64,000 nt of DNA from Paenibacillus sp. SYP-B4298 (lineage in GTDB: Bacteria; Bacillota; Bacilli; Paenibacillales; Paenibacillaceae), in the NCBI RefSeq assembly GCF_027627475.1, contig NZ_CP115484.1, positions 5,994,501-6,058,500 on the forward strand, in the 5' to 3' direction. Shown one piece after another: positions 1 through 64,000 of the stretch (positions within the stretch are counted from its first letter, which is position 1; every line of letters begins with the position of its first letter). The notes beneath the pieces were generated by a model. That model had not been told where the DNA came from. It did no database searches and saw only the letters and a list, made by a program, of their open reading frames with translations. The position numbers and the translations under genes are program-made.

Positions 1-525
1 GCGATGGTCAGAGCTGACCTGGATGCTTCTGGACAGCAGCTCATCGCTTACGTGAAGTGTAAACATGGAGAAGCTTCGCTAGATACGATCCGTCAGCATG
101 TGACACAGCTTCCCTCCTACATGCAGCCTTCCTTCTACGTCGTGATGGATCTTTTTCCACTTACGGCGGGAGGAAAGATTAATCGCGAGCTTCTTCCCAA
201 ACCCGATATGCTCCATACAGTGAGTACAACTCCGGGAACACCTGCGAATGAAACCGAGCACATCTTATCCCGGATCTGGTGCCAGCTCCTTCTCCGGGGG
301 GAGGTGGGAAGGACAGATGATTTCTTCCAGATCGGTGGTCATTCCTTACTTGCCACCCAGATGGTTTCGCTAGCTCGCAAGGCGTTTTCCAAATATATAC
401 CGATTCAAGCGGTATTTGAAGCCCCGACGATCATCGAGCTGGCAAGGTATATTGATAGCATTGAAGTGGAAACCAGCGCGTCCCTTCCGAAGATAACCAG
501 GCTCCCCAGGGGGACGAAAACCTGA
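1..525 (+). CDS. NRPS, C-terminal fragment (end of A domain + T domain), 5' end outside window
   Basis: This is the last 174 codons of an NRPS gene that begins upstream of the window. It shows the C-terminal subdomain of an adenylation domain, including the A10 motif GGKINRELLP with the catalytic Lys, then a complete thiolation domain with DDFFQIGGHSLLATQ, where Ser carries the phosphopantetheine arm. The protein ends right after the T domain without TE or E domain, so its chain must pass to a C domain in another protein. The next gene starts 30 bp downstream on the same strand with a C domain, which makes it the natural acceptor. The substrate code lies outside the window and cannot be read. 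Confidence 0.93.
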   Translation, partial: AMVRADLDASGQQLIAYVKCKHGEASLDTIRQHVTQLPSYMQPSFYVVMDLFPLTAGGKINRELLPKPDMLHTVSTTPGTPANETEHILSRIWCQLLLRGEVGRTDDFFQIGGHSLLATQMVSLARKAFSKYIPIQAVFEAPTIIELARYIDSIEVETSASLPKITRLPRGTKT

Positions 526-555
526 AGCCCTCAGTAAAGAAAGGGGACGAATCAT

Positions 556-3500
556 TTGAGTACAACTATTAACAGCAGCCACTACTCGTTTCCGGCATCT
601 TTTGCCCAAAGACGGATATGGTTTGTACAGGAGACCCTGTCTGATCCCTCCGTGTATCATGTGCCGCTGCTGTTCAAGCTTTACGGATCTGTTCAGCTTG
701 CAATGCTGCAGCACGCCATCGACAAGCTGGTGGAGCGGCACGAATCCCTGCGCACGTATTTTGCGGTAGAAGGCCATGATATTGTCCAGGTCATTGTACC
801 CGAACTGGACAGTCCCATCAGCCATGTCCGTGTGTCGGAAGAAGCTGCCGTTCGCATCCAGGAACGCATCATGCAGGATATTCGAACTTCATTCTCATTG
901 GATCAGGCTCCGCTGTTCCGAATCGCACTGTACTCGTTGAATGAGCACGAACATTACTTCCTGATCAATATGCACCATATCATTACAGACGGTTGGTCCA
1001 GTTCCGTGTTCCTGCGGGAATTAAGCTTGATCTATTCTGCCGGGCTTCAAGGCAAGGAGGCTGCTTTGCCGGAATTGCCCATTCAGGTGGCAGATTTCTC
1101 CCAATGGCAAAGAGACAGCCTGCAAGGCGAGGAGCTGGAGAGGCAGATGCTCTTTTGGGAGAGACATCTGGAGGGGGAGCTGCCTGTCCTGGATTTGCCT
1201 GTTGATCCGTTGAGGCCGCCAGTGATCGACAATATAGGCGAGTCCTTCGCATTTCACATTCCATTGGAGCTCTCGGAACGATTTGCCCGCCTGTGCGGCC
1301 AGAGCTCGACGACATTATATATTGGGTTGCTAGCGATCTATCAGTTGCTGCTGGCTCGATATTCGGGTCAAGACGATATTATCATCGGTACGCCGGTTGC
1401 TAATCGACATTATAGCGAACTGGAGCATGTGATCGGAATGTTCGTCAATACGATGGCATTGCGCACACGTCTTCAGCACAATCCAACGTTTCGGGAGATG
1501 CTGCAGCAGCTCCGAGCCAGCGCACTCCAGGCCTACGAGCATCAGGACGTCCCCTTCGATATGCTCGTTGAACGGCTCGCCCCGGAGCGGAATCTGGGAC
1601 AAACCCCTATCTTTCAGGCCATGTTTTCGTTTCAGAATCATCCGAAGCTGGAGCTGGAGCTGCCTTACATCGACATTCAGCCTGTCGAGCTTGAGCTGGG
1701 TACGGCCAAGTTTGAGCTGTACCTGGATATTGCCCAGACGCAGGATGGCCTGTATGGCATATTTGAATATCAAAAGCAACTATACAGTCGCGAGCTGATC
1801 GAAAAGCTGTCTGCGCACTTCGTGAGCCTTATGGAGAGTGTTCTGAAGGATATAGAGCAGCGAGTGTGGCACATTCCTTTTATCAGCGGGCAAGAAATGC
1901 AATGGAACATAGAGCCGCCGCACCATCCAGAGCCAATCGAGGCTCTGAAGCAGCAATGGGCGTGCTCCCATCATCCTTTTGAACATTTCGCTTTGACCAG
2001 CCCGGATGCAATTGCCGTTCGCTGCAGCGATGAAGAGTTGACATACGCTGAACTCAATCGACGGGCTAATCGGATTGCATGGCGTTTGCGTGAGAAGGGG
2101 ATGGGCCCCGATACGTCCATAGGGCTGTGGCTCGCTCCCTCCGTCGACTTCATCACGGTCATGTTAGCCATATGGAAGGCAGGGGGCTGCTGCGTTGCAT
2201 TGAATCGCAATCACCCTGCACCATGGAACGCCTCGCTGATACAAAAAGCGAAAGTGTCGTGCATCGTGACGAACGAAGATAACCTGCGCCATGTTCCTCA
2301 GGGGGACATCGAGGTGCTCTGCATCGAGCGGCTGGATGTAGGCACAGCTCCTGCTGTCAATCCCGAGGTGACGATACGTGCCCATCACGGGGCATGTTTA
2401 CTCCGAGCATCGGACGAAGCCTGTCGTTTTCAGATGGTTACTGTGCCCCATTACAGACTTTTGCAGCTATGCGAATCAGCAGGCCAAATGTTTGGATTTG
2501 ATCACAATGACGCGTGGGCATGGCAGCATGCCGTGGACAGCGAGCTGGCTCTATGGGAAATAGGCGGAGCCCTGTTCTATGGAGGAACCGTCGTCATCGT
2601 ACCTGACTGGATCACGGATCAGCCCAAATATATGCATGAGCTTCTCCTCAAGGAGAAGGTCACGCGGCTTACATTGACCCAGGCAGCCTTCACGGCCTGG
2701 ATCAGGCTGGATGGGGCAGAAGCACAAGGCAAGCTGGGACTTCGTACTATTTTTATTAAAGGAAGAACGGTGTCCGTCCCCCCGATGGACGAATGGTTGG
2801 CTCGTCACACCAGGCAGCATCCGCAGCTCATTCAACTAAACAGTCTGAGCGATGTGGGAGGAGCATTCAGCTATCGTGTTATTCCGAGCAGCGGCAATGC
2901 ATACGGAAGAGCCGACAGAAGCATCGGGGCTCCACTGGCGGGACAGACCCTGTATATCCTTGATGCCAGCGGTCAGATCATGCCTACGGGTGTGGCAGGG
3001 ATCATGCATGTAAGCGAACAAGATTCTGACAATGCAAGAGCGTATCATGACAGGCAGGGCGATGAGCGCTGGACGTATCGCTCGCTCGATGGCGGAGCCG
3101 GCGAATGGCTGTACCGCACGGACGACATCTGCCGTTACTTGCCCAATGGAGCATTGGAACGGCTGCGCTGCCTGGGGAATCAGGTGGAACGGGGCGAGTA
3201 TATCGTCCAGTTGGAGGAGGTACGAGCAGCCTGTCTTCAACAATCGGCTATCCAGGAAGCGGCGATTCAGGTATGGAGGGACGAGCATGGCATTGCCTAT
3301 ATGACGGCTTACCTGGTAGCTGTGGCGGGGCGGACGGTTCCTGTACAACAGGTTCAGCATGCTATGCGGGATCAGTTGCCTGAATACATGATTCCAGAGA
3401 CGATGCTTTGGGTGGATCAGCTCCCTCGTCTGGCTAGCGGCGACATGGATTATGGACGTCTTCAGCGTCATAAGGATCATGCGGCCAGGCAGTCCGCGTA

Positions 3501-6500
3501 TGTAGCACCGGCTAACCGGATAGAGGAGGAGCTCGCTAGAATTTGGGAAGCTGTACTCGAAGCTCCTAGAATTGGTGTCGAGGATAATTACTTTGTATGC
3601 GGTGGAGATTCCATTCGTATGCTGTCGATCATAGCTTTGGCCAAGGAATCCGATCTGTTTTTCGGTATTATGGACCTGGTATCCCATCAAACGATCCGCC
3701 AGCTTGCCCCGCATGTTCGGACGAGCCAGGAGGCTGTCAAGGTGAGGGACGAGAAATTTGATCTGGTGCCTGAAGAGGATCGTGCCCGTCTGCCGGGAGG
3801 TATAGAGGACGCTTATCCGCTTGCCCAGCTCCAGAGGGGCATGCTGTTTCAGAGCGAGCTGCACCCGGAATCCAGACTGTATCATGACCTTCTGCAGTAT
3901 TCGATACGGGGGCCCTTCCGTAAGGAAGCATGGGATGCAGCCTTTAACGTATTACTCGACCGTCATCCGATGTTGCGTACATCGTTTGATTTGTCGAATT
4001 ACAGCCTTCCGCTGCAAATCGTGCACACCGCTGGGCAGGTGTCGATCCACTATGTCGATTTAACCGCTATACAGCCCGAGGTGCAGCCACACTACCTTCA
4101 GGAATGGGTAGATCGTGTTATGAACACGCCTTTTGACTGGAGTCAATCGCTGCTGCGCATCCATATTCTGCAACGCGCGGATGACTGGATTCAACTGATG
4201 CTGTCGTTTCATCATTCGCTGCTGGACGGCTGGAGCGTGCAGCTATTCATGGCAGAGCTATTCGAAACCGTCGATCGCTTGCTTCAAGATCAGACATTGA
4301 AGCAAGCTGCGCCCTTGCAATCGACGTTCAAGCAATATATCAGAGAAGAGCTGAATGCACTGCAGTCCCCGGAGCACAAGGCATACTGGCAGCAGCAACT
4401 GCACGGATTCTCCCGAACCAGGCTTCCTCAGTGGGAGCAGACCTCTGCACCTGCTCCGAATATGCACCTTGAGGAGGTAGAGATATCCCTGGCTCTATCG
4501 CGCGGGGTGCAGGCGCTGTCGAAGAGGACGCTAATTCCAATCAAGAGCTGGCTGCTGGCCGTTCATATGCACATCTTAAAATTGCTGACCAATCAGCGGG
4601 ACATCACGACGGGGGTACTGTTCCATGGTCGGCTCGAACAGATGGACGGCGACCGTGCGCTAGGTTTATTTCTCAACACCCTTCCCTTCCGTATGCAGCT
4701 CGGCAGATGGAGCTGGAATGCGCTAGCGGAGCAAGCGTGGGAAACGGAAAAGCAAATGCTCCAGTATCATAGGTATCCAATGGCCCAAATTCAGCAGGAT
4801 GCCGGAGGCGACAAGCTATTCGAGACGTTCTTTAACTTCACGCATTTCTATGTATCCGAACAGAAGCTGGATTCGTATGCAAAGCTGCAGATTGTTGAGG
4901 AGCCAGGGCACGCGGACAACAGCTTTCCGTTTGGAGCCGAGTTTTCGCTGGATGGAAAGACCGGTGAATTAAGGCTGGCGCTTCGGTGGGATCAATCGCA
5001 GTTCAGCAGCGAGCAGATGAGACGGGTTGCCGGATATTATCAAAGGGCGTTGCATGCGATCGTCCACCGTACAGATGAAGTCGCCGATGATGACTGCCTG
5101 TTATCCACCGAGGAGCTTCAGGAGCTGGAACGCTGGAATCAAACGTCCTGCGATTTTCCGCGGGTGCATCTCCTGCACAGACTGTTCGAGGAGCAGGTGG
5201 AGAGTACGCCTGACCAACTGGCTCTGGCGTATCGGGATCGGCGGTTAAGCTACCGAGATTGCAATGAGCAATCGAATCAGTTGGCCCATTATATGCTTAA
5301 GTATGGACTTGGGCCGGACGTGAAGGTAGGCGTATGTCTGGAGAGATCCATCGAGTTGGTGACCGGCCTGATGGGCATCTTGAAGGCGGGCGCAGCTTAC
5401 GTCCCGATTTCACCCCATCTTCCAGCACAGCTTGTGCATGAGCTCGTGCAGGATGCCGAGCCGGGGCTGATCGTGACAAGTGAGAACTGGGCTTCGCTCT
5501 TCGCAGGATACGAGGGAACCGTTCTATACATGGAGCGGATTCGAGACGAATTGGCGCTCGAGCCTGTCACGAACCCGGATGTCCCATGCCAGCCGGGACA
5601 CCTTGCCTATATGATCTATACTTCGGGCTCCACTGGGAAACCCAAGGGTGTCCTCATCGAGCATAGGGCGATTGCCAACCGCCTGCTCTGGATGCAGCGC
5701 GAATATCGCTTGACCGCAATGGATCGGGTGCTCCAAAAAACGCCGTTTACATTCGATGTCTCGGTGTGGGAATTTTTCTGGCCGTTGATGACTGGGGCCG
5801 GACTGGTCATGGCGGAGCCCGAAGGACACAAAGACCCGGAATATCTCATCAAGGTAATTCAGGAAGAACGGATTACAACGATTCATTTTGTGCCTTCGAT
5901 GCTTCATGCATTTTTATCTCAGCCGGGAGTCGGACAATGCACGACACTGACCAGGGTCATTTGCAGCGGAGAAGCGTTGCCGCCTGTGCTAACGCGATTA
6001 TTTTTCGACAAGCTCTCTTGTGAATTGCACAATCTGTACGGACCAACGGAGGCTGCAATTGATGTAACCAGTTGGCCATGCATAAAGGAGGAGATTAGCG
6101 TACCGATCGGTTATCCGATCGCTAATGTCTACATGCGGATACTCGATGAACAGAGGAGGCCGCTGCCAGTTGGTGTAGCTGGCGAGCTGTACATTGGAGG
6201 CCTATGCCTTGCCCGCGGCTATCATAACCGACCGGAGCTGGATGCGGAGAGGTTTATACCTGATTCGTTTAGTCACGACCCGAATGCACGCTTGTACAAA
6301 ACAGGCGATGAGGCCAGGTATCTTCCGAGCGGCGCCATCGAATACATAGGGCGCCTGGATCAGCAAGTGAAAATACGTGGTCATCGCATCGAGATTGGCG
6401 AGGTCGAAGCTAGGCTTTCAGAGCATCCTTTAATTGGGGAGTGTGCGGTGTATGCAGCCAAGGACAGCAATCCGCATCTGCAGCTTGTGGCGTGTATCGT

Positions 6501-7695
6501 CAAAGTAAAACCGGACGATCCGCTGACCTTGCAGGAACTGTTCAATTTCTCCAAAACGCGCATGCCAGAATATATGATCCCTGCCCGCTGGGTGTTCATG
6601 GATGAGATGCCATTAACGACGAGCGGGAAGATCGATCGGAAGGCTCTCCAGCAGCTCGATATGAACCACATGGAAGGGCGAGCTGACGCATACCAGCCGC
6701 CATGCAATCCGCGCGAGCGCCTGTTGGCGAGCATCTGGGAGCAGGTTCTTCACGTCACTGCCCCTAGTGTCAAGGATTCGTTCTTTCATCTGGGTGGCAA
6801 TTCATTGCTCGCTATTCAACTGATGGCCAGAGTGGAGCAGGAGTTTGCCCGAAAGATGCCGTTATCGCGTATTTTGGAGCACGATACGATCGAACGATTG
6901 GCAAGGCTGCTGAGTGATGACCCGGATGAGGAGCCCTTATCATCTTCGCTTGTCGCCTTGAACGCTTCGGGCGGCAGGGAACCGCTGTTCTGTATTCATC
7001 CTGTAGGCGGAAGTGTCGTATGCTACACCGCCTTGCCGCAGGCGCTTGGAGAGGACTGGCCTGTCTATGCTATTCAGGATGAGCGGATGAACGACAGGCG
7101 GGAGCCCCCCTTCTCATCGATCACCGAGCTGGCTCGCCAGTACATCGCGGAGATCAGACATGTACAGCCGAAGGGACCGTATTTCTTATTAGGCTGGTCG
7201 TTTGGCGGTATTGTGGCGCATGAGATGGCGTGCCAGCTAGAGCAGGCAGGAGAGACGATCGGGATACTGGCATTGCTGGATGCCAGACTGAGAATGCAGG
7301 ACGGCGGGGAGCAGGAGATTCGAGAGGAGGAATGGAAGGAGCACTTTCTACAGGACTTTACAAGCGTGCGCGAGCTAGGAGGGGACTCGGGAGCATCGGG
7401 AACCGGCTCGAGTCGGGAGGATGAGCTTCTTCAGCACTTGTATACTCTGTTCAAATCCAATTGGCGAGCGATGCGCGAGCATGTTCCCCAGTGGTTTGGC
7501 GGGACGGTAACGTGGTTTAGGGCCCAAGAGGAGGAAGGAGGGCTAAATGGGGAGAGAAGCTGGAACGACTATGCCAGGCAGGTCGATAGCATCATGCTGG
7601 ACGGTGACCACTACTCCATGATGAACGCTCTGAATGTCGGACGGGTGGCAGCCTATCTGAAATCTATTAATCATGAAGTGAAGGAGTCGGTCTAA
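556..7695 (+). CDS. Terminal NRPS, C-A*-T-C-A(Ser)-T-TE, first A domain degenerate
   Basis: A 2379-aa two-module NRPS that ends the assembly line. The TTG start at 556 follows AAAGGGG. Domains by rough residue: C1 10-440 (HHIITDG at about 140), A1 470-970, T1 985-1055 (CGGDS), C2 1083-1500 (HHSLLDG), A2 1536-2035, T2 2050-2120 (LGGNS), TE 2135-2375 (GWSFGG, DGDHYS). A1 has lost A3 (no TSGSTGxPKG), A5 (NSLSDVG in place of NxYGPTE), the Gly of A7 (YRTDD) and the A10 Lys (ASGDMD), so it should not make aminoacyl-AMP. T1 keeps its Ser. A2 is intact, and its hand-aligned code D-V-W-H-I-S-L-I-D-K is almost the serine signature. The module with dead A1 needs loading in trans, probably by the next three genes. 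TE releases the product, but linear versus cyclic cannot be told. Confidence 0.93.
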   Translation: MSTTINSSHYSFPASFAQRRIWFVQETLSDPSVYHVPLLFKLYGSVQLAMLQHAIDKLVERHESLRTYFAVEGHDIVQVIVPELDSPISHVRVSEEAAVRIQERIMQDIRTSFSLDQAPLFRIALYSLNEHEHYFLINMHHIITDGWSSSVFLRELSLIYSAGLQGKEAALPELPIQVADFSQWQRDSLQGEELERQMLFWERHLEGELPVLDLPVDPLRPPVIDNIGESFAFHIPLELSERFARLCGQSSTTLYIGLLAIYQLLLARYSGQDDIIIGTPVANRHYSELEHVIGMFVNTMALRTRLQHNPTFREMLQQLRASALQAYEHQDVPFDMLVERLAPERNLGQTPIFQAMFSFQNHPKLELELPYIDIQPVELELGTAKFELYLDIAQTQDGLYGIFEYQKQLYSRELIEKLSAHFVSLMESVLKDIEQRVWHIPFISGQEMQWNIEPPHHPEPIEALKQQWACSHHPFEHFALTSPDAIAVRCSDEELTYAELNRRANRIAWRLREKGMGPDTSIGLWLAPSVDFITVMLAIWKAGGCCVALNRNHPAPWNASLIQKAKVSCIVTNEDNLRHVPQGDIEVLCIERLDVGTAPAVNPEVTIRAHHGACLLRASDEACRFQMVTVPHYRLLQLCESAGQMFGFDHNDAWAWQHAVDSELALWEIGGALFYGGTVVIVPDWITDQPKYMHELLLKEKVTRLTLTQAAFTAWIRLDGAEAQGKLGLRTIFIKGRTVSVPPMDEWLARHTRQHPQLIQLNSLSDVGGAFSYRVIPSSGNAYGRADRSIGAPLAGQTLYILDASGQIMPTGVAGIMHVSEQDSDNARAYHDRQGDERWTYRSLDGGAGEWLYRTDDICRYLPNGALERLRCLGNQVERGEYIVQLEEVRAACLQQSAIQEAAIQVWRDEHGIAYMTAYLVAVAGRTVPVQQVQHAMRDQLPEYMIPETMLWVDQLPRLASGDMDYGRLQRHKDHAARQSAYVAPANRIEEELARIWEAVLEAPRIGVEDNYFVCGGDSIRMLSIIALAKESDLFFGIMDLVSHQTIRQLAPHVRTSQEAVKVRDEKFDLVPEEDRARLPGGIEDAYPLAQLQRGMLFQSELHPESRLYHDLLQYSIRGPFRKEAWDAAFNVLLDRHPMLRTSFDLSNYSLPLQIVHTAGQVSIHYVDLTAIQPEVQPHYLQEWVDRVMNTPFDWSQSLLRIHILQRADDWIQLMLSFHHSLLDGWSVQLFMAELFETVDRLLQDQTLKQAAPLQSTFKQYIREELNALQSPEHKAYWQQQLHGFSRTRLPQWEQTSAPAPNMHLEEVEISLALSRGVQALSKRTLIPIKSWLLAVHMHILKLLTNQRDITTGVLFHGRLEQMDGDRALGLFLNTLPFRMQLGRWSWNALAEQAWETEKQMLQYHRYPMAQIQQDAGGDKLFETFFNFTHFYVSEQKLDSYAKLQIVEEPGHADNSFPFGAEFSLDGKTGELRLALRWDQSQFSSEQMRRVAGYYQRALHAIVHRTDEVADDDCLLSTEELQELERWNQTSCDFPRVHLLHRLFEEQVESTPDQLALAYRDRRLSYRDCNEQSNQLAHYMLKYGLGPDVKVGVCLERSIELVTGLMGILKAGAAYVPISPHLPAQLVHELVQDAEPGLIVTSENWASLFAGYEGTVLYMERIRDELALEPVTNPDVPCQPGHLAYMIYTSGSTGKPKGVLIEHRAIANRLLWMQREYRLTAMDRVLQKTPFTFDVSVWEFFWPLMTGAGLVMAEPEGHKDPEYLIKVIQEERITTIHFVPSMLHAFLSQPGVGQCTTLTRVICSGEALPPVLTRLFFDKLSCELHNLYGPTEAAIDVTSWPCIKEEISVPIGYPIANVYMRILDEQRRPLPVGVAGELYIGGLCLARGYHNRPELDAERFIPDSFSHDPNARLYKTGDEARYLPSGAIEYIGRLDQQVKIRGHRIEIGEVEARLSEHPLIGECAVYAAKDSNPHLQLVACIVKVKPDDPLTLQELFNFSKTRMPEYMIPARWVFMDEMPLTTSGKIDRKALQQLDMNHMEGRADAYQPPCNPRERLLASIWEQVLHVTAPSVKDSFFHLGGNSLLAIQLMARVEQEFARKMPLSRILEHDTIERLARLLSDDPDEEPLSSSLVALNASGGREPLFCIHPVGGSVVCYTALPQALGEDWPVYAIQDERMNDRREPPFSSITELARQYIAEIRHVQPKGPYFLLGWSFGGIVAHEMACQLEQAGETIGILALLDARLRMQDGGEQEIREEEWKEHFLQDFTSVRELGGDSGASGTGSSREDELLQHLYTLFKSNWRAMREHVPQWFGGTVTWFRAQEEEGGLNGERSWNDYARQVDSIMLDGDHYSMMNALNVGRVAAYLKSINHEVKESV

Positions 7696-9758
7696 TGCTA
7701 GACCCATTACGATATAAGACGGTTAAAAATAGCGAAGGACACTATTCTGTCTGGCCCGCGGAAAAACCCAACGCCTTCGGATGGGAGAGTGCGGGTATTG
7801 AGGGAACGCTTGAGGAATGCCTGAAGGAGATTGCGGCCGTCTGGAAGGACGTGAGGGCAATGGGGAAGCGCAGTTCCGTCTCTGCTGCGGAGCCGGCGCC
7901 TACGTCCAACATCCCGGCGAGCCTGGAACCGTGGGCGCATGACCGATCCTGGAATGGGAGCGTCGTTCCTGTGCATCCTCCCGCCTGCATCCACCATCTG
8001 TTCGAACGCCATGCAAGGCTACATCCCGATCGCGTTGCCCTTACCTATGATTCGCAGCATATGACATACCGTGAGCTGGATGAAGCAGCCGAGGCGCTTG
8101 CGAACAGGCTCGCGCAGCTTCAGGTAGCTCCTGACAGCGTGGTTACGGTTCTGGTCGAGCGTTCTTTGGAGCTTGTCATATCGCTGCTGGCGATTCTGAA
8201 GGCTGGAGGATGCTACCTGTCATTGGAGACGACGGTTCCGCAGGCACGGCTGGATTTCATTCTGGAGGATGCTTCACCGTGTCTCGTCATCACACAACGC
8301 TGCTTCAGCGAGCGCTTCGAGAATCATTCGCTCCCTGTGCTGCTGCTCGATGAAGACAAACAGACTTTTGCGGCGGCTCCTCAGCGGAGGCGGGTAGAGG
8401 CGATGCCGGAGAACTTGATATATATCAGCTACACCTCAGGCTCGACAGGTACGCCGAAGGGCGTATGTGTACCGCATCGGGCGGTTGCTCGTCTGGTTGA
8501 TAATACCAAGGACTTCTCGTTTACGCCGGAGGATGTATTTTTGCTCATTTCACCGGTTGCCTTTGACGCCTCGACGCTCGAGATCTGGGCGCCTCTTACG
8601 AATGGCGGTCGGTTAGTCATCTATAATTGCGGGACGCTTCGTCCAGATACACTGTCTGAGACCATCCAGTCGGAAGGGATAACGACGGTATGGCTCACGG
8701 CAGGGCTATTTCAATTGATGGTGAACTCCTATCTGGATGCATTTAAGGGGGTTAAGCATGTGTTGGCAGGTGGCGATATTATATCCCCTGCACATCTTGA
8801 GCGCCTGCTCACCGTTCATCCCCATCTGACATTCACTAACGGATACGGCCCGACCGAAAATACGACGTTTTCGACCTGCTGGACGACCACGACGATGACC
8901 ACTCATCCTACTGTTCCGATCGGTTCGCCCATCAACGGAACGTGGGCGATGATCTGCGATGGCGATCACAATCCGGTGCTCCCGGGGCAGGAGGGAGAAC
9001 TGTACGTTGCGGGAGCGGGGTTGGCCAGAGGTTACCTCAACAACCCGACAGAAACCGCAAGCCGATTCGTGCCGAACCCATGGAGCGACACGCCCGGCGC
9101 GCGGATGTTTAGGACGGGAGACCTTGTTCGCTGGCTGGAAGACGGAAGGATGGAGTTTATCGGTCGTTCCGACAGGCAGATTAAAATTCAAGGCTATCGG
9201 GTAGAGCCGGATGAGATTGAAGCCGTGATTGTCAAGCATGCGGACATTCAGACTGCCGTTGTTACGACCCAGGAGGACAGCTTCGGCAATAAACGTCTGC
9301 TTGCCTATGTCATAACCACAGGCTCCGTGGATGAGGAGCAGGAGACGGTTGCGCGCTTGCATGCCGAGCTGCTGCGACACTTGCCCCCTTACATGGTTCC
9401 ATGGGCCATCATGCCCTTGCAGGAGATGCCATTGACGCCCAATGGGAAGGTGGATCGGAAGCAATTGCCTGCGGCGACCCGTGCGCCTCGCAGATTGGGA
9501 ACTCCTTTTACTGCACCGCGTAATGCGATGGAATCGAAAATTTGCGCATTGTGGGGGGAGAAATTGGCGATCGAGCCCATCGGCATCCATGACAACTTCT
9601 TCTCGCTTGGCGGCGACTCCCTTATTTTGTCTGAGTTGATCGTGACCATGGAGGATGTGACTGAAACGGTTATATCGGCCCGCTCCATTTATCTGAAGCC
9701 TACGGTGGCGGAAATTGCGGCAATGATCGAGGAAAGCAGACAAATTGTACAAGGTTAA
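7695..9758 (+). CDS. MbtH-A-T fusion protein, predicted valine-activating carrier
   Basis: A 687-aa stand-alone loading protein. Residues 1-55 form an MbtH-like domain (GHYSVWPAEKPNAFGW, then LKEIAAVWKDVR), normally a separate activator of A domains. An A domain follows (about 95-590: YTSGSTGTPKG, NGYGPTE, FRTGD, NGKVDR), then a T domain (FFSLGGDSLILSE). The hand-aligned ten-residue code is D-A-L-W-L-G-G-T-F-K, a classic Val signature. The start overlaps the stop of the preceding NRPS (TAATG) after GAAGGAG, implying translational coupling. There is no C or TE domain, so it cannot extend a chain alone. NikP1 of nikkomycin biosynthesis has the same MbtH-A-T layout and presents His to a P450; the P450 following here suggests the same logic with Val. 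Confidence 0.93.
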   Translation: MLDPLRYKTVKNSEGHYSVWPAEKPNAFGWESAGIEGTLEECLKEIAAVWKDVRAMGKRSSVSAAEPAPTSNIPASLEPWAHDRSWNGSVVPVHPPACIHHLFERHARLHPDRVALTYDSQHMTYRELDEAAEALANRLAQLQVAPDSVVTVLVERSLELVISLLAILKAGGCYLSLETTVPQARLDFILEDASPCLVITQRCFSERFENHSLPVLLLDEDKQTFAAAPQRRRVEAMPENLIYISYTSGSTGTPKGVCVPHRAVARLVDNTKDFSFTPEDVFLLISPVAFDASTLEIWAPLTNGGRLVIYNCGTLRPDTLSETIQSEGITTVWLTAGLFQLMVNSYLDAFKGVKHVLAGGDIISPAHLERLLTVHPHLTFTNGYGPTENTTFSTCWTTTTMTTHPTVPIGSPINGTWAMICDGDHNPVLPGQEGELYVAGAGLARGYLNNPTETASRFVPNPWSDTPGARMFRTGDLVRWLEDGRMEFIGRSDRQIKIQGYRVEPDEIEAVIVKHADIQTAVVTTQEDSFGNKRLLAYVITTGSVDEEQETVARLHAELLRHLPPYMVPWAIMPLQEMPLTPNGKVDRKQLPAATRAPRRLGTPFTAPRNAMESKICALWGEKLAIEPIGIHDNFFSLGGDSLILSELIVTMEDVTETVISARSIYLKPTVAEIAAMIEESRQIVQG

Positions 9759-9774
9759 CTTAAGGAGGAGACAA

Positions 9775-11025
9775 ATGCCAACGAATGCCATGAAATCATC
9801 TCATATCAATTTAGCGGAAGTGGATTTGCTGGACCCTCAGTTATACAGCCATGGCGAGCCTTACGCCGTATGGGATGTCATGCGCAGAGATGCGCCTGTT
9901 CATTGGCAGAAGGTTAGCGAGGAGCTGGGGTTCTGGTCGGTCACCAGATATAAGGATGCCGTCAAGGTGTTGAAGGACTATAACACATTCACCTCCGAGC
10001 AGGGAAGCCTGCTTAATCTGCTCGGTATGAAGGACCCGGCGGGCGGGAAACAGATGGCGGTCACAGACCCGCCGCGGCATACCCAGATTCGCCGCCCGCT
10101 TCAGCGCGGCTTCCATAACAATTCGATCGACAAGCATGAGGAGCAATTGCGTGAAGCGATTCGCACCTTGGTAGCTCCTTGTCTGGAGCCCGGCGGTGTT
10201 GATTTTGCTCAGGCGATGTTTGAGATGTCCATAGCGGTGAGCGGGTGCATTATGCAATTGCCTGAGGATGATTGGCCGCTGCTGACCCGGCTTACGATGA
10301 TGGCGATTGCTCCTGATGATGCAGAGTACATGCTGCCTGAGGGGAGTGAAGCGACCCTGCAGCGGGCGCATCGCGAGCTGTTCGGCTACTTCATGGATAT
10401 GGTGGAGCAGCGGCGCCGTTCTCCAGGGCAAGATTTGATCAGCATTCTGATGAATGTAGAAGTGGATGGAGCCCGGATGGATATGGGGACTGTGATTTCC
10501 AATTGCTACAGCATTTTACTTGGAGCGACGGTTACGACGCCGCATGCTGCCAGCTTGTCGTTCCTGGAGCTGGTCAGGAAGGACTTGTACCGTGAATTTG
10601 CAGCACACCCGGAATGCATGGACAGCGGGATCGCAGAGGTGTTCCGCTGGTCGTCTCCGGCGAGTCATTTCATGAGACATGCAACCCGCGATACGGAGAT
10701 CAACGGGACACCAATCAAGCAAGGCGACGCAGTCGTGGTGTGGCTCGGGTCAGCCAATCGCGATGAGGAGGTCTTCGCCGACCCCTATACGTTCGACATT
10801 CGGCGAACCCCCAATCCCCATATTGCGTTTGGCAGCGGCTGTCATCATTGCATCGGTCACACAACGGCGAAGCAGACGATGACTATGCTGTATGAGGAGC
10901 TGTTCGCGAATTACGAGGGATTCGAAATCATCGGTCCCGTCGAATATCTGGGCTCCAACTTTATTAGCGGCATCAAACATATGCCTGTTCGCGGGTATGC
11001 ACGAAAATTGCAAGGGGTGGAGTAA
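9775..11025 (+). CDS. Cytochrome P450, predicted beta-hydroxylase of a carrier-bound amino acid
   Basis: A 416-aa P450. The ATG at 9775 follows AAGGAGGAG. Visible landmarks are the K-helix ExxR (EVFR), the heme loop FGSGCHHCIG with the Cys ligand, and an I-helix segment LLGATVTTPHAA that lacks the usual acidic residue of (A/G)GxD/ET, so proton delivery may rely on other groups. It lies 16 bp after the MbtH-A-T gene and 1 bp before the thioesterase-like gene. Known P450s beside free-standing A-T proteins (NikQ, NovI) beta-hydroxylate the aminoacyl-S-T intermediate. With a Val code next door the inferred product is beta-hydroxyvalyl-S-T. The family call is firm; the substrate is inference. Confidence 0.93.
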   Translation: MPTNAMKSSHINLAEVDLLDPQLYSHGEPYAVWDVMRRDAPVHWQKVSEELGFWSVTRYKDAVKVLKDYNTFTSEQGSLLNLLGMKDPAGGKQMAVTDPPRHTQIRRPLQRGFHNNSIDKHEEQLREAIRTLVAPCLEPGGVDFAQAMFEMSIAVSGCIMQLPEDDWPLLTRLTMMAIAPDDAEYMLPEGSEATLQRAHRELFGYFMDMVEQRRRSPGQDLISILMNVEVDGARMDMGTVISNCYSILLGATVTTPHAASLSFLELVRKDLYREFAAHPECMDSGIAEVFRWSSPASHFMRHATRDTEINGTPIKQGDAVVVWLGSANRDEEVFADPYTFDIRRTPNPHIAFGSGCHHCIGHTTAKQTMTMLYEELFANYEGFEIIGPVEYLGSNFISGIKHMPVRGYARKLQGVE

Positions 11026-11026
11026 A

Positions 11027-11782
11027 GTGGAATACGTAATTGAAGGAACGGAAGTAAGTGACAATGCCTGGCTTCTCAGAGAACCCTCTCCATTTGCCAA
11101 GGCGCGTTTGTTTTGCATTCCCTACTCCGGGTGCGGTGCGAGCATGTACCGCCACTGGCCCGAATATATCGGCAAGATCGAGGTGTGCCCGATCCAGCCG
11201 CCCGGTCGCGAGAACAGGTTCCATGAACCGACCTATACCTCGTATGAGCAGCTTGCCGAGAATCTTAATGAAGCCCTGCTGCCGTATATGGATCGGCCCT
11301 TTGCATTCTTTGGTCATTGCGGCTCGGCGCTGCCGAGCTACGAGGCCTCCGTCCAGTTGATGCAAAATGGCGGGCCTTTGCCTTCACACTTATTTATCTC
11401 CTCTCAGGTTGCTCCGCACGAAGGACCCTATGGCAGGTTCCTGGAGCTGGACGATCAGGGGCTTGCTGCAGAGATTGAGCTGTTGATTAACAAGATGGGC
11501 GGGAAGCCCTTGCCAGACATTATTGAACTGAACACAGGAATTATGCGCTCCGATCTTGAAGCGAATCGCCGTTATACACGGAGCGGGCCACAAGCCCTCG
11601 ATTTCCCGCTCACGGCCATCGGTTGGAATGGAGACCAAGAGGTAGACCCGTCCTTATTAGCCGGATGGAGCGAATATGGACAAGCCTCCTTCAAGGTGCT
11701 GGATGGGGATCATCATCAATTTTTGCAGGCTCCGATGGAACTGCTCGGCACGATTGCGGAAGCGATGCGGCCCCATATCTAA
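11027..11782 (+). CDS. Type II thioesterase-like alpha/beta hydrolase with Cys nucleophile, candidate aminoacyltransferase
   Basis: A 251-aa alpha/beta hydrolase of the external-thioesterase (GrsT) type. The GTG start at 11027 has AAGGGGTGG upstream and sits one base after the P450 stop. The nucleophile elbow reads FFGHCGSA: Cys98 (TGC codon) replaces the usual Ser of GHSMG, and the last Gly is Ser. The rest looks normal, with GWNGDQEV before the Asp region and DGDHHQFL carrying the catalytic His. Editing thioesterases normally use Ser. SyrC and CmaE, which shuttle amino acids between carrier proteins, use Cys. Its place between a stand-alone A-T/P450 pair and an NRPS lacking a working A domain fits such a shuttle. 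Hydrolytic release of a free hydroxy-amino acid is the alternative. Confidence 0.88.
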   Translation: MEYVIEGTEVSDNAWLLREPSPFAKARLFCIPYSGCGASMYRHWPEYIGKIEVCPIQPPGRENRFHEPTYTSYEQLAENLNEALLPYMDRPFAFFGHCGSALPSYEASVQLMQNGGPLPSHLFISSQVAPHEGPYGRFLELDDQGLAAEIELLINKMGGKPLPDIIELNTGIMRSDLEANRRYTRSGPQALDFPLTAIGWNGDQEVDPSLLAGWSEYGQASFKVLDGDHHQFLQAPMELLGTIAEAMRPHI

Positions 11783-11803
11783 CAGTTGAACGGAGGAGAT
11801 CAT

Positions 11804-12853
11804 ATGCAGGCTGACGCCAAAATTGAACTTCGCAGCGATACGTTTACGTTGCCTACTGCCGCAATGCTGGAAGCCATGATGCAGGCCGAGCTTGGAGATG
11901 ATGTGTATGGGGAAGATCCAACCGTGAACAGGCTGGAGGCCAAGGCAGCGGACATGCTCGGGAAGGAAGCCGCCATTTTTATGCCTAGCGGAACGATGGC
12001 TAATCTGGCCGCCATCCTGGCCCACTGTCCGCGCGGGTCCAAGGTGCTCGTCGGCGACGAGACGGATATCTACATCTATGAAGCGGCGGGAGCGAGTGTA
12101 TGCGGAGGAATTATGTACGAGCCCATCAGAACCCATGCAGACGGCAGGCTTGATCTGGAGCACTTGCACAGCGCTATTCCGCGTAATCCGGCAGATCCGC
12201 AATTTGCCCTGCCGGGGCTGCTCTGTCTGGAGAACCCCCATAATCGCATGGGCGGTCGGATACTCCCGCTGTCTTACTTGGAGGAGATTCGGGGGATAGC
12301 CAACGAGCACAGGATTCCTGTGCATATGGATGGCGCCCGTCTATGGAATGCTTCCGTCGCCATGGGCGTACCGGCAGCCGTTATCGCCGATTATGCCGAC
12401 TCGCTCCAGTTCTGTCTCTCCAAGGGCTTGTCTGCCCCTATAGGCTCCATGGTGGTAGGCAGCGAGGCGTTCATTCACAAGGTCTACCGAATTCGAAAAA
12501 TGCTCGGAGGGGGGATGCGACAGGCGGGAGTCATCGCAGCCGCGGGACTCGTTGCTCTAGACCACATGATAGAGCGATTGGGGGAGGATCATTCGAATGC
12601 CAAGCGGCTGGCAGAGGGACTGTCAGCCATACCAGGGATTTCATGCGATCCTGGGACGGTCGAGACCAATATTGTGTTTTTTCGAGTTACTGATCCCCGG
12701 TTCACATGGGAGAGCTTCGTACAGAAGCTAGGTCAACAGCACGTATATGTCGATGAGCTTGGACATGGCCGCATTCGTGCAGTGACCCACGCTGGAGTTA
12801 GCTCCCGACAGATCGAGCAGGCTCTGCATATCATTCAGGACACGCTGGTATGA
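11804..12853 (+). CDS. Threonine-aldolase-family PLP enzyme
   Basis: A 349-aa fold-type I PLP enzyme close in length and motifs to low-specificity L-threonine aldolases: RSDTFTLPT near the N terminus, GDDVYGEDPTVNRLE, the cofactor-ring region SGTMANL, HMDGARLWNAS, and the Schiff-base Lys207 in CLSKGLSAPIGS. Start ATG 11804 follows GGAGGAG. It is 21 bp after the Cys-type thioesterase and 19 bp before the next NRPS, so it is part of the operon. The family makes or cleaves beta-hydroxy-alpha-amino acids (glycine plus aldehyde). In this cluster it may supply glycine or a beta-hydroxy amino acid. It is unlikely to act on beta-hydroxyvaline itself, whose retro-aldol partner would be a ketone. Substrate not readable. 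Confidence 0.9.
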   Translation: MQADAKIELRSDTFTLPTAAMLEAMMQAELGDDVYGEDPTVNRLEAKAADMLGKEAAIFMPSGTMANLAAILAHCPRGSKVLVGDETDIYIYEAAGASVCGGIMYEPIRTHADGRLDLEHLHSAIPRNPADPQFALPGLLCLENPHNRMGGRILPLSYLEEIRGIANEHRIPVHMDGARLWNASVAMGVPAAVIADYADSLQFCLSKGLSAPIGSMVVGSEAFIHKVYRIRKMLGGGMRQAGVIAAAGLVALDHMIERLGEDHSNAKRLAEGLSAIPGISCDPGTVETNIVFFRVTDPRFTWESFVQKLGQQHVYVDELGHGRIRAVTHAGVSSRQIEQALHIIQDTLV

Positions 12854-12872
12854 ACGGAAAGGAGTGGATGGC

Positions 12873-15800
12873 TTGAATTTTCCGAATCTGTGCCTTCATG
12901 AGCTCTTCGAGCAGCAGGTTGAACGGACTCCGCAGCAGGTTGCGGTTATCATGAACGATTCACGCCTCACATATGAGGAGCTGCACAAGCAGTCGAGCCA
13001 GCTTGGACATTACCTCATCCATAAGGGCGTAGTGCCTGATACACCGGTAGGGGTTTGCATGAAGCGTTCACCCGCCATGATTGTGGCACTGCTTGGGATA
13101 TTAAAGGCAGGCGGCGCTTACGTTCCCCTTGACCCCGAAGCGCCATATGCCAGGAACCACCACATGCTGACCGAAGCAGGAGCACGCTATTGTATTGCTG
13201 ATCCAGAGGGGATGGCGGACTCTTCCTGTATTGCCGAGGAGATGCTTGTATATCCGGCCTTGTACGGTGAGCTTGAGAAGCTGTCTGCCTGTTCGCCGCG
13301 CACCGAGGTACAGCCCGAGCATCTCGTTTCTATCTATTATACATCAGGCTCTACTGGCAAGCCCAAGGGGGTTATGAACAGGCATCAAGGCTGGGTGACG
13401 GCTCTATTGTCCCTGCAGAGTGCTCTGCGCCTGCAACCCGGTGAGACCGTGCTACATAAAACGACACTGACCTTCGACGATGCGGCTATGGAGATTTTTT
13501 GGCCGCTTCTTACCGGCGGCACTGTTGCGCTTCTCGAACCGGGGCTGCACCAGGACCCTGAAGCGATCGTTGAGGCGGTCATTGCGTATGACGTCTCCTT
13601 CCTTGTGCTCGTCTCCAGTGTTCTGGGCAGGGTGATGGATGTTGTGAAGCCGCAGCAGATCCAGCAGATGACGCATTTAAGAGGCTGCTTCGGAGGCGGA
13701 GAGGCACTGCCTGTCCAGATGGGGAGGCGGTACATGCAGCTTGGCATGCCAGGGGATTTATACAATCTATGGGGGGCGACGGAATTATCGATCGGAACGA
13801 CCTTGCATCTCTGTACGCCGAAGGACTTTGTGGGGGAAGGGCAGATATCCATTGGAACTCCCTTGCCTAACAGCCGAGTGTATATTTTGGATCACAATCT
13901 TCGCAAGGTAGCTGTGGGTGTTGCCGGCGATGTGTACGTCGCGGGCAACGGTCTGTCAAGAGGTTACCTCCATGACCCTGAGCGCACAAGCGCCGTGTTC
14001 CTCGATGATCCATTTGTGAAGGGGGAACGAATGTATCGAACGGGGGATCAAGCCTATGCTCAAGAGGATGGGAGCCTGTACTTCGTAGGGCGATCTGATC
14101 ATCAGGTCAAAATTCGGGGCATCCGCGTTGAGCTTGGCGAGATCGAGGCCGCGTTATTGGCCGATGCCGATGTTAGAGAAGCTGTTGTGATGCTTCGCGA
14201 GGATATTCCCGATCATCAGCGCCTGACGGCCTACGTTGTCCTATACCCCGGCCGATCCAGGTCGGCGGGGCAAATCAGGGAGTCACTAAAGATCAGACTG
14301 CCAGCCTTCATGATTCCGCACTTTATGATGGTGATGGAGGAGCTTCCGCTCAACCCCAATGGCAAGATAGATCGTCATGCTTTACCGATCCCCTCTCCCG
14401 ACAGCGCCGATTCTCCTATGATTACCGAACCTCAAACGCTGATGGAGGCATTTCTGGCAAGAACGTTCTCGGATATATTGCGACTTGAGGAAGTGGGACG
14501 AACAGACGATTTTTTTGAGATAGGGGGGGACTCTATCTCTGCCTCCAGGGTCATCAGCACTCTTCGTTCATATACAGAGCTGACTTTGCCGCTTGCACTG
14601 ATCTTCGAGCATCGAAACGTCAAGGATTTGGCGCAGCATCTGGAGGAAAGGGGATACCGGGGCGAGGCCCTGATTGAGCAGGCTATATTTCCATCCGGCA
14701 GGTCGGACGCGCAGGCGATGTCTTTTGCCCAGGAGCGCATGTGGTTTCTACAGCAGGTCGATCCCCTAGACCCGGTGTACAATGAGCCATTAGCCTTTCG
14801 AATCGAAGGCAAGCTCGATACTAGCGCGCTGCAAGCCGCTCTGAACGAATTGGTTCAGCGGCACGAGGTGCTCAGGACGACGTTTGCGATTGAAAATGAC
14901 CAGCCTGTACCGATCATTGCAGGGGAGGGCGAGCTTCAACTGGAGATCATCCAAGTGGACGCGAGTATCGAGGGGCATTTGGAATCGCTGCTACAGCACA
15001 GATTAACGGAGGAAGCGCGGAAGCCCTTCGATCTGGAGAAGGGGCCACTTATTCGAATGGTTTTATTGAAGCTCGGCGAGGAGAGCAGCGTTCTCTTTAT
15101 CAACATGCATCATATCATTACAGACGCATGGTCGAATGTGATGTTCCTGAATGAACTCAATATTCTATACACAGCTTACCTCGATAACAAGCCTAGTCCT
15201 CTGCGGGATCTGCCGTTCCAATATAGCGATTATGCTGCATGGCATAAGGAATGGGTTCAGAATCATGTCCTTCGGACGCAGCTTGATTTCTGGAAGAACG
15301 AGCTTTCGGGGGAACTGCCGGTTCTGCAATTGCCGACAGATGAGCCGAGGCTGCCTGTACAAACCTTTGAAGGGGATAAAGTCTACTTTTCATTGTCCAA
15401 GCAGTGGATGTCGCGTATTCAGGCGCTGAGCAGGCAGACAGAAGCCTCTGCATATATGATTTTACAGGCGGTCTTCAGCATCATGCTCCATCGTTATTCC
15501 GGTCAAAAGGATATGATCATCGGCTCCCCCCTAGCTAATAGGAACCAGCGAGAATTCGAGCAAATGCTGGGATTTTTCGTAAATACGGTAGCCATTCGCA
15601 GCCACTTCAAGGGTGAAGACGGTTTTCGTGTTTATTTGCAGCAAGTCAAGGAACGATGCCTTAACATCTACGAGCATCAGGATGTCCCGTTCGAACTGTT
15701 GGTCAGGGAGCTGCAGCCCGAACGAAATCCAGCGTACTCCCCCATCGTTCAGGTCATGTTCGCTTATCAAAACAAACTGGAGGAAATGCTGGAGCTTGGC

Positions 15801-17912
15801 AGTTTAGGTGTCACCTCCATTGAGGTTAATAGCAAGACGGCACGCTATGACTTGACTCTGTATCTGAAGGAGACGGCTGGCGGTCAGTTAGCGGGTACGT
15901 TCGAATACAATACGCATTTGTTCAGGAGGGCAACGATCGATCGGCTGGTCGCAAGCTTCACCTCCCTGCTGGAAGCCATCTTAAGCGATCCTGAACAGAA
16001 TATCTCGCAGCTTCCTCTGTTATCAAGGGACGAGCGCCAGCGTATGCTGTATGCGTGGAACGATACCTTTGCTGCGTTTCCTTCCGAGCTATGTCTGCAT
16101 GAGCTTATTGAACGTCAGGCGCGCGAGACACCGAAGCTTATAGCGGCCATCTATCAGGATCAGGAGCTGACCTATGAGGAGCTGGAGAAGCAATCCAATC
16201 AACTTGCTCATGAGATTCTGCTGCACGATCTGGGTGAAAAGAAGGTTGTGGGTGTTGTCGTGGAACGTTCATTGGAGCTCGTCATCAGCCTGATGGCGAT
16301 CTTGAAGGCTGGCGCTGCTTTCGTCCCGATTGACATCGAGCTGCCCACGAGCAGGATTCGGCTCTTACTACAAGATGCGGATGTGCTCGTATGCCTGGCC
16401 CAGGAGCATGTGAGACAAAAGCTGAATGTGGACGGCATCACCATCATATGTCCCGATTCGGAGTGGGAGCGTATCGAGCGGCAGCCAACGACCCGGCCCG
16501 AACGAAGGGCAACGGCAGATTCTCCTGTGTCGATTTACTATACGTCAGGATCTACCGGCAAGCCGAAGGGGGTCATTAATGTTCACCGAGGCTGGGTCAA
16601 TCGAATGTGCTGGATGCAGAAGCAGTTTCAACTGCGGCACGGGGAGAGCGTGCTTCAGAAAACCACGCTCACATTCGATGACGCTGCCGTGGAGTTATTC
16701 TGGCCGCTAATGTGCGGCGGGCGTGTCGTGCTGCTGGAGCCCGGCTTGCACCGTGATCCCCGTTCAATCATTGATGCGTGCATTCAACATGAGATCGTTC
16801 ACGTCCAGTTTGTTCCAAGCATGCTGAATCTGGTGCTGGATGAGGTTACGCCTGAAGATCGGGAGCGATTATATAAGCTACGCAGTACGATTTCATCCGG
16901 TGAAGCGCTGGCTGCGAACACGGTCAAACGTTTCTTCGTCAAGCTGCCTGGCACACTTAACAATACGTGGGGAGCTACTGAGGTCTCCATTGATTCTACG
17001 CTGCACGTAGCGACAATGGAGGATGCGGAAGCTGAGGGTGCGGTATGTATCGGCAAGCCGTTCGACAATAACAGATGTTACGTGCTCGATGAATATCTGC
17101 AGCCAGTCCCTCCAGGAGTTACGGGTCATCTGTATCTTGCCGGCGCAGGTCTGGCTCAGGGTTATCTGAATATGCCGGAGCGGACAGCTCAGTCCTTCCA
17201 GCCGGACCCGTTCTTCCAGGGGGAACGGATGTATCATACAGGCGATCTCGGCTTCTATCGGCCTGACGGTTCACTCCAGTTTGTAGGAAGGGCCGATAAT
17301 CAAGTGAAAATACGTGGCATGCGGGTGGAGCTGGGCGAGATCGAAGCCGTGTTGCTGCAGCATGCAAACGCCAAAGAAGCTGTTGTGATCGTTGAGGAGG
17401 GGACGCCAGGTATCAAACGACTTGTGGCCTACGTCGTGTCCTTGAACAGCACCATCGACATATGCGAGGAGCTCCGACAACTGACGAAGGATATGCTGCC
17501 GGATTATATGGTGCCTTCATTTATTATACAGCTTGATCGGATGCCGCTGAATGCGAATGGCAAGGTGGATCGCAGCCAGCTTGTTAAGCCGGAGCGAATG
17601 CAGCATTATGCTGCGGCAGCCTTCATCGAGCCTCGAACAGAGATGGAGGAATACCTCGCTGGCATATGGAGCGAGCTGCTCCATATGAACACTATCGGTG
17701 TTCAGGATCATTTCTTCGATCTGGGCGGGCACTCCTTGCTGGCGACACAGGTCGTATCGCGGATTCGCCGCCAGTTGATGCTTGAGATTCCGTTGCGTGA
17801 AGTGCTGCTCAATCCGACCATAGAGCAGCTCGCATCCAGGCTCGAGATGCTTCTCTATGAACAGATCGAGCAGATGAGCGAGGAAGAAGTAGAGATGTGG
17901 ATGAATCGCTGA
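12873..17912 (+). CDS. NRPS, A-T-C-A-T, probable initiating synthetase
   Basis: The TTG at 12873 is preferred: AAAGGAG at 12857-12863 has proper 9-base spacing, while GTG 12864 directly abuts it and ATG 12868 is out of frame. About 1680 aa. Layout: A1 1-505, T1 (FFEIGGDSISASR) near 545, C 605-1035 (HHIITDAW, Ala where Gly is usual), A2 1065-1565, T2 (FFDLGGHSLLATQ) near 1611, and no TE. Starting with A rather than C suggests chain initiation. Both A domains are catalytically complete (YYTSGSTGKPKG, NGKIDR/NGKVDR) but share unusual WGATE and TFDDAA segments. Hand-read codes are D-D-M-L-F-G-L-I-G-K and D-D-V-Q-I-S-T-I-D-K, neither matching a standard residue I know. The Asp-rich pockets hint at polar or beta-amino acids. 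Order relative to the other NRPSs is inferred. Confidence 0.92.
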   Translation: MNFPNLCLHELFEQQVERTPQQVAVIMNDSRLTYEELHKQSSQLGHYLIHKGVVPDTPVGVCMKRSPAMIVALLGILKAGGAYVPLDPEAPYARNHHMLTEAGARYCIADPEGMADSSCIAEEMLVYPALYGELEKLSACSPRTEVQPEHLVSIYYTSGSTGKPKGVMNRHQGWVTALLSLQSALRLQPGETVLHKTTLTFDDAAMEIFWPLLTGGTVALLEPGLHQDPEAIVEAVIAYDVSFLVLVSSVLGRVMDVVKPQQIQQMTHLRGCFGGGEALPVQMGRRYMQLGMPGDLYNLWGATELSIGTTLHLCTPKDFVGEGQISIGTPLPNSRVYILDHNLRKVAVGVAGDVYVAGNGLSRGYLHDPERTSAVFLDDPFVKGERMYRTGDQAYAQEDGSLYFVGRSDHQVKIRGIRVELGEIEAALLADADVREAVVMLREDIPDHQRLTAYVVLYPGRSRSAGQIRESLKIRLPAFMIPHFMMVMEELPLNPNGKIDRHALPIPSPDSADSPMITEPQTLMEAFLARTFSDILRLEEVGRTDDFFEIGGDSISASRVISTLRSYTELTLPLALIFEHRNVKDLAQHLEERGYRGEALIEQAIFPSGRSDAQAMSFAQERMWFLQQVDPLDPVYNEPLAFRIEGKLDTSALQAALNELVQRHEVLRTTFAIENDQPVPIIAGEGELQLEIIQVDASIEGHLESLLQHRLTEEARKPFDLEKGPLIRMVLLKLGEESSVLFINMHHIITDAWSNVMFLNELNILYTAYLDNKPSPLRDLPFQYSDYAAWHKEWVQNHVLRTQLDFWKNELSGELPVLQLPTDEPRLPVQTFEGDKVYFSLSKQWMSRIQALSRQTEASAYMILQAVFSIMLHRYSGQKDMIIGSPLANRNQREFEQMLGFFVNTVAIRSHFKGEDGFRVYLQQVKERCLNIYEHQDVPFELLVRELQPERNPAYSPIVQVMFAYQNKLEEMLELGSLGVTSIEVNSKTARYDLTLYLKETAGGQLAGTFEYNTHLFRRATIDRLVASFTSLLEAILSDPEQNISQLPLLSRDERQRMLYAWNDTFAAFPSELCLHELIERQARETPKLIAAIYQDQELTYEELEKQSNQLAHEILLHDLGEKKVVGVVVERSLELVISLMAILKAGAAFVPIDIELPTSRIRLLLQDADVLVCLAQEHVRQKLNVDGITIICPDSEWERIERQPTTRPERRATADSPVSIYYTSGSTGKPKGVINVHRGWVNRMCWMQKQFQLRHGESVLQKTTLTFDDAAVELFWPLMCGGRVVLLEPGLHRDPRSIIDACIQHEIVHVQFVPSMLNLVLDEVTPEDRERLYKLRSTISSGEALAANTVKRFFVKLPGTLNNTWGATEVSIDSTLHVATMEDAEAEGAVCIGKPFDNNRCYVLDEYLQPVPPGVTGHLYLAGAGLAQGYLNMPERTAQSFQPDPFFQGERMYHTGDLGFYRPDGSLQFVGRADNQVKIRGMRVELGEIEAVLLQHANAKEAVVIVEEGTPGIKRLVAYVVSLNSTIDICEELRQLTKDMLPDYMVPSFIIQLDRMPLNANGKVDRSQLVKPERMQHYAAAAFIEPRTEMEEYLAGIWSELLHMNTIGVQDHFFDLGGHSLLATQVVSRIRRQLMLEIPLREVLLNPTIEQLASRLEMLLYEQIEQMSEEEVEMWMNR

Positions 17913-17964
17913 CCAACTGTCCGATCCTTGGAGCGAATACTGAAACTTAAAAGAGGGTGGCCGC

Positions 17965-18996
17965 TTGATTTGTACAAATATAATCGAGTCGATAGGAAAT
18001 ACGCCTTTGGTGCAGTTAAACCCGATTCAGGGCAAGGGGAACGTGTTTGCCAAGATGGAATTAATGAACCCGTTCGGGATGAAGGATCGTGTAGCCAAGC
18101 AGATTATTCTGGAAGCGAAGCGTACTGGAGAATTGAAAGAGGGCGCCCCCATTATCGAGAGCTCGTCTGGCACGATGGCTTGCGGCGTTGCGATGGTAGG
18201 AGCGTGTCTGGGGCATCAGGTTCATATCGTTACCGATCCGCGGATCGACTCGATTACGCTCGCAAAATTGACTTCGCTAGGCTGCAACATTGAGATCGTA
18301 GAGCGAATGGGCACGAACGGATGGCAGAGCGCACGTCTGCAACGGCTTCACGAGATGATGGATAGGCTCCCGGGGGCGTATTGGCCCAGACAATATGAAA
18401 ATCCTAACAACCCCGTTGCGTACAGCGCACTTGCCGAGGAGGTCATGAGCGGTCTTGGACACGTAGACTTCCTCATCGCCGCAGTTGGAAGCGGGGGGTC
18501 TATGACAGGAACGGCTCGGGCTCTCAAGCGATATAATCCGAACCTCAAGGTGATTGCGGTCGATTGCACAGGAAGCGTAATCTTCGGACAGCCTGACCGT
18601 TCCGGCCGATTGCAGGGCGGGCTGGGCAATTCGATTATCGCTCCGAACGTAGATCATTCGCTTGTTGACGAGGTGCACTGGCTGAATGACGAAGAAGCAT
18701 TTGCCGCGACGCTCGCCCTGGCGCGAGAACAGCAGATCTTTGCCGGCAACTCATCCGGCTCAGTCTACGTTGTAGCCAGATGGCTCCAATCCTGTGTTCC
18801 TCAACATACGAATATATTGGCCATCTTTCCAGATCGCGGCGACCGGTATGTAGATACCATCTATAGCCACCAGTATAGAGTGGTCAAGCAGATCGACGGC
18901 TTGGTCCTGCCGGAGGAGCCGCAGTTGGTTCCTTATCGGACCGTCGTCCATTCGTGGTCCTACGCAAGGCTAGAGGGAGTGGCTCAACGTGTCTAA
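17965..18996 (+). CDS. Cysteine-synthase-like PLP enzyme, candidate diaminopropionate-type synthase
   Basis: A 343-aa fold-type II PLP enzyme. The TTG start at 17965 follows AGAGGGTGG. The Schiff-base Lys40 lies in NPFGMKDR, and ESSSGTMACG and the phosphate-binding GSGGSMTGTARAL loop are present. It differs from housekeeping CysK (NPSGSVKDR, TSGNTG) and looks more like SbnA/VioB-type enzymes that use activated serine with an amino donor to make 2,3-diaminopropionate precursors. Its stop overlaps the ATP-grasp start by 8 bp, so the two are co-translated. Secondary-metabolite clusters often pair such enzymes with ATP-grasp ligases. No SbnB-like dehydrogenase partner is visible in the window, so diaminopropionate formation is a hypothesis; cysteine or another beta-substituted alanine is possible. 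Confidence 0.88.
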   Translation: MICTNIIESIGNTPLVQLNPIQGKGNVFAKMELMNPFGMKDRVAKQIILEAKRTGELKEGAPIIESSSGTMACGVAMVGACLGHQVHIVTDPRIDSITLAKLTSLGCNIEIVERMGTNGWQSARLQRLHEMMDRLPGAYWPRQYENPNNPVAYSALAEEVMSGLGHVDFLIAAVGSGGSMTGTARALKRYNPNLKVIAVDCTGSVIFGQPDRSGRLQGGLGNSIIAPNVDHSLVDEVHWLNDEEAFAATLALAREQQIFAGNSSGSVYVVARWLQSCVPQHTNILAIFPDRGDRYVDTIYSHQYRVVKQIDGLVLPEEPQLVPYRTVVHSWSYARLEGVAQRV

Positions 18997-20224
18997 GCTG
19001 GTGTTCATTGAAGCCAATACGACCGGTACAGGTATGCTTGCCTTGACCCGTGCTTCAGCGTGGGGCTTGGAGCCTGTATTGTATACGAACCATCCGGCAA
19101 GGTATTCGGGCCTGGCAGAAACGGGATGTGCGGTGCACGTTTGCGACACGAATGATCTGGAGCAATTGCGGCGACAGCTTGCAGATACGGTGAGCGCAGG
19201 GGAAATTCGGGGGGTGACGACAACAAGTGAGTTCTACCTTGAGCAGGTAGCTTCGTTAACGGCAGCGTATCGTCTCCCCGGCAATTCTATCGAGGTCATC
19301 CGCAATGTTCGAAACAAAGCGGAAACACGCAGCATTCTCGCACAGGCAGGCATTCTTCAGCCGCGCTTCAAGGTGGTGCGACATGAATCGGAGCTGGATG
19401 CCGCCATTCGCAGCGTTGGCCTGCCGTGCATCGTCAAGCCGACGCAGGACAGCGGCTCCAACGGAGTTCGTCTCTGCTCTAGCCTTGAGATCGCTCAAGA
19501 GCATATGTCGAGCATTCTTAGCGTCAAGTTCAATGTGCGTGGTCAAGCAGCGCCGGAGGAGGTGCTGATTGAGGAGTATGTCGAGGCTCCGGAATATAGC
19601 GTCGAGACGATCAGTTGGCAGGGGCAGACCAAGGTCGTCGGCATTACTCAGAAATCACTCGCCGGGTTTCCTTATTTCATTGAAGCGGGCCATCTGTTTC
19701 CTGCACAGCTACCTCCCAAGCAGGCCGATGCTATGAATCAAACCGTGCTTCGGGCACTTGAGGTCGTCGGTTTTAGTCATGGAGCAGCGCATACGGAGGT
19801 CAAATGGACGGAGGACGGATGCTCGATCATTGAGATCAATGGTCGTCTGGCGGGGGGGATGATTCCCGAGTTGATTCGCTTGACTACAGGATGGGATATG
19901 TTGGAGCAGCATCTACTGTGCGCCTATCGCGGTCCCGACATTCGACAGGTAACCTACCAGGGGACAGCGGGAATCCGATTCCTGATGTCTAAGATGGAAG
20001 GACAACTCGCCCAAGTCACAGGGGTAGAACAAGCTGCCAGGATGAGCAAGGTGAAGGACGTGAACGTGAATATTGTGCCGGGGGAGTATGTAGCGCCTCC
20101 ACAAAACGCCTATCAACGCTTGGGATATGTCATTGCTCACGGAGAGAGCTTAGAGGAGACGGCTCGGACGCTTGACGATGCAACAGAGCTTATACAATTT
20201 ATTACAATGCAGCAGGACAGGTAG
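18989..20224 (+). CDS. ATP-grasp carboxylate-amine ligase
   Basis: A 411-aa ATP-grasp protein. The GTG start at 18989 overlaps the previous gene by 8 bp. Seen: an N-terminal Rossmann-like preATP-grasp part (LVFIEANTTGTGM), the ATP-binding loop IVKPTQDSGSNGVRLC, and the Mg-binding EIKxN-type segment near the end of the domain (IIEINGRLAGGMIPE). This family joins a carboxylate to an amine through an acyl-phosphate; examples are BacD (bacilysin) and DdaF (dapdiamide). With the adjacent PLP enzyme and exporter it could make a short amide or tailor the NRPS building block or product. Which amino acids it uses cannot be told. Confidence 0.88.
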   Translation: MSKLVFIEANTTGTGMLALTRASAWGLEPVLYTNHPARYSGLAETGCAVHVCDTNDLEQLRRQLADTVSAGEIRGVTTTSEFYLEQVASLTAAYRLPGNSIEVIRNVRNKAETRSILAQAGILQPRFKVVRHESELDAAIRSVGLPCIVKPTQDSGSNGVRLCSSLEIAQEHMSSILSVKFNVRGQAAPEEVLIEEYVEAPEYSVETISWQGQTKVVGITQKSLAGFPYFIEAGHLFPAQLPPKQADAMNQTVLRALEVVGFSHGAAHTEVKWTEDGCSIIEINGRLAGGMIPELIRLTTGWDMLEQHLLCAYRGPDIRQVTYQGTAGIRFLMSKMEGQLAQVTGVEQAARMSKVKDVNVNIVPGEYVAPPQNAYQRLGYVIAHGESLEETARTLDDATELIQFITMQQDR

Positions 20225-20232
20225 GGGATAAC

Positions 20233-21492
20233 ATGAGGAAGCTTTCTCTTGGTTTATTGAAACAGCATGATTTCAGAAATTTTTGGTTAGGGCACACGGT
20301 GTCGTCATTTGGTGTTCAAATAACGACCGTGGCCATTCCGCTTATTGCAGCATTGATGCTGGACGCATCGCCGCTTGAGATGGGAATTTTATCTGCGGTC
20401 GAATTTTTACCATTTCTGCTGATAAGCATGTTTGTTGGTGTCTGGGTAGACCGCAAGCCGAAGCGTCCGATGATGATTGTATCCGATATTATCCGAGCCG
20501 TCGTATTACTCGGTATTCCCATTGGCATATTTATAGACGCTTTGACGATGGCTACACTCTATGTCATCGCAGCCATTGTGGGCATCAATACCGTAATTTT
20601 CGAGATTGCACACACCTCTTATTTGCCCACCGTTGTCAAGAACGATGAACTGGTGGAAGGCAATAGCAAACTGGAGTTCAGCAGCTCGAGCGCCACCGTG
20701 GTTGGCCAGAGCATCGGGGGAGTGCTGATTCAGGTGTTTTCCGCTCCCTTGTCGATCTTGTTTAATATCGGCACCTACTTGTTGTCGGCGATGTATCTTG
20801 CCTTCATTAAGAAGCAGGAGGAGCCGATTGAGGTCCCTGAAGGCACGAAGCAAGATATGTGGGCCGAGATTCGGGAGGGAGCGACATTTGTTTTTCAGAA
20901 TAATGTCCTGCGAGCCATTCTGTTCGGAACGGTCATCTTCAACCTGTTTACCTATGTGATCGAGCCTATTTTTATTTTGTATATTACCCGCACCTTGGAG
21001 CTAACCCCTGTCTATATCGGACTAATATTTTCGATGTCCGGTGTGGGCGCGCTGTTAGGGGCTCTTATTGCCGAGCCTATCGCAGACAAATTGGGAGTAG
21101 GCAAGACGCTGGTATGCTCGTTGGTTCTCGCCGGCCTCGTTTCTCTAATCATCCCTGTCGCGACGTTATTGCCTACCGTACCGGCGGTTATCCTCATCAT
21201 GGCTATGTACATGATTGATGCCGCGATGGTTATTGTCTATAACATCAACCAGCGCAGTCTGAGGCAAAGCATTACCCCACCCACATTGCAGGGAAGAATG
21301 AATGCTTGCATGCGGACGTTCGGCTGGGGAGTCATCCCGATTGGCGCAGTGCTGGGCGGATGGCTTGGCGGCTTTATCGGCACTACGCCGACATTGATTG
21401 TAGGAGCGATCGGCTTAATGTGCTCCTCCATCTTCATTATCTTTTCTTCGGTGCATAACATCTCCAAGCTCTCGGAGCTGGATGTTACCTAG
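20233..21492 (+). CDS. MFS transporter, probable product exporter
   Basis: A 419-aa integral membrane protein with about 12 hydrophobic segments. It carries the MFS loop-2 signature GVWVDRKPKRPMM, the repeat SMSGVGALLGALIAEPIADKLG in the second half, and an N terminus (LLKQHDFRNFWLGHTVSSFG) typical of MefA-like drug efflux proteins. It starts 8 bp after the ATP-grasp gene, within the operon. Export of the peptide product, giving self-resistance, is the likely job; the substrate itself cannot be read. Confidence 0.9.
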   Translation: MRKLSLGLLKQHDFRNFWLGHTVSSFGVQITTVAIPLIAALMLDASPLEMGILSAVEFLPFLLISMFVGVWVDRKPKRPMMIVSDIIRAVVLLGIPIGIFIDALTMATLYVIAAIVGINTVIFEIAHTSYLPTVVKNDELVEGNSKLEFSSSSATVVGQSIGGVLIQVFSAPLSILFNIGTYLLSAMYLAFIKKQEEPIEVPEGTKQDMWAEIREGATFVFQNNVLRAILFGTVIFNLFTYVIEPIFILYITRTLELTPVYIGLIFSMSGVGALLGALIAEPIADKLGVGKTLVCSLVLAGLVSLIIPVATLLPTVPAVILIMAMYMIDAAMVIVYNINQRSLRQSITPPTLQGRMNACMRTFGWGVIPIGAVLGGWLGGFIGTTPTLIVGAIGLMCSSIFIIFSSVHNISKLSELDVT

Positions 21493-21538
21493 CAGAAGAA
21501 AAAGCAAAAATAAATTCATGTTCTGAGGAGGAAATGAT

Positions 21539-22645
21539 ATGCGTGAAGAATGGGACCGTAAGGACTGGAAGGCGCAATTCCGCAATCGAATTCAGACCGT
21601 CGAGGCTTTAAAGGAATACATTCACTTAAGCCCAGAAGAGGAACAAGTGATAAAAAAAAGTGAGGGGCTTTACCGTTGGGCCATTACTCCTTATTATGCA
21701 TCGCTAATGGATCCGACAGACCCGAATTGTCCAATACGCTTGCAATCTTTGCCTACAGCCGACGAATTCATACCCAATCTGTATTCCGATGTCGATCCGG
21801 TAGGGGATATGAAATATCGGGTTACCAATCGCATCATTCACAAATACCCGGATCGGGTTGTGATGCTGGTAACAGAGCAGTGCTCCGTCTATTGCAGGCA
21901 TTGCACACGCAAATATCATACGACGGATGTGAACGGAACCTACTTTGAAAGGCGGGAAGGGGAATCCTTTGAGGAGGATATCCGCTATATAGCGGCGCAT
22001 CCCGAGATCCGTGACGTTCTATTAACCGGTGGCGATCCGCTAACCTATTCGGATAATCGGCTTGAGGATGTTATCTCCAAGCTCAGAAGCATTCCGCACG
22101 TTGAGATTATTCGGATCGGCACAAGATACCCGGTATTGCTCCCGCAGCGCATTACGAAAGAATTTTGCGAGATGCTGGAGAAGTATCATCCCATCTGGCT
22201 CAATACACATTTTAACCATCCCAAAGAAATTACAGAGGAATCTGCACGGGCGTGCGACCTGCTATTGAAGCATGGTATCCCCGTACAGAATCAATCGGTG
22301 CTTCTCAAAGGCATCAATGACGATTTGGAGACGATGAAGGCGTTGCTTCATGGTCTGTTGAAAATCCGGGTGCGCCCTTATTATCTCTACCATTGCGATA
22401 ATGTAACAGGCGTCTCTCATTTTATGACTTCACTGGAGACAGGAATTGAATTAATGCAAGGACTTGTCGGACATACGACCGGATTTGCTATTCCGACCTA
22501 TGTGCTGACAACAATCAACGGAAAAATTCCAGTTTCAAGCGATACGATCGTCGATTACTCCGAGAAAGGATTGACTCTTAAAAGCTACGAGGGCAAAGAA
22601 ACGTTCATTCCGTATCTGCGGAAGCAGGAGGTTCTGCATTCCTGA
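21539..22645 (+). CDS. KamA-family radical-SAM 2,3-aminomutase, substrate uncertain
   Basis: A 368-aa radical-SAM/PLP enzyme related to lysine 2,3-aminomutase. The iron-sulfur motif is CSVYCRHC at about residues 115-122. TGGDPLTYSD and YYLYHCDNVTGVSHF follow; the latter keeps the Asp equivalent to the substrate-binding Asp of KamA. The segment that in lysine enzymes reads D-A-P-G-G-G-G-K-I-P-V is here LTTINGKIPV: the PLP Lys is kept but the Asp and the glycine run are lost. The protein also lacks the longer C-terminal tail of clostridial KamA (416 aa). Start ATG 21539 follows GAGGAGG. In the cluster it would make a beta-amino acid, perhaps beta-lysine, beta-arginine or another. Altered pocket residues argue against assuming lysine. 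Confidence 0.88.
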   Translation: MREEWDRKDWKAQFRNRIQTVEALKEYIHLSPEEEQVIKKSEGLYRWAITPYYASLMDPTDPNCPIRLQSLPTADEFIPNLYSDVDPVGDMKYRVTNRIIHKYPDRVVMLVTEQCSVYCRHCTRKYHTTDVNGTYFERREGESFEEDIRYIAAHPEIRDVLLTGGDPLTYSDNRLEDVISKLRSIPHVEIIRIGTRYPVLLPQRITKEFCEMLEKYHPIWLNTHFNHPKEITEESARACDLLLKHGIPVQNQSVLLKGINDDLETMKALLHGLLKIRVRPYYLYHCDNVTGVSHFMTSLETGIELMQGLVGHTTGFAIPTYVLTTINGKIPVSSDTIVDYSEKGLTLKSYEGKETFIPYLRKQEVLHS

Positions 22646-22726
22646 GGACAGCTGTTGAGACAAGTATTTTGCAAATGAATGGATGAAGTTATTAAAATAT
22701 GATATATTTTGGGGAGATGGTATAAT

Positions 22727-23566
22727 ATGGAGTTAACAACTGAACAAGTGAAGAGCTATAACGAAAAAGGGTATGTGTTTCTCGAATCTGCCATTCCGGA
22801 GAACATCGTATCCAAGCTGAATGAGGAGTTTTCCGTCGTCTCTGCCGAAGACTCTCCAAGAAGAGTGCTCGAAAATGATAAACAAACCGTTCGCTCCATA
22901 TACGCTCCTCATCTCACGAACAAAACCTTCGATCAGCTCAAGTCTTACTCTCGCTTGCTAGAGCCAGTGAAGCAGCTTCTGGGGAGCGAGGTATATCTGC
23001 ATCAATACAAAATCAATGTCAAAGCGGGATTGGCGGGAGAGATGTGGAACTGGCATCAGGATTATGTATATTGGGAGCAGGAAGATGGCATCGCTACCCC
23101 TCAATTAATTAACGCCAGCATATATATGGACGAAGTGACCGAATTTAACGGGCCATTGGCCATCATTCCGGGCTCTCATAAATATGAGAACATAGACACG
23201 GTGATCAATGATGACCATTCAGAGTCAGGGGCGTCATGGCGCAATCATTTGAGCGTGGATCTAAAGTATACGCTGGATACTCCGCTGCTTCGCAAGTTGG
23301 TGAACGCATACGGGATCGAGGCGCCTAAAGGACCGGCCGGTTCCGTGTTAATCTTTGATCCGCTAGTCGCTCACGCCTCGGCGCCCAATATCTCTCCATT
23401 TGATCGCAGGCTGTTAATTATGACCTATAACTCGGTAGATAACCTGCCTCGGAAGCCATTGACACGCCCGGATTTTCTCGCTGGCCGCGACTTTAATGCG
23501 ATAAAGGTTCTGGAGGACAAGGCATGGCAAGAGGAACTGTCTATAGAGGGGAGTACTGTGGTCTGA
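22727..23566 (+). CDS. PhyH-family Fe(II)/2-oxoglutarate dioxygenase
   Basis: A 279-aa non-heme iron dioxygenase. ATG 22727 with GGGGAG 10 bases upstream is preferred over an in-frame TTG at 22709. The iron triad is visible: His110-x-Asp112 in WNWHQDYVYW and distal His216 in DPLVAHASAPN, with an Arg (FDRRLL) to bind 2-oxoglutarate. The central segment (NASIYMDEVTEFNGPLAIIPGSH) resembles ectoine hydroxylase-type enzymes, which hydroxylate small free amino acids. Because Asp is present, it should hydroxylate rather than halogenate. It follows the aminomutase by 81 bp and is probably the last biosynthetic gene, hydroxylating a building block or the peptide. Confidence 0.88.
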   Translation: MELTTEQVKSYNEKGYVFLESAIPENIVSKLNEEFSVVSAEDSPRRVLENDKQTVRSIYAPHLTNKTFDQLKSYSRLLEPVKQLLGSEVYLHQYKINVKAGLAGEMWNWHQDYVYWEQEDGIATPQLINASIYMDEVTEFNGPLAIIPGSHKYENIDTVINDDHSESGASWRNHLSVDLKYTLDTPLLRKLVNAYGIEAPKGPAGSVLIFDPLVAHASAPNISPFDRRLLIMTYNSVDNLPRKPLTRPDFLAGRDFNAIKVLEDKAWQEELSIEGSTVV

Positions 23567-23655
23567 GGTAAGAGGTTGTTTTTGTAGAGGATATTCCTTA
23601 CATTCCGTTATAGGCTCTGCACACAAATACTAATAGGGTATTGGGGGTATCTTTG

Positions 23656-24291
23656 GTGCTGTTAATTAAACCGTATGAACTTAATTTCATACATAAACAA
23701 CTTAATTATTTGATTCAGACGGTTTATTTCGTAGGAGACTACCGGACATTAAGGGCTATTGAGGAGGAAGTTGAATACAAGATTGGGGAAGTCATCAGAC
23801 ACTTGGACCCGGAGATCAAGCAGCTATTTAAGAATCTTAGGGGATTTCGTGGACAGGATGACGTCATTGATCTGTTAAGATCATTGTCGCCTTACGTTGA
23901 GAGGTTTCCGAGTCTAACCAATCGGCAGGTGCGCAAGCTGTTTCCTAAGGCCAAATCATTCTGTATTCCCGATTTCGACAACCTGGAGGACATGAAGCAG
24001 GATTATGTAGGCTGGAAGGATATCTCGACCAATTCCCTCTATCTCATCTATCATGCAGATGGGGCATTGTATACACTCGAATGCCGATACACGCCGCTCG
24101 AAGGAAGAAAAACGTGCTATTGTATCCTGTGTAATCAATGCCGTACAGGCGGACATATCGGGATGGTGACAACCAAGCGGCGGAATGATCTTGTGACGGG
24201 CAATTACATGTGTCTGGATAGCGAGCAATGCAATCACGATATGACAGATACGAGCAAACTCAGGGAATTCATAATGTATGATCGAAGGTAA
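23656..24291 (+). CDS. FusB/FBP-type elongation factor G-binding protein
   Basis: About 211 aa. The start is uncertain: GTG 23656 has GGGGG eight bases upstream and gives an N terminus like FusB proteins, while TTG 23641 and TTG 23653 are alternatives. The N-terminal part is helical. The C-terminal part has a four-Cys treble-clef zinc finger: CYCILCNQCRTGG, then GNYMCLDSEQCNHD. FusB-type proteins bind EF-G and free it from ribosomes stalled by fusidic acid. Here the gene lies 89 bp after the dioxygenase at the end of the NRPS cluster. It could be a housekeeping member common in Bacillales or a self-protection gene if the peptide blocks translocation. The family call is good; the link to the cluster is speculative. 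Confidence 0.85.
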   Translation: MLLIKPYELNFIHKQLNYLIQTVYFVGDYRTLRAIEEEVEYKIGEVIRHLDPEIKQLFKNLRGFRGQDDVIDLLRSLSPYVERFPSLTNRQVRKLFPKAKSFCIPDFDNLEDMKQDYVGWKDISTNSLYLIYHADGALYTLECRYTPLEGRKTCYCILCNQCRTGGHIGMVTTKRRNDLVTGNYMCLDSEQCNHDMTDTSKLREFIMYDRR

Positions 24292-24319
24292 TAGGAAGTG
24301 CCGCGAGTCTATGCTATCA

Positions 24320-24375
24320 CCCACCGCCCCCTCCAATAAGGCTGTACCGTAACTATGGAGAGCGCGGTGGGTTTT
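24320..24375. terminator. Hairpin between convergent genes
   Basis: CCCACCGC (24320-24327) pairs with GCGGTGGG (24364-24371), followed by TTTT on the plus strand. It sits between the plus-strand FusB-like gene and the minus-strand kinase-like gene. The loop is long, so efficiency is uncertain. Confidence 0.55.
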
Positions 24376-24410
24376 ACCTATTTCATGACAGGATTACAGG
24401 TTGAATGCCG

Positions 24411-25499
24411 TTAATCCTGACGAGCCTGGTATTGAAAGGGAGCCGCGCACGAGTAGAGTTCATGGAAAAATCCATGATACGGCAGATCGTCCTCCACGCA
24501 CCTAACGAGGTACATGAGTTCTTCGTCGTCCTCCGCCGCGGCCTCGTTGTGCTTCATCTCCACCGAAGCTTCCTTCAATCGCTCCAATGTAAACTCCATG
24601 AGTGTCACGCGAGTGAATAAAGGCAGCAGCTCTAGCATGGTGTCCTCCAGTTCAGTTTCGGAGCGGTAGCCGTCCAGAACGGCTGCGAAATAGTCGTCCA
24701 TGAACGCCCTGCGCTTGTTCACATCCGGTTCAAATTGCACCCAGCCTACACCATGCACCCATAGCGTCGCCAAGTCATACATGTACCAGCAATAGCAGCA
24801 ATTATCAAAGTCAAATACAGTGATGGCGCCGTCTTCAAAATCGATGTGATAATTTCCGTCACTGTAGTCAAAATGAACCATACCATAATGATCCTCATGT
24901 TGGCTCAAGCCCTGCAACGTCTCTACAAGCTGCAACAGCTTCTCCTTCACAACCGGCATGGATTCGGGAACGATGCGCTCGATCGTGGTGCGATTGTAGT
25001 TGTCGAAGAAATCATATCTGCGGGTTGTGGGTGTATAGTCTTTGGACAATTGGTGCAGCTTGCCTAGTGTCTGGCCGCAGTTGTAGAAGTATTCTGCAAG
25101 GGGGGCGCCGTCCCGATAGCGGTAGTGGTTATCCGCTAGCAGCTTCCCTGGAGCCCGTTCGAACAGGCTGATGAAATAGGTATGCTCGCCCTGCCGGAGC
25201 TCCTCCAGCAGCCGACCATGTCGCGAGTCGATGACATTGGAGACCCTTCCTCCGTGCTCATACAAATACCGGACATATTCAAGCTCGCTCTCAAAATCCG
25301 CCCTGCTGCGATCGTCCAGAAAAGCGATTCGGATGATCCGATCGGGAGCTTCTTCTTTATGACAGATGTACACCAGATTTCTGCCGCCATGAGGCTGAAT
25401 CTGGGTGAAGGAATAGCCCTCCAGATCATATAGTTCGGCAATAGCAGGCAATAACAGACTTGGGGCAACGCTGGCTGCCGCGTCGTAGGTCGTGCTCAT
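24411..25499 (-). CDS. Aminoglycoside phosphotransferase / choline kinase-family protein
   Basis: A 362-aa protein with the small-molecule kinase fold. The catalytic loop reads HFDYSDGNY (HxDxxxxN pattern) and is followed by the metal-binding VFDFDNCCY. The N-lobe contains GGRNLVYIC, suggesting a nucleotide-binding strand pair. The family phosphorylates hydroxyl groups of small molecules (aminoglycosides, choline, homoserine, fructosamine). Its ATG overlaps the rsgA stop by four bases (ATGA), so the two genes form an operon. Drug resistance is possible but nothing in the sequence identifies a substrate; many genomes carry such genes with housekeeping or unknown roles. Confidence 0.85.
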   Translation of the reverse strand: MSTTYDAAASVAPSLLLPAIAELYDLEGYSFTQIQPHGGRNLVYICHKEEAPDRIIRIAFLDDRSRADFESELEYVRYLYEHGGRVSNVIDSRHGRLLEELRQGEHTYFISLFERAPGKLLADNHYRYRDGAPLAEYFYNCGQTLGKLHQLSKDYTPTTRRYDFFDNYNRTTIERIVPESMPVVKEKLLQLVETLQGLSQHEDHYGMVHFDYSDGNYHIDFEDGAITVFDFDNCCYCWYMYDLATLWVHGVGWVQFEPDVNKRRAFMDDYFAAVLDGYRSETELEDTMLELLPLFTRVTLMEFTLERLKEASVEMKHNEAAAEDDEELMYLVRCVEDDLPYHGFFHELYSCAAPFQYQARQD

Positions 25500-26572
25500 C
25501 TATGCTTTCCTCCCCTTTGTCTCTGTCTTTCCCCGACTTTCAGAGCGACGTGTTGAGCCGTTTTGTTGCGCAGATAGGCGGCTTTGTTCTCTACGAATGC
25601 CGTTTCCCTACGCAGAGCCACGTAGCTGTCCCATCGCTCCTGAGGCAGTTCCCCGCTCTCCAGGGCAGCTCTGACCATACAGCCCGGCTCACGGGTATGC
25701 GCGCAGTCAGAGAATTTGCAGTTGCCCAGATAACGCTCGACATCCGAGAAGCCCTCGCGAATTCCTGCGGAGCTCTCCCACATGCCTAGCTCCCGCATCC
25801 CCGGGGTATCAATCACCATCACGCCGCTGCTGAGGAGAAGGAGTTGGCGGTGGGTTGTCGTATGCTTGCCTTTGCTGTCTTCCTCGCGAATTGCGCTGAC
25901 CGCCATCATGTCCTCACCCGCTAATGCATTGACAAGGCTTGATTTCCCAACGCCGGAAGAGCCGAGAAATACAATGGTATGGCCTCTGATCAGGTAGGTG
26001 GACAGCCTGTCGAGGCCCTCCCCTGTTTTGGCGCTGATCGCATGAACCTTGGCGCCGTTGGCAAGATGTTGAACCTTGGCGAGATATTCTGAAGGATCGT
26101 CGATCAGATCGGCCTTGGTCAGCAGGATAACGGGAATCGCGCCGGACTGCCACGACAGCGCAAGGTAGCGTTCGATCCGACGCGGATTAAAGTCATGGTT
26201 CAGCGATTGCATAATAAAGACATAATCGAAATTTGCAGCCACCGTCTGCTCTTTGACGGTCTTGGCATAGCCTGCTGCATGACCGGAAAAATCATTTCTG
26301 GAAAACTTGGATCTGCGCGGCAGCGTTCGGACAATCAGGCTATCCCCACCCGGATTGTACTGAATCTGCACATAATCCCCGGTGGTCGGGAATTCCTCCG
26401 TGCCATTGTTGAAATATATTCCTGCCTTGAGACGAGCCAGGCATTCCCCCTGGTCCGTCATGAGGCTATAATGCTGCTTATGCACAGCGGTAACTCTTGC
26501 ATACGTACCCTCTGTGTGTAAGGGATCAAGCTGCTGCGTGAAGCCGTAGTCTTGTAGTGTAAAGGTGTTCAT
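25496..26572 (-). CDS. rsgA: Ribosome small-subunit-dependent GTPase A
   Basis: A 358-aa circularly permuted GTPase acting in late 30S maturation. ATG at 26572 has GGGAGG upstream and is preferred to the longer reading frame. Motif order is permuted as expected: LLTKADL (G4) precedes the P-loop GSSGVGKSSLVNAL, then DTPGMRELG (G3). The C-terminal zinc site CKFSDCAHTREPGC is complete. An OB-like N-terminal part precedes the GTPase. All key residues are intact, so it should be functional. Downstream it is translationally coupled to the kinase-like gene. Confidence 0.96.
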   Translation of the reverse strand: MNTFTLQDYGFTQQLDPLHTEGTYARVTAVHKQHYSLMTDQGECLARLKAGIYFNNGTEEFPTTGDYVQIQYNPGGDSLIVRTLPRRSKFSRNDFSGHAAGYAKTVKEQTVAANFDYVFIMQSLNHDFNPRRIERYLALSWQSGAIPVILLTKADLIDDPSEYLAKVQHLANGAKVHAISAKTGEGLDRLSTYLIRGHTIVFLGSSGVGKSSLVNALAGEDMMAVSAIREEDSKGKHTTTHRQLLLLSSGVMVIDTPGMRELGMWESSAGIREGFSDVERYLGNCKFSDCAHTREPGCMVRAALESGELPQERWDSYVALRRETAFVENKAAYLRNKTAQHVALKVGERQRQRGGKHR

Positions 26573-27193
26573 GAATGCCTCCCTGTTAAGCGTTAATGGC
26601 AAAAAACCGCAGCAAGCAGCCGTTCATGGCTGTCTGCTGCGGTCAAAATGTAGAGAAAAAGAGCATAAAAATAACACACCTGAAGTGTGCTACCGTTGCT
26701 TGTGACCCAAGCTTCACGATTCACGAAAGGTTACTTGTTGGCATGACCAAATAAGGGGATACAACCCCTGTTAAAAATCAATCATGAGAAATGAATCATG
26801 AACATTCAATCATGCGCCCGTATTCGGTTTTTAAGTAGGGAATACCTCTAGTGTTTTTGCTTTTGCCATTCTGAACAGCCCCTTTCCACATAGAAATTAC
26901 GGTACAGCAACAATAATATACCATCTTTAACGAATGACTGTCTATATTTGGATGAAATTCAATGGCGTAAGCTGTTATTGACAGGACTTCAATCTCAGGA
27001 TGAGAAGATGGATATTTCCATATGCTTGTATTCGTATTGTCGGCCTGCTCGGATGTCCACATGCAACTGCATCATAATGAACAGATTAGCCTGGATAGCT
27101 TCATTTAAAGAGAGATTTATTGACAGCGCTTTAACCGCTTGGGTAAGATGGGGGAAAGCAAGATATGGAAAGTAAAGAGAGGATGGCGACCCG
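26573..27193. other. 621-bp gap with hairpins, no convincing gene
   Basis: Besides the terminator above, a second small stem (CACAC 26675-26679 with GTGTG 26685-26689) is followed on the minus strand by TTATTTTT. A stem GGGG/CCCC at about 26756-26769 lies further upstream. Short open frames on both strands (75-88 codons) have no ribosome-binding site or recognisable motif. The stacked hairpins could be an rsgA leader, but no known riboswitch was recognised. Confidence 0.5.
26601..26642 (-). terminator. Strong hairpin with T-run, minus strand
   Basis: A 15-bp near-perfect stem (26607-26621 with 26628-26642, two mismatches) is followed on the minus strand by six T (complement of 26601-26606). 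It lies about 30 bp upstream of the rsgA start and would stop transcripts arriving from the right, or act as an attenuator in the rsgA leader. Confidence 0.7.
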
Positions 27194-27649
27194 ATGTCAG
27201 GACTGCTAGGCAACAATGTGATTACACAGATTGGAATTCTTGTACATAATCTGGACAAGGTGAGCCAGGCCTATGCTGATTTTTTCGGTGTAGCCAAGCC
27301 GGAGTCCTTCTGGACGGATACGTTGGACAAGACGCAAGCCGTATACCATGGCGAGCCGTGTCAGGCACGCGCGCGGCTTGCTTTCTTCGATATGGGCTCG
27401 CTGCATCTGGAGCTTATTCAGCCAGACGAGCATCCCAGCACCTGGCGCGAGTATCTGGATCGCCATGGGGAAGGCGTGCATCATATCGCCTTTGTGATCG
27501 AAGGCATGCAGGAGAAGGTCACGCTGCTAGAGAGCAAGGGCTTTCCGCTGCAGCAAAAAGGCGAGTATACAGGCGGGCGTTATGCATACATGGACACGTT
27601 CCCGCAATTGAAGGTGCTGGTGGAGCTGTTGGAGAACGATAAGGGATAA
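27194..27649 (+). CDS. VOC-family (glyoxalase/epimerase-like) protein
   Basis: A 151-aa single protein with two beta-alpha-beta-beta-beta modules of the vicinal-oxygen-chelate fold. Metal-ligand candidates are visible in [11 protein letters not shown] (His), LHLELIQP (Glu), [10 protein letters not shown] (His) and LKVLVELLE (Glu), the arrangement seen in methylmalonyl-CoA epimerase and lactoylglutathione lyase relatives. No operon partner clarifies the substrate; the next gene starts 121 bp downstream. It could be an epimerase, lyase or resistance protein. Confidence 0.85.
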
Positions 27650-27770
27650 TATAGACAACAACCAGAGCCTGACAGGTCTGCTTTCGTATGAAGAAGACAC
27701 CGTTCTGGCATCACCGCGCAACCTACGGCGGCATGGAACAGAAGCGGAAATCTACCAAAGGAGTGTTCAT

Positions 27771-28652
27771 ATGCCTAACGTAACCGTCTATCATTATGAT
27801 GCATTCAGTTCTATTCCGAATAAGGGGAACCCGGCGGGTGTCGTGCTGGATGGCGGACATCTGAGCGAGGAGCAGATGCTGGAGGCAGCGGCCAAGGTTG
27901 GATTTAACGAGACAGCGTTCCCTCTTCCCTCTGAACACGCCGACCTCCGAATTCGTTACTTTACGCCAGGACATGAGATCAATCTGTGCGGTCATGCGAC
28001 GATGGCGACCCTCTACGCACTGCATACCAAGGGGCTGCTTGGGGGGAAGAACGATCTCACCATTGAGACCAAGGCAGGTATTCTGCCGATCAGCATTCGC
28101 TCTGAGGAGGAGCGAATTCACATTACGATGAGACAAGCTGCGCCACAGTTTCAACCATTCAGCGGCTCTCTGCGGGAGCTGGCACATTCGATGGGCCTTG
28201 AAGAAGGAGATATAGAGACGACATGGCCGACCGTATATGGCAGCACAGGCACATGGACCTTATTAATTCCGATTAAGCATCTGGATGCCTTTCATAGAAT
28301 GAAGCCCAACAATCATCTGTTTCCAGAGATACTGAAGGAAATGCCGCGGGCGTCGCTGCATCCATTCTGTCTGGCGGCTCACGATTCCCAAGCTGACATG
28401 CATGCCCGTCATTTCTCCTCTCCATTCTCAGGAACCGTGGAAGACCCCGTTACAGGCACAGCCTCAGGGGTGATGGGGGCTTATTTTGCAAGATTTGTAC
28501 GGCAAGAACCCGAGGCTTCCTTCAATCTGACGATTGAGCAAGGACAGGAGGTTGGACGGGATGGGAGAGTCAGCGTAAGCGTCACAGATGGCCAAAAGAT
28601 CGAGGTGACAGGTACCGCGGTCTATGTGGATGAGTTCGTGGTGTCCATCTGA
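27771..28652 (+). CDS. PhzF-family isomerase-like protein
   Basis: A 293-aa protein matching the PhzF/diaminopimelate-epimerase fold. The N-terminal [10 protein letters not shown], the catalytic-Glu region [23 protein letters not shown] and the C-terminal [14 protein letters not shown] are hallmarks. The start ATG 27771 follows AAAGGAG. PhzF of phenazine synthesis isomerises a dihydro-hydroxyanthranilate, but most family members have unknown substrates, and no phenazine genes are nearby. It may be co-transcribed with the MFS gene 40 bp downstream. Confidence 0.9.
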
Positions 28653-28692
28653 ATCTCAGAGAGTTGATACGAAACAAAGGAGAAGCAGCTTC

Positions 28693-29913
28693 ATGTCCAA
28701 TTCGTGGCAAAAGACATTTGCCCTGATCTTCAGCGGGCAGATTTTCTCGATCCTAACGTCCTCGATGGTGCAGTTTGCGATCATATGGCATTTGACAGAG
28801 ACGACAGGCTCGGCCTCCGTTCTGATGATAGCCGGTCTGGCCGGATTTTTGCCGCAGGCGCTGCTGGGGCCATTCATTGGCGTCTGGCTCGACCGGTGGA
28901 ACCGCAAGATCACTATGATTATATCTGACAGTGTCATTGCGCTATCCAGCCTACTGCTGGGAGTGTATTACTTATGGAGTGAACCAGGCCTGGGCGTTGT
29001 CTATGCGATTCTCTTCATTCGCTCTGCTGCTTCGTCCTTTCATGCCCCTTCATTTCAGGCAGCGATTCCTCTCATTGCGCCACAGGATCAATTAACGAGG
29101 GTGTCAGGCTGGCACCAGCTTGTCTTCTCGTCCTCCAGTGTGCTGGGGCCTGCGCTGGGCATTGCGGTCTACTCCGCAACCTCGCTCGGAACGCTGCTGC
29201 TGCTTGATGTCGCCGGTGCTCTGATCGCCAATCTGATGCTGCTTATGGTCACCATTCATCAGCCGAAACCGGAGAGTGTGCATGCGCCCTCCTTTCGCAA
29301 GGAATTTGTTCTGGGCTGGAGGACCTTTATCTCTGTAAGGTCGGTATTAACCATTACCGTTGCCATGGCGGCATTTAGCGTCGTATTTATGCCGCTCGCG
29401 ATGCTGTTCCCTTACATGACACTCTCGCACTTCGGTCGCGGAGGATACAGTGCAAGTGTCATAGAGGCCGTCTTTGGCATCGGTATGATGGCAGGTGGCG
29501 TCGTGCTGGCGTTGCTGGCATCCAGGTGGAAGGATTCGACGTATATGAGTCTGAGCCTGGTCTTGATCGGGGTGACTTGTCTGCTGAGCGGAGTCATCGG
29601 CCGGGATGCCTTCGTCTTATTCGCTATCCTGTGCTTCTTCATGGGCGCCGCGGCACCGCTGTTCAATGGTCCTTATATGGCCATGCTTCAGAAGCTATAC
29701 GAGCCAGAGAAGCTGGGGCGTGTGCTCTCCTTCGTCACAAGCATCGGACTGCTGTGCTCGCCGATTGGACTGGCGCTGGCGGGGCCGATCGTGGAACGCT
29801 TCGGCGTGCAGGTATGGTTTGTAGGGGCGGGAGTCGTCGTCATCCTCATCGGCTGCTTCATTTATCTGCAATATGGTCGGGTGGAGGAGGAGCGGCCAAC
29901 GGTTAGCTTATAA
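28693..29913 (+). CDS. MFS transporter, macrolide-efflux (MefA-like) type
   Basis: About 406 aa with 10-12 hydrophobic segments. ATG 28693 with AAAGGAG upstream is preferred over the in-frame start at 28624 inside phzF. The loop GVWLDRWNRKITMIISD is the typical motif of this MFS branch, and the N terminus (KTFALIFSGQIFSILTSSMVQ) resembles MefA-type exporters. It is probably a drug or metabolite exporter; the substrate is not readable. Confidence 0.9.
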   Translation: MSNSWQKTFALIFSGQIFSILTSSMVQFAIIWHLTETTGSASVLMIAGLAGFLPQALLGPFIGVWLDRWNRKITMIISDSVIALSSLLLGVYYLWSEPGLGVVYAILFIRSAASSFHAPSFQAAIPLIAPQDQLTRVSGWHQLVFSSSSVLGPALGIAVYSATSLGTLLLLDVAGALIANLMLLMVTIHQPKPESVHAPSFRKEFVLGWRTFISVRSVLTITVAMAAFSVVFMPLAMLFPYMTLSHFGRGGYSASVIEAVFGIGMMAGGVVLALLASRWKDSTYMSLSLVLIGVTCLLSGVIGRDAFVLFAILCFFMGAAAPLFNGPYMAMLQKLYEPEKLGRVLSFVTSIGLLCSPIGLALAGPIVERFGVQVWFVGAGVVVILIGCFIYLQYGRVEEERPTVSL

Positions 29914-30107
29914 GCGCGGGAGGGCCTTGCTCATGGCTGCTAGTGGGAGGATGTCGCTATATTAGAACAAATTGCACGCAGTATCCGCTTGGACTAGGGC
30001 GTGTCCTCCAGCCCCGGCGGCCGGCCTTGTGCATAGAGGGATAGGCACCCTTCCCGAATTTGGGCATAGGATGATGTAATTCATCTTCAGGGAAGGAATG
30101 AAATTCG

Positions 30108-30713
30108 ATGTATATTGTTCCACAAGCAGCCGCGGGTTCTGTGTATGCTTACAGTTCTCCCTGGCACCCCTATCTGCCCTATCGTTATGCCACATATCCC
30201 CCTTATGCTGCGGGATGGGTTCCGGTTGATCCATATGCATATCCCTACTATGGCGGCTATGCTCCTGCGCCGTTCGCATCATGGCAGCGGGCGGAGCAAC
30301 TGGCGCAGATCAAGGACTACGGCAAGCAGCCGCTCGTCATCGATATTGAGCAGGTCACCGAGCAAAATAACACCTACCGAACGGCTATATGGACAGGGGA
30401 GCATCTGCAAGTGACGGTCATGAGCATTCCGGTTGGCGATGATATCGGGCTGGAGGTTCATCCTCATACTGACCAATTTATACGGATCGAAGAGGGGCAA
30501 GGGCTGGTGCAGATGGGCGATTCCAAGGATAAGCTGGACTTCCAGGCTACGGCTGAGGATGGCTACGCCATCATGGTTCCTGCGGGTAAGTGGCATAATG
30601 TGACCAATACGGGAGATAAGCCGTTGAAGGTCTATGTCATCTACGCACCGCCGGAGCATCCGTTCGGAACGGTGCATCTAACCAAGGCGGACGCGATGGC
30701 CGCGCATGAATAG
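30108..30713 (+). CDS. Cupin protein with Tyr/Pro-rich N-terminal extension
   Basis: A 201-aa protein. Residues 1-65 are rich in Tyr and Pro (YPPYAAGWVPVDPYAYPYYG), a composition seen in spore-coat and cell-surface proteins. Residues 80-195 form a cupin barrel, with metal-ligand motif GLEVHPHTDQFIRIEEG and second motif PAGKWHNVTNTGDKPLKVY. It is preceded by GGAAGG and followed by a clear terminator, so it is probably monocistronic. The extension could target or cross-link the protein to a surface; a spore-coat role is inference only. Confidence 0.85.
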   Translation: MYIVPQAAAGSVYAYSSPWHPYLPYRYATYPPYAAGWVPVDPYAYPYYGGYAPAPFASWQRAEQLAQIKDYGKQPLVIDIEQVTEQNNTYRTAIWTGEHLQVTVMSIPVGDDIGLEVHPHTDQFIRIEEGQGLVQMGDSKDKLDFQATAEDGYAIMVPAGKWHNVTNTGDKPLKVYVIYAPPEHPFGTVHLTKADAMAAHE

Positions 30714-30730
30714 AAGAAGGGATACCGATA

Positions 30731-30757
30731 GAGGGGCTAGCAGCCCCTCTTTTTTTT
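30731..30757 (+). terminator. Rho-independent terminator
   Basis: Perfect stem GAGGGGCT/AGCCCCTC with a 3-base loop (30731-30749), followed by eight T. It ends the cupin transcript. Confidence 0.92.
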
Positions 30758-31044
30758 ATGCTCCTTCATGACATGCTGTAGGAACTGTAGGATAGCAGCG
30801 CTCCAGGGTAGCAGTTGCATGACCTTAATGGGGTTAATGATTCATGTCACATATCCATCGATGTCATCGCAATGCGATTACCCGCACCGTGCTTGTATGC
30901 AAGCATAGAGGATTCCGCTACAATAAAGGGAGCAAGCGGCAAGCTGCCGCTGAAACTCGAGCTGCTGAGCACGGGCAATGGCGCCCGAGCCCCGGACTCG
31001 AATCGGATGGACGCACCTTTACTACAGCGCGGGGAGCAGATGAG
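30758..31044. other. Leader of the YesM-type kinase gene
   Basis: No independent gene is seen. An open frame continues upstream of the kinase start to 30844, but its translation is basic and non-conserved in character. The kinase start at 31045 has a good GGGGAG site, so this stretch is taken as promoter and leader. Confidence 0.5.
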
Positions 31045-32808
31045 ATGCCGAAGTTCAACTTGTTCAGAAAAATGATGGCGATTATAATCGTGATGCTCAT
31101 CCCGATTATGGCGCTGTACGTCTACTCCAATCGTACCAGCACCGGCGTGCTGCGGGCAGAGCTGCATGCATCTAGCCGCGACCAGCTGCAATTCTTTCAG
31201 CATCAGGTGGATGCCATGATCCAATCGATCAGCCTATGGCCGAATCTGCTGCTGCATGACCCTGATATTTCGGAGCTGAAGGATCGATTCAGCAATACAG
31301 GCCCGTACCTTGATCTGGATACCATCACGCTGGTCAAGCGTATCCAGCAGAAGCTGAGCATTCAGCAGAACTCCCTGAACTGGGTCAGTCGGCTGATGAT
31401 CTATTCGCCAGCGCTGCAACGCGTCATTACGGCGAGCGATGTTAGCCCTTACAATCATGCCGATCTGAAGACACGGCTCCAGCAGGGCTGGCATGTGCGC
31501 GCACAGCAGGATCGCAGCGGCGAGGAGCGTTACTATTTCTCGCTTATTTCCGTATCTCCTTATGCATCATTTCATGAGCCAGAGAAGGCCAACCTTATTA
31601 TCGAGGTTGAATTTGACAGTGCGAACATCCGGCAAATGCTGGATACCTTTCGGGGCGACGGACAGCGCAGCCCGTTCTACTTCAAGGAAGGGGCCGGCAT
31701 GATCTACAATAGCGCATCCGATCGGTCGCTGGCTGTGGAGCTGGCCTCCAAGCTGTCCGCTGCGGCAGAGCCCTCGCTGGATCAAGTCATTGAGCTGCGG
31801 GGCGAGCCGTATCTGGTCAATGCCGAACGCTCGGCTACAACCGGCTGGATGCTGGTCGACTACCTCCCGCTATCTGATGTGATGCAGCCGATTGAGCAGT
31901 CGAACCGGCTCTTCTACATCTCGGCCGCAGCGCTGCTGCTCATGAGTCTCCTGGTCGTCTATGTCCTGTACGCGCAGGTTCAGGTGCCGATTAGACAGCT
32001 CGTGACCAGCTTTCGGAAGCTGAAGAATGAGGATTACTCGGTGCGGCTGCAGCCTCGGGAGGGCACAGAGTTCGGTTTCCTGTTCACCCGATTCAATGCG
32101 ATGGCGGCGCAGATTCAGGATTTGTTCGGCAGGGTCTATCTGGAGAAGATTCACGCGCGGGAGGCGAAGCTGAAGCAGTTGCAATCTCAGATCAATCCCC
32201 ATTTCTTCTATAACTGCTTCTCCTTCATTTCCAGCATGGCCAAGCTGCAGGATTACCAGGCCGTCATTGCGATGTCGCAAAATTTATCCGATTACTACCG
32301 CTATACAACCCGGCAGGAGCGGGAGCTGGTGACGCTCGCAGAGGAGCTGGCGCTGGTGGGCAATTACCTCGATATTCAGCAGATGCGGATGAAGCGGCTT
32401 AGCTATGAGGTGCAACTGCCGCCATGGTTGAAGCAGCAGCCGATTCCGCCACTGACGGTGCAGCCGCTCGTGGAGAACGCGGTGCTGCACGGCATCGAGC
32501 GCTCTGCGGAGGCAAGGCGTATCCTGATCCGTGTCGAGGAGCGGGAGCAGGGCGGGCTGATGCTGATCGTTGATGATGACGGCAAAGGCATGCCGGAGCA
32601 GGACAGAGCCGCTCTGCAACGGCGGCTGCTGCGGCCTATGGACGAGGAGACAGGCTGCGGCCTATGGAATGTGAATCAGCGGCTTCAGGTAAGATATGGC
32701 CGCGGAGCGGGACTGTCGCTGGCGGTCTCGCCGCTCGGTGGACTGAGAGTGATGCTCGTCTGGAACGGAAATTCAGGGGAAGGCAAGGGGGAACATCCGC
32801 ATGATTGA
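31045..32808 (+). CDS. YesM-type sensor histidine kinase
   Basis: A 587-aa membrane sensor. ATG 31045 follows GGGGAG. Layout: TM1 (about 8-28, MMAIIIVMLIPIMALYVY), an extracellular cache-like domain (30-280), TM2 (ISAAALLLMSLLVVYVLY), HAMP (VPIRQLVTSFRKLKNEDY), His_kinase dimerisation domain with the phospho-acceptor in QSQINPHFFYNCFSF, and HATPase_c (VENAVLHGIE, DDDGKGMP, GCGLWNVNQRL). Its stop overlaps the response regulator by 8 bp. Such pairs sense extracellular carbohydrate and control neighbouring transport and hydrolase genes, here probably the solute-binding protein and GH53 galactanases. Confidence 0.93.
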   Translation: MPKFNLFRKMMAIIIVMLIPIMALYVYSNRTSTGVLRAELHASSRDQLQFFQHQVDAMIQSISLWPNLLLHDPDISELKDRFSNTGPYLDLDTITLVKRIQQKLSIQQNSLNWVSRLMIYSPALQRVITASDVSPYNHADLKTRLQQGWHVRAQQDRSGEERYYFSLISVSPYASFHEPEKANLIIEVEFDSANIRQMLDTFRGDGQRSPFYFKEGAGMIYNSASDRSLAVELASKLSAAAEPSLDQVIELRGEPYLVNAERSATTGWMLVDYLPLSDVMQPIEQSNRLFYISAAALLLMSLLVVYVLYAQVQVPIRQLVTSFRKLKNEDYSVRLQPREGTEFGFLFTRFNAMAAQIQDLFGRVYLEKIHAREAKLKQLQSQINPHFFYNCFSFISSMAKLQDYQAVIAMSQNLSDYYRYTTRQERELVTLAEELALVGNYLDIQQMRMKRLSYEVQLPPWLKQQPIPPLTVQPLVENAVLHGIERSAEARRILIRVEEREQGGLMLIVDDDGKGMPEQDRAALQRRLLRPMDEETGCGLWNVNQRLQVRYGRGAGLSLAVSPLGGLRVMLVWNGNSGEGKGEHPHD

Positions 32809-34429
32809 GGTATTGCTGGTCGATGATGAGTCCTATGTAACAGAGAGTCTGGCCAAGACGATTCCGTGGCAGGAGCTTGGGGTGCACAAGGTATATCAGG
32901 CCTGCTCGCCCGCAGAGGCGCTGCAACTACTGGAGGAGCAGCCAGTGGATATTATGGTAACCGATATTCGTATGCCAGAGATGGACGGGCTGCAACTGAT
33001 CGAGCGGGTCAGGGAGCGCTGGCCGCATATCCGCTCCATGCTTCTGACAGGATATTCGGACTTCGATTATGCCAAGAAGGCGATCCAGCTTAAAGCGGTC
33101 GATTACTTGCTCAAGCCGGTTCATGATGAAGCCTTCATCCAGAGCATCGCCCACAGCATTGACGCACTCAAGGACGAATGGGATAAGGCCGAGCGTTATC
33201 ATCAACTGCTCTATGCGATGAAGTCGGATTACAGCGTATTGCGTCAAAATATGATGCATGAGCTGTTGCTTGGCCGGCATATGTCGGATCTGACGCTGGC
33301 GGACAAGCTGGAGCAGTATGAGGTTCGGCCCCGTATTGGCGAGTCGGCTGTGCTGCTCGCGGTGCAACTGGGCAAGAGCTTCGCAGCCATGGACCATCCA
33401 TCCGTGTCGCTGATGGAATACGCGGTCGGCAATATCGCAGAGGAGCTGTTCTCTCCGATGTATAACGTTTGGCACAGCAAGGCGCCCCACGACTGTCTGG
33501 CGATTATCGTATCGGCGAGGGAGGGGAGCGGCACCGCTATATTTCGCCGGGAACGGCTGCAGCAGCTATGCCTGGAGCTTCAACAGAAGGTGGGCGACTA
33601 TCTCAAAGGAGAAATCTCAATCGTCATCTCCGAATGGTTCACCTTTCCCCAAGGGCTGGCCGGCATCTATCGCAATGCGCTGATGGCGATGTACCGCCAA
33701 AAGCGCGAGGATGCCGCGCTGCTGTTCATCGAGGATATGCTCTTGGCGCGGACTCCCGTAAGCAGCAAGGCGGTGGAGGAGCTGTACAGGCTGCCGACCT
33801 TGATCCACCTGCTGGAGTCCGGCCAGTGGGACGCGGCGCGCCTCAAGATTCGTGCAGTGTTCTCTGGTCTTGCAGGGACGACGTTGACCAGGGAGGAGCT
33901 GTACGAAGCCTTCCTGGCGATCACCAACGGCGTATTGTACGTGGTGCATAAGCAGGGGCTGGACATGGGGAGAATTGACCCGGATGGTATGAATATGCTG
34001 CTGGATCGCAGCCTGATCGACTCGCCGGATAAGCTGGGCAACTGGGCAGATCGCATGCTGGATAAGCTGGAGGCAGAGCTGACGCAGCATGAGAGCGCAG
34101 GCAAGCGCCACATTATTAAGCAGGTGCAGGAGCTGGTCATGAGCGATCTGGGTGCCGATACCTCGGTCAAGACGATTGCCGACAGGGTATTTCTCCATCC
34201 CGTCTATCTGTCCAAGCTCTATAAGAGCGAGACGGGGGAGAGTCTGGGAGACTATATTATACGGAGGCGGATGGAACGAGCGGTCTACATGCTCAAGTCG
34301 ACCAATAAGCGGATCTATGAGATTACGACCGAGCTGGGCTATCAGAATCCGCAATATTTCAGCAAAATTTTCAAAAAGCATTACGGGGTGACACCCGGTG
34401 AATTCCGTGATCCGCAGCAATCAACATGA
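32801..34429 (+). CDS. YesN-type AraC-family response regulator
   Basis: A 542-aa regulator. Residues 1-125 are a receiver domain (VDDES, phospho-acceptor Asp in MVTDIRMPEMDG, Lys in LKPV). A long middle region of unknown fold follows. The last about 100 residues are an AraC double helix-turn-helix (VKTIADRVFLHPVYLSKLYK, then YEITTELGYQNPQYFSKIFK). It overlaps the kinase gene and precedes the solute-binding gene by 19 bp, so the three form one operon. It likely activates the sugar-uptake and galactanase genes. Confidence 0.93.
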   Translation: MIEVLLVDDESYVTESLAKTIPWQELGVHKVYQACSPAEALQLLEEQPVDIMVTDIRMPEMDGLQLIERVRERWPHIRSMLLTGYSDFDYAKKAIQLKAVDYLLKPVHDEAFIQSIAHSIDALKDEWDKAERYHQLLYAMKSDYSVLRQNMMHELLLGRHMSDLTLADKLEQYEVRPRIGESAVLLAVQLGKSFAAMDHPSVSLMEYAVGNIAEELFSPMYNVWHSKAPHDCLAIIVSAREGSGTAIFRRERLQQLCLELQQKVGDYLKGEISIVISEWFTFPQGLAGIYRNALMAMYRQKREDAALLFIEDMLLARTPVSSKAVEELYRLPTLIHLLESGQWDAARLKIRAVFSGLAGTTLTREELYEAFLAITNGVLYVVHKQGLDMGRIDPDGMNMLLDRSLIDSPDKLGNWADRMLDKLEAELTQHESAGKRHIIKQVQELVMSDLGADTSVKTIADRVFLHPVYLSKLYKSETGESLGDYIIRRRMERAVYMLKSTNKRIYEITTELGYQNPQYFSKIFKKHYGVTPGEFRDPQQST

Positions 34430-34448
34430 CAGTAAGGGAGGGCGCATC

Positions 34449-36242
34449 ATGCGAGCTTCATGGAGCAGAAGCAAGGCGCTGGGCAGTATGCTTCTCCTGC
34501 TGACACTGCTGCTTGCCGCATGCAGTGCCGCGCCCGCGCCCGGTGAAGGCGGAGCAGCAGGAGTCGGCAGTGAGCGTGGGACAGGACAGGTCTCGAACCT
34601 AAGCAGCGGCAGCAAGGACAGTCGAAGCGGTACGATGGACGGAGATGCGCAGAGCGCAGAAGAGAAGGGGGCCAGCCAGGGAGCAGATCGTCCTGTCGTG
34701 TACAGGGACAAGTATGATCCACCGATCAGGCTGACGACCGTATGGGGCATCGATCCCGAGCTGAAGTTCAAGAACGGCGAGACGATCGATAACAATGTGG
34801 CCACCCGCTGGGCCAAGGAAACGCTTGGCATCGAGATCAGGACGCTCTGGTCCGTGACGGATTCGAATAATGCATTCGCCACCAAGATGCGGCTGGCGCT
34901 TACCTCTGGCGAGCCTCTGCCTGATGTCGTCACGATCGGTGATGAGCAACTGGCACAGGAGCTGATTGACTCTGGATTGTTCCGCGAGGCGGGGTCGCTG
35001 TTTGACCAGTATGCGGGAGCGACCTGGAAGAGAGCGATGTCACTGGATGCGGGCGTATGGAACCCGTACATCCGCGATGGCAAGCGGATGGGCATCCCTG
35101 TGCTTGACTATGCCTACAACCATGATTACCTGCTATGGATCAGACAGGATTGGCTGGATAAGCTGGGGCTGAAGGCGCCCCGCACGATAGCCGAGCTGGA
35201 GCAGGTAATGGAGAAATTCAAGCATCATAATCCCGACGGTATAGCGCCGGAGCAGGTCATCCCGCTCAGTGTCGGCTTCAAGAACCGGCTTAGCACATGG
35301 ATGGGCGATCCGTCCTGGGTCTTCGGGGCGTATGGGACGCTGCCGGAGCAATGGAATGTCGGAGCGGAGGGCAAGCTGGAGTATGGCTCGATCCATCCAG
35401 CGATGAAGGAGGGACTGCGGACACTGAGAAGCTGGTTCGCCCAAGGCTATATCCCGCCCGAGGCTGCGCTCTGGGATGAGACGAAGACGGCGGAGCCCGC
35501 GGTAGCAGGGACGGCTGGCATTATCCCCGGCCCTTACTGGATGAGTGGCTGGCCGCTGTCAGACACCGTGAAGAATGTGCAGGGTGCTGTCTGGAAGCCG
35601 TACCCGATCCCGGAGGGCCCGGAAGGCATAGCGATGCGGCATGGCACCCGGTTCACCAATGGCGTCACCCTGATCAGCAGCCAGATGAAGCACCCGGAGG
35701 CACTATTCACGTACCAGAATTATATGTTCGACTACTATGCTGATCCGAAGCCGGGCAGTGTATTCGATAATGGGTTGTTCCAAAATTATGATTACGATAT
35801 TGCACCGGACGGAGCGCTGCTTCGCTGGAACGACATTCCTGGCGGCCATGTCAATGCCGTGCGCTACCTGCTAGTACGCGATGGCGCGCGTATCCCGGAT
35901 GCGCAGATCAAGGCGCTGCTGAGTCTGGCGGACGGCAAGGAGGCCACGACACGTCTGGAGAAGGAGGTCAAGTATGCGTATGGGCTGGAGACGCCTGCAG
36001 CAGCCAAGGTGCTGTTGTCGCAGAAGCAGACCTCCTTCAAGAATCAATTCACAGGGCCGCCGACCGAAACGATGCAATCACGCCTGGATTACCTGAATAA
36101 GCTGGAGCAGCAGACGATCAATGAGATCATATACGGCAAGCAGCCGCTCTCTGCCTTCGACGCCTTCGTGGAGCAGTGGCGCTCTGGCGGGGGCGAGCAG
36201 ATGACCGATGAGGTCAATGCTTGGTATGCGTCTACGAAGTAG
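34449..36242 (+). CDS. Extracellular solute-binding lipoprotein (sugar ABC type), no permeases adjacent
   Basis: A 597-aa lipoprotein. ATG 34449 has GGGAGG upstream. The signal peptide ends in lipobox LLLAAC, with Cys about residue 25. A Ser/Gly-rich linker (to about residue 85) is followed by a type-1 solute-binding domain of the LipO-like class used for oligosaccharides (Trp/Tyr-rich pocket region, SGWPLSDTVKNVQGAVWKPY). Permeases of the LplB/YtcP type normally follow such genes, but here the next DNA is the AT-rich island with toxin-antitoxin genes and IS66. It may work with permeases elsewhere, or serve the kinase as a sensing partner. Confidence 0.9.
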   Translation: MRASWSRSKALGSMLLLLTLLLAACSAAPAPGEGGAAGVGSERGTGQVSNLSSGSKDSRSGTMDGDAQSAEEKGASQGADRPVVYRDKYDPPIRLTTVWGIDPELKFKNGETIDNNVATRWAKETLGIEIRTLWSVTDSNNAFATKMRLALTSGEPLPDVVTIGDEQLAQELIDSGLFREAGSLFDQYAGATWKRAMSLDAGVWNPYIRDGKRMGIPVLDYAYNHDYLLWIRQDWLDKLGLKAPRTIAELEQVMEKFKHHNPDGIAPEQVIPLSVGFKNRLSTWMGDPSWVFGAYGTLPEQWNVGAEGKLEYGSIHPAMKEGLRTLRSWFAQGYIPPEAALWDETKTAEPAVAGTAGIIPGPYWMSGWPLSDTVKNVQGAVWKPYPIPEGPEGIAMRHGTRFTNGVTLISSQMKHPEALFTYQNYMFDYYADPKPGSVFDNGLFQNYDYDIAPDGALLRWNDIPGGHVNAVRYLLVRDGARIPDAQIKALLSLADGKEATTRLEKEVKYAYGLETPAAAKVLLSQKQTSFKNQFTGPPTETMQSRLDYLNKLEQQTINEIIYGKQPLSAFDAFVEQWRSGGGEQMTDEVNAWYASTK

Positions 36243-36313
36243 GGAGGCTTGGTGGGATATTTGTCCGATTTTCTTGAAAATTTGATTCGGTAATTCCGTG
36301 TAAATATGATGCA

Positions 36314-36343
36314 TGCGTAGAGTTCGTGGGCAAAATGTGGGCA
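36314..36343 (+). repeat. 30-bp direct repeat, copy 1 (contains arm-type double repeat)
   Basis: This 30-bp sequence recurs at 37431-37460 with one mismatch. It contains GTGGGCAAAATGTGGGCA (36326-36343), a tandem GTGGGCA pair. Similar pairs occur at 37264-37281 and 40766-40783. Spacing and context suggest integrase arm-binding sites. Confidence 0.75.
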
Positions 36344-36516
36344 AGTTGTGGGTACTACCATCAATCTCAATCGTACAAGAAAGGCACACGATAATGGCTC
36401 GTTCTGTGCAACACGGCCGTATCCATTCATTCCATTATCGGGTATAATTGTTTATAAGTAAAGATCGCGGAAGCGAACCGATTTAGCAACATATTTTGAT
36501 AAAGGAGTGGTTCTCC

Positions 36517-36750
36517 ATGTCAATGGTACGCAAACTCCATCCTCATATAGCAAGAGACTTAAGGGAGTTTTTATCTGAAAACAATATTTCCACCAAAAAG
36601 CTTGTCATAGACCTTGAAGCAGAAACCATCGAGGACTATGATGATTACTCAGTCGATGACATTTTAAGTGTGGCTGGAATCCTGAAGCCGGGGGAAGCCC
36701 AACAATTATTAGATCACATTCAGGAGTCACGGGGGGACTGGGGAAAGTGA
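36517..36750 (+). CDS. Small protein, probable antitoxin of a PIN-type module
   Basis: A 77-aa protein. ATG 36517 with AAAGGAG 11 bases upstream is chosen; ATG 36523 is possible. It is acidic in the C-terminal half (EDYDDYSVDD). Its stop overlaps a GTG by three bases (GTGA), where the PIN-domain frame would start, which is the usual antitoxin-toxin coupling. No DNA-binding motif could be named with confidence, so the antitoxin call rests on size, order and overlap. Confidence 0.65.
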   Translation: MSMVRKLHPHIARDLREFLSENNISTKKLVIDLEAETIEDYDDYSVDDILSVAGILKPGEAQQLLDHIQESRGDWGK

Positions 36751-37151
36751 CCTAAAACCACTCCGGATATTTATTCGATTCGAACATTGTCATCGCCATT
36801 CTAGACAACGATCATGCCGCTGTTAACTTAGTACGACAAGCCCAAGAAGAAAAACGGCGAATATTCTTTTCGACGATTACGGAATGTGAAGTACTGAGCG
36901 GTGTCAAACACAATCAGTTCTTAATCGCAGAAAGGCTTTTCTCCCCTAGGCATATGATACATGTCGATTCCGCTATCGCAAGAAAAGCGGCTTCTATGCA
37001 AAGCGAGCAGAGAAGCAAGGGGCGGAAAATAAAAACTCCCGATGCGCTCATTATTGCAACTGCCTTTGCAGCTAATTTGGTACTGGTTTCCCGGGATTCA
37101 GACATGAACTTTGTTACGAATGAGTATGGGATGACTTTGTTGAAAATATAG
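36747..37151 (+). pseudogene. PIN-domain toxin (VapC-like) with TAA at codon 3
   Basis: Read from GTG 36747, which overlaps the antitoxin stop, the frame is V-T-stop-N-H-S-G-Y-L-F-D-S-N and then open to 37151. The third codon TAA (36753-36755) is one substitution from AAA. All PIN acidic residues are present downstream: Asp in YLFDSNIVIAIL, Glu in ITECEVLSG, Asp in KTPDALII, Asp in SRDSDMNF. No ATG/GTG/TTG lies between the stop and residue 70 (ATG 36954), so the toxin is probably silenced. A rare start such as ATT just after the stop is the alternative. Confidence 0.75.
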
Positions 37152-37206
37152 GGTTATTGTGCTGAAATTCAAAATGTTCAGTGATCTGATGAATGGCATT
37201 AAAAAA

Positions 37207-37254
37207 AATGAAGACACCTTGGAGCGATTTCCAACATTCCAAGGTGTCTTCATT
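37207..37254. terminator. Bidirectional terminator after PIN module
   Basis: A perfect 17-bp stem (37207-37223 with 37238-37254), with an A-run before it (T-run on the minus strand) and ATTTTA after. It closes the first toxin-antitoxin module. Confidence 0.85.
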
Positions 37255-37263
37255 TTACACGAT

Positions 37264-37281
37264 GTGGGAAAAATGTGGGCA
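37264..37281 (+). repeat. Arm-type double repeat (site 2)
   Basis: GTGGGAAAAATGTGGGCA, one base off the tandem GTGGGCA pair at 36326 and 37443. It lies 33 bp before the 17-bp core at 37314. Confidence 0.6.
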
Positions 37282-37313
37282 ATTAGTGTTGCCTCGAGGA
37301 GAAGTCCTAAGCC

Positions 37314-37330
37314 TACATCATGCCGCCCAT
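37314..37330 (+). other. Candidate attachment core, copy 1
   Basis: TACATCATGCCGCCCAT, identical at 40838-40854. Its complement reads ATG GGC GGC ATG ATG TA, i.e. Met-Gly-Gly-Met-Met-stop, the usual C terminus of GroEL. Elements of other Firmicutes (for example some staphylococcal pathogenicity islands) integrate at the groEL 3' end. No groEL coding sequence is next to it here, so this would be a moved or secondary site. Confidence 0.55.
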
Positions 37331-37430
37331 GAGACAAAGGCGTTATTATAGGTTTTTCTAGTTTTTTCGTGGCGATCTTACCCGATATCCTTCAGATATT
37401 AGTCCAATAAATACTTGTGAGTATGGTGTG

Positions 37431-37460
37431 TGCGTAGAGTTTGTGGGCAAAATGTGGGCA
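37431..37460 (+). repeat. 30-bp direct repeat, copy 2
   Basis: Matches 36314-36343 at 29 of 30 positions. It contains the arm-type pair at 37443-37460. It lies 70 bp left of the IS66 element and marks the left end of unit B. Confidence 0.75.
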
Positions 37461-37529
37461 CTTATACAATTAATAATATGCACCGTATGTGGGAATCGGC
37501 CTCATTTCTGCGGCTTCTATTGTATTAGC

Positions 37530-39072
37530 GTTACTGCTTAGGTCTACCCGAATCGCAACTGTCCTGAAAGTGACGAAACTAATGCTGGAAGCACCGCGAG
37601 CTTCTGCTTAATCAGGGTCGAAATCACGCTCCGCATCCGAGCAAATTGTGTGGCACCTTCAAGTGTACGGAAGCAGCCGGAAATTTTCTGTTTTACCTTC
37701 ACCATCCTCAACTCTCTCTCTGCTTGGTTGTTGTCAAATGGGGTGTGGGCATCCCAAAGAAACCGGAGAATTTCCGGCTTGTACTTCGCCAGTCGGACGG
37801 CTAGATTTTCAGATTTGCTTTTGGTTTTTCCCTTCGAGATCTTTGCCCATTCATACGGAGCATCCTTCAAGATCTCATCGTAATGGGAACAGATGGCATC
37901 TACTACTTCCGCGGGTATCGGCTTTTCCCATTGGCGATACTCGCGTGCAAGTTGCCAGGATTCTTGAAGGAGCTCCATCATACTCGCTGCCCATTGATGT
38001 CGATCATGTTCAGCAATGCCTTTACATTCGCGCAACAGATGCGCATTGCAAAGCGCATGAGTAAATCGATACTCGTTCACAAAATAACTCGTGAAGCAGT
38101 CATGGACGACCGTCCCCAGATAGAACGGCAACTGACCCAGCGCATTCATACCTTTACTCCCGCGGCGATCGTGAATGGCGAGCCATGTATAGTCTGAGGT
38201 GCATACGGTATGCATCCAGTGCAATTTTTCTTTCACTCGAACCCCGGTTTCGTCTGCATGAACGAGCGGTTTCTGAAACAGAATCTTTCGAATATCTTGC
38301 TCCGCTTGTTCCAACTGCCGGTGCATCCGACCCAGCATCGAAAGCAGTGTGGCTTCACTTGGCCGCAGACCCGTCAAGTCTTCAAACAGGGCTGCGATTC
38401 GCTCCAGGGGCAGCATCTGGTAAGCATGAAGATAGGCTGTCCATGCCGTAAACCCATCACCGTATTGGGTTGGCGCTTTAACGTGAGCCGGGAAATCCGC
38501 CCGCTGCTCCAAGCCGCAAGCACTGCAGCAGGCCAACTGGGCACGGTGTTCGGTCACGCGGACACGTGGAGCAGGAAGATCAAATACTTGGCGTGTCTCA
38601 TACGTGGTGGTGGTAAGAAGCGATGCGCAGCGCGAACAGGCCTCGAGGGTGTGCGTAACCACCTCATCGGGCTTCGAACAAAAGCGGAGCGTATGACCAG
38701 GATGCCCCTTCGGCGCCCCCTTTTTTCCGCCCGCTTGACGCAAATGGGTTGGTTTTCGCAGGCCGTCACTCGTCGGAGGCTTGCTGCTGTTATTGCTATT
38801 TTGGCCAAGCTGGCGTTCAAGTTCGTGAACGCGCGCCTCTAATTGTTTAATTCGTTTCGCTTGTTGATCAATAATGACGAGCAGGCCTGTGATGAAGTCA
38901 GCGATCTCCTGATCGCCTTTGCTAATGGTTAAGACTTGTTCTTTGGTTAACTTCATACGATCGCCCCCGATGCCGTTTGATTGATAGCTATGTTAATTAT
39001 TCGGCATCGGTGTGGAAATCCCTGTAAATGAAGAGGCCTCTCTAAGAAATTTAGAGAGACCTAAGCAGTAAC
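37530..39072 (-). mobile_element. IS66-family insertion sequence (single-ORF type)
   Basis: Perfect 16-bp terminal inverted repeats, GTTACTGCTTAGGTCT at 37530-37545 and its complement at 39057-39072, bound a 1543-bp element with one transposase gene. TnpA and TnpB helper genes are absent, as in the ISBst12-like subgroup. The flanking 8-mers (GTATTAGC left, AGTAAAAG right) do not match, so no target duplication is visible. The right end abuts an open integrase frame, implying insertion plus adjacent deletion. Confidence 0.88.
37544..38956 (-). CDS. IS66-family transposase (TnpC)
   Basis: A 470-aa complete transposase. N-terminal coiled coil (QQAKRIKQLEARVHELERQL) with NSSKPPSSDG-like NNSSKPPTSDG, a Cys-rich zinc region (CSRCASLL, CCSACGLEQ), then the DDE core: HADETGV, VVHDCFTSY, and the Glu-bearing DNNQAERELRM near the C terminus. 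It fills nearly the whole IS, with its stop codon inside the left inverted repeat region. No frameshift is seen, so it may be active. Confidence 0.95.
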   Translation of the reverse strand: MKLTKEQVLTISKGDQEIADFITGLLVIIDQQAKRIKQLEARVHELERQLGQNSNNSSKPPTSDGLRKPTHLRQAGGKKGAPKGHPGHTLRFCSKPDEVVTHTLEACSRCASLLTTTTYETRQVFDLPAPRVRVTEHRAQLACCSACGLEQRADFPAHVKAPTQYGDGFTAWTAYLHAYQMLPLERIAALFEDLTGLRPSEATLLSMLGRMHRQLEQAEQDIRKILFQKPLVHADETGVRVKEKLHWMHTVCTSDYTWLAIHDRRGSKGMNALGQLPFYLGTVVHDCFTSYFVNEYRFTHALCNAHLLRECKGIAEHDRHQWAASMMELLQESWQLAREYRQWEKPIPAEVVDAICSHYDEILKDAPYEWAKISKGKTKSKSENLAVRLAKYKPEILRFLWDAHTPFDNNQAERELRMVKVKQKISGCFRTLEGATQFARMRSVISTLIKQKLAVLPALVSSLSGQLRFG

Positions 39073-40009
39073 AGTAAAAGTAAGTACAGTTCGTGTTCGT
39101 CAACATGAGTCCTCTAAACTAGTTGAGCATTTTAAAGGTTATCAGGTAAAACAGATCAGTCGTAAATTGTATCAGGATTTCTTAATCAACCTTCATATAG
39201 AAGGATTCGCACCTAACACGATTTCAGGTATTCATTCGACATGTAAGATGATTTTCGCAAAAGCAGTTGAGCTAGAGGTGATAAAAAACGACCCGACCCA
39301 ATATGCTAAACCTCCTAGAGCTCAGAAAACTGTAGATGACATTGAGAAGCAGGATCAGCAATTCAAGTATCTTGAGAAGGAAGAGCTTTCCCTTTTCCTT
39401 AAAACCGCTAAAGAGCATGGATTAGAACGAGATTATGCGATATTTCTAACGCTCGCGTATAGCGGAGCTAGGGTTGGTGAATTATGCGCATTGAAATGGT
39501 CCGATATTAACATGAATGATTTCACGATAAAGATCACTAAAACATACTATAATCCACGAAATGTTACGAATGAGTACCAACTTCTGACCCCAAAGACTTC
39601 CAAGTCAATTAGAACAATAGAACTTGATCCTTATGTATTTGAAGTGTTAGCACAGCTCAAGCTCAAGCAAAATGAAATCAAGCAGATGAATATAGACACA
39701 TACTATGACCATGACTTTGTATTTGCAAAGACAGAACAGAATAAGGGCTACCCTGAACTCATCAAAACGATTCATAACCGCATGAGACGGCTTCTACGGC
39801 TCGCTGGACTTAATGAAAAGCTATCCCCCCATTCGCTGAGACATACGCATGTATCGCTCTTAGCAGAGGCTGGAGCCGATATCTTTCAAATCATTGAGCG
39901 ACTTGGGCATAGTAGCGATGAACAAATCCGTACCGTATATCTGCACGTAACTAAGACAATGAAAAAAGAGGCTTCCCAAAAGTTTAGTGAGCTCATGAAA
40001 AATCTCTAG
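39073..40009 (+). pseudogene. Tyrosine integrase, 5' end lost at the IS66 boundary
   Basis: The open frame runs without a stop from the IS right end to 40009. The translation begins inside the N-terminal SAM-like domain (VRVRQHESSKLVEHFKGYQ) and continues with a full catalytic domain: Arg in SGARVGEL, HSLRHTH, LGHSS, and Tyr in VYLHVTKTMKKEA. Typical Firmicutes phage/ICE integrases are 370-400 aa; about the first 70-100 residues are missing, and they are not found in the 200 bp left of the IS. A shorter protein could start at TTG 39167 (280 aa) but would lack the arm-binding domain, so I call it a remnant. Confidence 0.8.
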
Positions 40010-40090
40010 TGCTTCTGGATGCTATTGTAAGTTTGGTAATTGTGAGTACACCCTGAATCAGCTATAATTAATCCAAGGACGGTGATTAAC

Positions 40091-40339
40091 ATGAACTTCG
40101 TCAGAAAAATCACAAACAGTGATGCTTTAAAACATATCGTCGATCTCCCTGATGACCTTCAAAATCAGGATGTCGAATTAATCATATTGCCTATTGGGGA
40201 CTCCTCTCTTTACAAACGTCCCATAGCTTCTTCCCATACTGCCAGAGGTGCTCTAAAACAATACGCTAATTTGGATTTAATCCAATACGAACAAGGCGCA
40301 TGGGAAAAGGGTGTTCAGGACAAACATGAACATCGCTGA
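40091..40339 (+). CDS. Small antitoxin-like protein of second PIN module
   Basis: An 82-aa protein. ATG 40091 is chosen; GTG 40082 is possible. The N-terminal part (MNFVRKITNSDALKHIVDLP) looks like short beta-type antitoxins, and the C-terminal half is polar with charged ends, fit to wrap a toxin. It overlaps the PIN-toxin start by 14 bp. No promoter is seen beyond TATAAT at 40065-40070. The antitoxin call rests on context. Confidence 0.7.
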   Translation: MNFVRKITNSDALKHIVDLPDDLQNQDVELIILPIGDSSLYKRPIASSHTARGALKQYANLDLIQYEQGAWEKGVQDKHEHR

Positions 40340-40709
40340 TGCAAATGTAATACTGCGTTATTTGCTTCAAGATGTGGTTCAGTTCATTGAACCAGCTAAA
40401 GACAAAATTGAAAACCATTATATCTTTATCCCTAACGAAGTCATCGCCGAAGTCGTATATGTGTTGGAAAAGGTATACAAGGTCGAAAGAGTCAATATCT
40501 TTGATGCATTGCAGAACCTGCTCACATATAGCAACATTACAACACATGACAAAAATATGCTGATCGAAGCTTTGAAGGTTTACAGTGAAATCAAAATCGA
40601 TTTTGTTGATTCACTTCTCTTCGCCTACTCGAAGATCGGCGGACATACCGTTTTCACTTTTGACAAGAAGCTTAACCAAATGCTTGATGAACTTCGCAAC
40701 GCTAAATAA
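40326..40709 (+). CDS. PIN-domain toxin (VapC-like ribonuclease)
   Basis: A 127-aa complete PIN protein. ATG 40326 gives the classic start MNIADANVILRYLL. Acidic residues are placed as expected: Asp in IADAN, Glu in IPNEVIAEV, Asp in KIDFVDSLL, Asp in FTFDKKLNQM. PIN toxins cleave RNA (often initiator tRNA or rRNA) when the antitoxin is lost, which stabilises mobile DNA. Unlike the copy at 36747 it has no internal stop, so it should be functional. Confidence 0.88.
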   Translation: MNIADANVILRYLLQDVVQFIEPAKDKIENHYIFIPNEVIAEVVYVLEKVYKVERVNIFDALQNLLTYSNITTHDKNMLIEALKVYSEIKIDFVDSLLFAYSKIGGHTVFTFDKKLNQMLDELRNAK

Positions 40710-40760
40710 AATAGGCTTCTCACAAAGTTCGACTGAACTCGTGGGAAGCCTATTTTTTTA
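40710..40760. terminator. Terminator after second PIN module
   Basis: Perfect 10-bp stem AATAGGCTTC/GAAGCCTATT (40710-40719, 40745-40754) followed by a T-run; extra pairing (CAC/GTG) lies inside. It starts directly at the toxin stop. Confidence 0.88.
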
Positions 40761-40765
40761 TTCAT

Positions 40766-40783
40766 GTGGTCAAAATGTGGTCA
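40766..40783 (+). repeat. Arm-type double repeat (site 4)
   Basis: GTGGTCAAAATGTGGTCA, a GTGGTCA tandem pair with the same AAAT spacer as the other three sites, 54 bp before the second core. Confidence 0.6.
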
Positions 40784-40837
40784 AACGGCGCCCTTCCGAG
40801 GAAGAACCCTTGATGCTACAGGCTTTACAGCCTATCT

Positions 40838-40854
40838 TACATCATGCCGCCCAT
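40838..40854 (+). other. Candidate attachment core, copy 2
   Basis: TACATCATGCCGCCCAT, identical to 37314-37330. It is probably the right end of the island. Confidence 0.55.
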
Positions 40855-40925
40855 ACTGTCTGCGCTATCCTGACAAAGTTGCGAAAACAACCAAAATCTT
40901 GAAATACAGACATTTAGGCTTTGTC

Positions 40926-40939
40926 ATAAAACGCTTACA
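40926..40939 (+). promoter_or_regulatory. cre-like site (carbon catabolite control)
   Basis: ATAAAACGCTTACA matches TGWAANCGNTNWCA at 12 of 14 positions. It lies 42 bp upstream of the GH53 start. CcpA repression of a galactanase is expected biology; binding is untested. Confidence 0.5.
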
Positions 40940-40980
40940 ATGTGGTTGTAAACCAACTAATCAAAGGAGGCGTAATTGTA

Positions 40981-42030
40981 ATGGGAAGAAAAATGAGGAT
41001 GATTCTGCTCGCTGTCTGTCTGTTGGTCACGACGGTGCTATCGTCAGTAGCGCTGCCGATGCAGCAAGGGGCCAGCGCGGCGCCAGCTTTTGCCAAGGGA
41101 GCGGATATTAGCTGGGTGCCAGGTATGGAGGCGCAGGGGCGCACATGGAAGGACAAGAATGGTGTGCAGCGGGATATTATCCAGATTCTGAAGAATGATT
41201 ACCAGATCAACTCGGTACGGATTCGCGTCTTTGTCAATCCGTCCAATGACTATGGGAATGGTTATCTGAACAAGGAGCGTGCGGCGGCGCTGGCCCAGCG
41301 CGCCAAAAATGCAGGGATGAGCGTCATGCTGACACTGCATTACAGTGATTCATGGGCTGACCCAGGCAAGCAGACGAAGCCGGCTGCATGGCGCAACTAC
41401 ACGTTCCAACAGCTTATGGATGCGGTCTGGAACTATACGCGCGATGTAATGAATGCCATGAGCAGCAGAGGGGTTACCCCGGACTGGGTACAGATCGGCA
41501 ATGAGACGAACAACGGCTTGCTGTGGGAGGACGGCAAGGCATCGGTCAACATGCGCAACTACGCCTGGCTGATCAATACCGGACATAATGCGGTCAAATC
41601 AATCAGCAGCGGCACGAAGACGATCGTCCATCTGGCAACTAGCGAGGATAATGCACTGTATGTGTGGAACATCGGCGGACTGATCGCCAACGGCGCTAAC
41701 TTTGATATGATCGGCATGTCGCTATATCCGACAGCCTCCAACTGGTCGACACTGGTGAACCAGACGATTAGCAATGCAAATAATATGATTACGCGCTATG
41801 GCAAGGAGATCATCATCTCGGAGATCGGCATGGACTATAACCAGCCTGCGGCAGCGAAGAGCTTTATTGCAGACATGAAGACGAAGGTGCGCAATTTGCC
41901 AAATGGCAAGGGCAAAGGCGTCTTCTACTGGGAGCCGCAAGCGTCTCCAGGCTATAACGGCGGCTACAACAAGGGCGCCTGGCAGGCGGACGGACGTCCG
42001 ACCGTGGCGCTGGAGGGCTTCTTGAACTAA
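40981..42030 (+). CDS. GH53 endo-beta-1,4-galactanase, secreted
   Basis: A 349-aa secreted enzyme. ATG 40981 has AAAGGAGG 11 bases upstream. The signal peptide spans about 1-33 (MILLAVCLLVTTVLSS core, cleavage near GASAAP). The rest is a GH53 barrel: FAKGADISWVPGMEAQG, RIRVFVNP, LTLHYSDSWADPGKQ, acid/base Glu175 in VQIGNETNNG and nucleophile Glu281 in IISEIGMDY, ending with GVFYWEPQASPGY. GH53 enzymes cut beta-1,4-galactan side chains of pectin. It has no cell-wall anchor, unlike the larger GH53 downstream, so the two act in the medium and at the surface respectively. Confidence 0.95.
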   Translation: MGRKMRMILLAVCLLVTTVLSSVALPMQQGASAAPAFAKGADISWVPGMEAQGRTWKDKNGVQRDIIQILKNDYQINSVRIRVFVNPSNDYGNGYLNKERAAALAQRAKNAGMSVMLTLHYSDSWADPGKQTKPAAWRNYTFQQLMDAVWNYTRDVMNAMSSRGVTPDWVQIGNETNNGLLWEDGKASVNMRNYAWLINTGHNAVKSISSGTKTIVHLATSEDNALYVWNIGGLIANGANFDMIGMSLYPTASNWSTLVNQTISNANNMITRYGKEIIISEIGMDYNQPAAAKSFIADMKTKVRNLPNGKGKGVFYWEPQASPGYNGGYNKGAWQADGRPTVALEGFLN

Positions 42031-42047
42031 CAACGGTCATCAGTCTT

Positions 42048-42080
42048 GGCGAGCGCAGTCTATAGTGACTGTGGCTCGCC
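42048..42080 (+). terminator. Hairpin after first GH53 gene
   Basis: GGCGAGC pairs with GCTCGCC and inner CAGTC with GACTG (42048-42080), followed by TGTTTGT. A probable terminator. Confidence 0.7.
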
Positions 42081-42205
42081 TGTTTGTCGTGCATGCTTAT
42101 ACGGAGCATTGACTATTAAAAGTGTAGATACCTTGTTTATATGCCCTACCCTGAAAGGGAATGAAGCGACTACAATAGATATGATTTGAATGGAGGAGGA
42201 GTTAT

Positions 42206-45200
42206 ATGACACGCACATGGATAAGCCGATTGGCTGCAATGATGGCAATCATCGTAGCGGTTGCAGCGTTGCCGCTTCAGCTTGGGGTGGCGCATGCGGC
42301 CGACAGCGAGCTGGTGGCGACCAGCAATCTGACCGTTAACGGAGCCGTAGCGAAGTGGACGATGAGTGGGACGCGACCAGCGACCTTTGGAGATGGAAGC
42401 GCCTCGGGCGCGTTTGATTATTGGGATGGACAAGCCATCGATTTTACTCTTATACATGAGATGACGGGGCTTGAGCCAGGCACCTATACGATGACAGCGA
42501 AGACCTACGGGGACAAAGGGGAACCCCAGGCTGGCTCTGTCATGTTCGCCCAGACGGGTGTGGATACATTCTCGACGCCGATCAGCTATGTCGGCAGCAG
42601 TTGGGGCAGCCCGGCTACACTTCGTGTGCCAGGCATCGTCGTTGGAGCAGATGGCATAGCGACGATCGGCTTCACGGTGAAGGCCGGGGGGCAGCATTAT
42701 GGTTATGTGGACGAGGTGATCTTGACCAGGGTCAAGTCATCCAGCAAGCTCACCGTCAATGGGGAGGCGGCAGACTGGAGCGTCGGAGGCCGCGAGCCGG
42801 CGACCTTCGCAGACCAGCAATATAGCTTCAACTACTGGGATGCCGGCACGCTGGACTTTACACTGGAGCATGCAGTGAGCGGCTTGCAGCCCGGCATCTA
42901 TACGATGAAGGCCAAGGTATATGGAGGCGATGCGCCGAATGCCGGCTCGCAGATGTATGCCCGCTCAGGCGGCCAGACCTATGCGACCCCCATCAGCTAC
43001 ACGGGCAGCGCCTGGGGAACGCCCCCTGTATGGGCGACACTGACGGTGAGCGGTATCGAGGTCGGCAGTGACGGGGTTGCAGTGCTGGGCTTCGCGCTTC
43101 AGGCTGGTGCAGGCCACTGGGGGCAGCTCGCCGATGTGACATTGGAGGCGGGTGCGGAGGCCGCGTCGCTCAAGGTGTCGCCAAGCAGTGCCAACCTGCG
43201 TCCGGGAGCAGGACAGCAATTGAAGCTCGCACTGCCGCAGGCTGCAGCGAACGCTGTAATTGCCTATGAGAGCAGTAATCCGGCGGTAGCGACAGTGAAT
43301 GCCTCCGGGCTCGTTACGGCCACTGGCGACGGACAAGCTGTCATTCGTGTGACAGCGACTGCTGGAGAGCAGGTGTGGCGTGGACGGACAGATGTATTCG
43401 TGTCGGCTACGATGCAGCAGCTTGGCAACGCAGTTACGTTCGTGCAGCCGATACCGCAGCTACAGGATGGCAATCGCGAGGATTTTATTATGGGTGCCGA
43501 TATATCGACGATTCTGAGCATTCAGGAGTCAGGACGACATTATTATAACCTGCAGGGACAAGAGCAGCCGCTGATGACGATTCTCAAGGAGAATGGAGTT
43601 AACTGGATACGGCTAAGGCTGTGGAACGACCCGCGAGATGAGCAAGGGAACTGGTACGGCGCAGGCAATACGAATAAGGAACGTGTCGTAGACATGGCGC
43701 GGCAGGCCAAGCAGGCGGGCTTGAAGGTGCTGGTCGACTTCCACTATAGCGACTTCTGGGCTGATCCGGCTCGGCAGACGAAGCCCAAGGCATGGGCAGC
43801 GCTGGAGGGGGAAGCACTGGAGCAGGCGGTCTACGATTATACCTTCGAGGTTATCGAAGCATTGGCCGCTGCCGATGCTTATCCAGACATGGTACAGATC
43901 GGCAATGAGATCAACAGCGGAATGCTGTGGCCGACCGGCAACAGTCCAGCCAAAGCGAAGCCATTCATCGCCCAGGGCATCCGCGCGGTACGCGATGCGG
44001 AAGCGGCGCTGGACGGCGGCAAAATCAAGATTATGATTCATCGCGCCAACCCGAATAACGGGCTGAATGCGGTACAGAGCTTCTATAGTACGTACTCTGA
44101 TCTGGATTATGATGTGATCGGACTGTCTTATTATCCATTCTGGCATGGTACGATCGCTAATATCAAAGAGGTCATGAACGGGCTGGCAGCCAATCTGAGC
44201 AAGGAAGTGGCTGTCGCCGAGACCTCTTACGGCTTCACCCTTGAGGATGTACCGAATAACGGCGCCACCGGCAGCGTGATTAATGAGGCGCTGGCGAAGA
44301 CGGGCGGATATGAGGCCACTGTTGCTGGCCAGACGTCGGCAGTGCGTGATGTGATTGCAGCCGTCGCCGAGGTGCCCGGCAACAAGGGAATTGGCGTATT
44401 CTACTGGGAGCCTGCATGGCTGCCAGGCGTAGATACCGGCTGGGGAACGAAGCATGCCTCCTCCTACCAGGGCGAGGAGATCGCTGAGGATGGGGGCAGC
44501 GGATGGGCCAATCAGGCCTTGTTCACTTACTTCGGAGAAGCGTTGCCTTCTATCCGTGTATTTACTCAAGTACGCGGTTCTGACAGCAGCTACACCCCGC
44601 CAGCAGTTAAAGAAATCGCCGATGTAGCGATTACGACCAGCGAGGGTGTGGAGGTGCCGCTGCCATCTACCGTGAAGGCGCTGATGGAGGATGGAGCCTA
44701 TCGTCATCTTCCGGTCGCATCCTGGACGCCTGCGGTCTATGACTATACGAAGGCAGGTACGTACCATGCTGTCGCAGCGCTCGGCAACGGCCAATCGGTT
44801 CAGGCGGTCATTACAGTACGTCCGCGCAACTATGTGGTGAATCCGGGAATGGAGGACAGCGACATGAGCGCTTGGACACTTGTGGGCAGCAACCGCTCTG
44901 GTGAGGCGCCGTTCTCCGGCTCCTACGCGATCCACTTCTGGAATCGCGAGCTGGTATCGGTGAAGCAGACGATTACCGGATTGCCCAAGGGTGTCTACCA
45001 GTTATCGATGCAATCCCGAATTGGTGCGAATAGCGACCCGATCGGGGAGAGCTACCTGTACGCCGAGACGGACGGTGTGCGCAAGCAGACCCCGCTGACG
45101 GTCTCCGGCTGGAGCGCCTGGAACTTGAATCAGGTGAAGCAGATTGAGGTTGCCGATGGCACGCTGGAGATCGGCGCGGTGGTGACGCATAGCATCGATG

Positions 45201-46717
45201 CTGGCGGAGATTTTGATGACTGGGAGCTGATCCGCCTTGGAGCGCTGCCTGGGCAAGAGGCGCCGGCTGTACCAGGTGGCTTGAAGGCAGCCGCTGGCAG
45301 CGGCGCAGTGCAATTAAGCTGGGACAGCGTCAGCGGACAGGCAGCCGCACAGGAACTGGCAGGCTACAACGTATACGTGGATGGCAAACGTGTGCCAGCC
45401 GCTGAAGGCAATGGGCCAACGACGACTGCTGCTGCCTACAAGGTGACGGGGCTGACCAACGGCACATCGTATACCTTCCAGGTATCGGCGGTAAATGCCG
45501 ACGGTCATGAATCGGAGCTGTCCGCGGCAGTAACAGCAGTACCGACAGCCACTGTCTATTATCCGTCTGCACCTGCATCGCCGGCGGCAACAGATGGAGC
45601 TGCAACGCCGCAGCGCCCTGAGGATAGTGTAACGGTGCATCCGCAAGCGGACGGCAACGGTACGATTGCTGTCAAGCTGGAGCAGGCGAAGCAGCGTGTG
45701 CTCCTGCCGGTAGCACAGATTGCCACAGGCAGCAAGCTGCAGGTGACGCGCGGTTCTGTTACCGTTACGGTTCCGGCAGCGGTGCTGGATGAGGTGAAGG
45801 CGCTCGTAAGCGATGGACAGAGCGGCTCGTCGGTCTCGCTCCGCATGTCCGAGCTGGCGGAGAGTGAAGCGAAGGTTGTGCTGGAGCGGGCGCAAGCAGC
45901 CGACGGCAGCACAAGCTTGAAGGCTGCCGGGGCGCTGCTTCGACTGGAGCTGGGACTGGCGGAGACGGATGGAGGCGTTAAGGAGCTCGCCACATTCAAG
46001 GAGCCGATCGTTCTACAGTGGAAGGTCGATGAAGCAACCTCAACCGAACTGCTGGGCATCTATGCGATCGGGCAGGACGGGAAGCTGGCGTATGTGGGCG
46101 GGAAGCTGGAGGACGGAGTGATGACAGCAAGACTTGCTCACTTCAGCACATACGGGCTGCTTGAGTTCGATAAGGACTTTCAAGATGTCGGCAGCGATCA
46201 TTGGGCGGCAGGATATATTAAGCAGCTCGCTGCCAGGCAGATTGTGACAGGCATAAGCCCGCAACACTTCGCGCCGGATCGCAGTGTAACTCGGGCTGAA
46301 TTTGCCGCATTGCTAGTCCGGGCACTTGGCTTGGGGTCTGATACGGCGACTGAAGCAGTGTTCGAGGATGTCACAGCAACGGACTGGTACGCCCCGGCTG
46401 TTGCTGCCGCGCACGCTGCTGGAATCGTGCAAGGCCAGAGCGCCAAGCGCTTTGAACCCGAGCAGCATATTACCCGCGAGGAGATGGCAGTGATGCTGAT
46501 GCGTGCCTATGAGCTGCGTAGCGGCAAGCGGCTCCCTGCGGCGGCTGGAGCCGAATTTGCCGACAAGGCAGACATCGCAGCGTGGGCGGTCGCCGCAGTA
46601 GATGCAGCCGCCGAGCTCGGCCTCGTGCAAGGGAATGGCAAGGGGCAGTTCGAGCCGCACAGTCTGGCCAGCCGCGCCGAGACCGCCAAGGTCATTGCCT
46701 TACTGCTGCAGAGCTAA
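42206..46717 (+). CDS. Multidomain SLH-anchored GH53 galactanase
   Basis: A 1503-aa secreted enzyme with ATG after GGAGGAGG. Layout by rough residue: signal peptide 1-32; two related galactose-binding-like beta-sandwiches (35-175, 180-315), each opening with L-T-V-N-G-x-x-A-x-W-x-x-x-G; Big_2 Ig-like domain (320-400); GH53 barrel 425-790 (Glu568 in VQIGNEINSG, Glu672 in VAETSYG, GVFYWEPAWLPG); Big_4-like domain (805-875); another carbohydrate-binding sandwich (NPGMEDSDMSAWTL, 880-1015); FN3 (1020-1110); a conserved spacer; three SLH repeats (1325-1503) that bind pyruvylated wall polymer. It should hold galactan at the cell surface while the small GH53 works in the medium. Confidence 0.94.
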   Translation: MTRTWISRLAAMMAIIVAVAALPLQLGVAHAADSELVATSNLTVNGAVAKWTMSGTRPATFGDGSASGAFDYWDGQAIDFTLIHEMTGLEPGTYTMTAKTYGDKGEPQAGSVMFAQTGVDTFSTPISYVGSSWGSPATLRVPGIVVGADGIATIGFTVKAGGQHYGYVDEVILTRVKSSSKLTVNGEAADWSVGGREPATFADQQYSFNYWDAGTLDFTLEHAVSGLQPGIYTMKAKVYGGDAPNAGSQMYARSGGQTYATPISYTGSAWGTPPVWATLTVSGIEVGSDGVAVLGFALQAGAGHWGQLADVTLEAGAEAASLKVSPSSANLRPGAGQQLKLALPQAAANAVIAYESSNPAVATVNASGLVTATGDGQAVIRVTATAGEQVWRGRTDVFVSATMQQLGNAVTFVQPIPQLQDGNREDFIMGADISTILSIQESGRHYYNLQGQEQPLMTILKENGVNWIRLRLWNDPRDEQGNWYGAGNTNKERVVDMARQAKQAGLKVLVDFHYSDFWADPARQTKPKAWAALEGEALEQAVYDYTFEVIEALAAADAYPDMVQIGNEINSGMLWPTGNSPAKAKPFIAQGIRAVRDAEAALDGGKIKIMIHRANPNNGLNAVQSFYSTYSDLDYDVIGLSYYPFWHGTIANIKEVMNGLAANLSKEVAVAETSYGFTLEDVPNNGATGSVINEALAKTGGYEATVAGQTSAVRDVIAAVAEVPGNKGIGVFYWEPAWLPGVDTGWGTKHASSYQGEEIAEDGGSGWANQALFTYFGEALPSIRVFTQVRGSDSSYTPPAVKEIADVAITTSEGVEVPLPSTVKALMEDGAYRHLPVASWTPAVYDYTKAGTYHAVAALGNGQSVQAVITVRPRNYVVNPGMEDSDMSAWTLVGSNRSGEAPFSGSYAIHFWNRELVSVKQTITGLPKGVYQLSMQSRIGANSDPIGESYLYAETDGVRKQTPLTVSGWSAWNLNQVKQIEVADGTLEIGAVVTHSIDAGGDFDDWELIRLGALPGQEAPAVPGGLKAAAGSGAVQLSWDSVSGQAAAQELAGYNVYVDGKRVPAAEGNGPTTTAAAYKVTGLTNGTSYTFQVSAVNADGHESELSAAVTAVPTATVYYPSAPASPAATDGAATPQRPEDSVTVHPQADGNGTIAVKLEQAKQRVLLPVAQIATGSKLQVTRGSVTVTVPAAVLDEVKALVSDGQSGSSVSLRMSELAESEAKVVLERAQAADGSTSLKAAGALLRLELGLAETDGGVKELATFKEPIVLQWKVDEATSTELLGIYAIGQDGKLAYVGGKLEDGVMTARLAHFSTYGLLEFDKDFQDVGSDHWAAGYIKQLAARQIVTGISPQHFAPDRSVTRAEFAALLVRALGLGSDTATEAVFEDVTATDWYAPAVAAAHAAGIVQGQSAKRFEPEQHITREEMAVMLMRAYELRSGKRLPAAAGAEFADKADIAAWAVAAVDAAAELGLVQGNGKGQFEPHSLASRAETAKVIALLLQS

Positions 46718-46753
46718 GGTACAGGACAACGAGAACAGCATCAATGAACGAGA

Positions 46754-46790
46754 GACGCTTTGCCCTTCATAAGGCAGAGCGTTTCTTATT
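46754..46790 (+). terminator. Hairpin after SLH-GH53 gene
   Basis: ACGCTTTGCC pairs with GGCAGAGCGT (one G-T pair), followed by TTCTTATT. A moderate terminator. Confidence 0.6.
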
Positions 46791-46875
46791 CTCATCAGAG
46801 AGGGCGCGCCTCATTTACATAGTAGAGAGAGAAACAGGCACAGATCGGTTGAGCGGATCACTCGGATCAGATGGG

Positions 46876-46910
46876 TTGACATTGCTCATTGGTGTAACTA
46901 TAATAGTTAC
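46876..46910 (+). promoter_or_regulatory. Consensus promoter with overlapping palindromic operator (Rrf2 gene)
   Basis: TTGACA (46876-46881), a 17-base spacer and TATAAT (46899-46904) match the sigma-A consensus perfectly. The 17-bp palindrome GTAACTATAATAGTTAC (46894-46910) covers the -10 box. A regulator bound there would block initiation. A related half-degenerate copy precedes the oxidoreductase gene. Confidence 0.85.
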
Positions 46911-46928
46911 AAGGGTGGTGAATCCTTG

Positions 46929-47357
46929 ATGCAGATTAGTTCAAGATTTTCGATGGCGGTGCACACGTTGTCGCTCATATCCGTCAGCAAGGATTGCACT
47001 GGGGATTTCATAGCTGCCAGTGTGAATACGAACCCGGTCATGATCCGCAAAATAATGGGGATGCTGAAGAAGGCGGGGCTGGTGGAGATTCGCCCTGGTG
47101 TAGGCGGGGCATCGCTGCTGCGGCCACCGGGCGAGATTACGTTGCTGGATATTTATCGCGCCGTGCAGCTTGCTGGAGATAAGCAGCTATTCCGTATTCA
47201 TGAGCACCCCAACATTCAATGTCCGATCGGGCGCAACATCGAACAGGTGCTGCAGCATGAGCTGCAGGCGGCGCAAGCTGCGTTGGAGCAGCGCTTGGCA
47301 CAAACGACATTAAGCGCACTGAATGACAGGGTTCAGGAAAATGAGAGCTCACGATGA
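46929..47357 (+). CDS. Rrf2-family transcriptional regulator (YwnA-like)
   Basis: A 142-aa winged-helix regulator; ATG 46929 is chosen over TTG 46926. The HTH spans about residues 25-60 (IAASVNTNPVMIRKIMGMLKKAGLV), followed by the wing GVGGASLLRPPGEITLLDIYRAV. It has one Cys in NIQCPIGRNIEQVL and no three-Cys iron-sulfur cluster motif as in IscR/NsrR, placing it near YwnA-type members. The palindrome on its own promoter and its near-copy before the next gene indicate autorepression and control of the oxidoreductase. The inducing signal is unknown, possibly an electrophile or thiol stress via that Cys. Confidence 0.9.
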   Translation: MQISSRFSMAVHTLSLISVSKDCTGDFIAASVNTNPVMIRKIMGMLKKAGLVEIRPGVGGASLLRPPGEITLLDIYRAVQLAGDKQLFRIHEHPNIQCPIGRNIEQVLQHELQAAQAALEQRLAQTTLSALNDRVQENESSR

Positions 47358-47376
47358 GCTTTTATTTATCGCTTCG

Positions 47377-47393
47377 TTGTAACTATTATGGTT
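47377..47393 (+). promoter_or_regulatory. Second Rrf2 operator-like site
   Basis: GTAACTATTATGGTTAT resembles the palindrome at 46894-46910: the left half is identical and the right half differs at two of eight positions. It lies 42 bp before the NmrA-type gene start. Confidence 0.6.
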
Positions 47394-47434
47394 ATAACGA
47401 TGTCGAAAAATAACATAAATGGAGGAAGAACGAC

Positions 47435-48298
47435 ATGACAATTTTGGTAACAGGGGCAACAGGACAATTGGGCTCGAAAGTAGTCGAGGCTTTACTGCAA
47501 ACGGTGCCGGCGAGCGAGTTGGCTGTCAGTGTTCGCAATCCTGAGAAGGCGGAAGGGCTGAAGGCCCGCGGAGTGGATGTCCGCCTCGGAGATTTCGACC
47601 GGCCGGAGACGCTGGAGACAGCGTTTAGCGGCGTGGATCGCTTGCTGATTATCTCGGCAGACGGTGATACAGAGACACGCATTCGCCAGCATGCAGCTGC
47701 TGTCGCGGCGGCAGAGCGCGCGCAGGTGAAGTTTATTGCTTACACAAGTGTAGTTAATGCTGCGGAAAGCAGCTTATCGCTCGCTCCAGTGCACAAAGCA
47801 ACGGAAGAAGCCATCGTCAAGACGGGCATTCCTTACTCCTTCCTGCGCAACAACTGGTACCTGGAGAATGAATTGTCCAGCATTCAGGGAGTGCAGGCGG
47901 GAGCACCATGGGTAACAGCCGCGGGAGACGGCAAGGTCGGCTATGCGCTCCGCCAGGATTACGCGGCAGCCGCGGCGGCTGTTCTGGCAGGTAGCGGGCA
48001 TGACAATACGATCTATGAGCTGTCCGGGGAACTGGTGACCCAAGATGAGCTGGCAGCGGCAGTGGGAGAGGTGCTTGGCAAGGAGGTTGCAGTGCAGCAT
48101 GTGGATGATGCCGCTTATGCCTCCATCCTGACCAATGCCTCGTTGCCTGATTTCGTGGTGCAACTGCTGGGTCAGATTCAGAAGGACATCAAGGCGGGCA
48201 CGCTGGCAGTAGCTAGCGATGACTTCAAGAAGCTGCTCGGACGTCCAGCTACACCGCTCAAAGAGGCGCTCGCGAGCTTGATTAACGGCACGAACTAA
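47435..48298 (+). CDS. NmrA-like NAD(P)-binding oxidoreductase (QorB/YtfG type)
   Basis: A 287-aa atypical short-chain dehydrogenase. N-terminal Rossmann motif TGATGQLG, RNPEKAEGL for phosphate recognition, FIAYTSVVNA, then HKATEEAIVKTGIPYSFLRNNWYLEN, which matches QorB/YtfG quinone reductases. It follows GGAGGAA. It is under an operator similar to that of the upstream Rrf2 gene, forming a two-gene stress unit probably handling quinones or reactive carbonyls. Confidence 0.9.
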   Translation: MTILVTGATGQLGSKVVEALLQTVPASELAVSVRNPEKAEGLKARGVDVRLGDFDRPETLETAFSGVDRLLIISADGDTETRIRQHAAAVAAAERAQVKFIAYTSVVNAAESSLSLAPVHKATEEAIVKTGIPYSFLRNNWYLENELSSIQGVQAGAPWVTAAGDGKVGYALRQDYAAAAAAVLAGSGHDNTIYELSGELVTQDELAAAVGEVLGKEVAVQHVDDAAYASILTNASLPDFVVQLLGQIQKDIKAGTLAVASDDFKKLLGRPATPLKEALASLINGTN

Positions 48299-48444
48299 TA
48301 GTCTATGATGCAAGCTCTGCTCTTGCAAGCTGAACTAGCCCGCCCCAGCCATCCATCCTGTGAATGTCTTGAATACAACCAGGATTGCACCCCTGTAGCA
48401 GGAAGGCACGGGTCACAGTCTGGAAGGGGCTTTATCATAGATCA

Positions 48445-48483
48445 TGGGGCAGGTCTGGCATCTCCAGTGCCAGGCCTGCCCCA
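48445..48483. terminator. Strong hairpin between convergent genes
   Basis: TGGGGCAGG-x-CTGGCA pairs with TGCCAG-x-CCTGCCCCA (48445-48483). It separates the oxidoreductase from the minus-strand regulator gene. No long T-run, but very stable on both strands. Confidence 0.7.
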
Positions 48484-48546
48484 TTCCGTTATATAGAAGC
48501 CATGTAACATAGCCGACTTCCTCAGGGTTGTCCGACAGGGAAGAGA

Positions 48547-51500
48547 TTAATGCCCCCGTGTTCCCTCCTTTAGCAGCCGCAGCTCCTTCGCTTGAGCCAC
48601 GGCACTCATCCGCCGATTTACCTTTAGCTTGGCAAAGATGTTCTTCACATGCACCTTTACGGTGCCTACTGCTATGATGAGCTGTTCGGCGATCTCCTTG
48701 TTGGACAGCCCCTTGGCGAGCAGTGTCAGCACCTCCAGCTCTCGGTCTGTAAGCGGCTCCTCCATCATGTTCGCAGGCATCGGCGCTTGCACCTCCAGCT
48801 CTCGCTGTTCATGCTGCTCATCCATGCTCTCCTGTACATGAGCGTGCTGGAGCATACAGATGAAGAGGGCATGAGACGCCATAGCAAGCAGCACAGACCT
48901 GCGCTCAGGCGGGAAGAGCCCCTTGGCTAGCTCATTCTCCAGATAAAGCACCCCTAGTGCCGCTCCATGCACCTGAACAGGTATGCAGAGCGCAGACTGT
49001 GGCCGCTGAGCGGCAAAATACGGGTTAAGGGATAGCCAACTGCCGCCATCCCCGGAATAATGCACATCCTCCTGTGTCCGGTAGACATAGCGGATGATGC
49101 CCTCCGGCAGCAGTAGGCTGTCCTCCAGCTCTGTGGGTGGTTTCAGTCCGCTCTCCGTACCATTCGCGTAAGCTTGCACGTAGAGCCTATCCTTGTTCAC
49201 GGTCAACAGCGCTCCCTTGCTTGCTCCGGCATATTGAAGGATGGTGCGCAGCACTTCATTTAATAGGGCATATAGATCCATTGAATTCGTGATCGCCTGT
49301 GTCGTTCGAAGGATGGCCGTCAGATCGGCCTCTTGAAGCGACAGTGCTTCGGCGGCTCCCCCCGTTTGCTGCGGAGCGATCACCGCGGATTGCGACGCAG
49401 CGTCACGAAGCGGGACAGCGTCACGAAGCTGGGCAGCGTCGTGAAGCAGAGCAGAGGTTGGACGACTGTCATGTGGCGATGCAGTGCGCGCCGGGAGCTG
49501 CTGGCGCGGTTCCGCGCTCAACCATTGGCTATGCCATCCACGGAGCTCGGATAGCTTAACCTCCAGACCCCATTGAGCATAGCTATCGATGGCCGTCTCC
49601 AGATAGAACAGCGCCGTCTTCAGCTTGCCAGCCGCCTGATAATACCTCGCTGCCCGCTCGCTCGCCAGGGCAATGACATGGAGATGCCCGTGTTCCCTTG
49701 CTTCGCGCAGCGCCTGATCATACAGGGCTTCGACCGCTTGTGTCTCGCCCTGGAGCCGGGCGTATTCGGCCTGCAGCAGTTCATATCTGGAGCGGTAATT
49801 CGCAGCCCCCCAGCGTGTCCAGTGCAGGAAGCGACGGAGCTCGCGCTTAATCTCCCGCAGCTTGCCCCGCGATTGCCCGGAGTCGGACATGGCGGCCAGG
49901 AGGCCATAGAAGCGGCACTCCGGCAAATGAGGCAAGTGTGTAGCATAGCTCTCATAGCGTGAAGCCTGCTCCGCCCAGTACTCGGCCTCTTCGTAGCGGC
50001 CAAGCAGATAGTAAAGCTGCACCTTGTACGTATGGTACTGAAACAACGAGGTGCTCGACGTTTCTTCCTTGCGGATGCGGCTGACATATTGCTCCTCATC
50101 AAACCCGACACTGTTATACGAGTCCGGCGCCTCCGTCCGCCCCTTGAGTGCAAGAATATGCTGCTGGTACAGATAAAAATTTTGCCGCACAAACTCATCA
50201 TTCGTGGTATCCAGGATGGCCATATAGTCGGCAATGGTGCGAGCTAATTCGTCAAGTGGAGCACGAGTATACAGAGAGTTGACATGCGCACCGGCTGCAA
50301 AACTGGCAAACACATAGTCTCCCGACTCCATGCCCAGTTGGGCCGCCCGTTGCAGATAGCGGTCCCCTTCGCGCGCATCGCCAGCGAATTGGCATAGGAC
50401 GCCGCCAAGCATCGTGTAGGTCTTGCTGGTCACGGAAGCAACACCGTAGCGTTCAGACAGCTCCACTCCAGTCTTGCAGAGCGCATAGGCTTGCTCAGGC
50501 TGCTGGAATGCCTGGTCAAGCAGCATGCTGAAGGCAGAGTAGATCGCTGTCGTCGCCGGGGTGCTGCCGTACTTGAAGCTTAATTGAACAGCGCGGCAGA
50601 CGAGCAGGAAGAACAGCTTTTTATCTGTGAAGAAAGTGGATGGAATGACCGCAAACAGTAGATTCATCGCGGCAATCCGTTCCTGGTCGGTCATTTCCTC
50701 CATATGCTCCAGCTTGTCTGCGCCCTTGCGCAGCAGCAGCTCTGTCCGCTTGATCTCCATCGCGAGCATCAGGCCCCCGGGATCGGCAGGGATGATGACA
50801 TCCAGCTCCTTCAGGCTTTGCAGGCCGAGCCTCGTCCCCTCCAGATACTTGCCCTGGTTAATCAACTGCGTGATGAGGATCATCTGAATGCGGCTCCGTT
50901 CCATTGGTGTGCGCGCTTGCTCCAGCAGCTCCTTGATGTTGAGGCCGGATTGGACAGCATGTCCGCACAGATACGCGCATTCTGCTTGCTGGGCGTGCAG
51001 CTCGAACATGAGCTCGAACTGCTGCTCCCAATAGACGGGCCCAGCCAGCTCTGTACCCTTTGCAAAATAGCTAAGCGCAATGTCATAGGCGGATGTCGCC
51101 TTGGCTCGCTGTCCTGCCTTGAGGTTCAGCTTGATCAGCTCCAGCCTCTCCTCCTCGAGCTTGATCAGCTCTGCACCCCGGTTAAGATGGTTCACCGCAT
51201 CGTACAATCGCTCGCTCCAATCGACGGCAGGAAGCCGTTCTCCGCGCGCTTCCATTCCATTCAATAGTCGTCCGATCGCCAGGTGCAAGGCTTGCCTGTG
51301 ACCATGATCCATATTCTGGTAGACGAGCTTCTGAATGTTGTCATGCGCCAGCCGCAGCAGGCCGGCTTCGTCCGCCATAATTAGCCCTTCAGCCTCTAGT
51401 ATGTCCCACTGCGGGCGGCTCTCCTCCTCCTCCAGGCCAGCAGCAAGGCTGGCAACGAGCGGGTGAAAGGAGGTGCCCAGGCAAGCGGCGATACGGAGCA

Positions 51501-53109
51501 GCTCTTGTGCCAGCGGGGGCAGATGCATGAGCTTGTGCTCCACCAGCTCATGCAGCGTATACCCTGGCGAGTTCTCCAGCCATTGTCCCAGATTCCATTG
51601 CCAGCAGCGCAATTCGTCATTATAGCTCAATATCCGGTCATCCTGGAGGCGGCGTATTAGCTGCTCCAGATGAAACGGATTACCGCCCGACTGGTGGTGC
51701 AGCAGCTCGGTTAAGGACAGTGTGGCCTGTTCAGGCTGCTGGAGCGATTCCATCATGATCCGGTTCATCTCCTCCAATTGGAGCGGTTCGAGCTGGAGAT
51801 GATGAACCATCACCTGCTTGGCCACCGTGCCATCCTGCTCATATCCGGGCAGATTTCGGAAGCGAACGTAGCTGTCGCGGTAGGCACAGACGAGCAAGAC
51901 GTACTGACATTCCGAATCGCTGACTAACGCATGAATCAATTGCAGCGAGGAGGCGTCTGCCCATTGCAGATCATCGACAAATAGCACAAGCGGGTACTCT
52001 CTGGAAGCGAGCGCCTGCACAAATTTCCGAAAGGTGTAGACAAAGCGTTTCTTCGACTCATGCGCAGGCAGCTCCTCAACCTCCGGTACAGTGCCGAGGA
52101 GCAAGCCCGCCTCCGGGATCATCTCGGCAATCACGCCCGCGCCAGACCCAAGCGCCTGGCGCAAGCGCTCTCTCCACCATTCCACCTGCTCGTTGCGCTC
52201 GCCCAATATATGCCTCATGAGCCCGCGGAAGGCCTGCATAAGCGGCCGGTACGGACTGTCTGTCGAGAGCGGGTCGAACTTGCCAACAATATAGTAGAAG
52301 GGTCGTTCATGCTGATGCCTGCGGAACAGCTCCTCCATCAAGCTGGTTTTGCCGATGCCGGCAGCGCCGCAGATGTGAACAATCTCCGAGGAACCGAGAC
52401 AGACGGAGTGAAAGGCCTGCGATAACAGAGCCAGCTCCTGCTCTCTTCCGTGAAAGCCCCTCTTGGCGGCGATCCGTTCCTGCGGACGACCGATCTTGTC
52501 CAGCTCGGCGAGCAGGAACGCAGCGCTGGCGTAGCGCCGATCCGGGTTTTTCTCCAGCAGCCTCATGATGATCGGTTCAAGCTCTCCAGCAAGCGGTAGC
52601 TTGTGAAGTGGTGGGGGGCTATGGGTGAGATGCTTGTAGACCCATTCCAGCGGATCATCCGCCTCGAAGGGGCGATGTCCAGCGAGCAGCTCGTAGAGAA
52701 GTACGCCAAGGGAATAGAGGTCGCTCCGTTCATCGACAGTGCGGGTCATCCGGCCAGTGTTCTCTGGTGAACAATAGGGCAGCGCAGCGGCAGGTAAGCT
52801 TCCTGCCGCCGGGGGAGCCCCTTCCCCTGCCTGAATGCTTGCTGCCAAGCCGTGATCGAGCAATTCTGCTTGCCGTCCGTCCGGCGTGACAGCGATTAGC
52901 TCAGGGTGCAGTGCGAGATGTAGCTTGTGCTGCTGATGCAGCTTTCCGATACTGGCGGTTATGGACCGAGCCATCTGAATCCATGTCTGAGGCAAGCTCT
53001 CCTGCCGCCGGTTCATCCATTGCCTGAGCGTCAGCAGCTCTCCCGACTCCTGATTCTTGGATGACTGCGTATAATCAGACTGGATATTATGGGAATGTAT
53101 ACCTTTCAT
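48547..53109 (-). CDS. Giant regulator: pseudokinase-AAA ATPase-TPR-like-GAF-LuxR
   Basis: A 1520-aa regulator. Residues 25-210 match the C-lobe of PknB-type kinases (PYCSPENTGRMTRTVDERSD, DLYSLGVLLYELLAG), but the catalytic loop reads LHLALHPEL instead of HRDxKPxN, the DFG site is LDHG, and the ATP-lysine N-lobe is lacking, so it is a pseudokinase. An AAA_16/ORC-type ATPase follows (Walker A GAAGIGKTS 248-256; Walker B LVLFVDDLQWAD), a long alpha-helical repeat region (about 640-1240), a GAF domain (1275-1420) and a C-terminal LuxR HTH (LTDRELEVLTLLAKGLSNKE, 1450-1515). It should sense a signal and activate transcription ATP-dependently. Targets are unknown; the divergent XRE-ABC operon is a candidate. 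Confidence 0.9.
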   Translation of the reverse strand: MKGIHSHNIQSDYTQSSKNQESGELLTLRQWMNRRQESLPQTWIQMARSITASIGKLHQQHKLHLALHPELIAVTPDGRQAELLDHGLAASIQAGEGAPPAAGSLPAAALPYCSPENTGRMTRTVDERSDLYSLGVLLYELLAGHRPFEADDPLEWVYKHLTHSPPPLHKLPLAGELEPIIMRLLEKNPDRRYASAAFLLAELDKIGRPQERIAAKRGFHGREQELALLSQAFHSVCLGSSEIVHICGAAGIGKTSLMEELFRRHQHERPFYYIVGKFDPLSTDSPYRPLMQAFRGLMRHILGERNEQVEWWRERLRQALGSGAGVIAEMIPEAGLLLGTVPEVEELPAHESKKRFVYTFRKFVQALASREYPLVLFVDDLQWADASSLQLIHALVSDSECQYVLLVCAYRDSYVRFRNLPGYEQDGTVAKQVMVHHLQLEPLQLEEMNRIMMESLQQPEQATLSLTELLHHQSGGNPFHLEQLIRRLQDDRILSYNDELRCWQWNLGQWLENSPGYTLHELVEHKLMHLPPLAQELLRIAACLGTSFHPLVASLAAGLEEEESRPQWDILEAEGLIMADEAGLLRLAHDNIQKLVYQNMDHGHRQALHLAIGRLLNGMEARGERLPAVDWSERLYDAVNHLNRGAELIKLEEERLELIKLNLKAGQRAKATSAYDIALSYFAKGTELAGPVYWEQQFELMFELHAQQAECAYLCGHAVQSGLNIKELLEQARTPMERSRIQMILITQLINQGKYLEGTRLGLQSLKELDVIIPADPGGLMLAMEIKRTELLLRKGADKLEHMEEMTDQERIAAMNLLFAVIPSTFFTDKKLFFLLVCRAVQLSFKYGSTPATTAIYSAFSMLLDQAFQQPEQAYALCKTGVELSERYGVASVTSKTYTMLGGVLCQFAGDAREGDRYLQRAAQLGMESGDYVFASFAAGAHVNSLYTRAPLDELARTIADYMAILDTTNDEFVRQNFYLYQQHILALKGRTEAPDSYNSVGFDEEQYVSRIRKEETSSTSLFQYHTYKVQLYYLLGRYEEAEYWAEQASRYESYATHLPHLPECRFYGLLAAMSDSGQSRGKLREIKRELRRFLHWTRWGAANYRSRYELLQAEYARLQGETQAVEALYDQALREAREHGHLHVIALASERAARYYQAAGKLKTALFYLETAIDSYAQWGLEVKLSELRGWHSQWLSAEPRQQLPARTASPHDSRPTSALLHDAAQLRDAVPLRDAASQSAVIAPQQTGGAAEALSLQEADLTAILRTTQAITNSMDLYALLNEVLRTILQYAGASKGALLTVNKDRLYVQAYANGTESGLKPPTELEDSLLLPEGIIRYVYRTQEDVHYSGDGGSWLSLNPYFAAQRPQSALCIPVQVHGAALGVLYLENELAKGLFPPERRSVLLAMASHALFICMLQHAHVQESMDEQHEQRELEVQAPMPANMMEEPLTDRELEVLTLLAKGLSNKEIAEQLIIAVGTVKVHVKNIFAKLKVNRRMSAVAQAKELRLLKEGTRGH

Positions 53110-53502
53110 GTGGTGACACCTCGACTGTCAGCGTACTGGATAATATAGATTACTCCCTTCATGAGCAGCCGCAGGCAAGAGCGATAGACTCTCCCCCGCC
53201 ACGATGAGCCGGAAGTCTCATGAACAGCGATAAGATTCGCATGGTTCCATGCATTTATTTTAGGGGCTAAGTCGATCTAATTGCAATCAAAATACAAGGA
53301 AAAATCGTGTTATAAACCAGATTGTGATCGGTCTTACAATCAGGTGAAGACGAATCGGAACGGAGGCGCCCTTGACAGAACGGCTGTCAACCTGTCACAA
53401 CATGCTGTGTTCGTATCGGGTGGTGGTACACCAACTTGGCTTGCTGTAAGATATAGGAAAAGGCAGCGAGGAGAATTCGCAGTTGGAAAGGCGGAGGAGC
53501 GT
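53110..53502. other. 393-bp divergent control region
   Basis: It separates the giant minus-strand regulator from the plus-strand XRE gene. It contains the inverted repeat described next and a smaller one (GATTGT 53320-53325 / ACAATC 53336-53341). An open frame extends upstream of the XRE start, but its translation is not protein-like. Confidence 0.5.
53372..53390. promoter_or_regulatory. Inverted repeat, candidate operator over a -35 box
   Basis: TTGACAGAACGGCTGTCAA is a perfect 7-5-7 inverted repeat and includes TTGACA. A good -10 box at the expected distance is not clear (TCACAA). It may bind the XRE-AbrB protein encoded 113 bp downstream. Confidence 0.45.
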
Positions 53503-53934
53503 ATGATACATCAAAATTTGAAGCGGCTGCGCAGCATCCATAAGTTTACTCAGGAGGATGTCGCTCATGAAATTGGCGTATCCCGGCAGGCCATTGCCAA
53601 GTGGGAGAGCGGGGAGACGACGCCGGATATTCATCATTGCAAGGCACTGGCAGCTATGTACGAGGTTACGCTGGATGATCTGGTGCACCATGAGGAGGAA
53701 GCATTAGGGATCGGCATAGGGCCTAAGGGCAAGCATATGTTTGGCATGGTGAAGGTTGGGGAGAAGGGGGAGATCATTCTGCCTGCGGCAGCGCGCGAGC
53801 TGTTCGGCATCGTGCCTGGGGATTATTGGCTGCTGCTAGGGGATGAAGAGAGCGGTCTGGCACTCGTGAGACGGGAGCAGTATGTAGAATTCGCTAAGGG
53901 TGTGCTGCAAGCGGACGCACAGAGGGAGGACTAA
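53503..53934 (+). CDS. XRE regulator with C-terminal AbrB/SpoVT-like domain
   Basis: A 143-aa protein. ATG 53503 with GCGGAGGAG is preferred over far-upstream in-frame codons. Residues 1-60 are an XRE helix-turn-helix (LKRLRSIHKFTQEDVAHEIGVSRQAIAKWE). Residues 85-135 form an AbrB/MazE-like swapped-hairpin domain (MVKVGEKGEIILPAAAREL). It is 2 bp before the ABC ATPase gene, so it probably regulates this exporter. The double DNA-binding layout is common for local regulators of ABC-2 operons in Firmicutes. Confidence 0.9.
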   Translation: MIHQNLKRLRSIHKFTQEDVAHEIGVSRQAIAKWESGETTPDIHHCKALAAMYEVTLDDLVHHEEEALGIGIGPKGKHMFGMVKVGEKGEIILPAAARELFGIVPGDYWLLLGDEESGLALVRREQYVEFAKGVLQADAQRED

Positions 53935-53936
53935 CG

Positions 53937-54674
53937 ATGTTAGCGATCGAGACACGGAGCTTGTCCAAGTCGTATGGGCAGCATCATGCGGTCAAGGAGC
54001 TGGAGCTGGCGATTCCGCGAGGGGAGCTGTTCGCCCTGCTGGGTGTGAATGGAGCTGGCAAGACGACGACTATCAAGCTGCTAACGGGTCTGGTGATGCC
54101 GACAGCGGGTGATGCGCGCATCCTGGGGCATTCGATTGTGAGCGAGGCACAGACCTGCAAGCAGCGCATCGGTGTCTCTCCTCAGGAGAGTGCGATTGGC
54201 AGAAATTTGACCGTGCGCGAAAACCTGGAGCTGATTGCCGGTATCTATCAACTGGAAGCGAGCGCAGGAGCACGGAGAATACAGGAGATGCTGCGGACGT
54301 TCCGACTGGAGGAATCTGCCAATGTCCGTGGCAAGAGGCTGTCAGGCGGGATGCAGCGGCGCTTGAGCCTGGCGATGGCGCTGTTGCCAGAGCCTGAGGT
54401 GCTATTTCTGGATGAGCCGACACTCGGGCTGGATGTGCTGGCAAGACGGGAGCTATGGGCAAGCATTCGCCAGCTCAAGGGGAGCATCACGATGGTGCTG
54501 ACGACACACTATATGCAGGAAGCTGAAGAATTGGCCGACCGGGTCGGCATTATGGTGGGCGGACAGATGATTGAGCTGGGTACACCGGCGGAGCTGATGA
54601 GTCGCACAGGAACCCCTTCACTGGAGGAGGCTTTTGTAGCTGTGACCAGGGAAAGGAGGGAGCGAGTGGGATGA
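53937..54674 (+). CDS. ABC transporter ATP-binding protein (ABC-2 exporter)
   Basis: A 245-aa ATPase with Walker A GVNGAGKTTT, Q-loop VSPQES, signature LSGGMQRRLS, Walker B VLFLDEPTLGLD and switch His in LTTHYMQEA. It belongs to the DrrA/CcmA-type group that exports drugs, lipids or peptides. It overlaps the permease gene by 4 bp (ATGA). Confidence 0.94.
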   Translation: MLAIETRSLSKSYGQHHAVKELELAIPRGELFALLGVNGAGKTTTIKLLTGLVMPTAGDARILGHSIVSEAQTCKQRIGVSPQESAIGRNLTVRENLELIAGIYQLEASAGARRIQEMLRTFRLEESANVRGKRLSGGMQRRLSLAMALLPEPEVLFLDEPTLGLDVLARRELWASIRQLKGSITMVLTTHYMQEAEELADRVGIMVGGQMIELGTPAELMSRTGTPSLEEAFVAVTRERRERVG

Positions 54675-55408
54675 GATGGATGGCATTGGCAAGACGCAAC
54701 TGGAAGGAAATCAGGCGCGAGCCGCTCAATCTGGCCTTTGGCATTGGCTTCCCCCTGATCTTGCTGGGAATAATAACGGCATTACAGAGTCACATCCCGG
54801 CCTCCATATTTGAGATTCAGCCCTTATTTCCTGGAATCGTCGTATTTGGCTTCTCATTTCTATCGCTATTCGCGGCGATGCTGATCGCCAAGGATCGGGA
54901 GACGTCGCTATTGCTGCGCCTATTCACGACACCAATGCCTTCACGCGATTATATCCTGGGCTATCTGCTGCCGATGTTTCCGATCGCTATGGCTCAACTG
55001 CTGATCAGTTATGCAGGTGCGATCTTCCTCGGATTGCCGTTGACGCTCCAGACGGTGCTCTCTCTCCTGGCAATGCTGCCAACCGGGATGCTCTTCATCG
55101 GGATCGGGCTGTGGGCAGGCAGTGTGCTGAGTGACAAGCTGGTTGGCGGCGTCTGTGGCGCCTTGCTGATTAATGTGTCTGCGTGGCTGAGCGGTACCTG
55201 GTTCGACCTCGAAATGGTCGGAGGCTGGTTCAAGCGAATCGCCGATGTCTTGCCCTTTGTGCATGCTGTACAGGCGGGCAGAGCGGCCGTAATCGGAGAC
55301 TGGAGTGCGTACTTGCCTCATCTGCTATGGGTGTCTGGCTATTTGCTTGCTATCGGGTGTCTGGCAGTGGCAGCCTTCAGGAGACAAATGAGTGGAGAGC
55401 GTGGGTAG
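54671..55408 (+). CDS. ABC-2 type permease
   Basis: A 245-aa membrane protein with about six transmembrane segments and an amphipathic N terminus (RWMALARRNWKEIRREPLNLAF), typical of ABC-2 permeases. FTTPMPSRDYILGYLLP precedes the third segment. It pairs with the ATPase just upstream. Likely a small-molecule or peptide exporter controlled by the XRE-AbrB protein. Confidence 0.92.
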   Translation: MRWMALARRNWKEIRREPLNLAFGIGFPLILLGIITALQSHIPASIFEIQPLFPGIVVFGFSFLSLFAAMLIAKDRETSLLLRLFTTPMPSRDYILGYLLPMFPIAMAQLLISYAGAIFLGLPLTLQTVLSLLAMLPTGMLFIGIGLWAGSVLSDKLVGGVCGALLINVSAWLSGTWFDLEMVGGWFKRIADVLPFVHAVQAGRAAVIGDWSAYLPHLLWVSGYLLAIGCLAVAAFRRQMSGERG

Positions 55409-55717
55409 GCGAGTCTATATGTAATCTGGAATAGGCCGTACCTGCCTAATCGGTCACAAATACTCCATTCTAGGTATGGCCATCGCAGTGGCTCTGAGCT
55501 ATCGTAATTCTGTTCTCAGACCGCTCATCCTCTTGGCATGAGCAATCCGTGCAGGTGGAGCTGCACCGGGTGCGGGTTGTTCTTGGCCTCGCCCTCACAC
55601 GAGCAGGCGTGTGAGCGGAGGCGGGAGCAGCCTGCTGGGGTAGAGCCGAGAGTACCTAAGCAACGGTCTGAGAATATCCCTTCTATGGTGGATACTTACA
55701 AAATAGAAAGTGAGCTG

Positions 55718-55763
55718 AAAAAGCCAGCCTGGCATGTTCATCATGCGCAAGGCTGCCTTTTTA
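55718..55763 (+). terminator. Terminator-like hairpin
   Basis: An interrupted stem (GCC..GCCT..GCATG with CATGC..AGGC..) is followed by TTTTT. It could end the ABC operon despite being 310 bp away. Confidence 0.5.
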
Positions 55764-55960
55764 ATGTATGTTTGCAGAGGAAGCCAGGAGTGGTCTAGCT
55801 ATCCACTGATACTGGGACGGTAGCGGTTGGGCGCTGCCGCCAAGTCAGATTACCCTGCCGAAGCTCACTGTTGAACCGCAACCGCCTCCTATGCTATCCT
55901 AATGCCAAGTTGAATGAAATGCGGAATACGACGTATGCCGGTTTCTTTGTAATGGTTTTG

Positions 55961-56074
55961 TAGAATCGCAAGAAACATCCTGTCCAAAGACAGGAGAACT
56001 GCGTCTTCTTACACCTTTGCAAGGGACTCTGAGTTACGGTACCTGCGGAGCTTCCTTGGGGAGGCTCTGTTTTT
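55961..56074 (+). ncRNA. Leader/attenuator-like RNA, possibly a degenerate ribosomal-protein L10 leader
   Basis: CGCA (55967-55970) pairs with TGCG (56000-56003) around hairpin CCTGTC/GACAGG. TCTTCTTA and GCAAGGGA follow, and a terminator (GAGCTTCC/GGAGGCTC, then TGTTTTT, 56048-56074) ends it. The CCTGTCCAA-GACAG-GAGAA pattern recalls the L10 leader of Bacillales, but no rplJ follows. Identification is from memory of that motif and weak. Confidence 0.3.
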
Positions 56075-56200
56075 GGTTGCCCCATTTCCCAACTAAGGAG
56101 ACATCAACTATGCACCAAACTGTCTGGATCGAGACTCAATCTCTTCGAATGAGAGACTTTCGCGCGAGCAAGCATAATTAAGGGAAGGGGAGCGGATGTA

Positions 56201-56518
56201 ATGGCAAAAGCGGAACGACTGAGCGAGACCGAGATCGAGCGGGAGCTGGCGTTGTTGGCTGGATGGACGAGGGAGGGAGAGAAGCGGATACGGCGCAGCT
56301 ACCTGTTCGCTTCATTCCCTGAGGCGGTTGCCTTCACGGTGCGCGTGGCGGGGGCTGCGGAGCGGATGCAGCACCATCCGTTCATCGCCATTGATTACCG
56401 CAGGGTGACGCTGACCTATACGACGTGGCATGTCGGTGGGCTGACGGTGCTGGACTTCGAGTCGGCTCGCGCCTGCGATGCGCTACTTCAGCCGCCCGAC
56501 CTAACTCATACTACCTAG
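56201..56518 (+). CDS. 4a-hydroxytetrahydrobiopterin dehydratase (PCD family)
   Basis: A 105-aa protein, the normal length for pterin-4a-carbinolamine dehydratase. The active-site segment MQHHPFIAIDYRRVTLTYTTW contains the diagnostic HHP, and GLTVLDFESARACD closes the domain. It normally recycles the pterin cofactor of aromatic amino acid hydroxylases or acts in molybdopterin-related paths. No such partner is in the window. Start ATG 56201 follows GGGAAGGGGAGCGG. Confidence 0.92.
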   Translation: MAKAERLSETEIERELALLAGWTREGEKRIRRSYLFASFPEAVAFTVRVAGAAERMQHHPFIAIDYRRVTLTYTTWHVGGLTVLDFESARACDALLQPPDLTHTT

Positions 56519-56567
56519 CACCGCGCATAGCAGCCAGCGTGCGATGCTTTGCTACGTGATAAAGTAG

Positions 56568-56604
56568 CAGGCCGGGTTCCTTCCGAGGAACCTGGCCTGT
56601 CTTG
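56568..56604 (+). terminator. Terminator after pterin dehydratase
   Basis: A 13-bp near-perfect stem (56568-56580 with 56587-56599, one mismatch), then TCTTGTT. Very stable, with a weak T-run. Confidence 0.75.
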
Positions 56605-56798
56605 TTACAGGGTGTCCTGCCCATCCCAAAAAAATCAGACATCAGCCAAAAATAACCGCCATAGGCATATCTTTACCGCTCGTATACGCTGGATAAGAAC
56701 AGATTCCAGCCTGTATACTGTGGGTAATGCAGAGCAACAGGTTCGCAGTGAACAAGCCAACAATCGGAACGAGAGAGCAGCAGCAGGGGGGGATTGTC

Positions 56799-58571
56799 AT
56801 GTTGAAAGCGGTTATATGTGATGATGAATATATTGTGCTGGAAGGGCTCAGACGCATGATTGACTGGGAGCGTTACGGTGTTCAGTTGGCAGGCACAGCA
56901 GCGGATGGACTGACGGCGCTGCAACTGCTTCGGGACAGCCGACCGGACATCGTACTCACCGATATTCGGATGCCGGGGATGGATGGCTTGCAATTAATAG
57001 AGACGGCAGCCTCTGAGCTGCCGCAGACGATGTTTATCGTCTTCAGCGGCTTCAACGAGTTCGACTATGTGCGCCGTGCGATCGGGCTCGGTGTGGTCGA
57101 CTATCTGGAGAAGCCGATTACGGTAGCGAAGATTGAAGAGGTGCTCCGCAAGACGATTCAGCGCATAGACAGGGAACAGGCCTATACGGAGATGAAGCAG
57201 AAGCTGGTCTCAAGCCACAGCGAGCTGCTCGAGAAGGCGACGCTGGATCTGCTGCTCGCAGGTAGCAAGGCTGCCGCCAAGTGGCGGGAGGTATACGGCA
57301 GCCTAGCGGCTGGAGAGATTGCGGGTGTGACTGCAATCGCCTTCCGGGAGCAGCACGCTGAGCTTCCAGAGCATGCCTCCTATGATGTGATTCGGGTGAC
57401 GAACGGCAACGAATATGTATCGTTGGTGCTGCACCGCGAGCTTCCGCCGGAAGCGCTATGGGATGCGCTTCTTCTTGTGTCCAGTGCTGAGACTGTGACT
57501 GTGACTGGGCCGGAGGCGGTGGCTGAAGTCGCCGAAGCTGTTGAAGTCGCCGAAGCTGCTAAAGTCGCCGAAGCCGCTGAAGTCGCTGATGTCACGAGTT
57601 CTACAGAGCTGGCGTCTGGAACGGCAGGCGCAATACCAGGGGCACTCGATGCGGGGAATACGGTGCAGGAAGCGACCCCGCCGTCTGGCAGGGGGGCTGC
57701 CGGGAATAGCACAGCCAGTTCTTCTGAGCAAGCGGGAGTAGACGGGGAGCTTGGGGGCACAGCACGGACGGCGCTCGGGTCCGGTCGAACCTATGCTTCA
57801 TTGGAGGAGGCGACCCGCAGCTATCGCGAAGCGCTGCGGGCGCTGCGCTATGGCTTGTTCCTGGAGGAGAACGGCTGGACGCGGATAGAGGATGTGGAGG
57901 GGCGGGACGGGTCCTCCATGCTGGCCGAGCTGCCGCGGCATGAGGAAGCGGTGATCGTCTCCTTGCGCACGGGAGACCGTGAAGGCATGCAACAAGCACT
58001 GGACGGCTTCGAGGCATGGACAGAGGAGCAGAAGCTGCCGCCTGAGCGGGTGGAGCAGGAGCTGCTCAAGCTGCTCTATCTCGCGCTGGAGATTGCCCGC
58101 GAATCTGGCGGCGAACCGCCGGGGCTGGCGGAGATACACCATCTTGAATTGCATGAGATTTACGCGCGCGAGGAGATGTTCCGCTGGCTGCGCGCCAAGC
58201 TGGAGGCGCTGCTCTCCTGGGTGGCAGGGGGGAGGCGCAGCCAGCGCCACCCTGCAGTCGAGAAGGCGCTCCACTATATGACTGAGCGCTATGGACAGGA
58301 TGTGTCGCTGCAGGAGCTGGCGGAGCATGTGGGACTGAATCCGGCCTATTTCAGCCTGCTGTTCAAGGAGCAGATGGGCATCTCCTATATCAAGCATCTG
58401 ACCCGTCTGCGTATGGAGCATGCGAAGTCGCTGCTGCGCTCCGGGCTGCGTGTTCAGGAGGTAAGCGAGCGGGTGGGGTATTTGAACTACAGACATTTTA
58501 CAGAGCTGTTCAAGAAGATCGTCGGCATGACACCTGGACAGTACCGGGATGCCCGGCAGGGCGGAAAGTGA
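56799..58571 (+). CDS. YesN-type AraC-family response regulator with low-complexity insert
   Basis: A 590-aa regulator. ATG 56799 follows a G-rich site. The receiver domain is at 1-125 (CDDEY, phospho-Asp in VLTDIRMPGMDG, Lys in LEKPI), and the AraC double HTH is at the C terminus (VSLQELAEHVGLNPAYFSLLFK; VSERVGYLNYRHFTELFK). The middle region contains an Ala/Glu/Val repeat (residues 242-264) followed by a Ser/Gly/Ala-rich stretch to about 330, which looks like an expanded linker. The kinase gene follows 10 bp later. With the downstream transporter genes it forms a second sugar-sensing system. Confidence 0.93.
   Translation: MLKAVICDDEYIVLEGLRRMIDWERYGVQLAGTAADGLTALQLLRDSRPDIVLTDIRMPGMDGLQLIETAASELPQTMFIVFSGFNEFDYVRRAIGLGVVDYLEKPITVAKIEEVLRKTIQRIDREQAYTEMKQKLVSSHSELLEKATLDLLLAGSKAAAKWREVYGSLAAGEIAGVTAIAFREQHAELPEHASYDVIRVTNGNEYVSLVLHRELPPEALWDALLLVSSAETVTVTGPEAVAEVAEAVEVAEAAKVAEAAEVADVTSSTELASGTAGAIPGALDAGNTVQEATPPSGRGAAGNSTASSSEQAGVDGELGGTARTALGSGRTYASLEEATRSYREALRALRYGLFLEENGWTRIEDVEGRDGSSMLAELPRHEEAVIVSLRTGDREGMQQALDGFEAWTEEQKLPPERVEQELLKLLYLALEIARESGGEPPGLAEIHHLELHEIYAREEMFRWLRAKLEALLSWVAGGRRSQRHPAVEKALHYMTERYGQDVSLQELAEHVGLNPAYFSLLFKEQMGISYIKHLTRLRMEHAKSLLRSGLRVQEVSERVGYLNYRHFTELFKKIVGMTPGQYRDARQGGK
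57522..57590 (+). repeat. 18-bp in-frame tandem repeat (about 4 units)
   Basis: Units of GCTGxxGAAGTCGCCGAA type (A-A/V-E/K-V-A-E) repeat in frame inside the YesN-like gene. Replication slippage would add or remove six residues without a frameshift. Confidence 0.85.
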
Positions 58572-58581
58572 GCGAAGCGCT

Positions 58582-60357
58582 ATGCTGAACATCAAGTGGA
58601 GACAACGATTCCGTATGACCCGAATCCGCAGCCGCATCCTAGCCGCAATGATTGTGCTGTCGGTGCCGTCCATTATGCTCGTCGGCTTCATTTCATTTAA
58701 TATCGCCCGCGATACGGTCGTTACGATGAACAAGACATCGAATATTGATCGGCTGCGCACCTCCAGTGAGATTGCTGATCTGTTATTTCGCAACATTAAT
58801 AATCTGCATTATTCCATCGTGGTGAATGAGGCGATCCGCGACGAGATGCGAGTGACAGGACGCGATCCGCAGCTACAGCCCAACAGTCAGAGCGTCACGA
58901 TGTCCACACGGCTGCAACGGCTGATCAGCAGCAGCTATGCCGATACCCGATATGTGAAGTCCATCTGCCTGTTTGACCTGCAATTCCAGACCTATTGCTC
59001 GGGCAGATCCGACGATGCCGGCATCTATGAAGGCGCGGACAAGGTTAGCCGGATCACCGCCTCCGACTGGTATCGCAGCGCGTATGACGGCAACGGCAAG
59101 GTGGTCTACTACCCTAAGGATGTGTTCGAGGAGGCAGATGACTCGTTCTCGACGGTCAAGCTGTTCCGCGATGCCGGCGACACGAACGGAGCGCCGATTG
59201 GCATCCTTGTCGTTAACGTCTCCAAGGGCATCTTCGGCAAAGTATTCGGTATGCCCGGTGATTATGGCTCTTACTTGACACTGGCGACCAAGGATGGCGC
59301 GACCTCTGTCGTATTCAACCAGAAGGGGACGGCATCAGCGCCGACACCGCTAACCGGAGATATTCCGCAGACGATCCGTGAGCTGGAGGGACAGGGCTAC
59401 CTGGTGAATCCGCTCTATAACCATACGACAGGCTGGACATTTGTCCATGTCGTGCAGGAGAAGGAACTGCTCAAGCAATCGCAGACGATTCGCTGGGCGA
59501 CGACAGCTATTGCCGCCGGCATCGCCGTCATTGCCCTGCTGCTGTCCTATCTGCTCTCCGGCACGATTACACGTCCGCTGCTGCGATTGAAGAAGATGAT
59601 GCTGGACTGGACGTTGGGCACGCGCCAGTTCCCTGACAGCTTTGCGAAGGATGAGGTGGGTGTGATCGGCGAGACGTTCCGGCGGATTGCGTATGAGAAT
59701 GACGAGCTCACCGCCAAGCTGATTCAGTCGCAGCTCAAGGAACGGGAGGCCGAGCTGAGAGCGCTGCAGTCGCAGATCAAGCCGCATTTTCTGTACAATA
59801 CACTGGACTCGATGTACTGGATGGCGATCCTGCAGCATAATGAGCAGGTAGCGCAGATGGCCGAATCGCTGTCAGAGAGCTTCAAGCTCAGTCTGAACAA
59901 GGGCAAGGAGACGATCCTCGTCTACAACGAGCTCAAGCATATCGAGCATTACCTGCGCATACAGAACATCCGATACAACGGGCGGTTCCGCTATATCGAG
60001 CAGGTGGAGGAATCGATTCTGGGTATGGAGATGCTCAAGCTGCTGCTGCAGCCGCTGGTGGAAAATGCGATCTATCACGGGCTGGAGCCTAAGCTGGGCG
60101 AGGGAACGATCCGGCTGACGGGAGTGCGTGAGGGAGGCTGGCTGCTGTTCACTGTGGAGGATGACGGGATAGGCATCGATGATATGGAGCGTATCGGTCA
60201 GGGCTTCGGTCTGGGCAATGTGAAGGAGCGGCTGAAGCTGTATTACGGCGAGGATAGCTCGCTGGAGGTGTGGAGCCGACCGGGTGAAGGGACACGGGTT
60301 GTCTTGCGTTTTCAACAGCAGTCGTCTAAAAAAACCGGACATTCATCTGAAAAATGA
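58582..60357 (+). CDS. YesM-type sensor histidine kinase
   Basis: A 591-aa membrane sensor. ATG 58582 is chosen; an earlier in-frame ATG at 58549 lies inside the regulator gene. TM1 (IRSRILAAMIVLSVPSIMLVG region), extracellular cache-like domain (about 35-300), TM2 (ATTAIAAGIAVIALLLSYL), HAMP, phospho-acceptor His in LQSQIKPHFLYNTLDSM, and HATPase_c (VENAIYHGLEPK, DDGIGID, GFGLGNVKERL). It partners the preceding YesN-like regulator and probably reports sugar availability for the transporter that follows. Confidence 0.94.
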   Translation: MLNIKWRQRFRMTRIRSRILAAMIVLSVPSIMLVGFISFNIARDTVVTMNKTSNIDRLRTSSEIADLLFRNINNLHYSIVVNEAIRDEMRVTGRDPQLQPNSQSVTMSTRLQRLISSSYADTRYVKSICLFDLQFQTYCSGRSDDAGIYEGADKVSRITASDWYRSAYDGNGKVVYYPKDVFEEADDSFSTVKLFRDAGDTNGAPIGILVVNVSKGIFGKVFGMPGDYGSYLTLATKDGATSVVFNQKGTASAPTPLTGDIPQTIRELEGQGYLVNPLYNHTTGWTFVHVVQEKELLKQSQTIRWATTAIAAGIAVIALLLSYLLSGTITRPLLRLKKMMLDWTLGTRQFPDSFAKDEVGVIGETFRRIAYENDELTAKLIQSQLKEREAELRALQSQIKPHFLYNTLDSMYWMAILQHNEQVAQMAESLSESFKLSLNKGKETILVYNELKHIEHYLRIQNIRYNGRFRYIEQVEESILGMEMLKLLLQPLVENAIYHGLEPKLGEGTIRLTGVREGGWLLFTVEDDGIGIDDMERIGQGFGLGNVKERLKLYYGEDSSLEVWSRPGEGTRVVLRFQQQSSKKTGHSSEK

Positions 60358-60456
60358 AGCGCTTTAATAGCGTAGCAACACCCCTTACAATGAGAATAAG
60401 CGGGACAACATCCCGCAACAGAGCGCATCACAACAGATCGTCAGGGGGAATAGCGA
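60352..60456 (+). promoter_or_regulatory. Leader of the solute-binding gene with cre-like core
   Basis: TGAAGCGCTTTAA (60355-60367) has the AAGCGCTT core of catabolite sites but is not a full match. TACAAT at 60386-60391 could be a -10 box. CAGGGGGA precedes the ATG. Confidence 0.35.
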
Positions 60457-61818
60457 ATGAAGGCACAAGGTAAAAAAACGTATTCAGTGCTAGCAGGTAC
60501 GCTAATGACGGCGGTACTGCTGTCTGCCTGCGGAAGCGGCAACGGCGGAAGCACAGCTACAGAGGGCGGGGCGAATGCCGGCGCGAATTCAGCGAATGCG
60601 AACAAGGGCGGCGAGGAAGTTACACTGACACTGCTGGTGGATAACAACCAGGATACAGTGAACCAGGCCAATGCGTATATTGATGCCTTCACGAAGAAGT
60701 ATCCGAATATCAAGGTGGAACTGGAGACCCGGCCTGGCGGGGGAGAGGGCGATAATATCGTCAAGACCCGTCTGGCAACGGGAGATATGACGGATGTCTT
60801 CTTCTACAACTCCGGCTCCTTAATGCAAGCGCTTAACCCCGAAAAAAATATGCTCGACCTGACCGCCGAGGCATTCCAGGACAACGTCATGGACTCCTTC
60901 AAGCAGACGGTTGCCTATAAAGGTAAGGTATATGGCGTTCCGGTGTCCTCCACGATGGCGGGCGGCTGGTTCTACAATAAAAAGCTCTATGCCGATCTGG
61001 GGCTGGAGGTGCCCAAGACATGGGCGGAGCTGATGGCGAACAATGAGAAGATCAAGTCGGCTGGACTGACCCCGGTCATCGGCAGCTACAAGGATACATG
61101 GACGTCCCAGTTGATTGTACTGGCCGATTATTATAATGTTCAGGCGCAGGCGCCTACCTTTGCCGAGGATTTCACGGCTCATAAGGCAACCAATGCAGGT
61201 ACGCCGGCGATGCTTCGCGCGTTTGAGAAGCTGCAGGAGGTTCACGACAAGGGCTATATGAACAAGGATTCACTTGCCACGACCTATGATGCAGGCATGA
61301 AGATGCTGGCGGAGGGCAAGGGTGTGCATTACCCGATGCTGACGTTCGCGACACCGTCGCTGGTGCAGAATTTCCCGGACGAGATTGAGAATATCGGCTT
61401 CTTCGCCCAGCCAGGGGATGATGCCTCCAAGAATGGTCTGACGGTCTGGATGCCAGGCGCAGCCTATGTGTATAAGGAAAGCAGCCATATCGAGCAAGCC
61501 AAGCTGCTCGTGAGCTTCATCGCATCCGTCGAAGGAACGGAGGCCGTATCTGCCGCCTCCTCGCCGGTAGGTCCTTATCTGATTAAGGGAGCCACGGTGC
61601 CTGACAGCGTGCCGACACTCGTCAAGGATATGATGCCTTACTTCGACGATAACAAGAATGCGCCAGCACTGGAATTTGTCTCTCCGGTCAAGGGGCCGAG
61701 CCTTGAGCAGATCACTGTAGAGGTGGGCTCAGGCATCAAGAATGCCCAGCAGGGCGCAGAGGCGTATGACCGCGATGTGGAGAAGCAGGCCAAGCAGCTT
61801 GGTCTGGAGGGCTGGTAA
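60457..61818 (+). CDS. Sugar ABC transporter solute-binding lipoprotein
   Basis: A 453-aa lipoprotein with lipobox LLSACG (Cys about 25), a Gly/Ala/Asn linker and a family-1 solute-binding domain (VTLTLLVDNNQDTVNQANAY, FFYNSGSLMQALNP, GVPVSSTMAGGWFYNKKLY). It is followed, after a 416-bp gap with a stable hairpin, by two permease genes, giving a complete importer except for the ATPase, which Firmicutes usually supply with a shared MsmX-type protein. The sugar is not identifiable. Confidence 0.94.
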   Translation: MKAQGKKTYSVLAGTLMTAVLLSACGSGNGGSTATEGGANAGANSANANKGGEEVTLTLLVDNNQDTVNQANAYIDAFTKKYPNIKVELETRPGGGEGDNIVKTRLATGDMTDVFFYNSGSLMQALNPEKNMLDLTAEAFQDNVMDSFKQTVAYKGKVYGVPVSSTMAGGWFYNKKLYADLGLEVPKTWAELMANNEKIKSAGLTPVIGSYKDTWTSQLIVLADYYNVQAQAPTFAEDFTAHKATNAGTPAMLRAFEKLQEVHDKGYMNKDSLATTYDAGMKMLAEGKGVHYPMLTFATPSLVQNFPDEIENIGFFAQPGDDASKNGLTVWMPGAAYVYKESSHIEQAKLLVSFIASVEGTEAVSAASSPVGPYLIKGATVPDSVPTLVKDMMPYFDDNKNAPALEFVSPVKGPSLEQITVEVGSGIKNAQQGAEAYDRDVEKQAKQLGLEGW

Positions 61819-61867
61819 GATACCCGATCGGACGAAGGCATATAGAGCTTGAAGCAAGAGTGGATGT

Positions 61868-61893
61868 CCGGCCCTGTGAATGCACAGGGCCGG
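61868..61893 (+). other. Stable stem-loop after binding-protein gene
   Basis: Perfect 11-bp stem CCGGCCCTGTG/CACAGGGCCGG with loop AATG and no T-run. Such hairpins often protect binding-protein mRNA ends and lower readthrough to the permease genes. Confidence 0.75.
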
Positions 61894-62024
61894 CGCCCTT
61901 CCTGCTTGTCGCAGGGTACTGGCAGGAAGCAACATAGGCTAGCGGCAGGAGCCATATCAATCGGTGCCGGCCTACGCACAAGAGGCGTTGCCCGCCACGG
62001 TTGGCGAATGCCGTGTACAGGTTA

Positions 62025-62223
62025 GAAGTCGAAGAGAGTATAAGCTGTCTATGTATGCGGGTCTGAGATGTCTGCGCGAAATGAAGCCGCGCCCGTCAAA
62101 GCGATATAGACGTTTACAATTGGAATCGAAAGAGAGTATGGGCTGCACAAATATACCTGTCTTCAATTCCTGCGCGAATCGAAATCTATGCCCGTCGAGG
62201 CTGTCGAAGCCGTTTACACTTGG
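62025..62223 (+). repeat. Degenerate tandem repeat of about 100 bp, two copies
   Basis: Copy 1 (62025-62122) and copy 2 (62123-62223) share, in order, GAAxTCGAA/GAGAGTAT, GCTG, CTGCGCGAA, GCCCGTC and GTTTACAxTTGGA. They fill the gap between binding protein and permease. Each ends in a GTTTACA element whose complement resembles part of a cre site (12 of 14). Confidence 0.65.
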
Positions 62224-62234
62224 AGGAGATTGTG

Positions 62235-63101
62235 ATGAACACTGTATTCAAGCGAACTTATTCCTACTGGTTTCTGGTGCCAGCGGCAATCGTCTACCTC
62301 ATTATCTTCATCATGCCGACGGTAATGTCCTTCTTCTTCAGCCTGACGCGCTGGGATCTGTCGGAATGGGAGTTCATCGGCCTGGAGAACTTCGTTATGT
62401 TCTTCCGCGAGCAGTCGCTCAGCATCGGCTTCAAGAACACGCTGATCTACGCGGTGGTCACCTGCTCACTCAAGGTTGTGCTCGGCCTGCTGCTCGGCGT
62501 GCTGTTGACCTCGAAGATTCGGACGAAGGACTATTTGCGTTCGGTGGTATTCTTTCCTACACTGGTGAGCACGATTGCGGTCGGCATCGCCTTCAGCATG
62601 ATGATGCACCCGACAGAGGGAGTAATCAATACAGCGCTCGCGGCTATCGGGATTGAAGGCCCGGATTGGCTGGGCAACCCGAGGCTGGCTCTGCTGTCCG
62701 TCGCGATGGTGGATGTATGGAAAGGGGTCGGATTTGCGACCGTCATCTATATTGCAGGAATATTGTCGATTCCGCATGAATATTACGAGGCGCTCCAGAT
62801 CGATGGAGGCAACGGCTGGAACAAGTTCTGGAGTATTATCGTGCCGCTCAGCCGTCCGGCGACCAACTCGGTCATCATATTGGCCTTTATCGGCGGCTTG
62901 CGCTCCTTCGATCTTGTCTGGGCGATGACCAAGGGCGGTCCGGGGTTCACGACCGACCTGATCGCATCGATCATCTATAAGCAATATCAGGGCGGCTTCT
63001 ACGGCCTGGCGACGGCAGGCAATGTCATCCTGTTCCTCGTCGTAACCGCGCTGGCGTTCCCGCTGTATACGTATCTGAACCGCAAGGAGGTCGACCTGTA
63101 G
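62235..63101 (+). CDS. Sugar ABC transporter permease (UgpA/LacF type)
   Basis: A 288-aa permease with six hydrophobic segments. ATG 62235 has GGAGGAG (62222-62228) upstream; TTG 62220 is too close to be the start. The EAA loop that docks the ATPase reads YYEALQIDGGNGWNKFWSIIVPL. It is the first of two permeases of one importer, followed after 1 bp by the second. Confidence 0.94.
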   Translation: MNTVFKRTYSYWFLVPAAIVYLIIFIMPTVMSFFFSLTRWDLSEWEFIGLENFVMFFREQSLSIGFKNTLIYAVVTCSLKVVLGLLLGVLLTSKIRTKDYLRSVVFFPTLVSTIAVGIAFSMMMHPTEGVINTALAAIGIEGPDWLGNPRLALLSVAMVDVWKGVGFATVIYIAGILSIPHEYYEALQIDGGNGWNKFWSIIVPLSRPATNSVIILAFIGGLRSFDLVWAMTKGGPGFTTDLIASIIYKQYQGGFYGLATAGNVILFLVVTALAFPLYTYLNRKEVDL

Positions 63102-63102
63102 G

Positions 63103-63930
63103 ATGAGACGCATCAGACAATTCAGCTATGAGCTGCTCGGCGTACTATTTACGGTCGTCGCCTTCTGGATTCCATTTTATTTCATCATCGTAAATGCAGG
63201 CAAAAATGAGAAGGATGCCGCGCTGCTCAATCTGAGCTGGCCGACCTCCTCGCAGTTCTGGTCCAATATCAAGACTGTGGTGGAAACGCGGGACTTCATG
63301 CTGCTGCGGGCATTTCTTAACAGCACCGTACTGACGGTCGTATCGATCGTCCTGATCATCGTGCTGTGCGCCATGGCGGGCTATGTCTTGCAGCGGCGCA
63401 AGGACAGAGCGACCCCGATCTTTGATTTCCTTATTCTGGCGGGGCTGATCATCCCTCCAGCGATTGTACCCACCATCTGGGTGCTGGACGGGCTGGGTCT
63501 GTTCAAGACGCTGGGCGGGCTGATTCTGGTAGAGGTGGCGCTCGGCTTTCCTTTCTCGGTGCTGCTGTACAAGGGCTTCATCGCAGCGATACCGCGCGAG
63601 ATCGACGAGGCCGCGGTCATCGACGGCTGTGGCGGGTTCCGGCTGTTCTTCCGCATGATCCTGCCGCTGCTGCAGCCGGTTACAGCGACGATCATCGTCC
63701 TCTCCTCGGTGACGATCTTCAATGATTTCACGAATCCGCTCTATTTCTTGCCGGGCTCGAAGACGCCGACGGTGCAGTTGACGATGTACAATTTCCAGAG
63801 CCAGTTTGTCACGCAGTACAATTTGCTGTTTATGAATATTTTGCTCATTACGATTCCGCCGCTCGTGCTGTTCCTGTTCTTCAATAAACGCATCGTAGCC
63901 GGGATGACAGCAGGCTCTGTCAAGGGTTAA
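63103..63930 (+). CDS. Sugar ABC transporter permease (MalG/UgpE type)
   Basis: A 275-aa permease with six hydrophobic segments and EAA loop EIDEAAVIDGCGGFRLFFRM followed by ILPLLQP. The ATG comes right after the previous stop. With the upstream permease it forms the membrane channel. The operon likely continues past the window. Confidence 0.95.
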   Translation: MRRIRQFSYELLGVLFTVVAFWIPFYFIIVNAGKNEKDAALLNLSWPTSSQFWSNIKTVVETRDFMLLRAFLNSTVLTVVSIVLIIVLCAMAGYVLQRRKDRATPIFDFLILAGLIIPPAIVPTIWVLDGLGLFKTLGGLILVEVALGFPFSVLLYKGFIAAIPREIDEAAVIDGCGGFRLFFRMILPLLQPVTATIIVLSSVTIFNDFTNPLYFLPGSKTPTVQLTMYNFQSQFVTQYNLLFMNILLITIPPLVLFLFFNKRIVAGMTAGSVKG

Positions 63931-64000
63931 GATAGTAAGGAAAGCGAATTCACGAACGATCATTAAATGATGTCCGTACTCATTATTGCGCAAAGGGGAA
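63931..64000 (+). other. Window end, ribosome-binding site of a further gene
   Basis: AAAGGGGAA at 63991-63999 looks like the ribosome-binding site of a next gene starting just past the edge. A short frame from ATG 63969 is probably not a gene. Confidence 0.45.

Follow-up and report, generated by a model that had tools for sequence, protein, structure and literature searches.

A Cys-nucleophile thioesterase-like protein could deliver oxidised valine to an NRPS carrier beside a degenerate adenylation domain in Paenibacillus

How is a carrier domain charged when the adenylation (A) domain next to it is degenerate? This question is raised by an NRPS of Paenibacillus sp. SYP-B4298 (556..7695, + strand) in the window, i.e. 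the whole stretch of 64,000 nt that was analysed (contig NZ_CP115484.1, positions 5,994,501 to 6,058,500). Pfam matches, motifs, code and orthologues identify this protein, organized as C1-A*-T1-C2-A2(Ser)-T2-TE, as the acceptor and terminal synthetase. In its A* domain (1963..3510, +), motifs A3 and A5, the Asp of A4 and the Lys of A10 are gone and the frame is still open: A3 reads GACLLRASDEACRFQMVTV, SE replaces FD in A4 (Asp235 to Glu), A5 is QLNSLSD and A10 is ASGDMDY (Lys517 to Asp). The single AMP-binding_C Pfam match within 556-7695 lies in A2 (5146..6660, +), which has intact motifs and the code DVWHISLIDK, taken by us, code positions included, to be of Ser type. The T1 acceptor carrier (3538..3741, +) keeps its serine in GGDSI, and HHxxxDG is retained in C1 and C2. 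Motif reading thus upholds the original prediction of an A domain stripped of A3, A5 and A10 beside a Ser-intact T domain. Orthologues of this NRPS are found in clusters G247, G274 and G340 and in Thermoflavimicrobium daqui; by sequence, A* is degenerate yet T1, C1 and C2 are intact in 4/4 orthologous clusters. The dN/dS of A* is 0.18 (against G247) and 0.21 (against G274), and that of A2 is 0.10 and 0.13, respectively. Since A* is degenerate and T1, C1 and C2 are sound, T1 would need a residue from elsewhere. From the context, the line also includes an upstream two-module NRPS (2175 aa), which starts some 6 kb upstream of the window and whose 3' end occupies 1..525 (+), and an A-T-C-A-T NRPS (12864..17912, +), presumed to be the first synthetase.

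A candidate donor is encoded next to the acceptor, namely a stand-alone MbtH-A-T protein (7695..9758, +) with intact A motifs and no C domain. Its MbtH part scores 37 bits in Pfam (cut-off 27) and no other MbtH match appears in the genome at E 0.001. As originally predicted, the A domain carries a Val-type code, DALWLGGTFK; the close variant DALWMGGTFK is quoted as valine-specific in the accessible text of PMC3943440. Code reading reveals no second Val-type code among the other A domains of the assembly line. The donor T domain retains its Ser in 5/5 clusters. An MbtH-A-T fusion is also present in Micromonospora sp. ALFpr18c (L063). NikP1 is a further example, for which a search of the open-access literature returned nothing on the MbtH fusion.

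The next gene encodes a cytochrome P450 (9775..11025, +), which agrees with the order initially proposed. Its ATG at 9775 is preceded by AAGGAGG, and the longest ORF begins at 9745. Against 4L0E/4PWV, a P450 whose structure was solved together with a carrier protein, it scores 246 bits, ranking these third behind two CYP125MRCA chains at 277 bits, and CYP125/126 are matched as well; this is a ranking by score rather than by tree. 4PWV is a P450-bound holo PCP. By match score, the protein is close to carrier-dependent β-hydroxylase P450s of the skyllamycin type, and it is presumed to be a β-hydroxylase of carrier-bound Val. It could, alternatively, act only once Val has been transferred, its substrate being T1-bound Val or the peptide, and the shuttle would then carry plain Val; in skyllamycin biosynthesis, the P450 acts on residues bound to main-line carriers. 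Such late oxidation seems unlikely, as in 28/39 loci, whatever the main line, the P450 gene is flanked by those of the A-T and the Cys protein, and in Fontibacillus the P450 accompanies the A-T and the Cys protein in a different cluster.

The third gene of the cassette (11027..11782, +) encodes a stand-alone protein of the type-II thioesterase family, matching PF00975 at 81.2 bits (cut-off 26.4), with RifR as its best match among solved structures (107 bits). It carries GHCGS instead of the GHSxG of hydrolytic PF00975 members, confirming the predicted replacement of Ser by Cys; with GTG 11027 as the start, this nucleophile is Cys98, numbered as before. Together with Asp203 and His229 it forms a triad present in 41/41 sequences of the corresponding thioesterase clade. 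In a tree of 106 sequences, the Cys-triad group has a support of 0.999, and L107, its one additional member, is the same protein as that of L063. By comparison, the control thioesterases (n=66, from 60 control loci) include 63 with Ser, two with Cys, one of which is L107, and one that was not read. SyrC and CmaE, of which it may be a relative, use a Cys nucleophile, and this protein is a presumed aminoacyl shuttle; LgnA, however, transfers with a Ser, so Cys is not diagnostic of a shuttle. The stand-alone A domain could instead load T1 itself, leaving the Cys protein to edit or to do something else. Stand-alone A-T proteins complement an inactive A domain in ramoplanin and enduracidin, according to the available part of a review, and a trans-acting A domain is described in excerpts on capreomycin. 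Direct loading of this kind is nevertheless very improbable here: the donor T domain, with its conserved Ser, would be needless, and the conserved Cys triad and the neighbouring genes point to a dedicated third enzyme.

We therefore consider indirect trans-loading, in which the residue travels through the Cys protein, to be the probable mechanism as far as sequence data can tell, and the comparative evidence supports it well. Within MbtH-A-T, the A domain would activate L-Val, as its code suggests, and load its own T domain. The P450 would then oxidise Val on this donor carrier, most likely to 3-hydroxyvaline, and the Cys98 protein would accept the residue in thioester linkage, as an acyl-enzyme, and hand it on to T1 of C1-A*-T1, where A* is presumably no longer able to adenylate. 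C1 would add the upstream peptide, C2 would join Ser, and the TE would release the product. From the gene set we infer each of these reactions, where and how Val is oxidised, and which way the residue is transferred.

The original prediction proposed a search for the same gene order in other genomes; it is kept in G247, G274 and G340. Since these clusters also keep the Val code, the dead A* and the Cys, their agreement is more than chance. Among 39 fetched loci encoding the Cys protein, 34 have a P450 gene no more than 700 nt away from the Cys gene, and A, T and P450 are all near it in 29, including L056, where the A domain belongs to the main line. A stand-alone A-T and a P450 are found directly upstream of the Cys gene in 28/39 loci; seven loci (L054, L057, L059, L060, L066, L068 and L069) have no A domain near, and five (L057, L061, L063, L068 and L071) have no P450 directly upstream. 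The stand-alone A domains carry the Val code DA(F/L/M)W(L/I/V)GGTFK in 22 of 30 loci.

The cassette is associated with orphan modules. By a classification rule fixed after the cassette loci had been seen, an A-less or dead-A C..T module lies within 10 kb in 19/31 loci versus 2/25 control loci (Fisher p = 6e-5), the control flanks being 10 kb throughout. Counted singly, such modules amount to 22/49 versus 2/46 (Fisher p = 3e-6). Three of the 19 positive loci (L055, L064 and L068) have their orphan module on the opposite strand, and excluding these leaves 16/31 (p = 5e-4). In the remaining 12/31 loci the 10-kb flanks showed no orphan module; four of these loci were extended, with L041, L042, L044, L046, L048, L051, L060 and L071 kept at 10 kb. 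Related loci inflate these counts; after dereplication at 80, 70, 65 and 60% thioesterase identity, 12/18, 11/16, 8/11 and 4/5 clusters are positive. With wider flanks, seven further loci yielded an orphan module in five (L036, L037, L047, L049 and L054) and only free-standing T domains in L063 and Fontibacillus. Some acceptors are C-T modules without any A domain, which weakens the case for A* as a required docking platform. In the L037-L048-type loci, the dead A domain carries a methyltransferase. Luzopeptin/korkormicin, whose residue would be N-methyl-3-hydroxyvaline, was considered as a chemical anchor for these loci and set aside, the residue not being confirmed in the literature as far as the accessible texts go.

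Comparison with known systems changes one part of the original interpretation. Its mechanism fits both the anatomy and the comparative data, whereas its statement that the combination is undescribed was too strong. Indeed, module 3 of cystobactamid (CysH/CysJ/CysB/CysK) already has comparable parts in the available text of PMC7966384: a stand-alone A-T, β-hydroxylation on its carrier, a shuttle (CysB) likened to SyrC and CmaE, an MbtH-type protein in the cluster and an inactive acceptor A domain without the A10 lysine, and protein MS shows that transfer to the dead-A module works. It differs in using Asn rather than Val, an alpha-ketoglutarate-dependent oxygenase rather than a P450, a separate MbtH (CysA) and an extra AMDH domain (PMC7966384). 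Excerpts on albicidin likewise describe a stand-alone A-T that serves a dead A domain. In syringomycin, SyrB1/SyrB2/SyrC/SyrE combine an A-T, on-carrier tailoring and a shuttle to a module unable to load itself, but with a halogenase, Thr and an acceptor without any A domain (accessible part of PMC8949500; SyrC compared by description). In legonindolizidine (LgnA/LgnB/LgnD), a type-II thioesterase is the aminoacyl transferase between a stand-alone A-T as donor and an A-less C-T as acceptor, with a Ser nucleophile, Thr and no oxygenase in the step (PMC8748450, available text). What is new is that the Val-type A-T/P450/Cys-thioesterase cassette recurs as a unit in two phyla and is tied to orphan carriers. 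Among the open-access matches listed, neither the term beta-hydroxyvaline nor the phrase 'inactive adenylation domain' was present.

A further alternative is that the Cys protein releases hydroxy-Val from the A-T by hydrolysis, the free amino acid being used elsewhere or reloaded. In nikkomycin biosynthesis, NikP1/NikQ/NikP2 comprise an A-T with MbtH help, a P450 that β-hydroxylates on the carrier and a type-II TE to which release of the free hydroxy-amino acid is attributed. A GntG/threonine-aldolase-family PLP enzyme, which could in principle act on free β-hydroxy amino acids, is encoded beside the Cys-protein gene (11786..12853, +) and likewise adjoins the cassette in G247, G274 and G340, but no such gene was found in the 40 kb fetched of the T. 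daqui cluster. The same trio of an A-T with MbtH help, on-carrier P450 β-hydroxylation and a type-II TE is present in echinomycin (Qui18/Qui15/Qui14) and thiocoraline (TioK/TioI/TioQ), where the TE is held to free the hydroxy-amino acid, Qui14 release itself lying outside those studies in their available parts (PMC3578932, PMC4052310, PMC9962454). Similarly, polyoxypeptin has neighbouring PCP, P450 and TE genes (PlyQ/PlyR/PlyS, with PlyX), each essential by disruption and assigned to a β-hydroxylated aliphatic amino acid; hydrolysis and reactivation are proposed there (accessible text of PMC3943440; PlyS compared by description). Release is nonetheless quite improbable for the present locus, since A* lacks the motifs for reloading, the line has no other A domain of Val type, and orphan carriers accompany the Cys clade. 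The aldolase-family gene of the window had not been mentioned in the original prediction.

Returning to transfer by the Cys protein, the T. daqui cluster (L036) is homologous and contains a milder A* (A3 YRSDSMGKPKG, Lys517 to Glu), which suggests stages of A-domain loss. In a joint reading that we hold with slightly less than even confidence, the A-T(Val)/P450/Cys-thioesterase genes would be a mobile three-gene module of Bacillota and Actinomycetota that gives oxidised valine to foreign lines. Its arrival would relax selection on the resident A domain, leading from C-A (T. daqui, mildly hit) through C-A* to C-T, with A* kept in methyltransferase-bearing modules solely as the scaffold around the inserted methyltransferase; the Cys thioesterases, for their part, would be aminoacyl transferases in a clade of their own, as yet without a name. 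Such a graded series hints at how a loading domain comes to be replaced in an assembly line, and the Cys clade could offer many natural donor/acceptor pairs for carrier-recognition tests. The transfer principle is known from a few antibiotics, and its valine version recurs in dozens of genomes. Genome-mining programs, which read each module's residue from its A domain, break down at modules where that domain is dead or absent; a Val-code A-T beside a P450 and a GHC-type thioesterase would predict oxidised valine at the nearest orphan carrier. Finally, in a weak comparison that points in the same direction as cystobactamid, the acceptor carriers (pI 4.8-5.5) have a higher pI than the donor carriers (4.4-5.1) in each of four clusters.

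The window (positions 5994501-6058500 of a single-contig genome of 6.26 Mb) carries the genes of interest within a series of plus-strand genes. Domain searches assigned the organization C1-A*-T1-C2-A2-T2-TE to the synthetase NRPS_B (556-7695, + strand). In an alignment with 29 other adenylation domains, A2 has intact motifs and a Ser-type code, and the degenerate A* lacks the A3 core and A5, with Glu replacing Asp235 of A4 and Asp replacing Lys517 of A10. HHxxxDG is present in C1 and C2, and GGDSI in the carrier T1. Directly downstream (+ strand), domain search and code alignment identified an MbtH-A-T protein with the code DALWLGGTFK. On the same strand, a P450 gene starts with ATG at 9775 and a gene for a thioesterase-like protein (GHCGS, nucleophile Cys98; hereafter the Cys protein) with GTG at 11027. 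The original prediction of an MbtH-A-T, a P450, a Cys acyltransferase-like protein and a dead-A NRPS within 556..12853 was thus correct by domains and motifs; this range also includes a GntG-type aldolase gene (11786-12853, +).

A search for the same gene order in other genomes, advised with that prediction, revealed orthologous clusters. Of 392 genomes of the order, 89 gave a match to the Cys protein at E 1e-20; its best relatives outside its own genome share 86, 83, 74 and 50% identity (four genomes), followed by 39%. A 13-gene order, from an argininosuccinate-lyase-like gene to an arginine 2,3-aminomutase gene, is identical in G247, Paenibacillus popilliae ATCC 14706 (G274) and P. nuruki TI45-13ar (G340). 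All three conserve the Cys of the thioesterase-like protein and a stand-alone code DA(F/L)W(I/L)GGTFK, and their A* is also degenerate (A10 Lys replaced by Glu, Glu and Leu, respectively; part of A5 retained in G274). A* evolves faster than A2: identities to the three clusters are 61, 54 and 38% for A*, with few gaps, versus 76, 75 and 61% for A2. The dN/dS values, which rest on G247 and G274 since G340 is saturated, are 0.18 and 0.21 for A* versus 0.10 and 0.13 for A2 (dS 1.4-1.5), indicating that A* is relaxed but constrained; those of the terminal TE domain (0.20 and 0.17) are close to the A* values. In Fontibacillus panacisegetis, the cassette genes alone (A-T without MbtH, P450 and Cys protein) adjoin a different NRPS gene.

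Scanning species genomes with the Cys-protein alignment yielded 39 loci, four from Bacillota (L034, L035, L036 and L050) and 35 with actinomycete names. Cys98, Asp203 and His229 are present in all 41 sequences (39 loci, the window and G247), and GHC in 40 of them (GQC in L065). In a tree limited to these 41 proteins, among the thioesterases that the cassette loci encode, and 65 control thioesterases, the Cys proteins cluster with a support of 0.999, the sole control among them being L107, identical to the L063 locus. A P450 is found up to 700 nt from the Cys gene in 34/39 loci, a related A domain up to 4.2 kb away in 32/39 and a T domain up to 2.7 kb away in 39/39; all three occur together in 29, or 28 when omitting L056, where the A domain belongs to the main-line synthetase. 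Stand-alone A-Ts are present in 30 loci (the latter 28 plus L061 and L063), of which 22 have a Val-type code, DA(F/L/M)W(L/I/V)GGTFK, and L041, L042, L044, L046, L049, L051, L061 and L063 have variants. In four actinomycete loci (L054, L060, L066 and L069), the T domain, P450 and Cys thioesterase are preceded by an A-T of another code and two extra P450s; L054 and L060 carry a second Cys thioesterase (GHCGG). Fusion to MbtH is sporadic, being present in L034, L035 and L063 alone among the 39 loci. The fused MbtH domain of the window (7710-7832) is the sole MbtH match of the entire genome at E 0.001 and may, therefore, assist other A domains of the assembly line in trans.

Domain models made for this analysis were run on the 39 cassette loci and on 60 control loci, hand-picked among the matches listed, that surround other thioesterases in Paenibacillales and in the genomes of the cassette loci; excluding L087, L103, L104, L107 and L112 left 55. 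Orphan modules, defined as C..T modules in which the A domain is absent, reduced to a remnant or dead, a rule fixed with cassette loci already in view, occur in 19/31 cassette versus 2/25 control loci having at least one C..T module (Fisher p 6e-5). Counted by module, the ratios are 22/49 versus 2/46 (Fisher p 3e-6). The two controls are L075 and L108, the latter with its module at the edge of the stretch. Excluding L055, L064 and L068, where the orphan module lies on the opposite strand, gave 16/31 (p 5e-4). Dereplication of the cassette loci at 80, 70, 65 and 60% thioesterase identity, with the full control set kept, left 12/18, 11/16, 8/11 and 4/5 clusters with an orphan module. No such module lies within 10 kb in 12 of the 31 loci. 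Widening the flanks of four of these (the other eight kept at 10 kb) revealed one in each: a dead A* in L036, a dead A in L037, an A in fragments (by eye) in L047 and C-T in L049. C-T modules also appeared upon widening in L054, which has no C..T module within 10 kb, and free-standing T domains without any C..T module in the widened L063 and Fontibacillus loci; controls were kept at their original flanks throughout. The dead A domains of L039 and L057 contain a methyltransferase insert.

The L036 cluster, from Thermoflavimicrobium daqui, is homologous to that of the window (48% identity for NRPS_C, 52% for NRPS_A, 47% for NRPS_B and 77% for the arginine aminomutase), with a different gene order, and includes the Val-code A-T, P450 and Cys protein. 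Its A* is less damaged (A3 YRSDSMGKPKG, A5 YMYGLTE, A10 SSGEVDL with Lys517 replaced by Glu). This suggests that the A* of T. daqui, the A* of Paenibacillaceae and the C-T modules could represent stages of loss.

Judged by its motifs, A* should be unable to load T1, and no C domain is associated with the stand-alone A-T. The economical reading is, therefore, a transfer: the residue would be passed from this A-T to T1, with the Cys protein, whose triad is conserved, as putative transferase. The P450 would oxidise the residue while carrier-bound, in agreement with its closeness to 4L0E/4PWV, the latter a holo carrier protein bound to a P450; two CYP125MRCA chains score above these. The likeliest product is 3-hydroxyvaline, the alternatives being dehydrovaline or another oxidation. 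Judged from sequence, trans-loading appears well supported as a hypothesis.

Comparable routes exist. For cystobactamid, CysJ hydroxylates Asn on CysH, CysB shuttles the residue, and the acceptor is module 3 of CysK, where the A10 lysine is missing from the A domain, with loading seen by protein MS with Asn (PMC7966384). A stand-alone A-T also serves a dead A domain in albicidin (PMC8949500), the Ser-type type-II thioesterase LgnA is a demonstrated transferase (PMC8748450), and a SyrC-like route was invoked for a lipopeptide with a stand-alone A-T (PMC10609185). The trios of echinomycin and thiocoraline count against transfer, the free amino acid being held to be released (PMC3578932, PMC4052310, PMC9962454), as does the release proposed for PlyQ/R/S of polyoxypeptin (PMC3943440). 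In view of the former precedents, the principle of transfer is already known and the claim of an undescribed combination was too strong; what appears new is the P450/Val/Cys-type-II-thioesterase variant as a recurrent cassette, not met in the accessible parts of the open-access literature searched.

If NRPS_C (A-T-C-A-T, 12864..17912), which has no N-terminal C domain, acts first, the line would run NRPS_C, NRPS_A, NRPS_B and yield a hexapeptide with (oxidised Val)-Ser at its end. Beta-arginine and 2,3-diaminopropionate may be among the building blocks of the product, as judged from genes for an arginine 2,3-aminomutase (21539-22645, over the NCBIfam cut-off), an SbnA-like synthase (17965-18996, under its cut-off) and, 6-8 kb before the window and named by sequence, argininosuccinate-lyase-like and GHMP-kinase-like proteins. 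The three-gene route among these resembles that of alanosine. At the cluster end, a gene for a FusB-family-like EF-G-binding protein (23641-24291; 71 bits versus a curated cut-off of 375) may provide self-protection, which hints at translation as the target. Homologues occur in the P. popilliae and T. daqui clusters, but the fetched parts of G247 and G340 showed none. A PhyH-type dioxygenase gene (22709-23566), not seen in the fetched stretches of P. popilliae and P. nuruki, is present in the window and in G247, possibly marking a difference between congeners.
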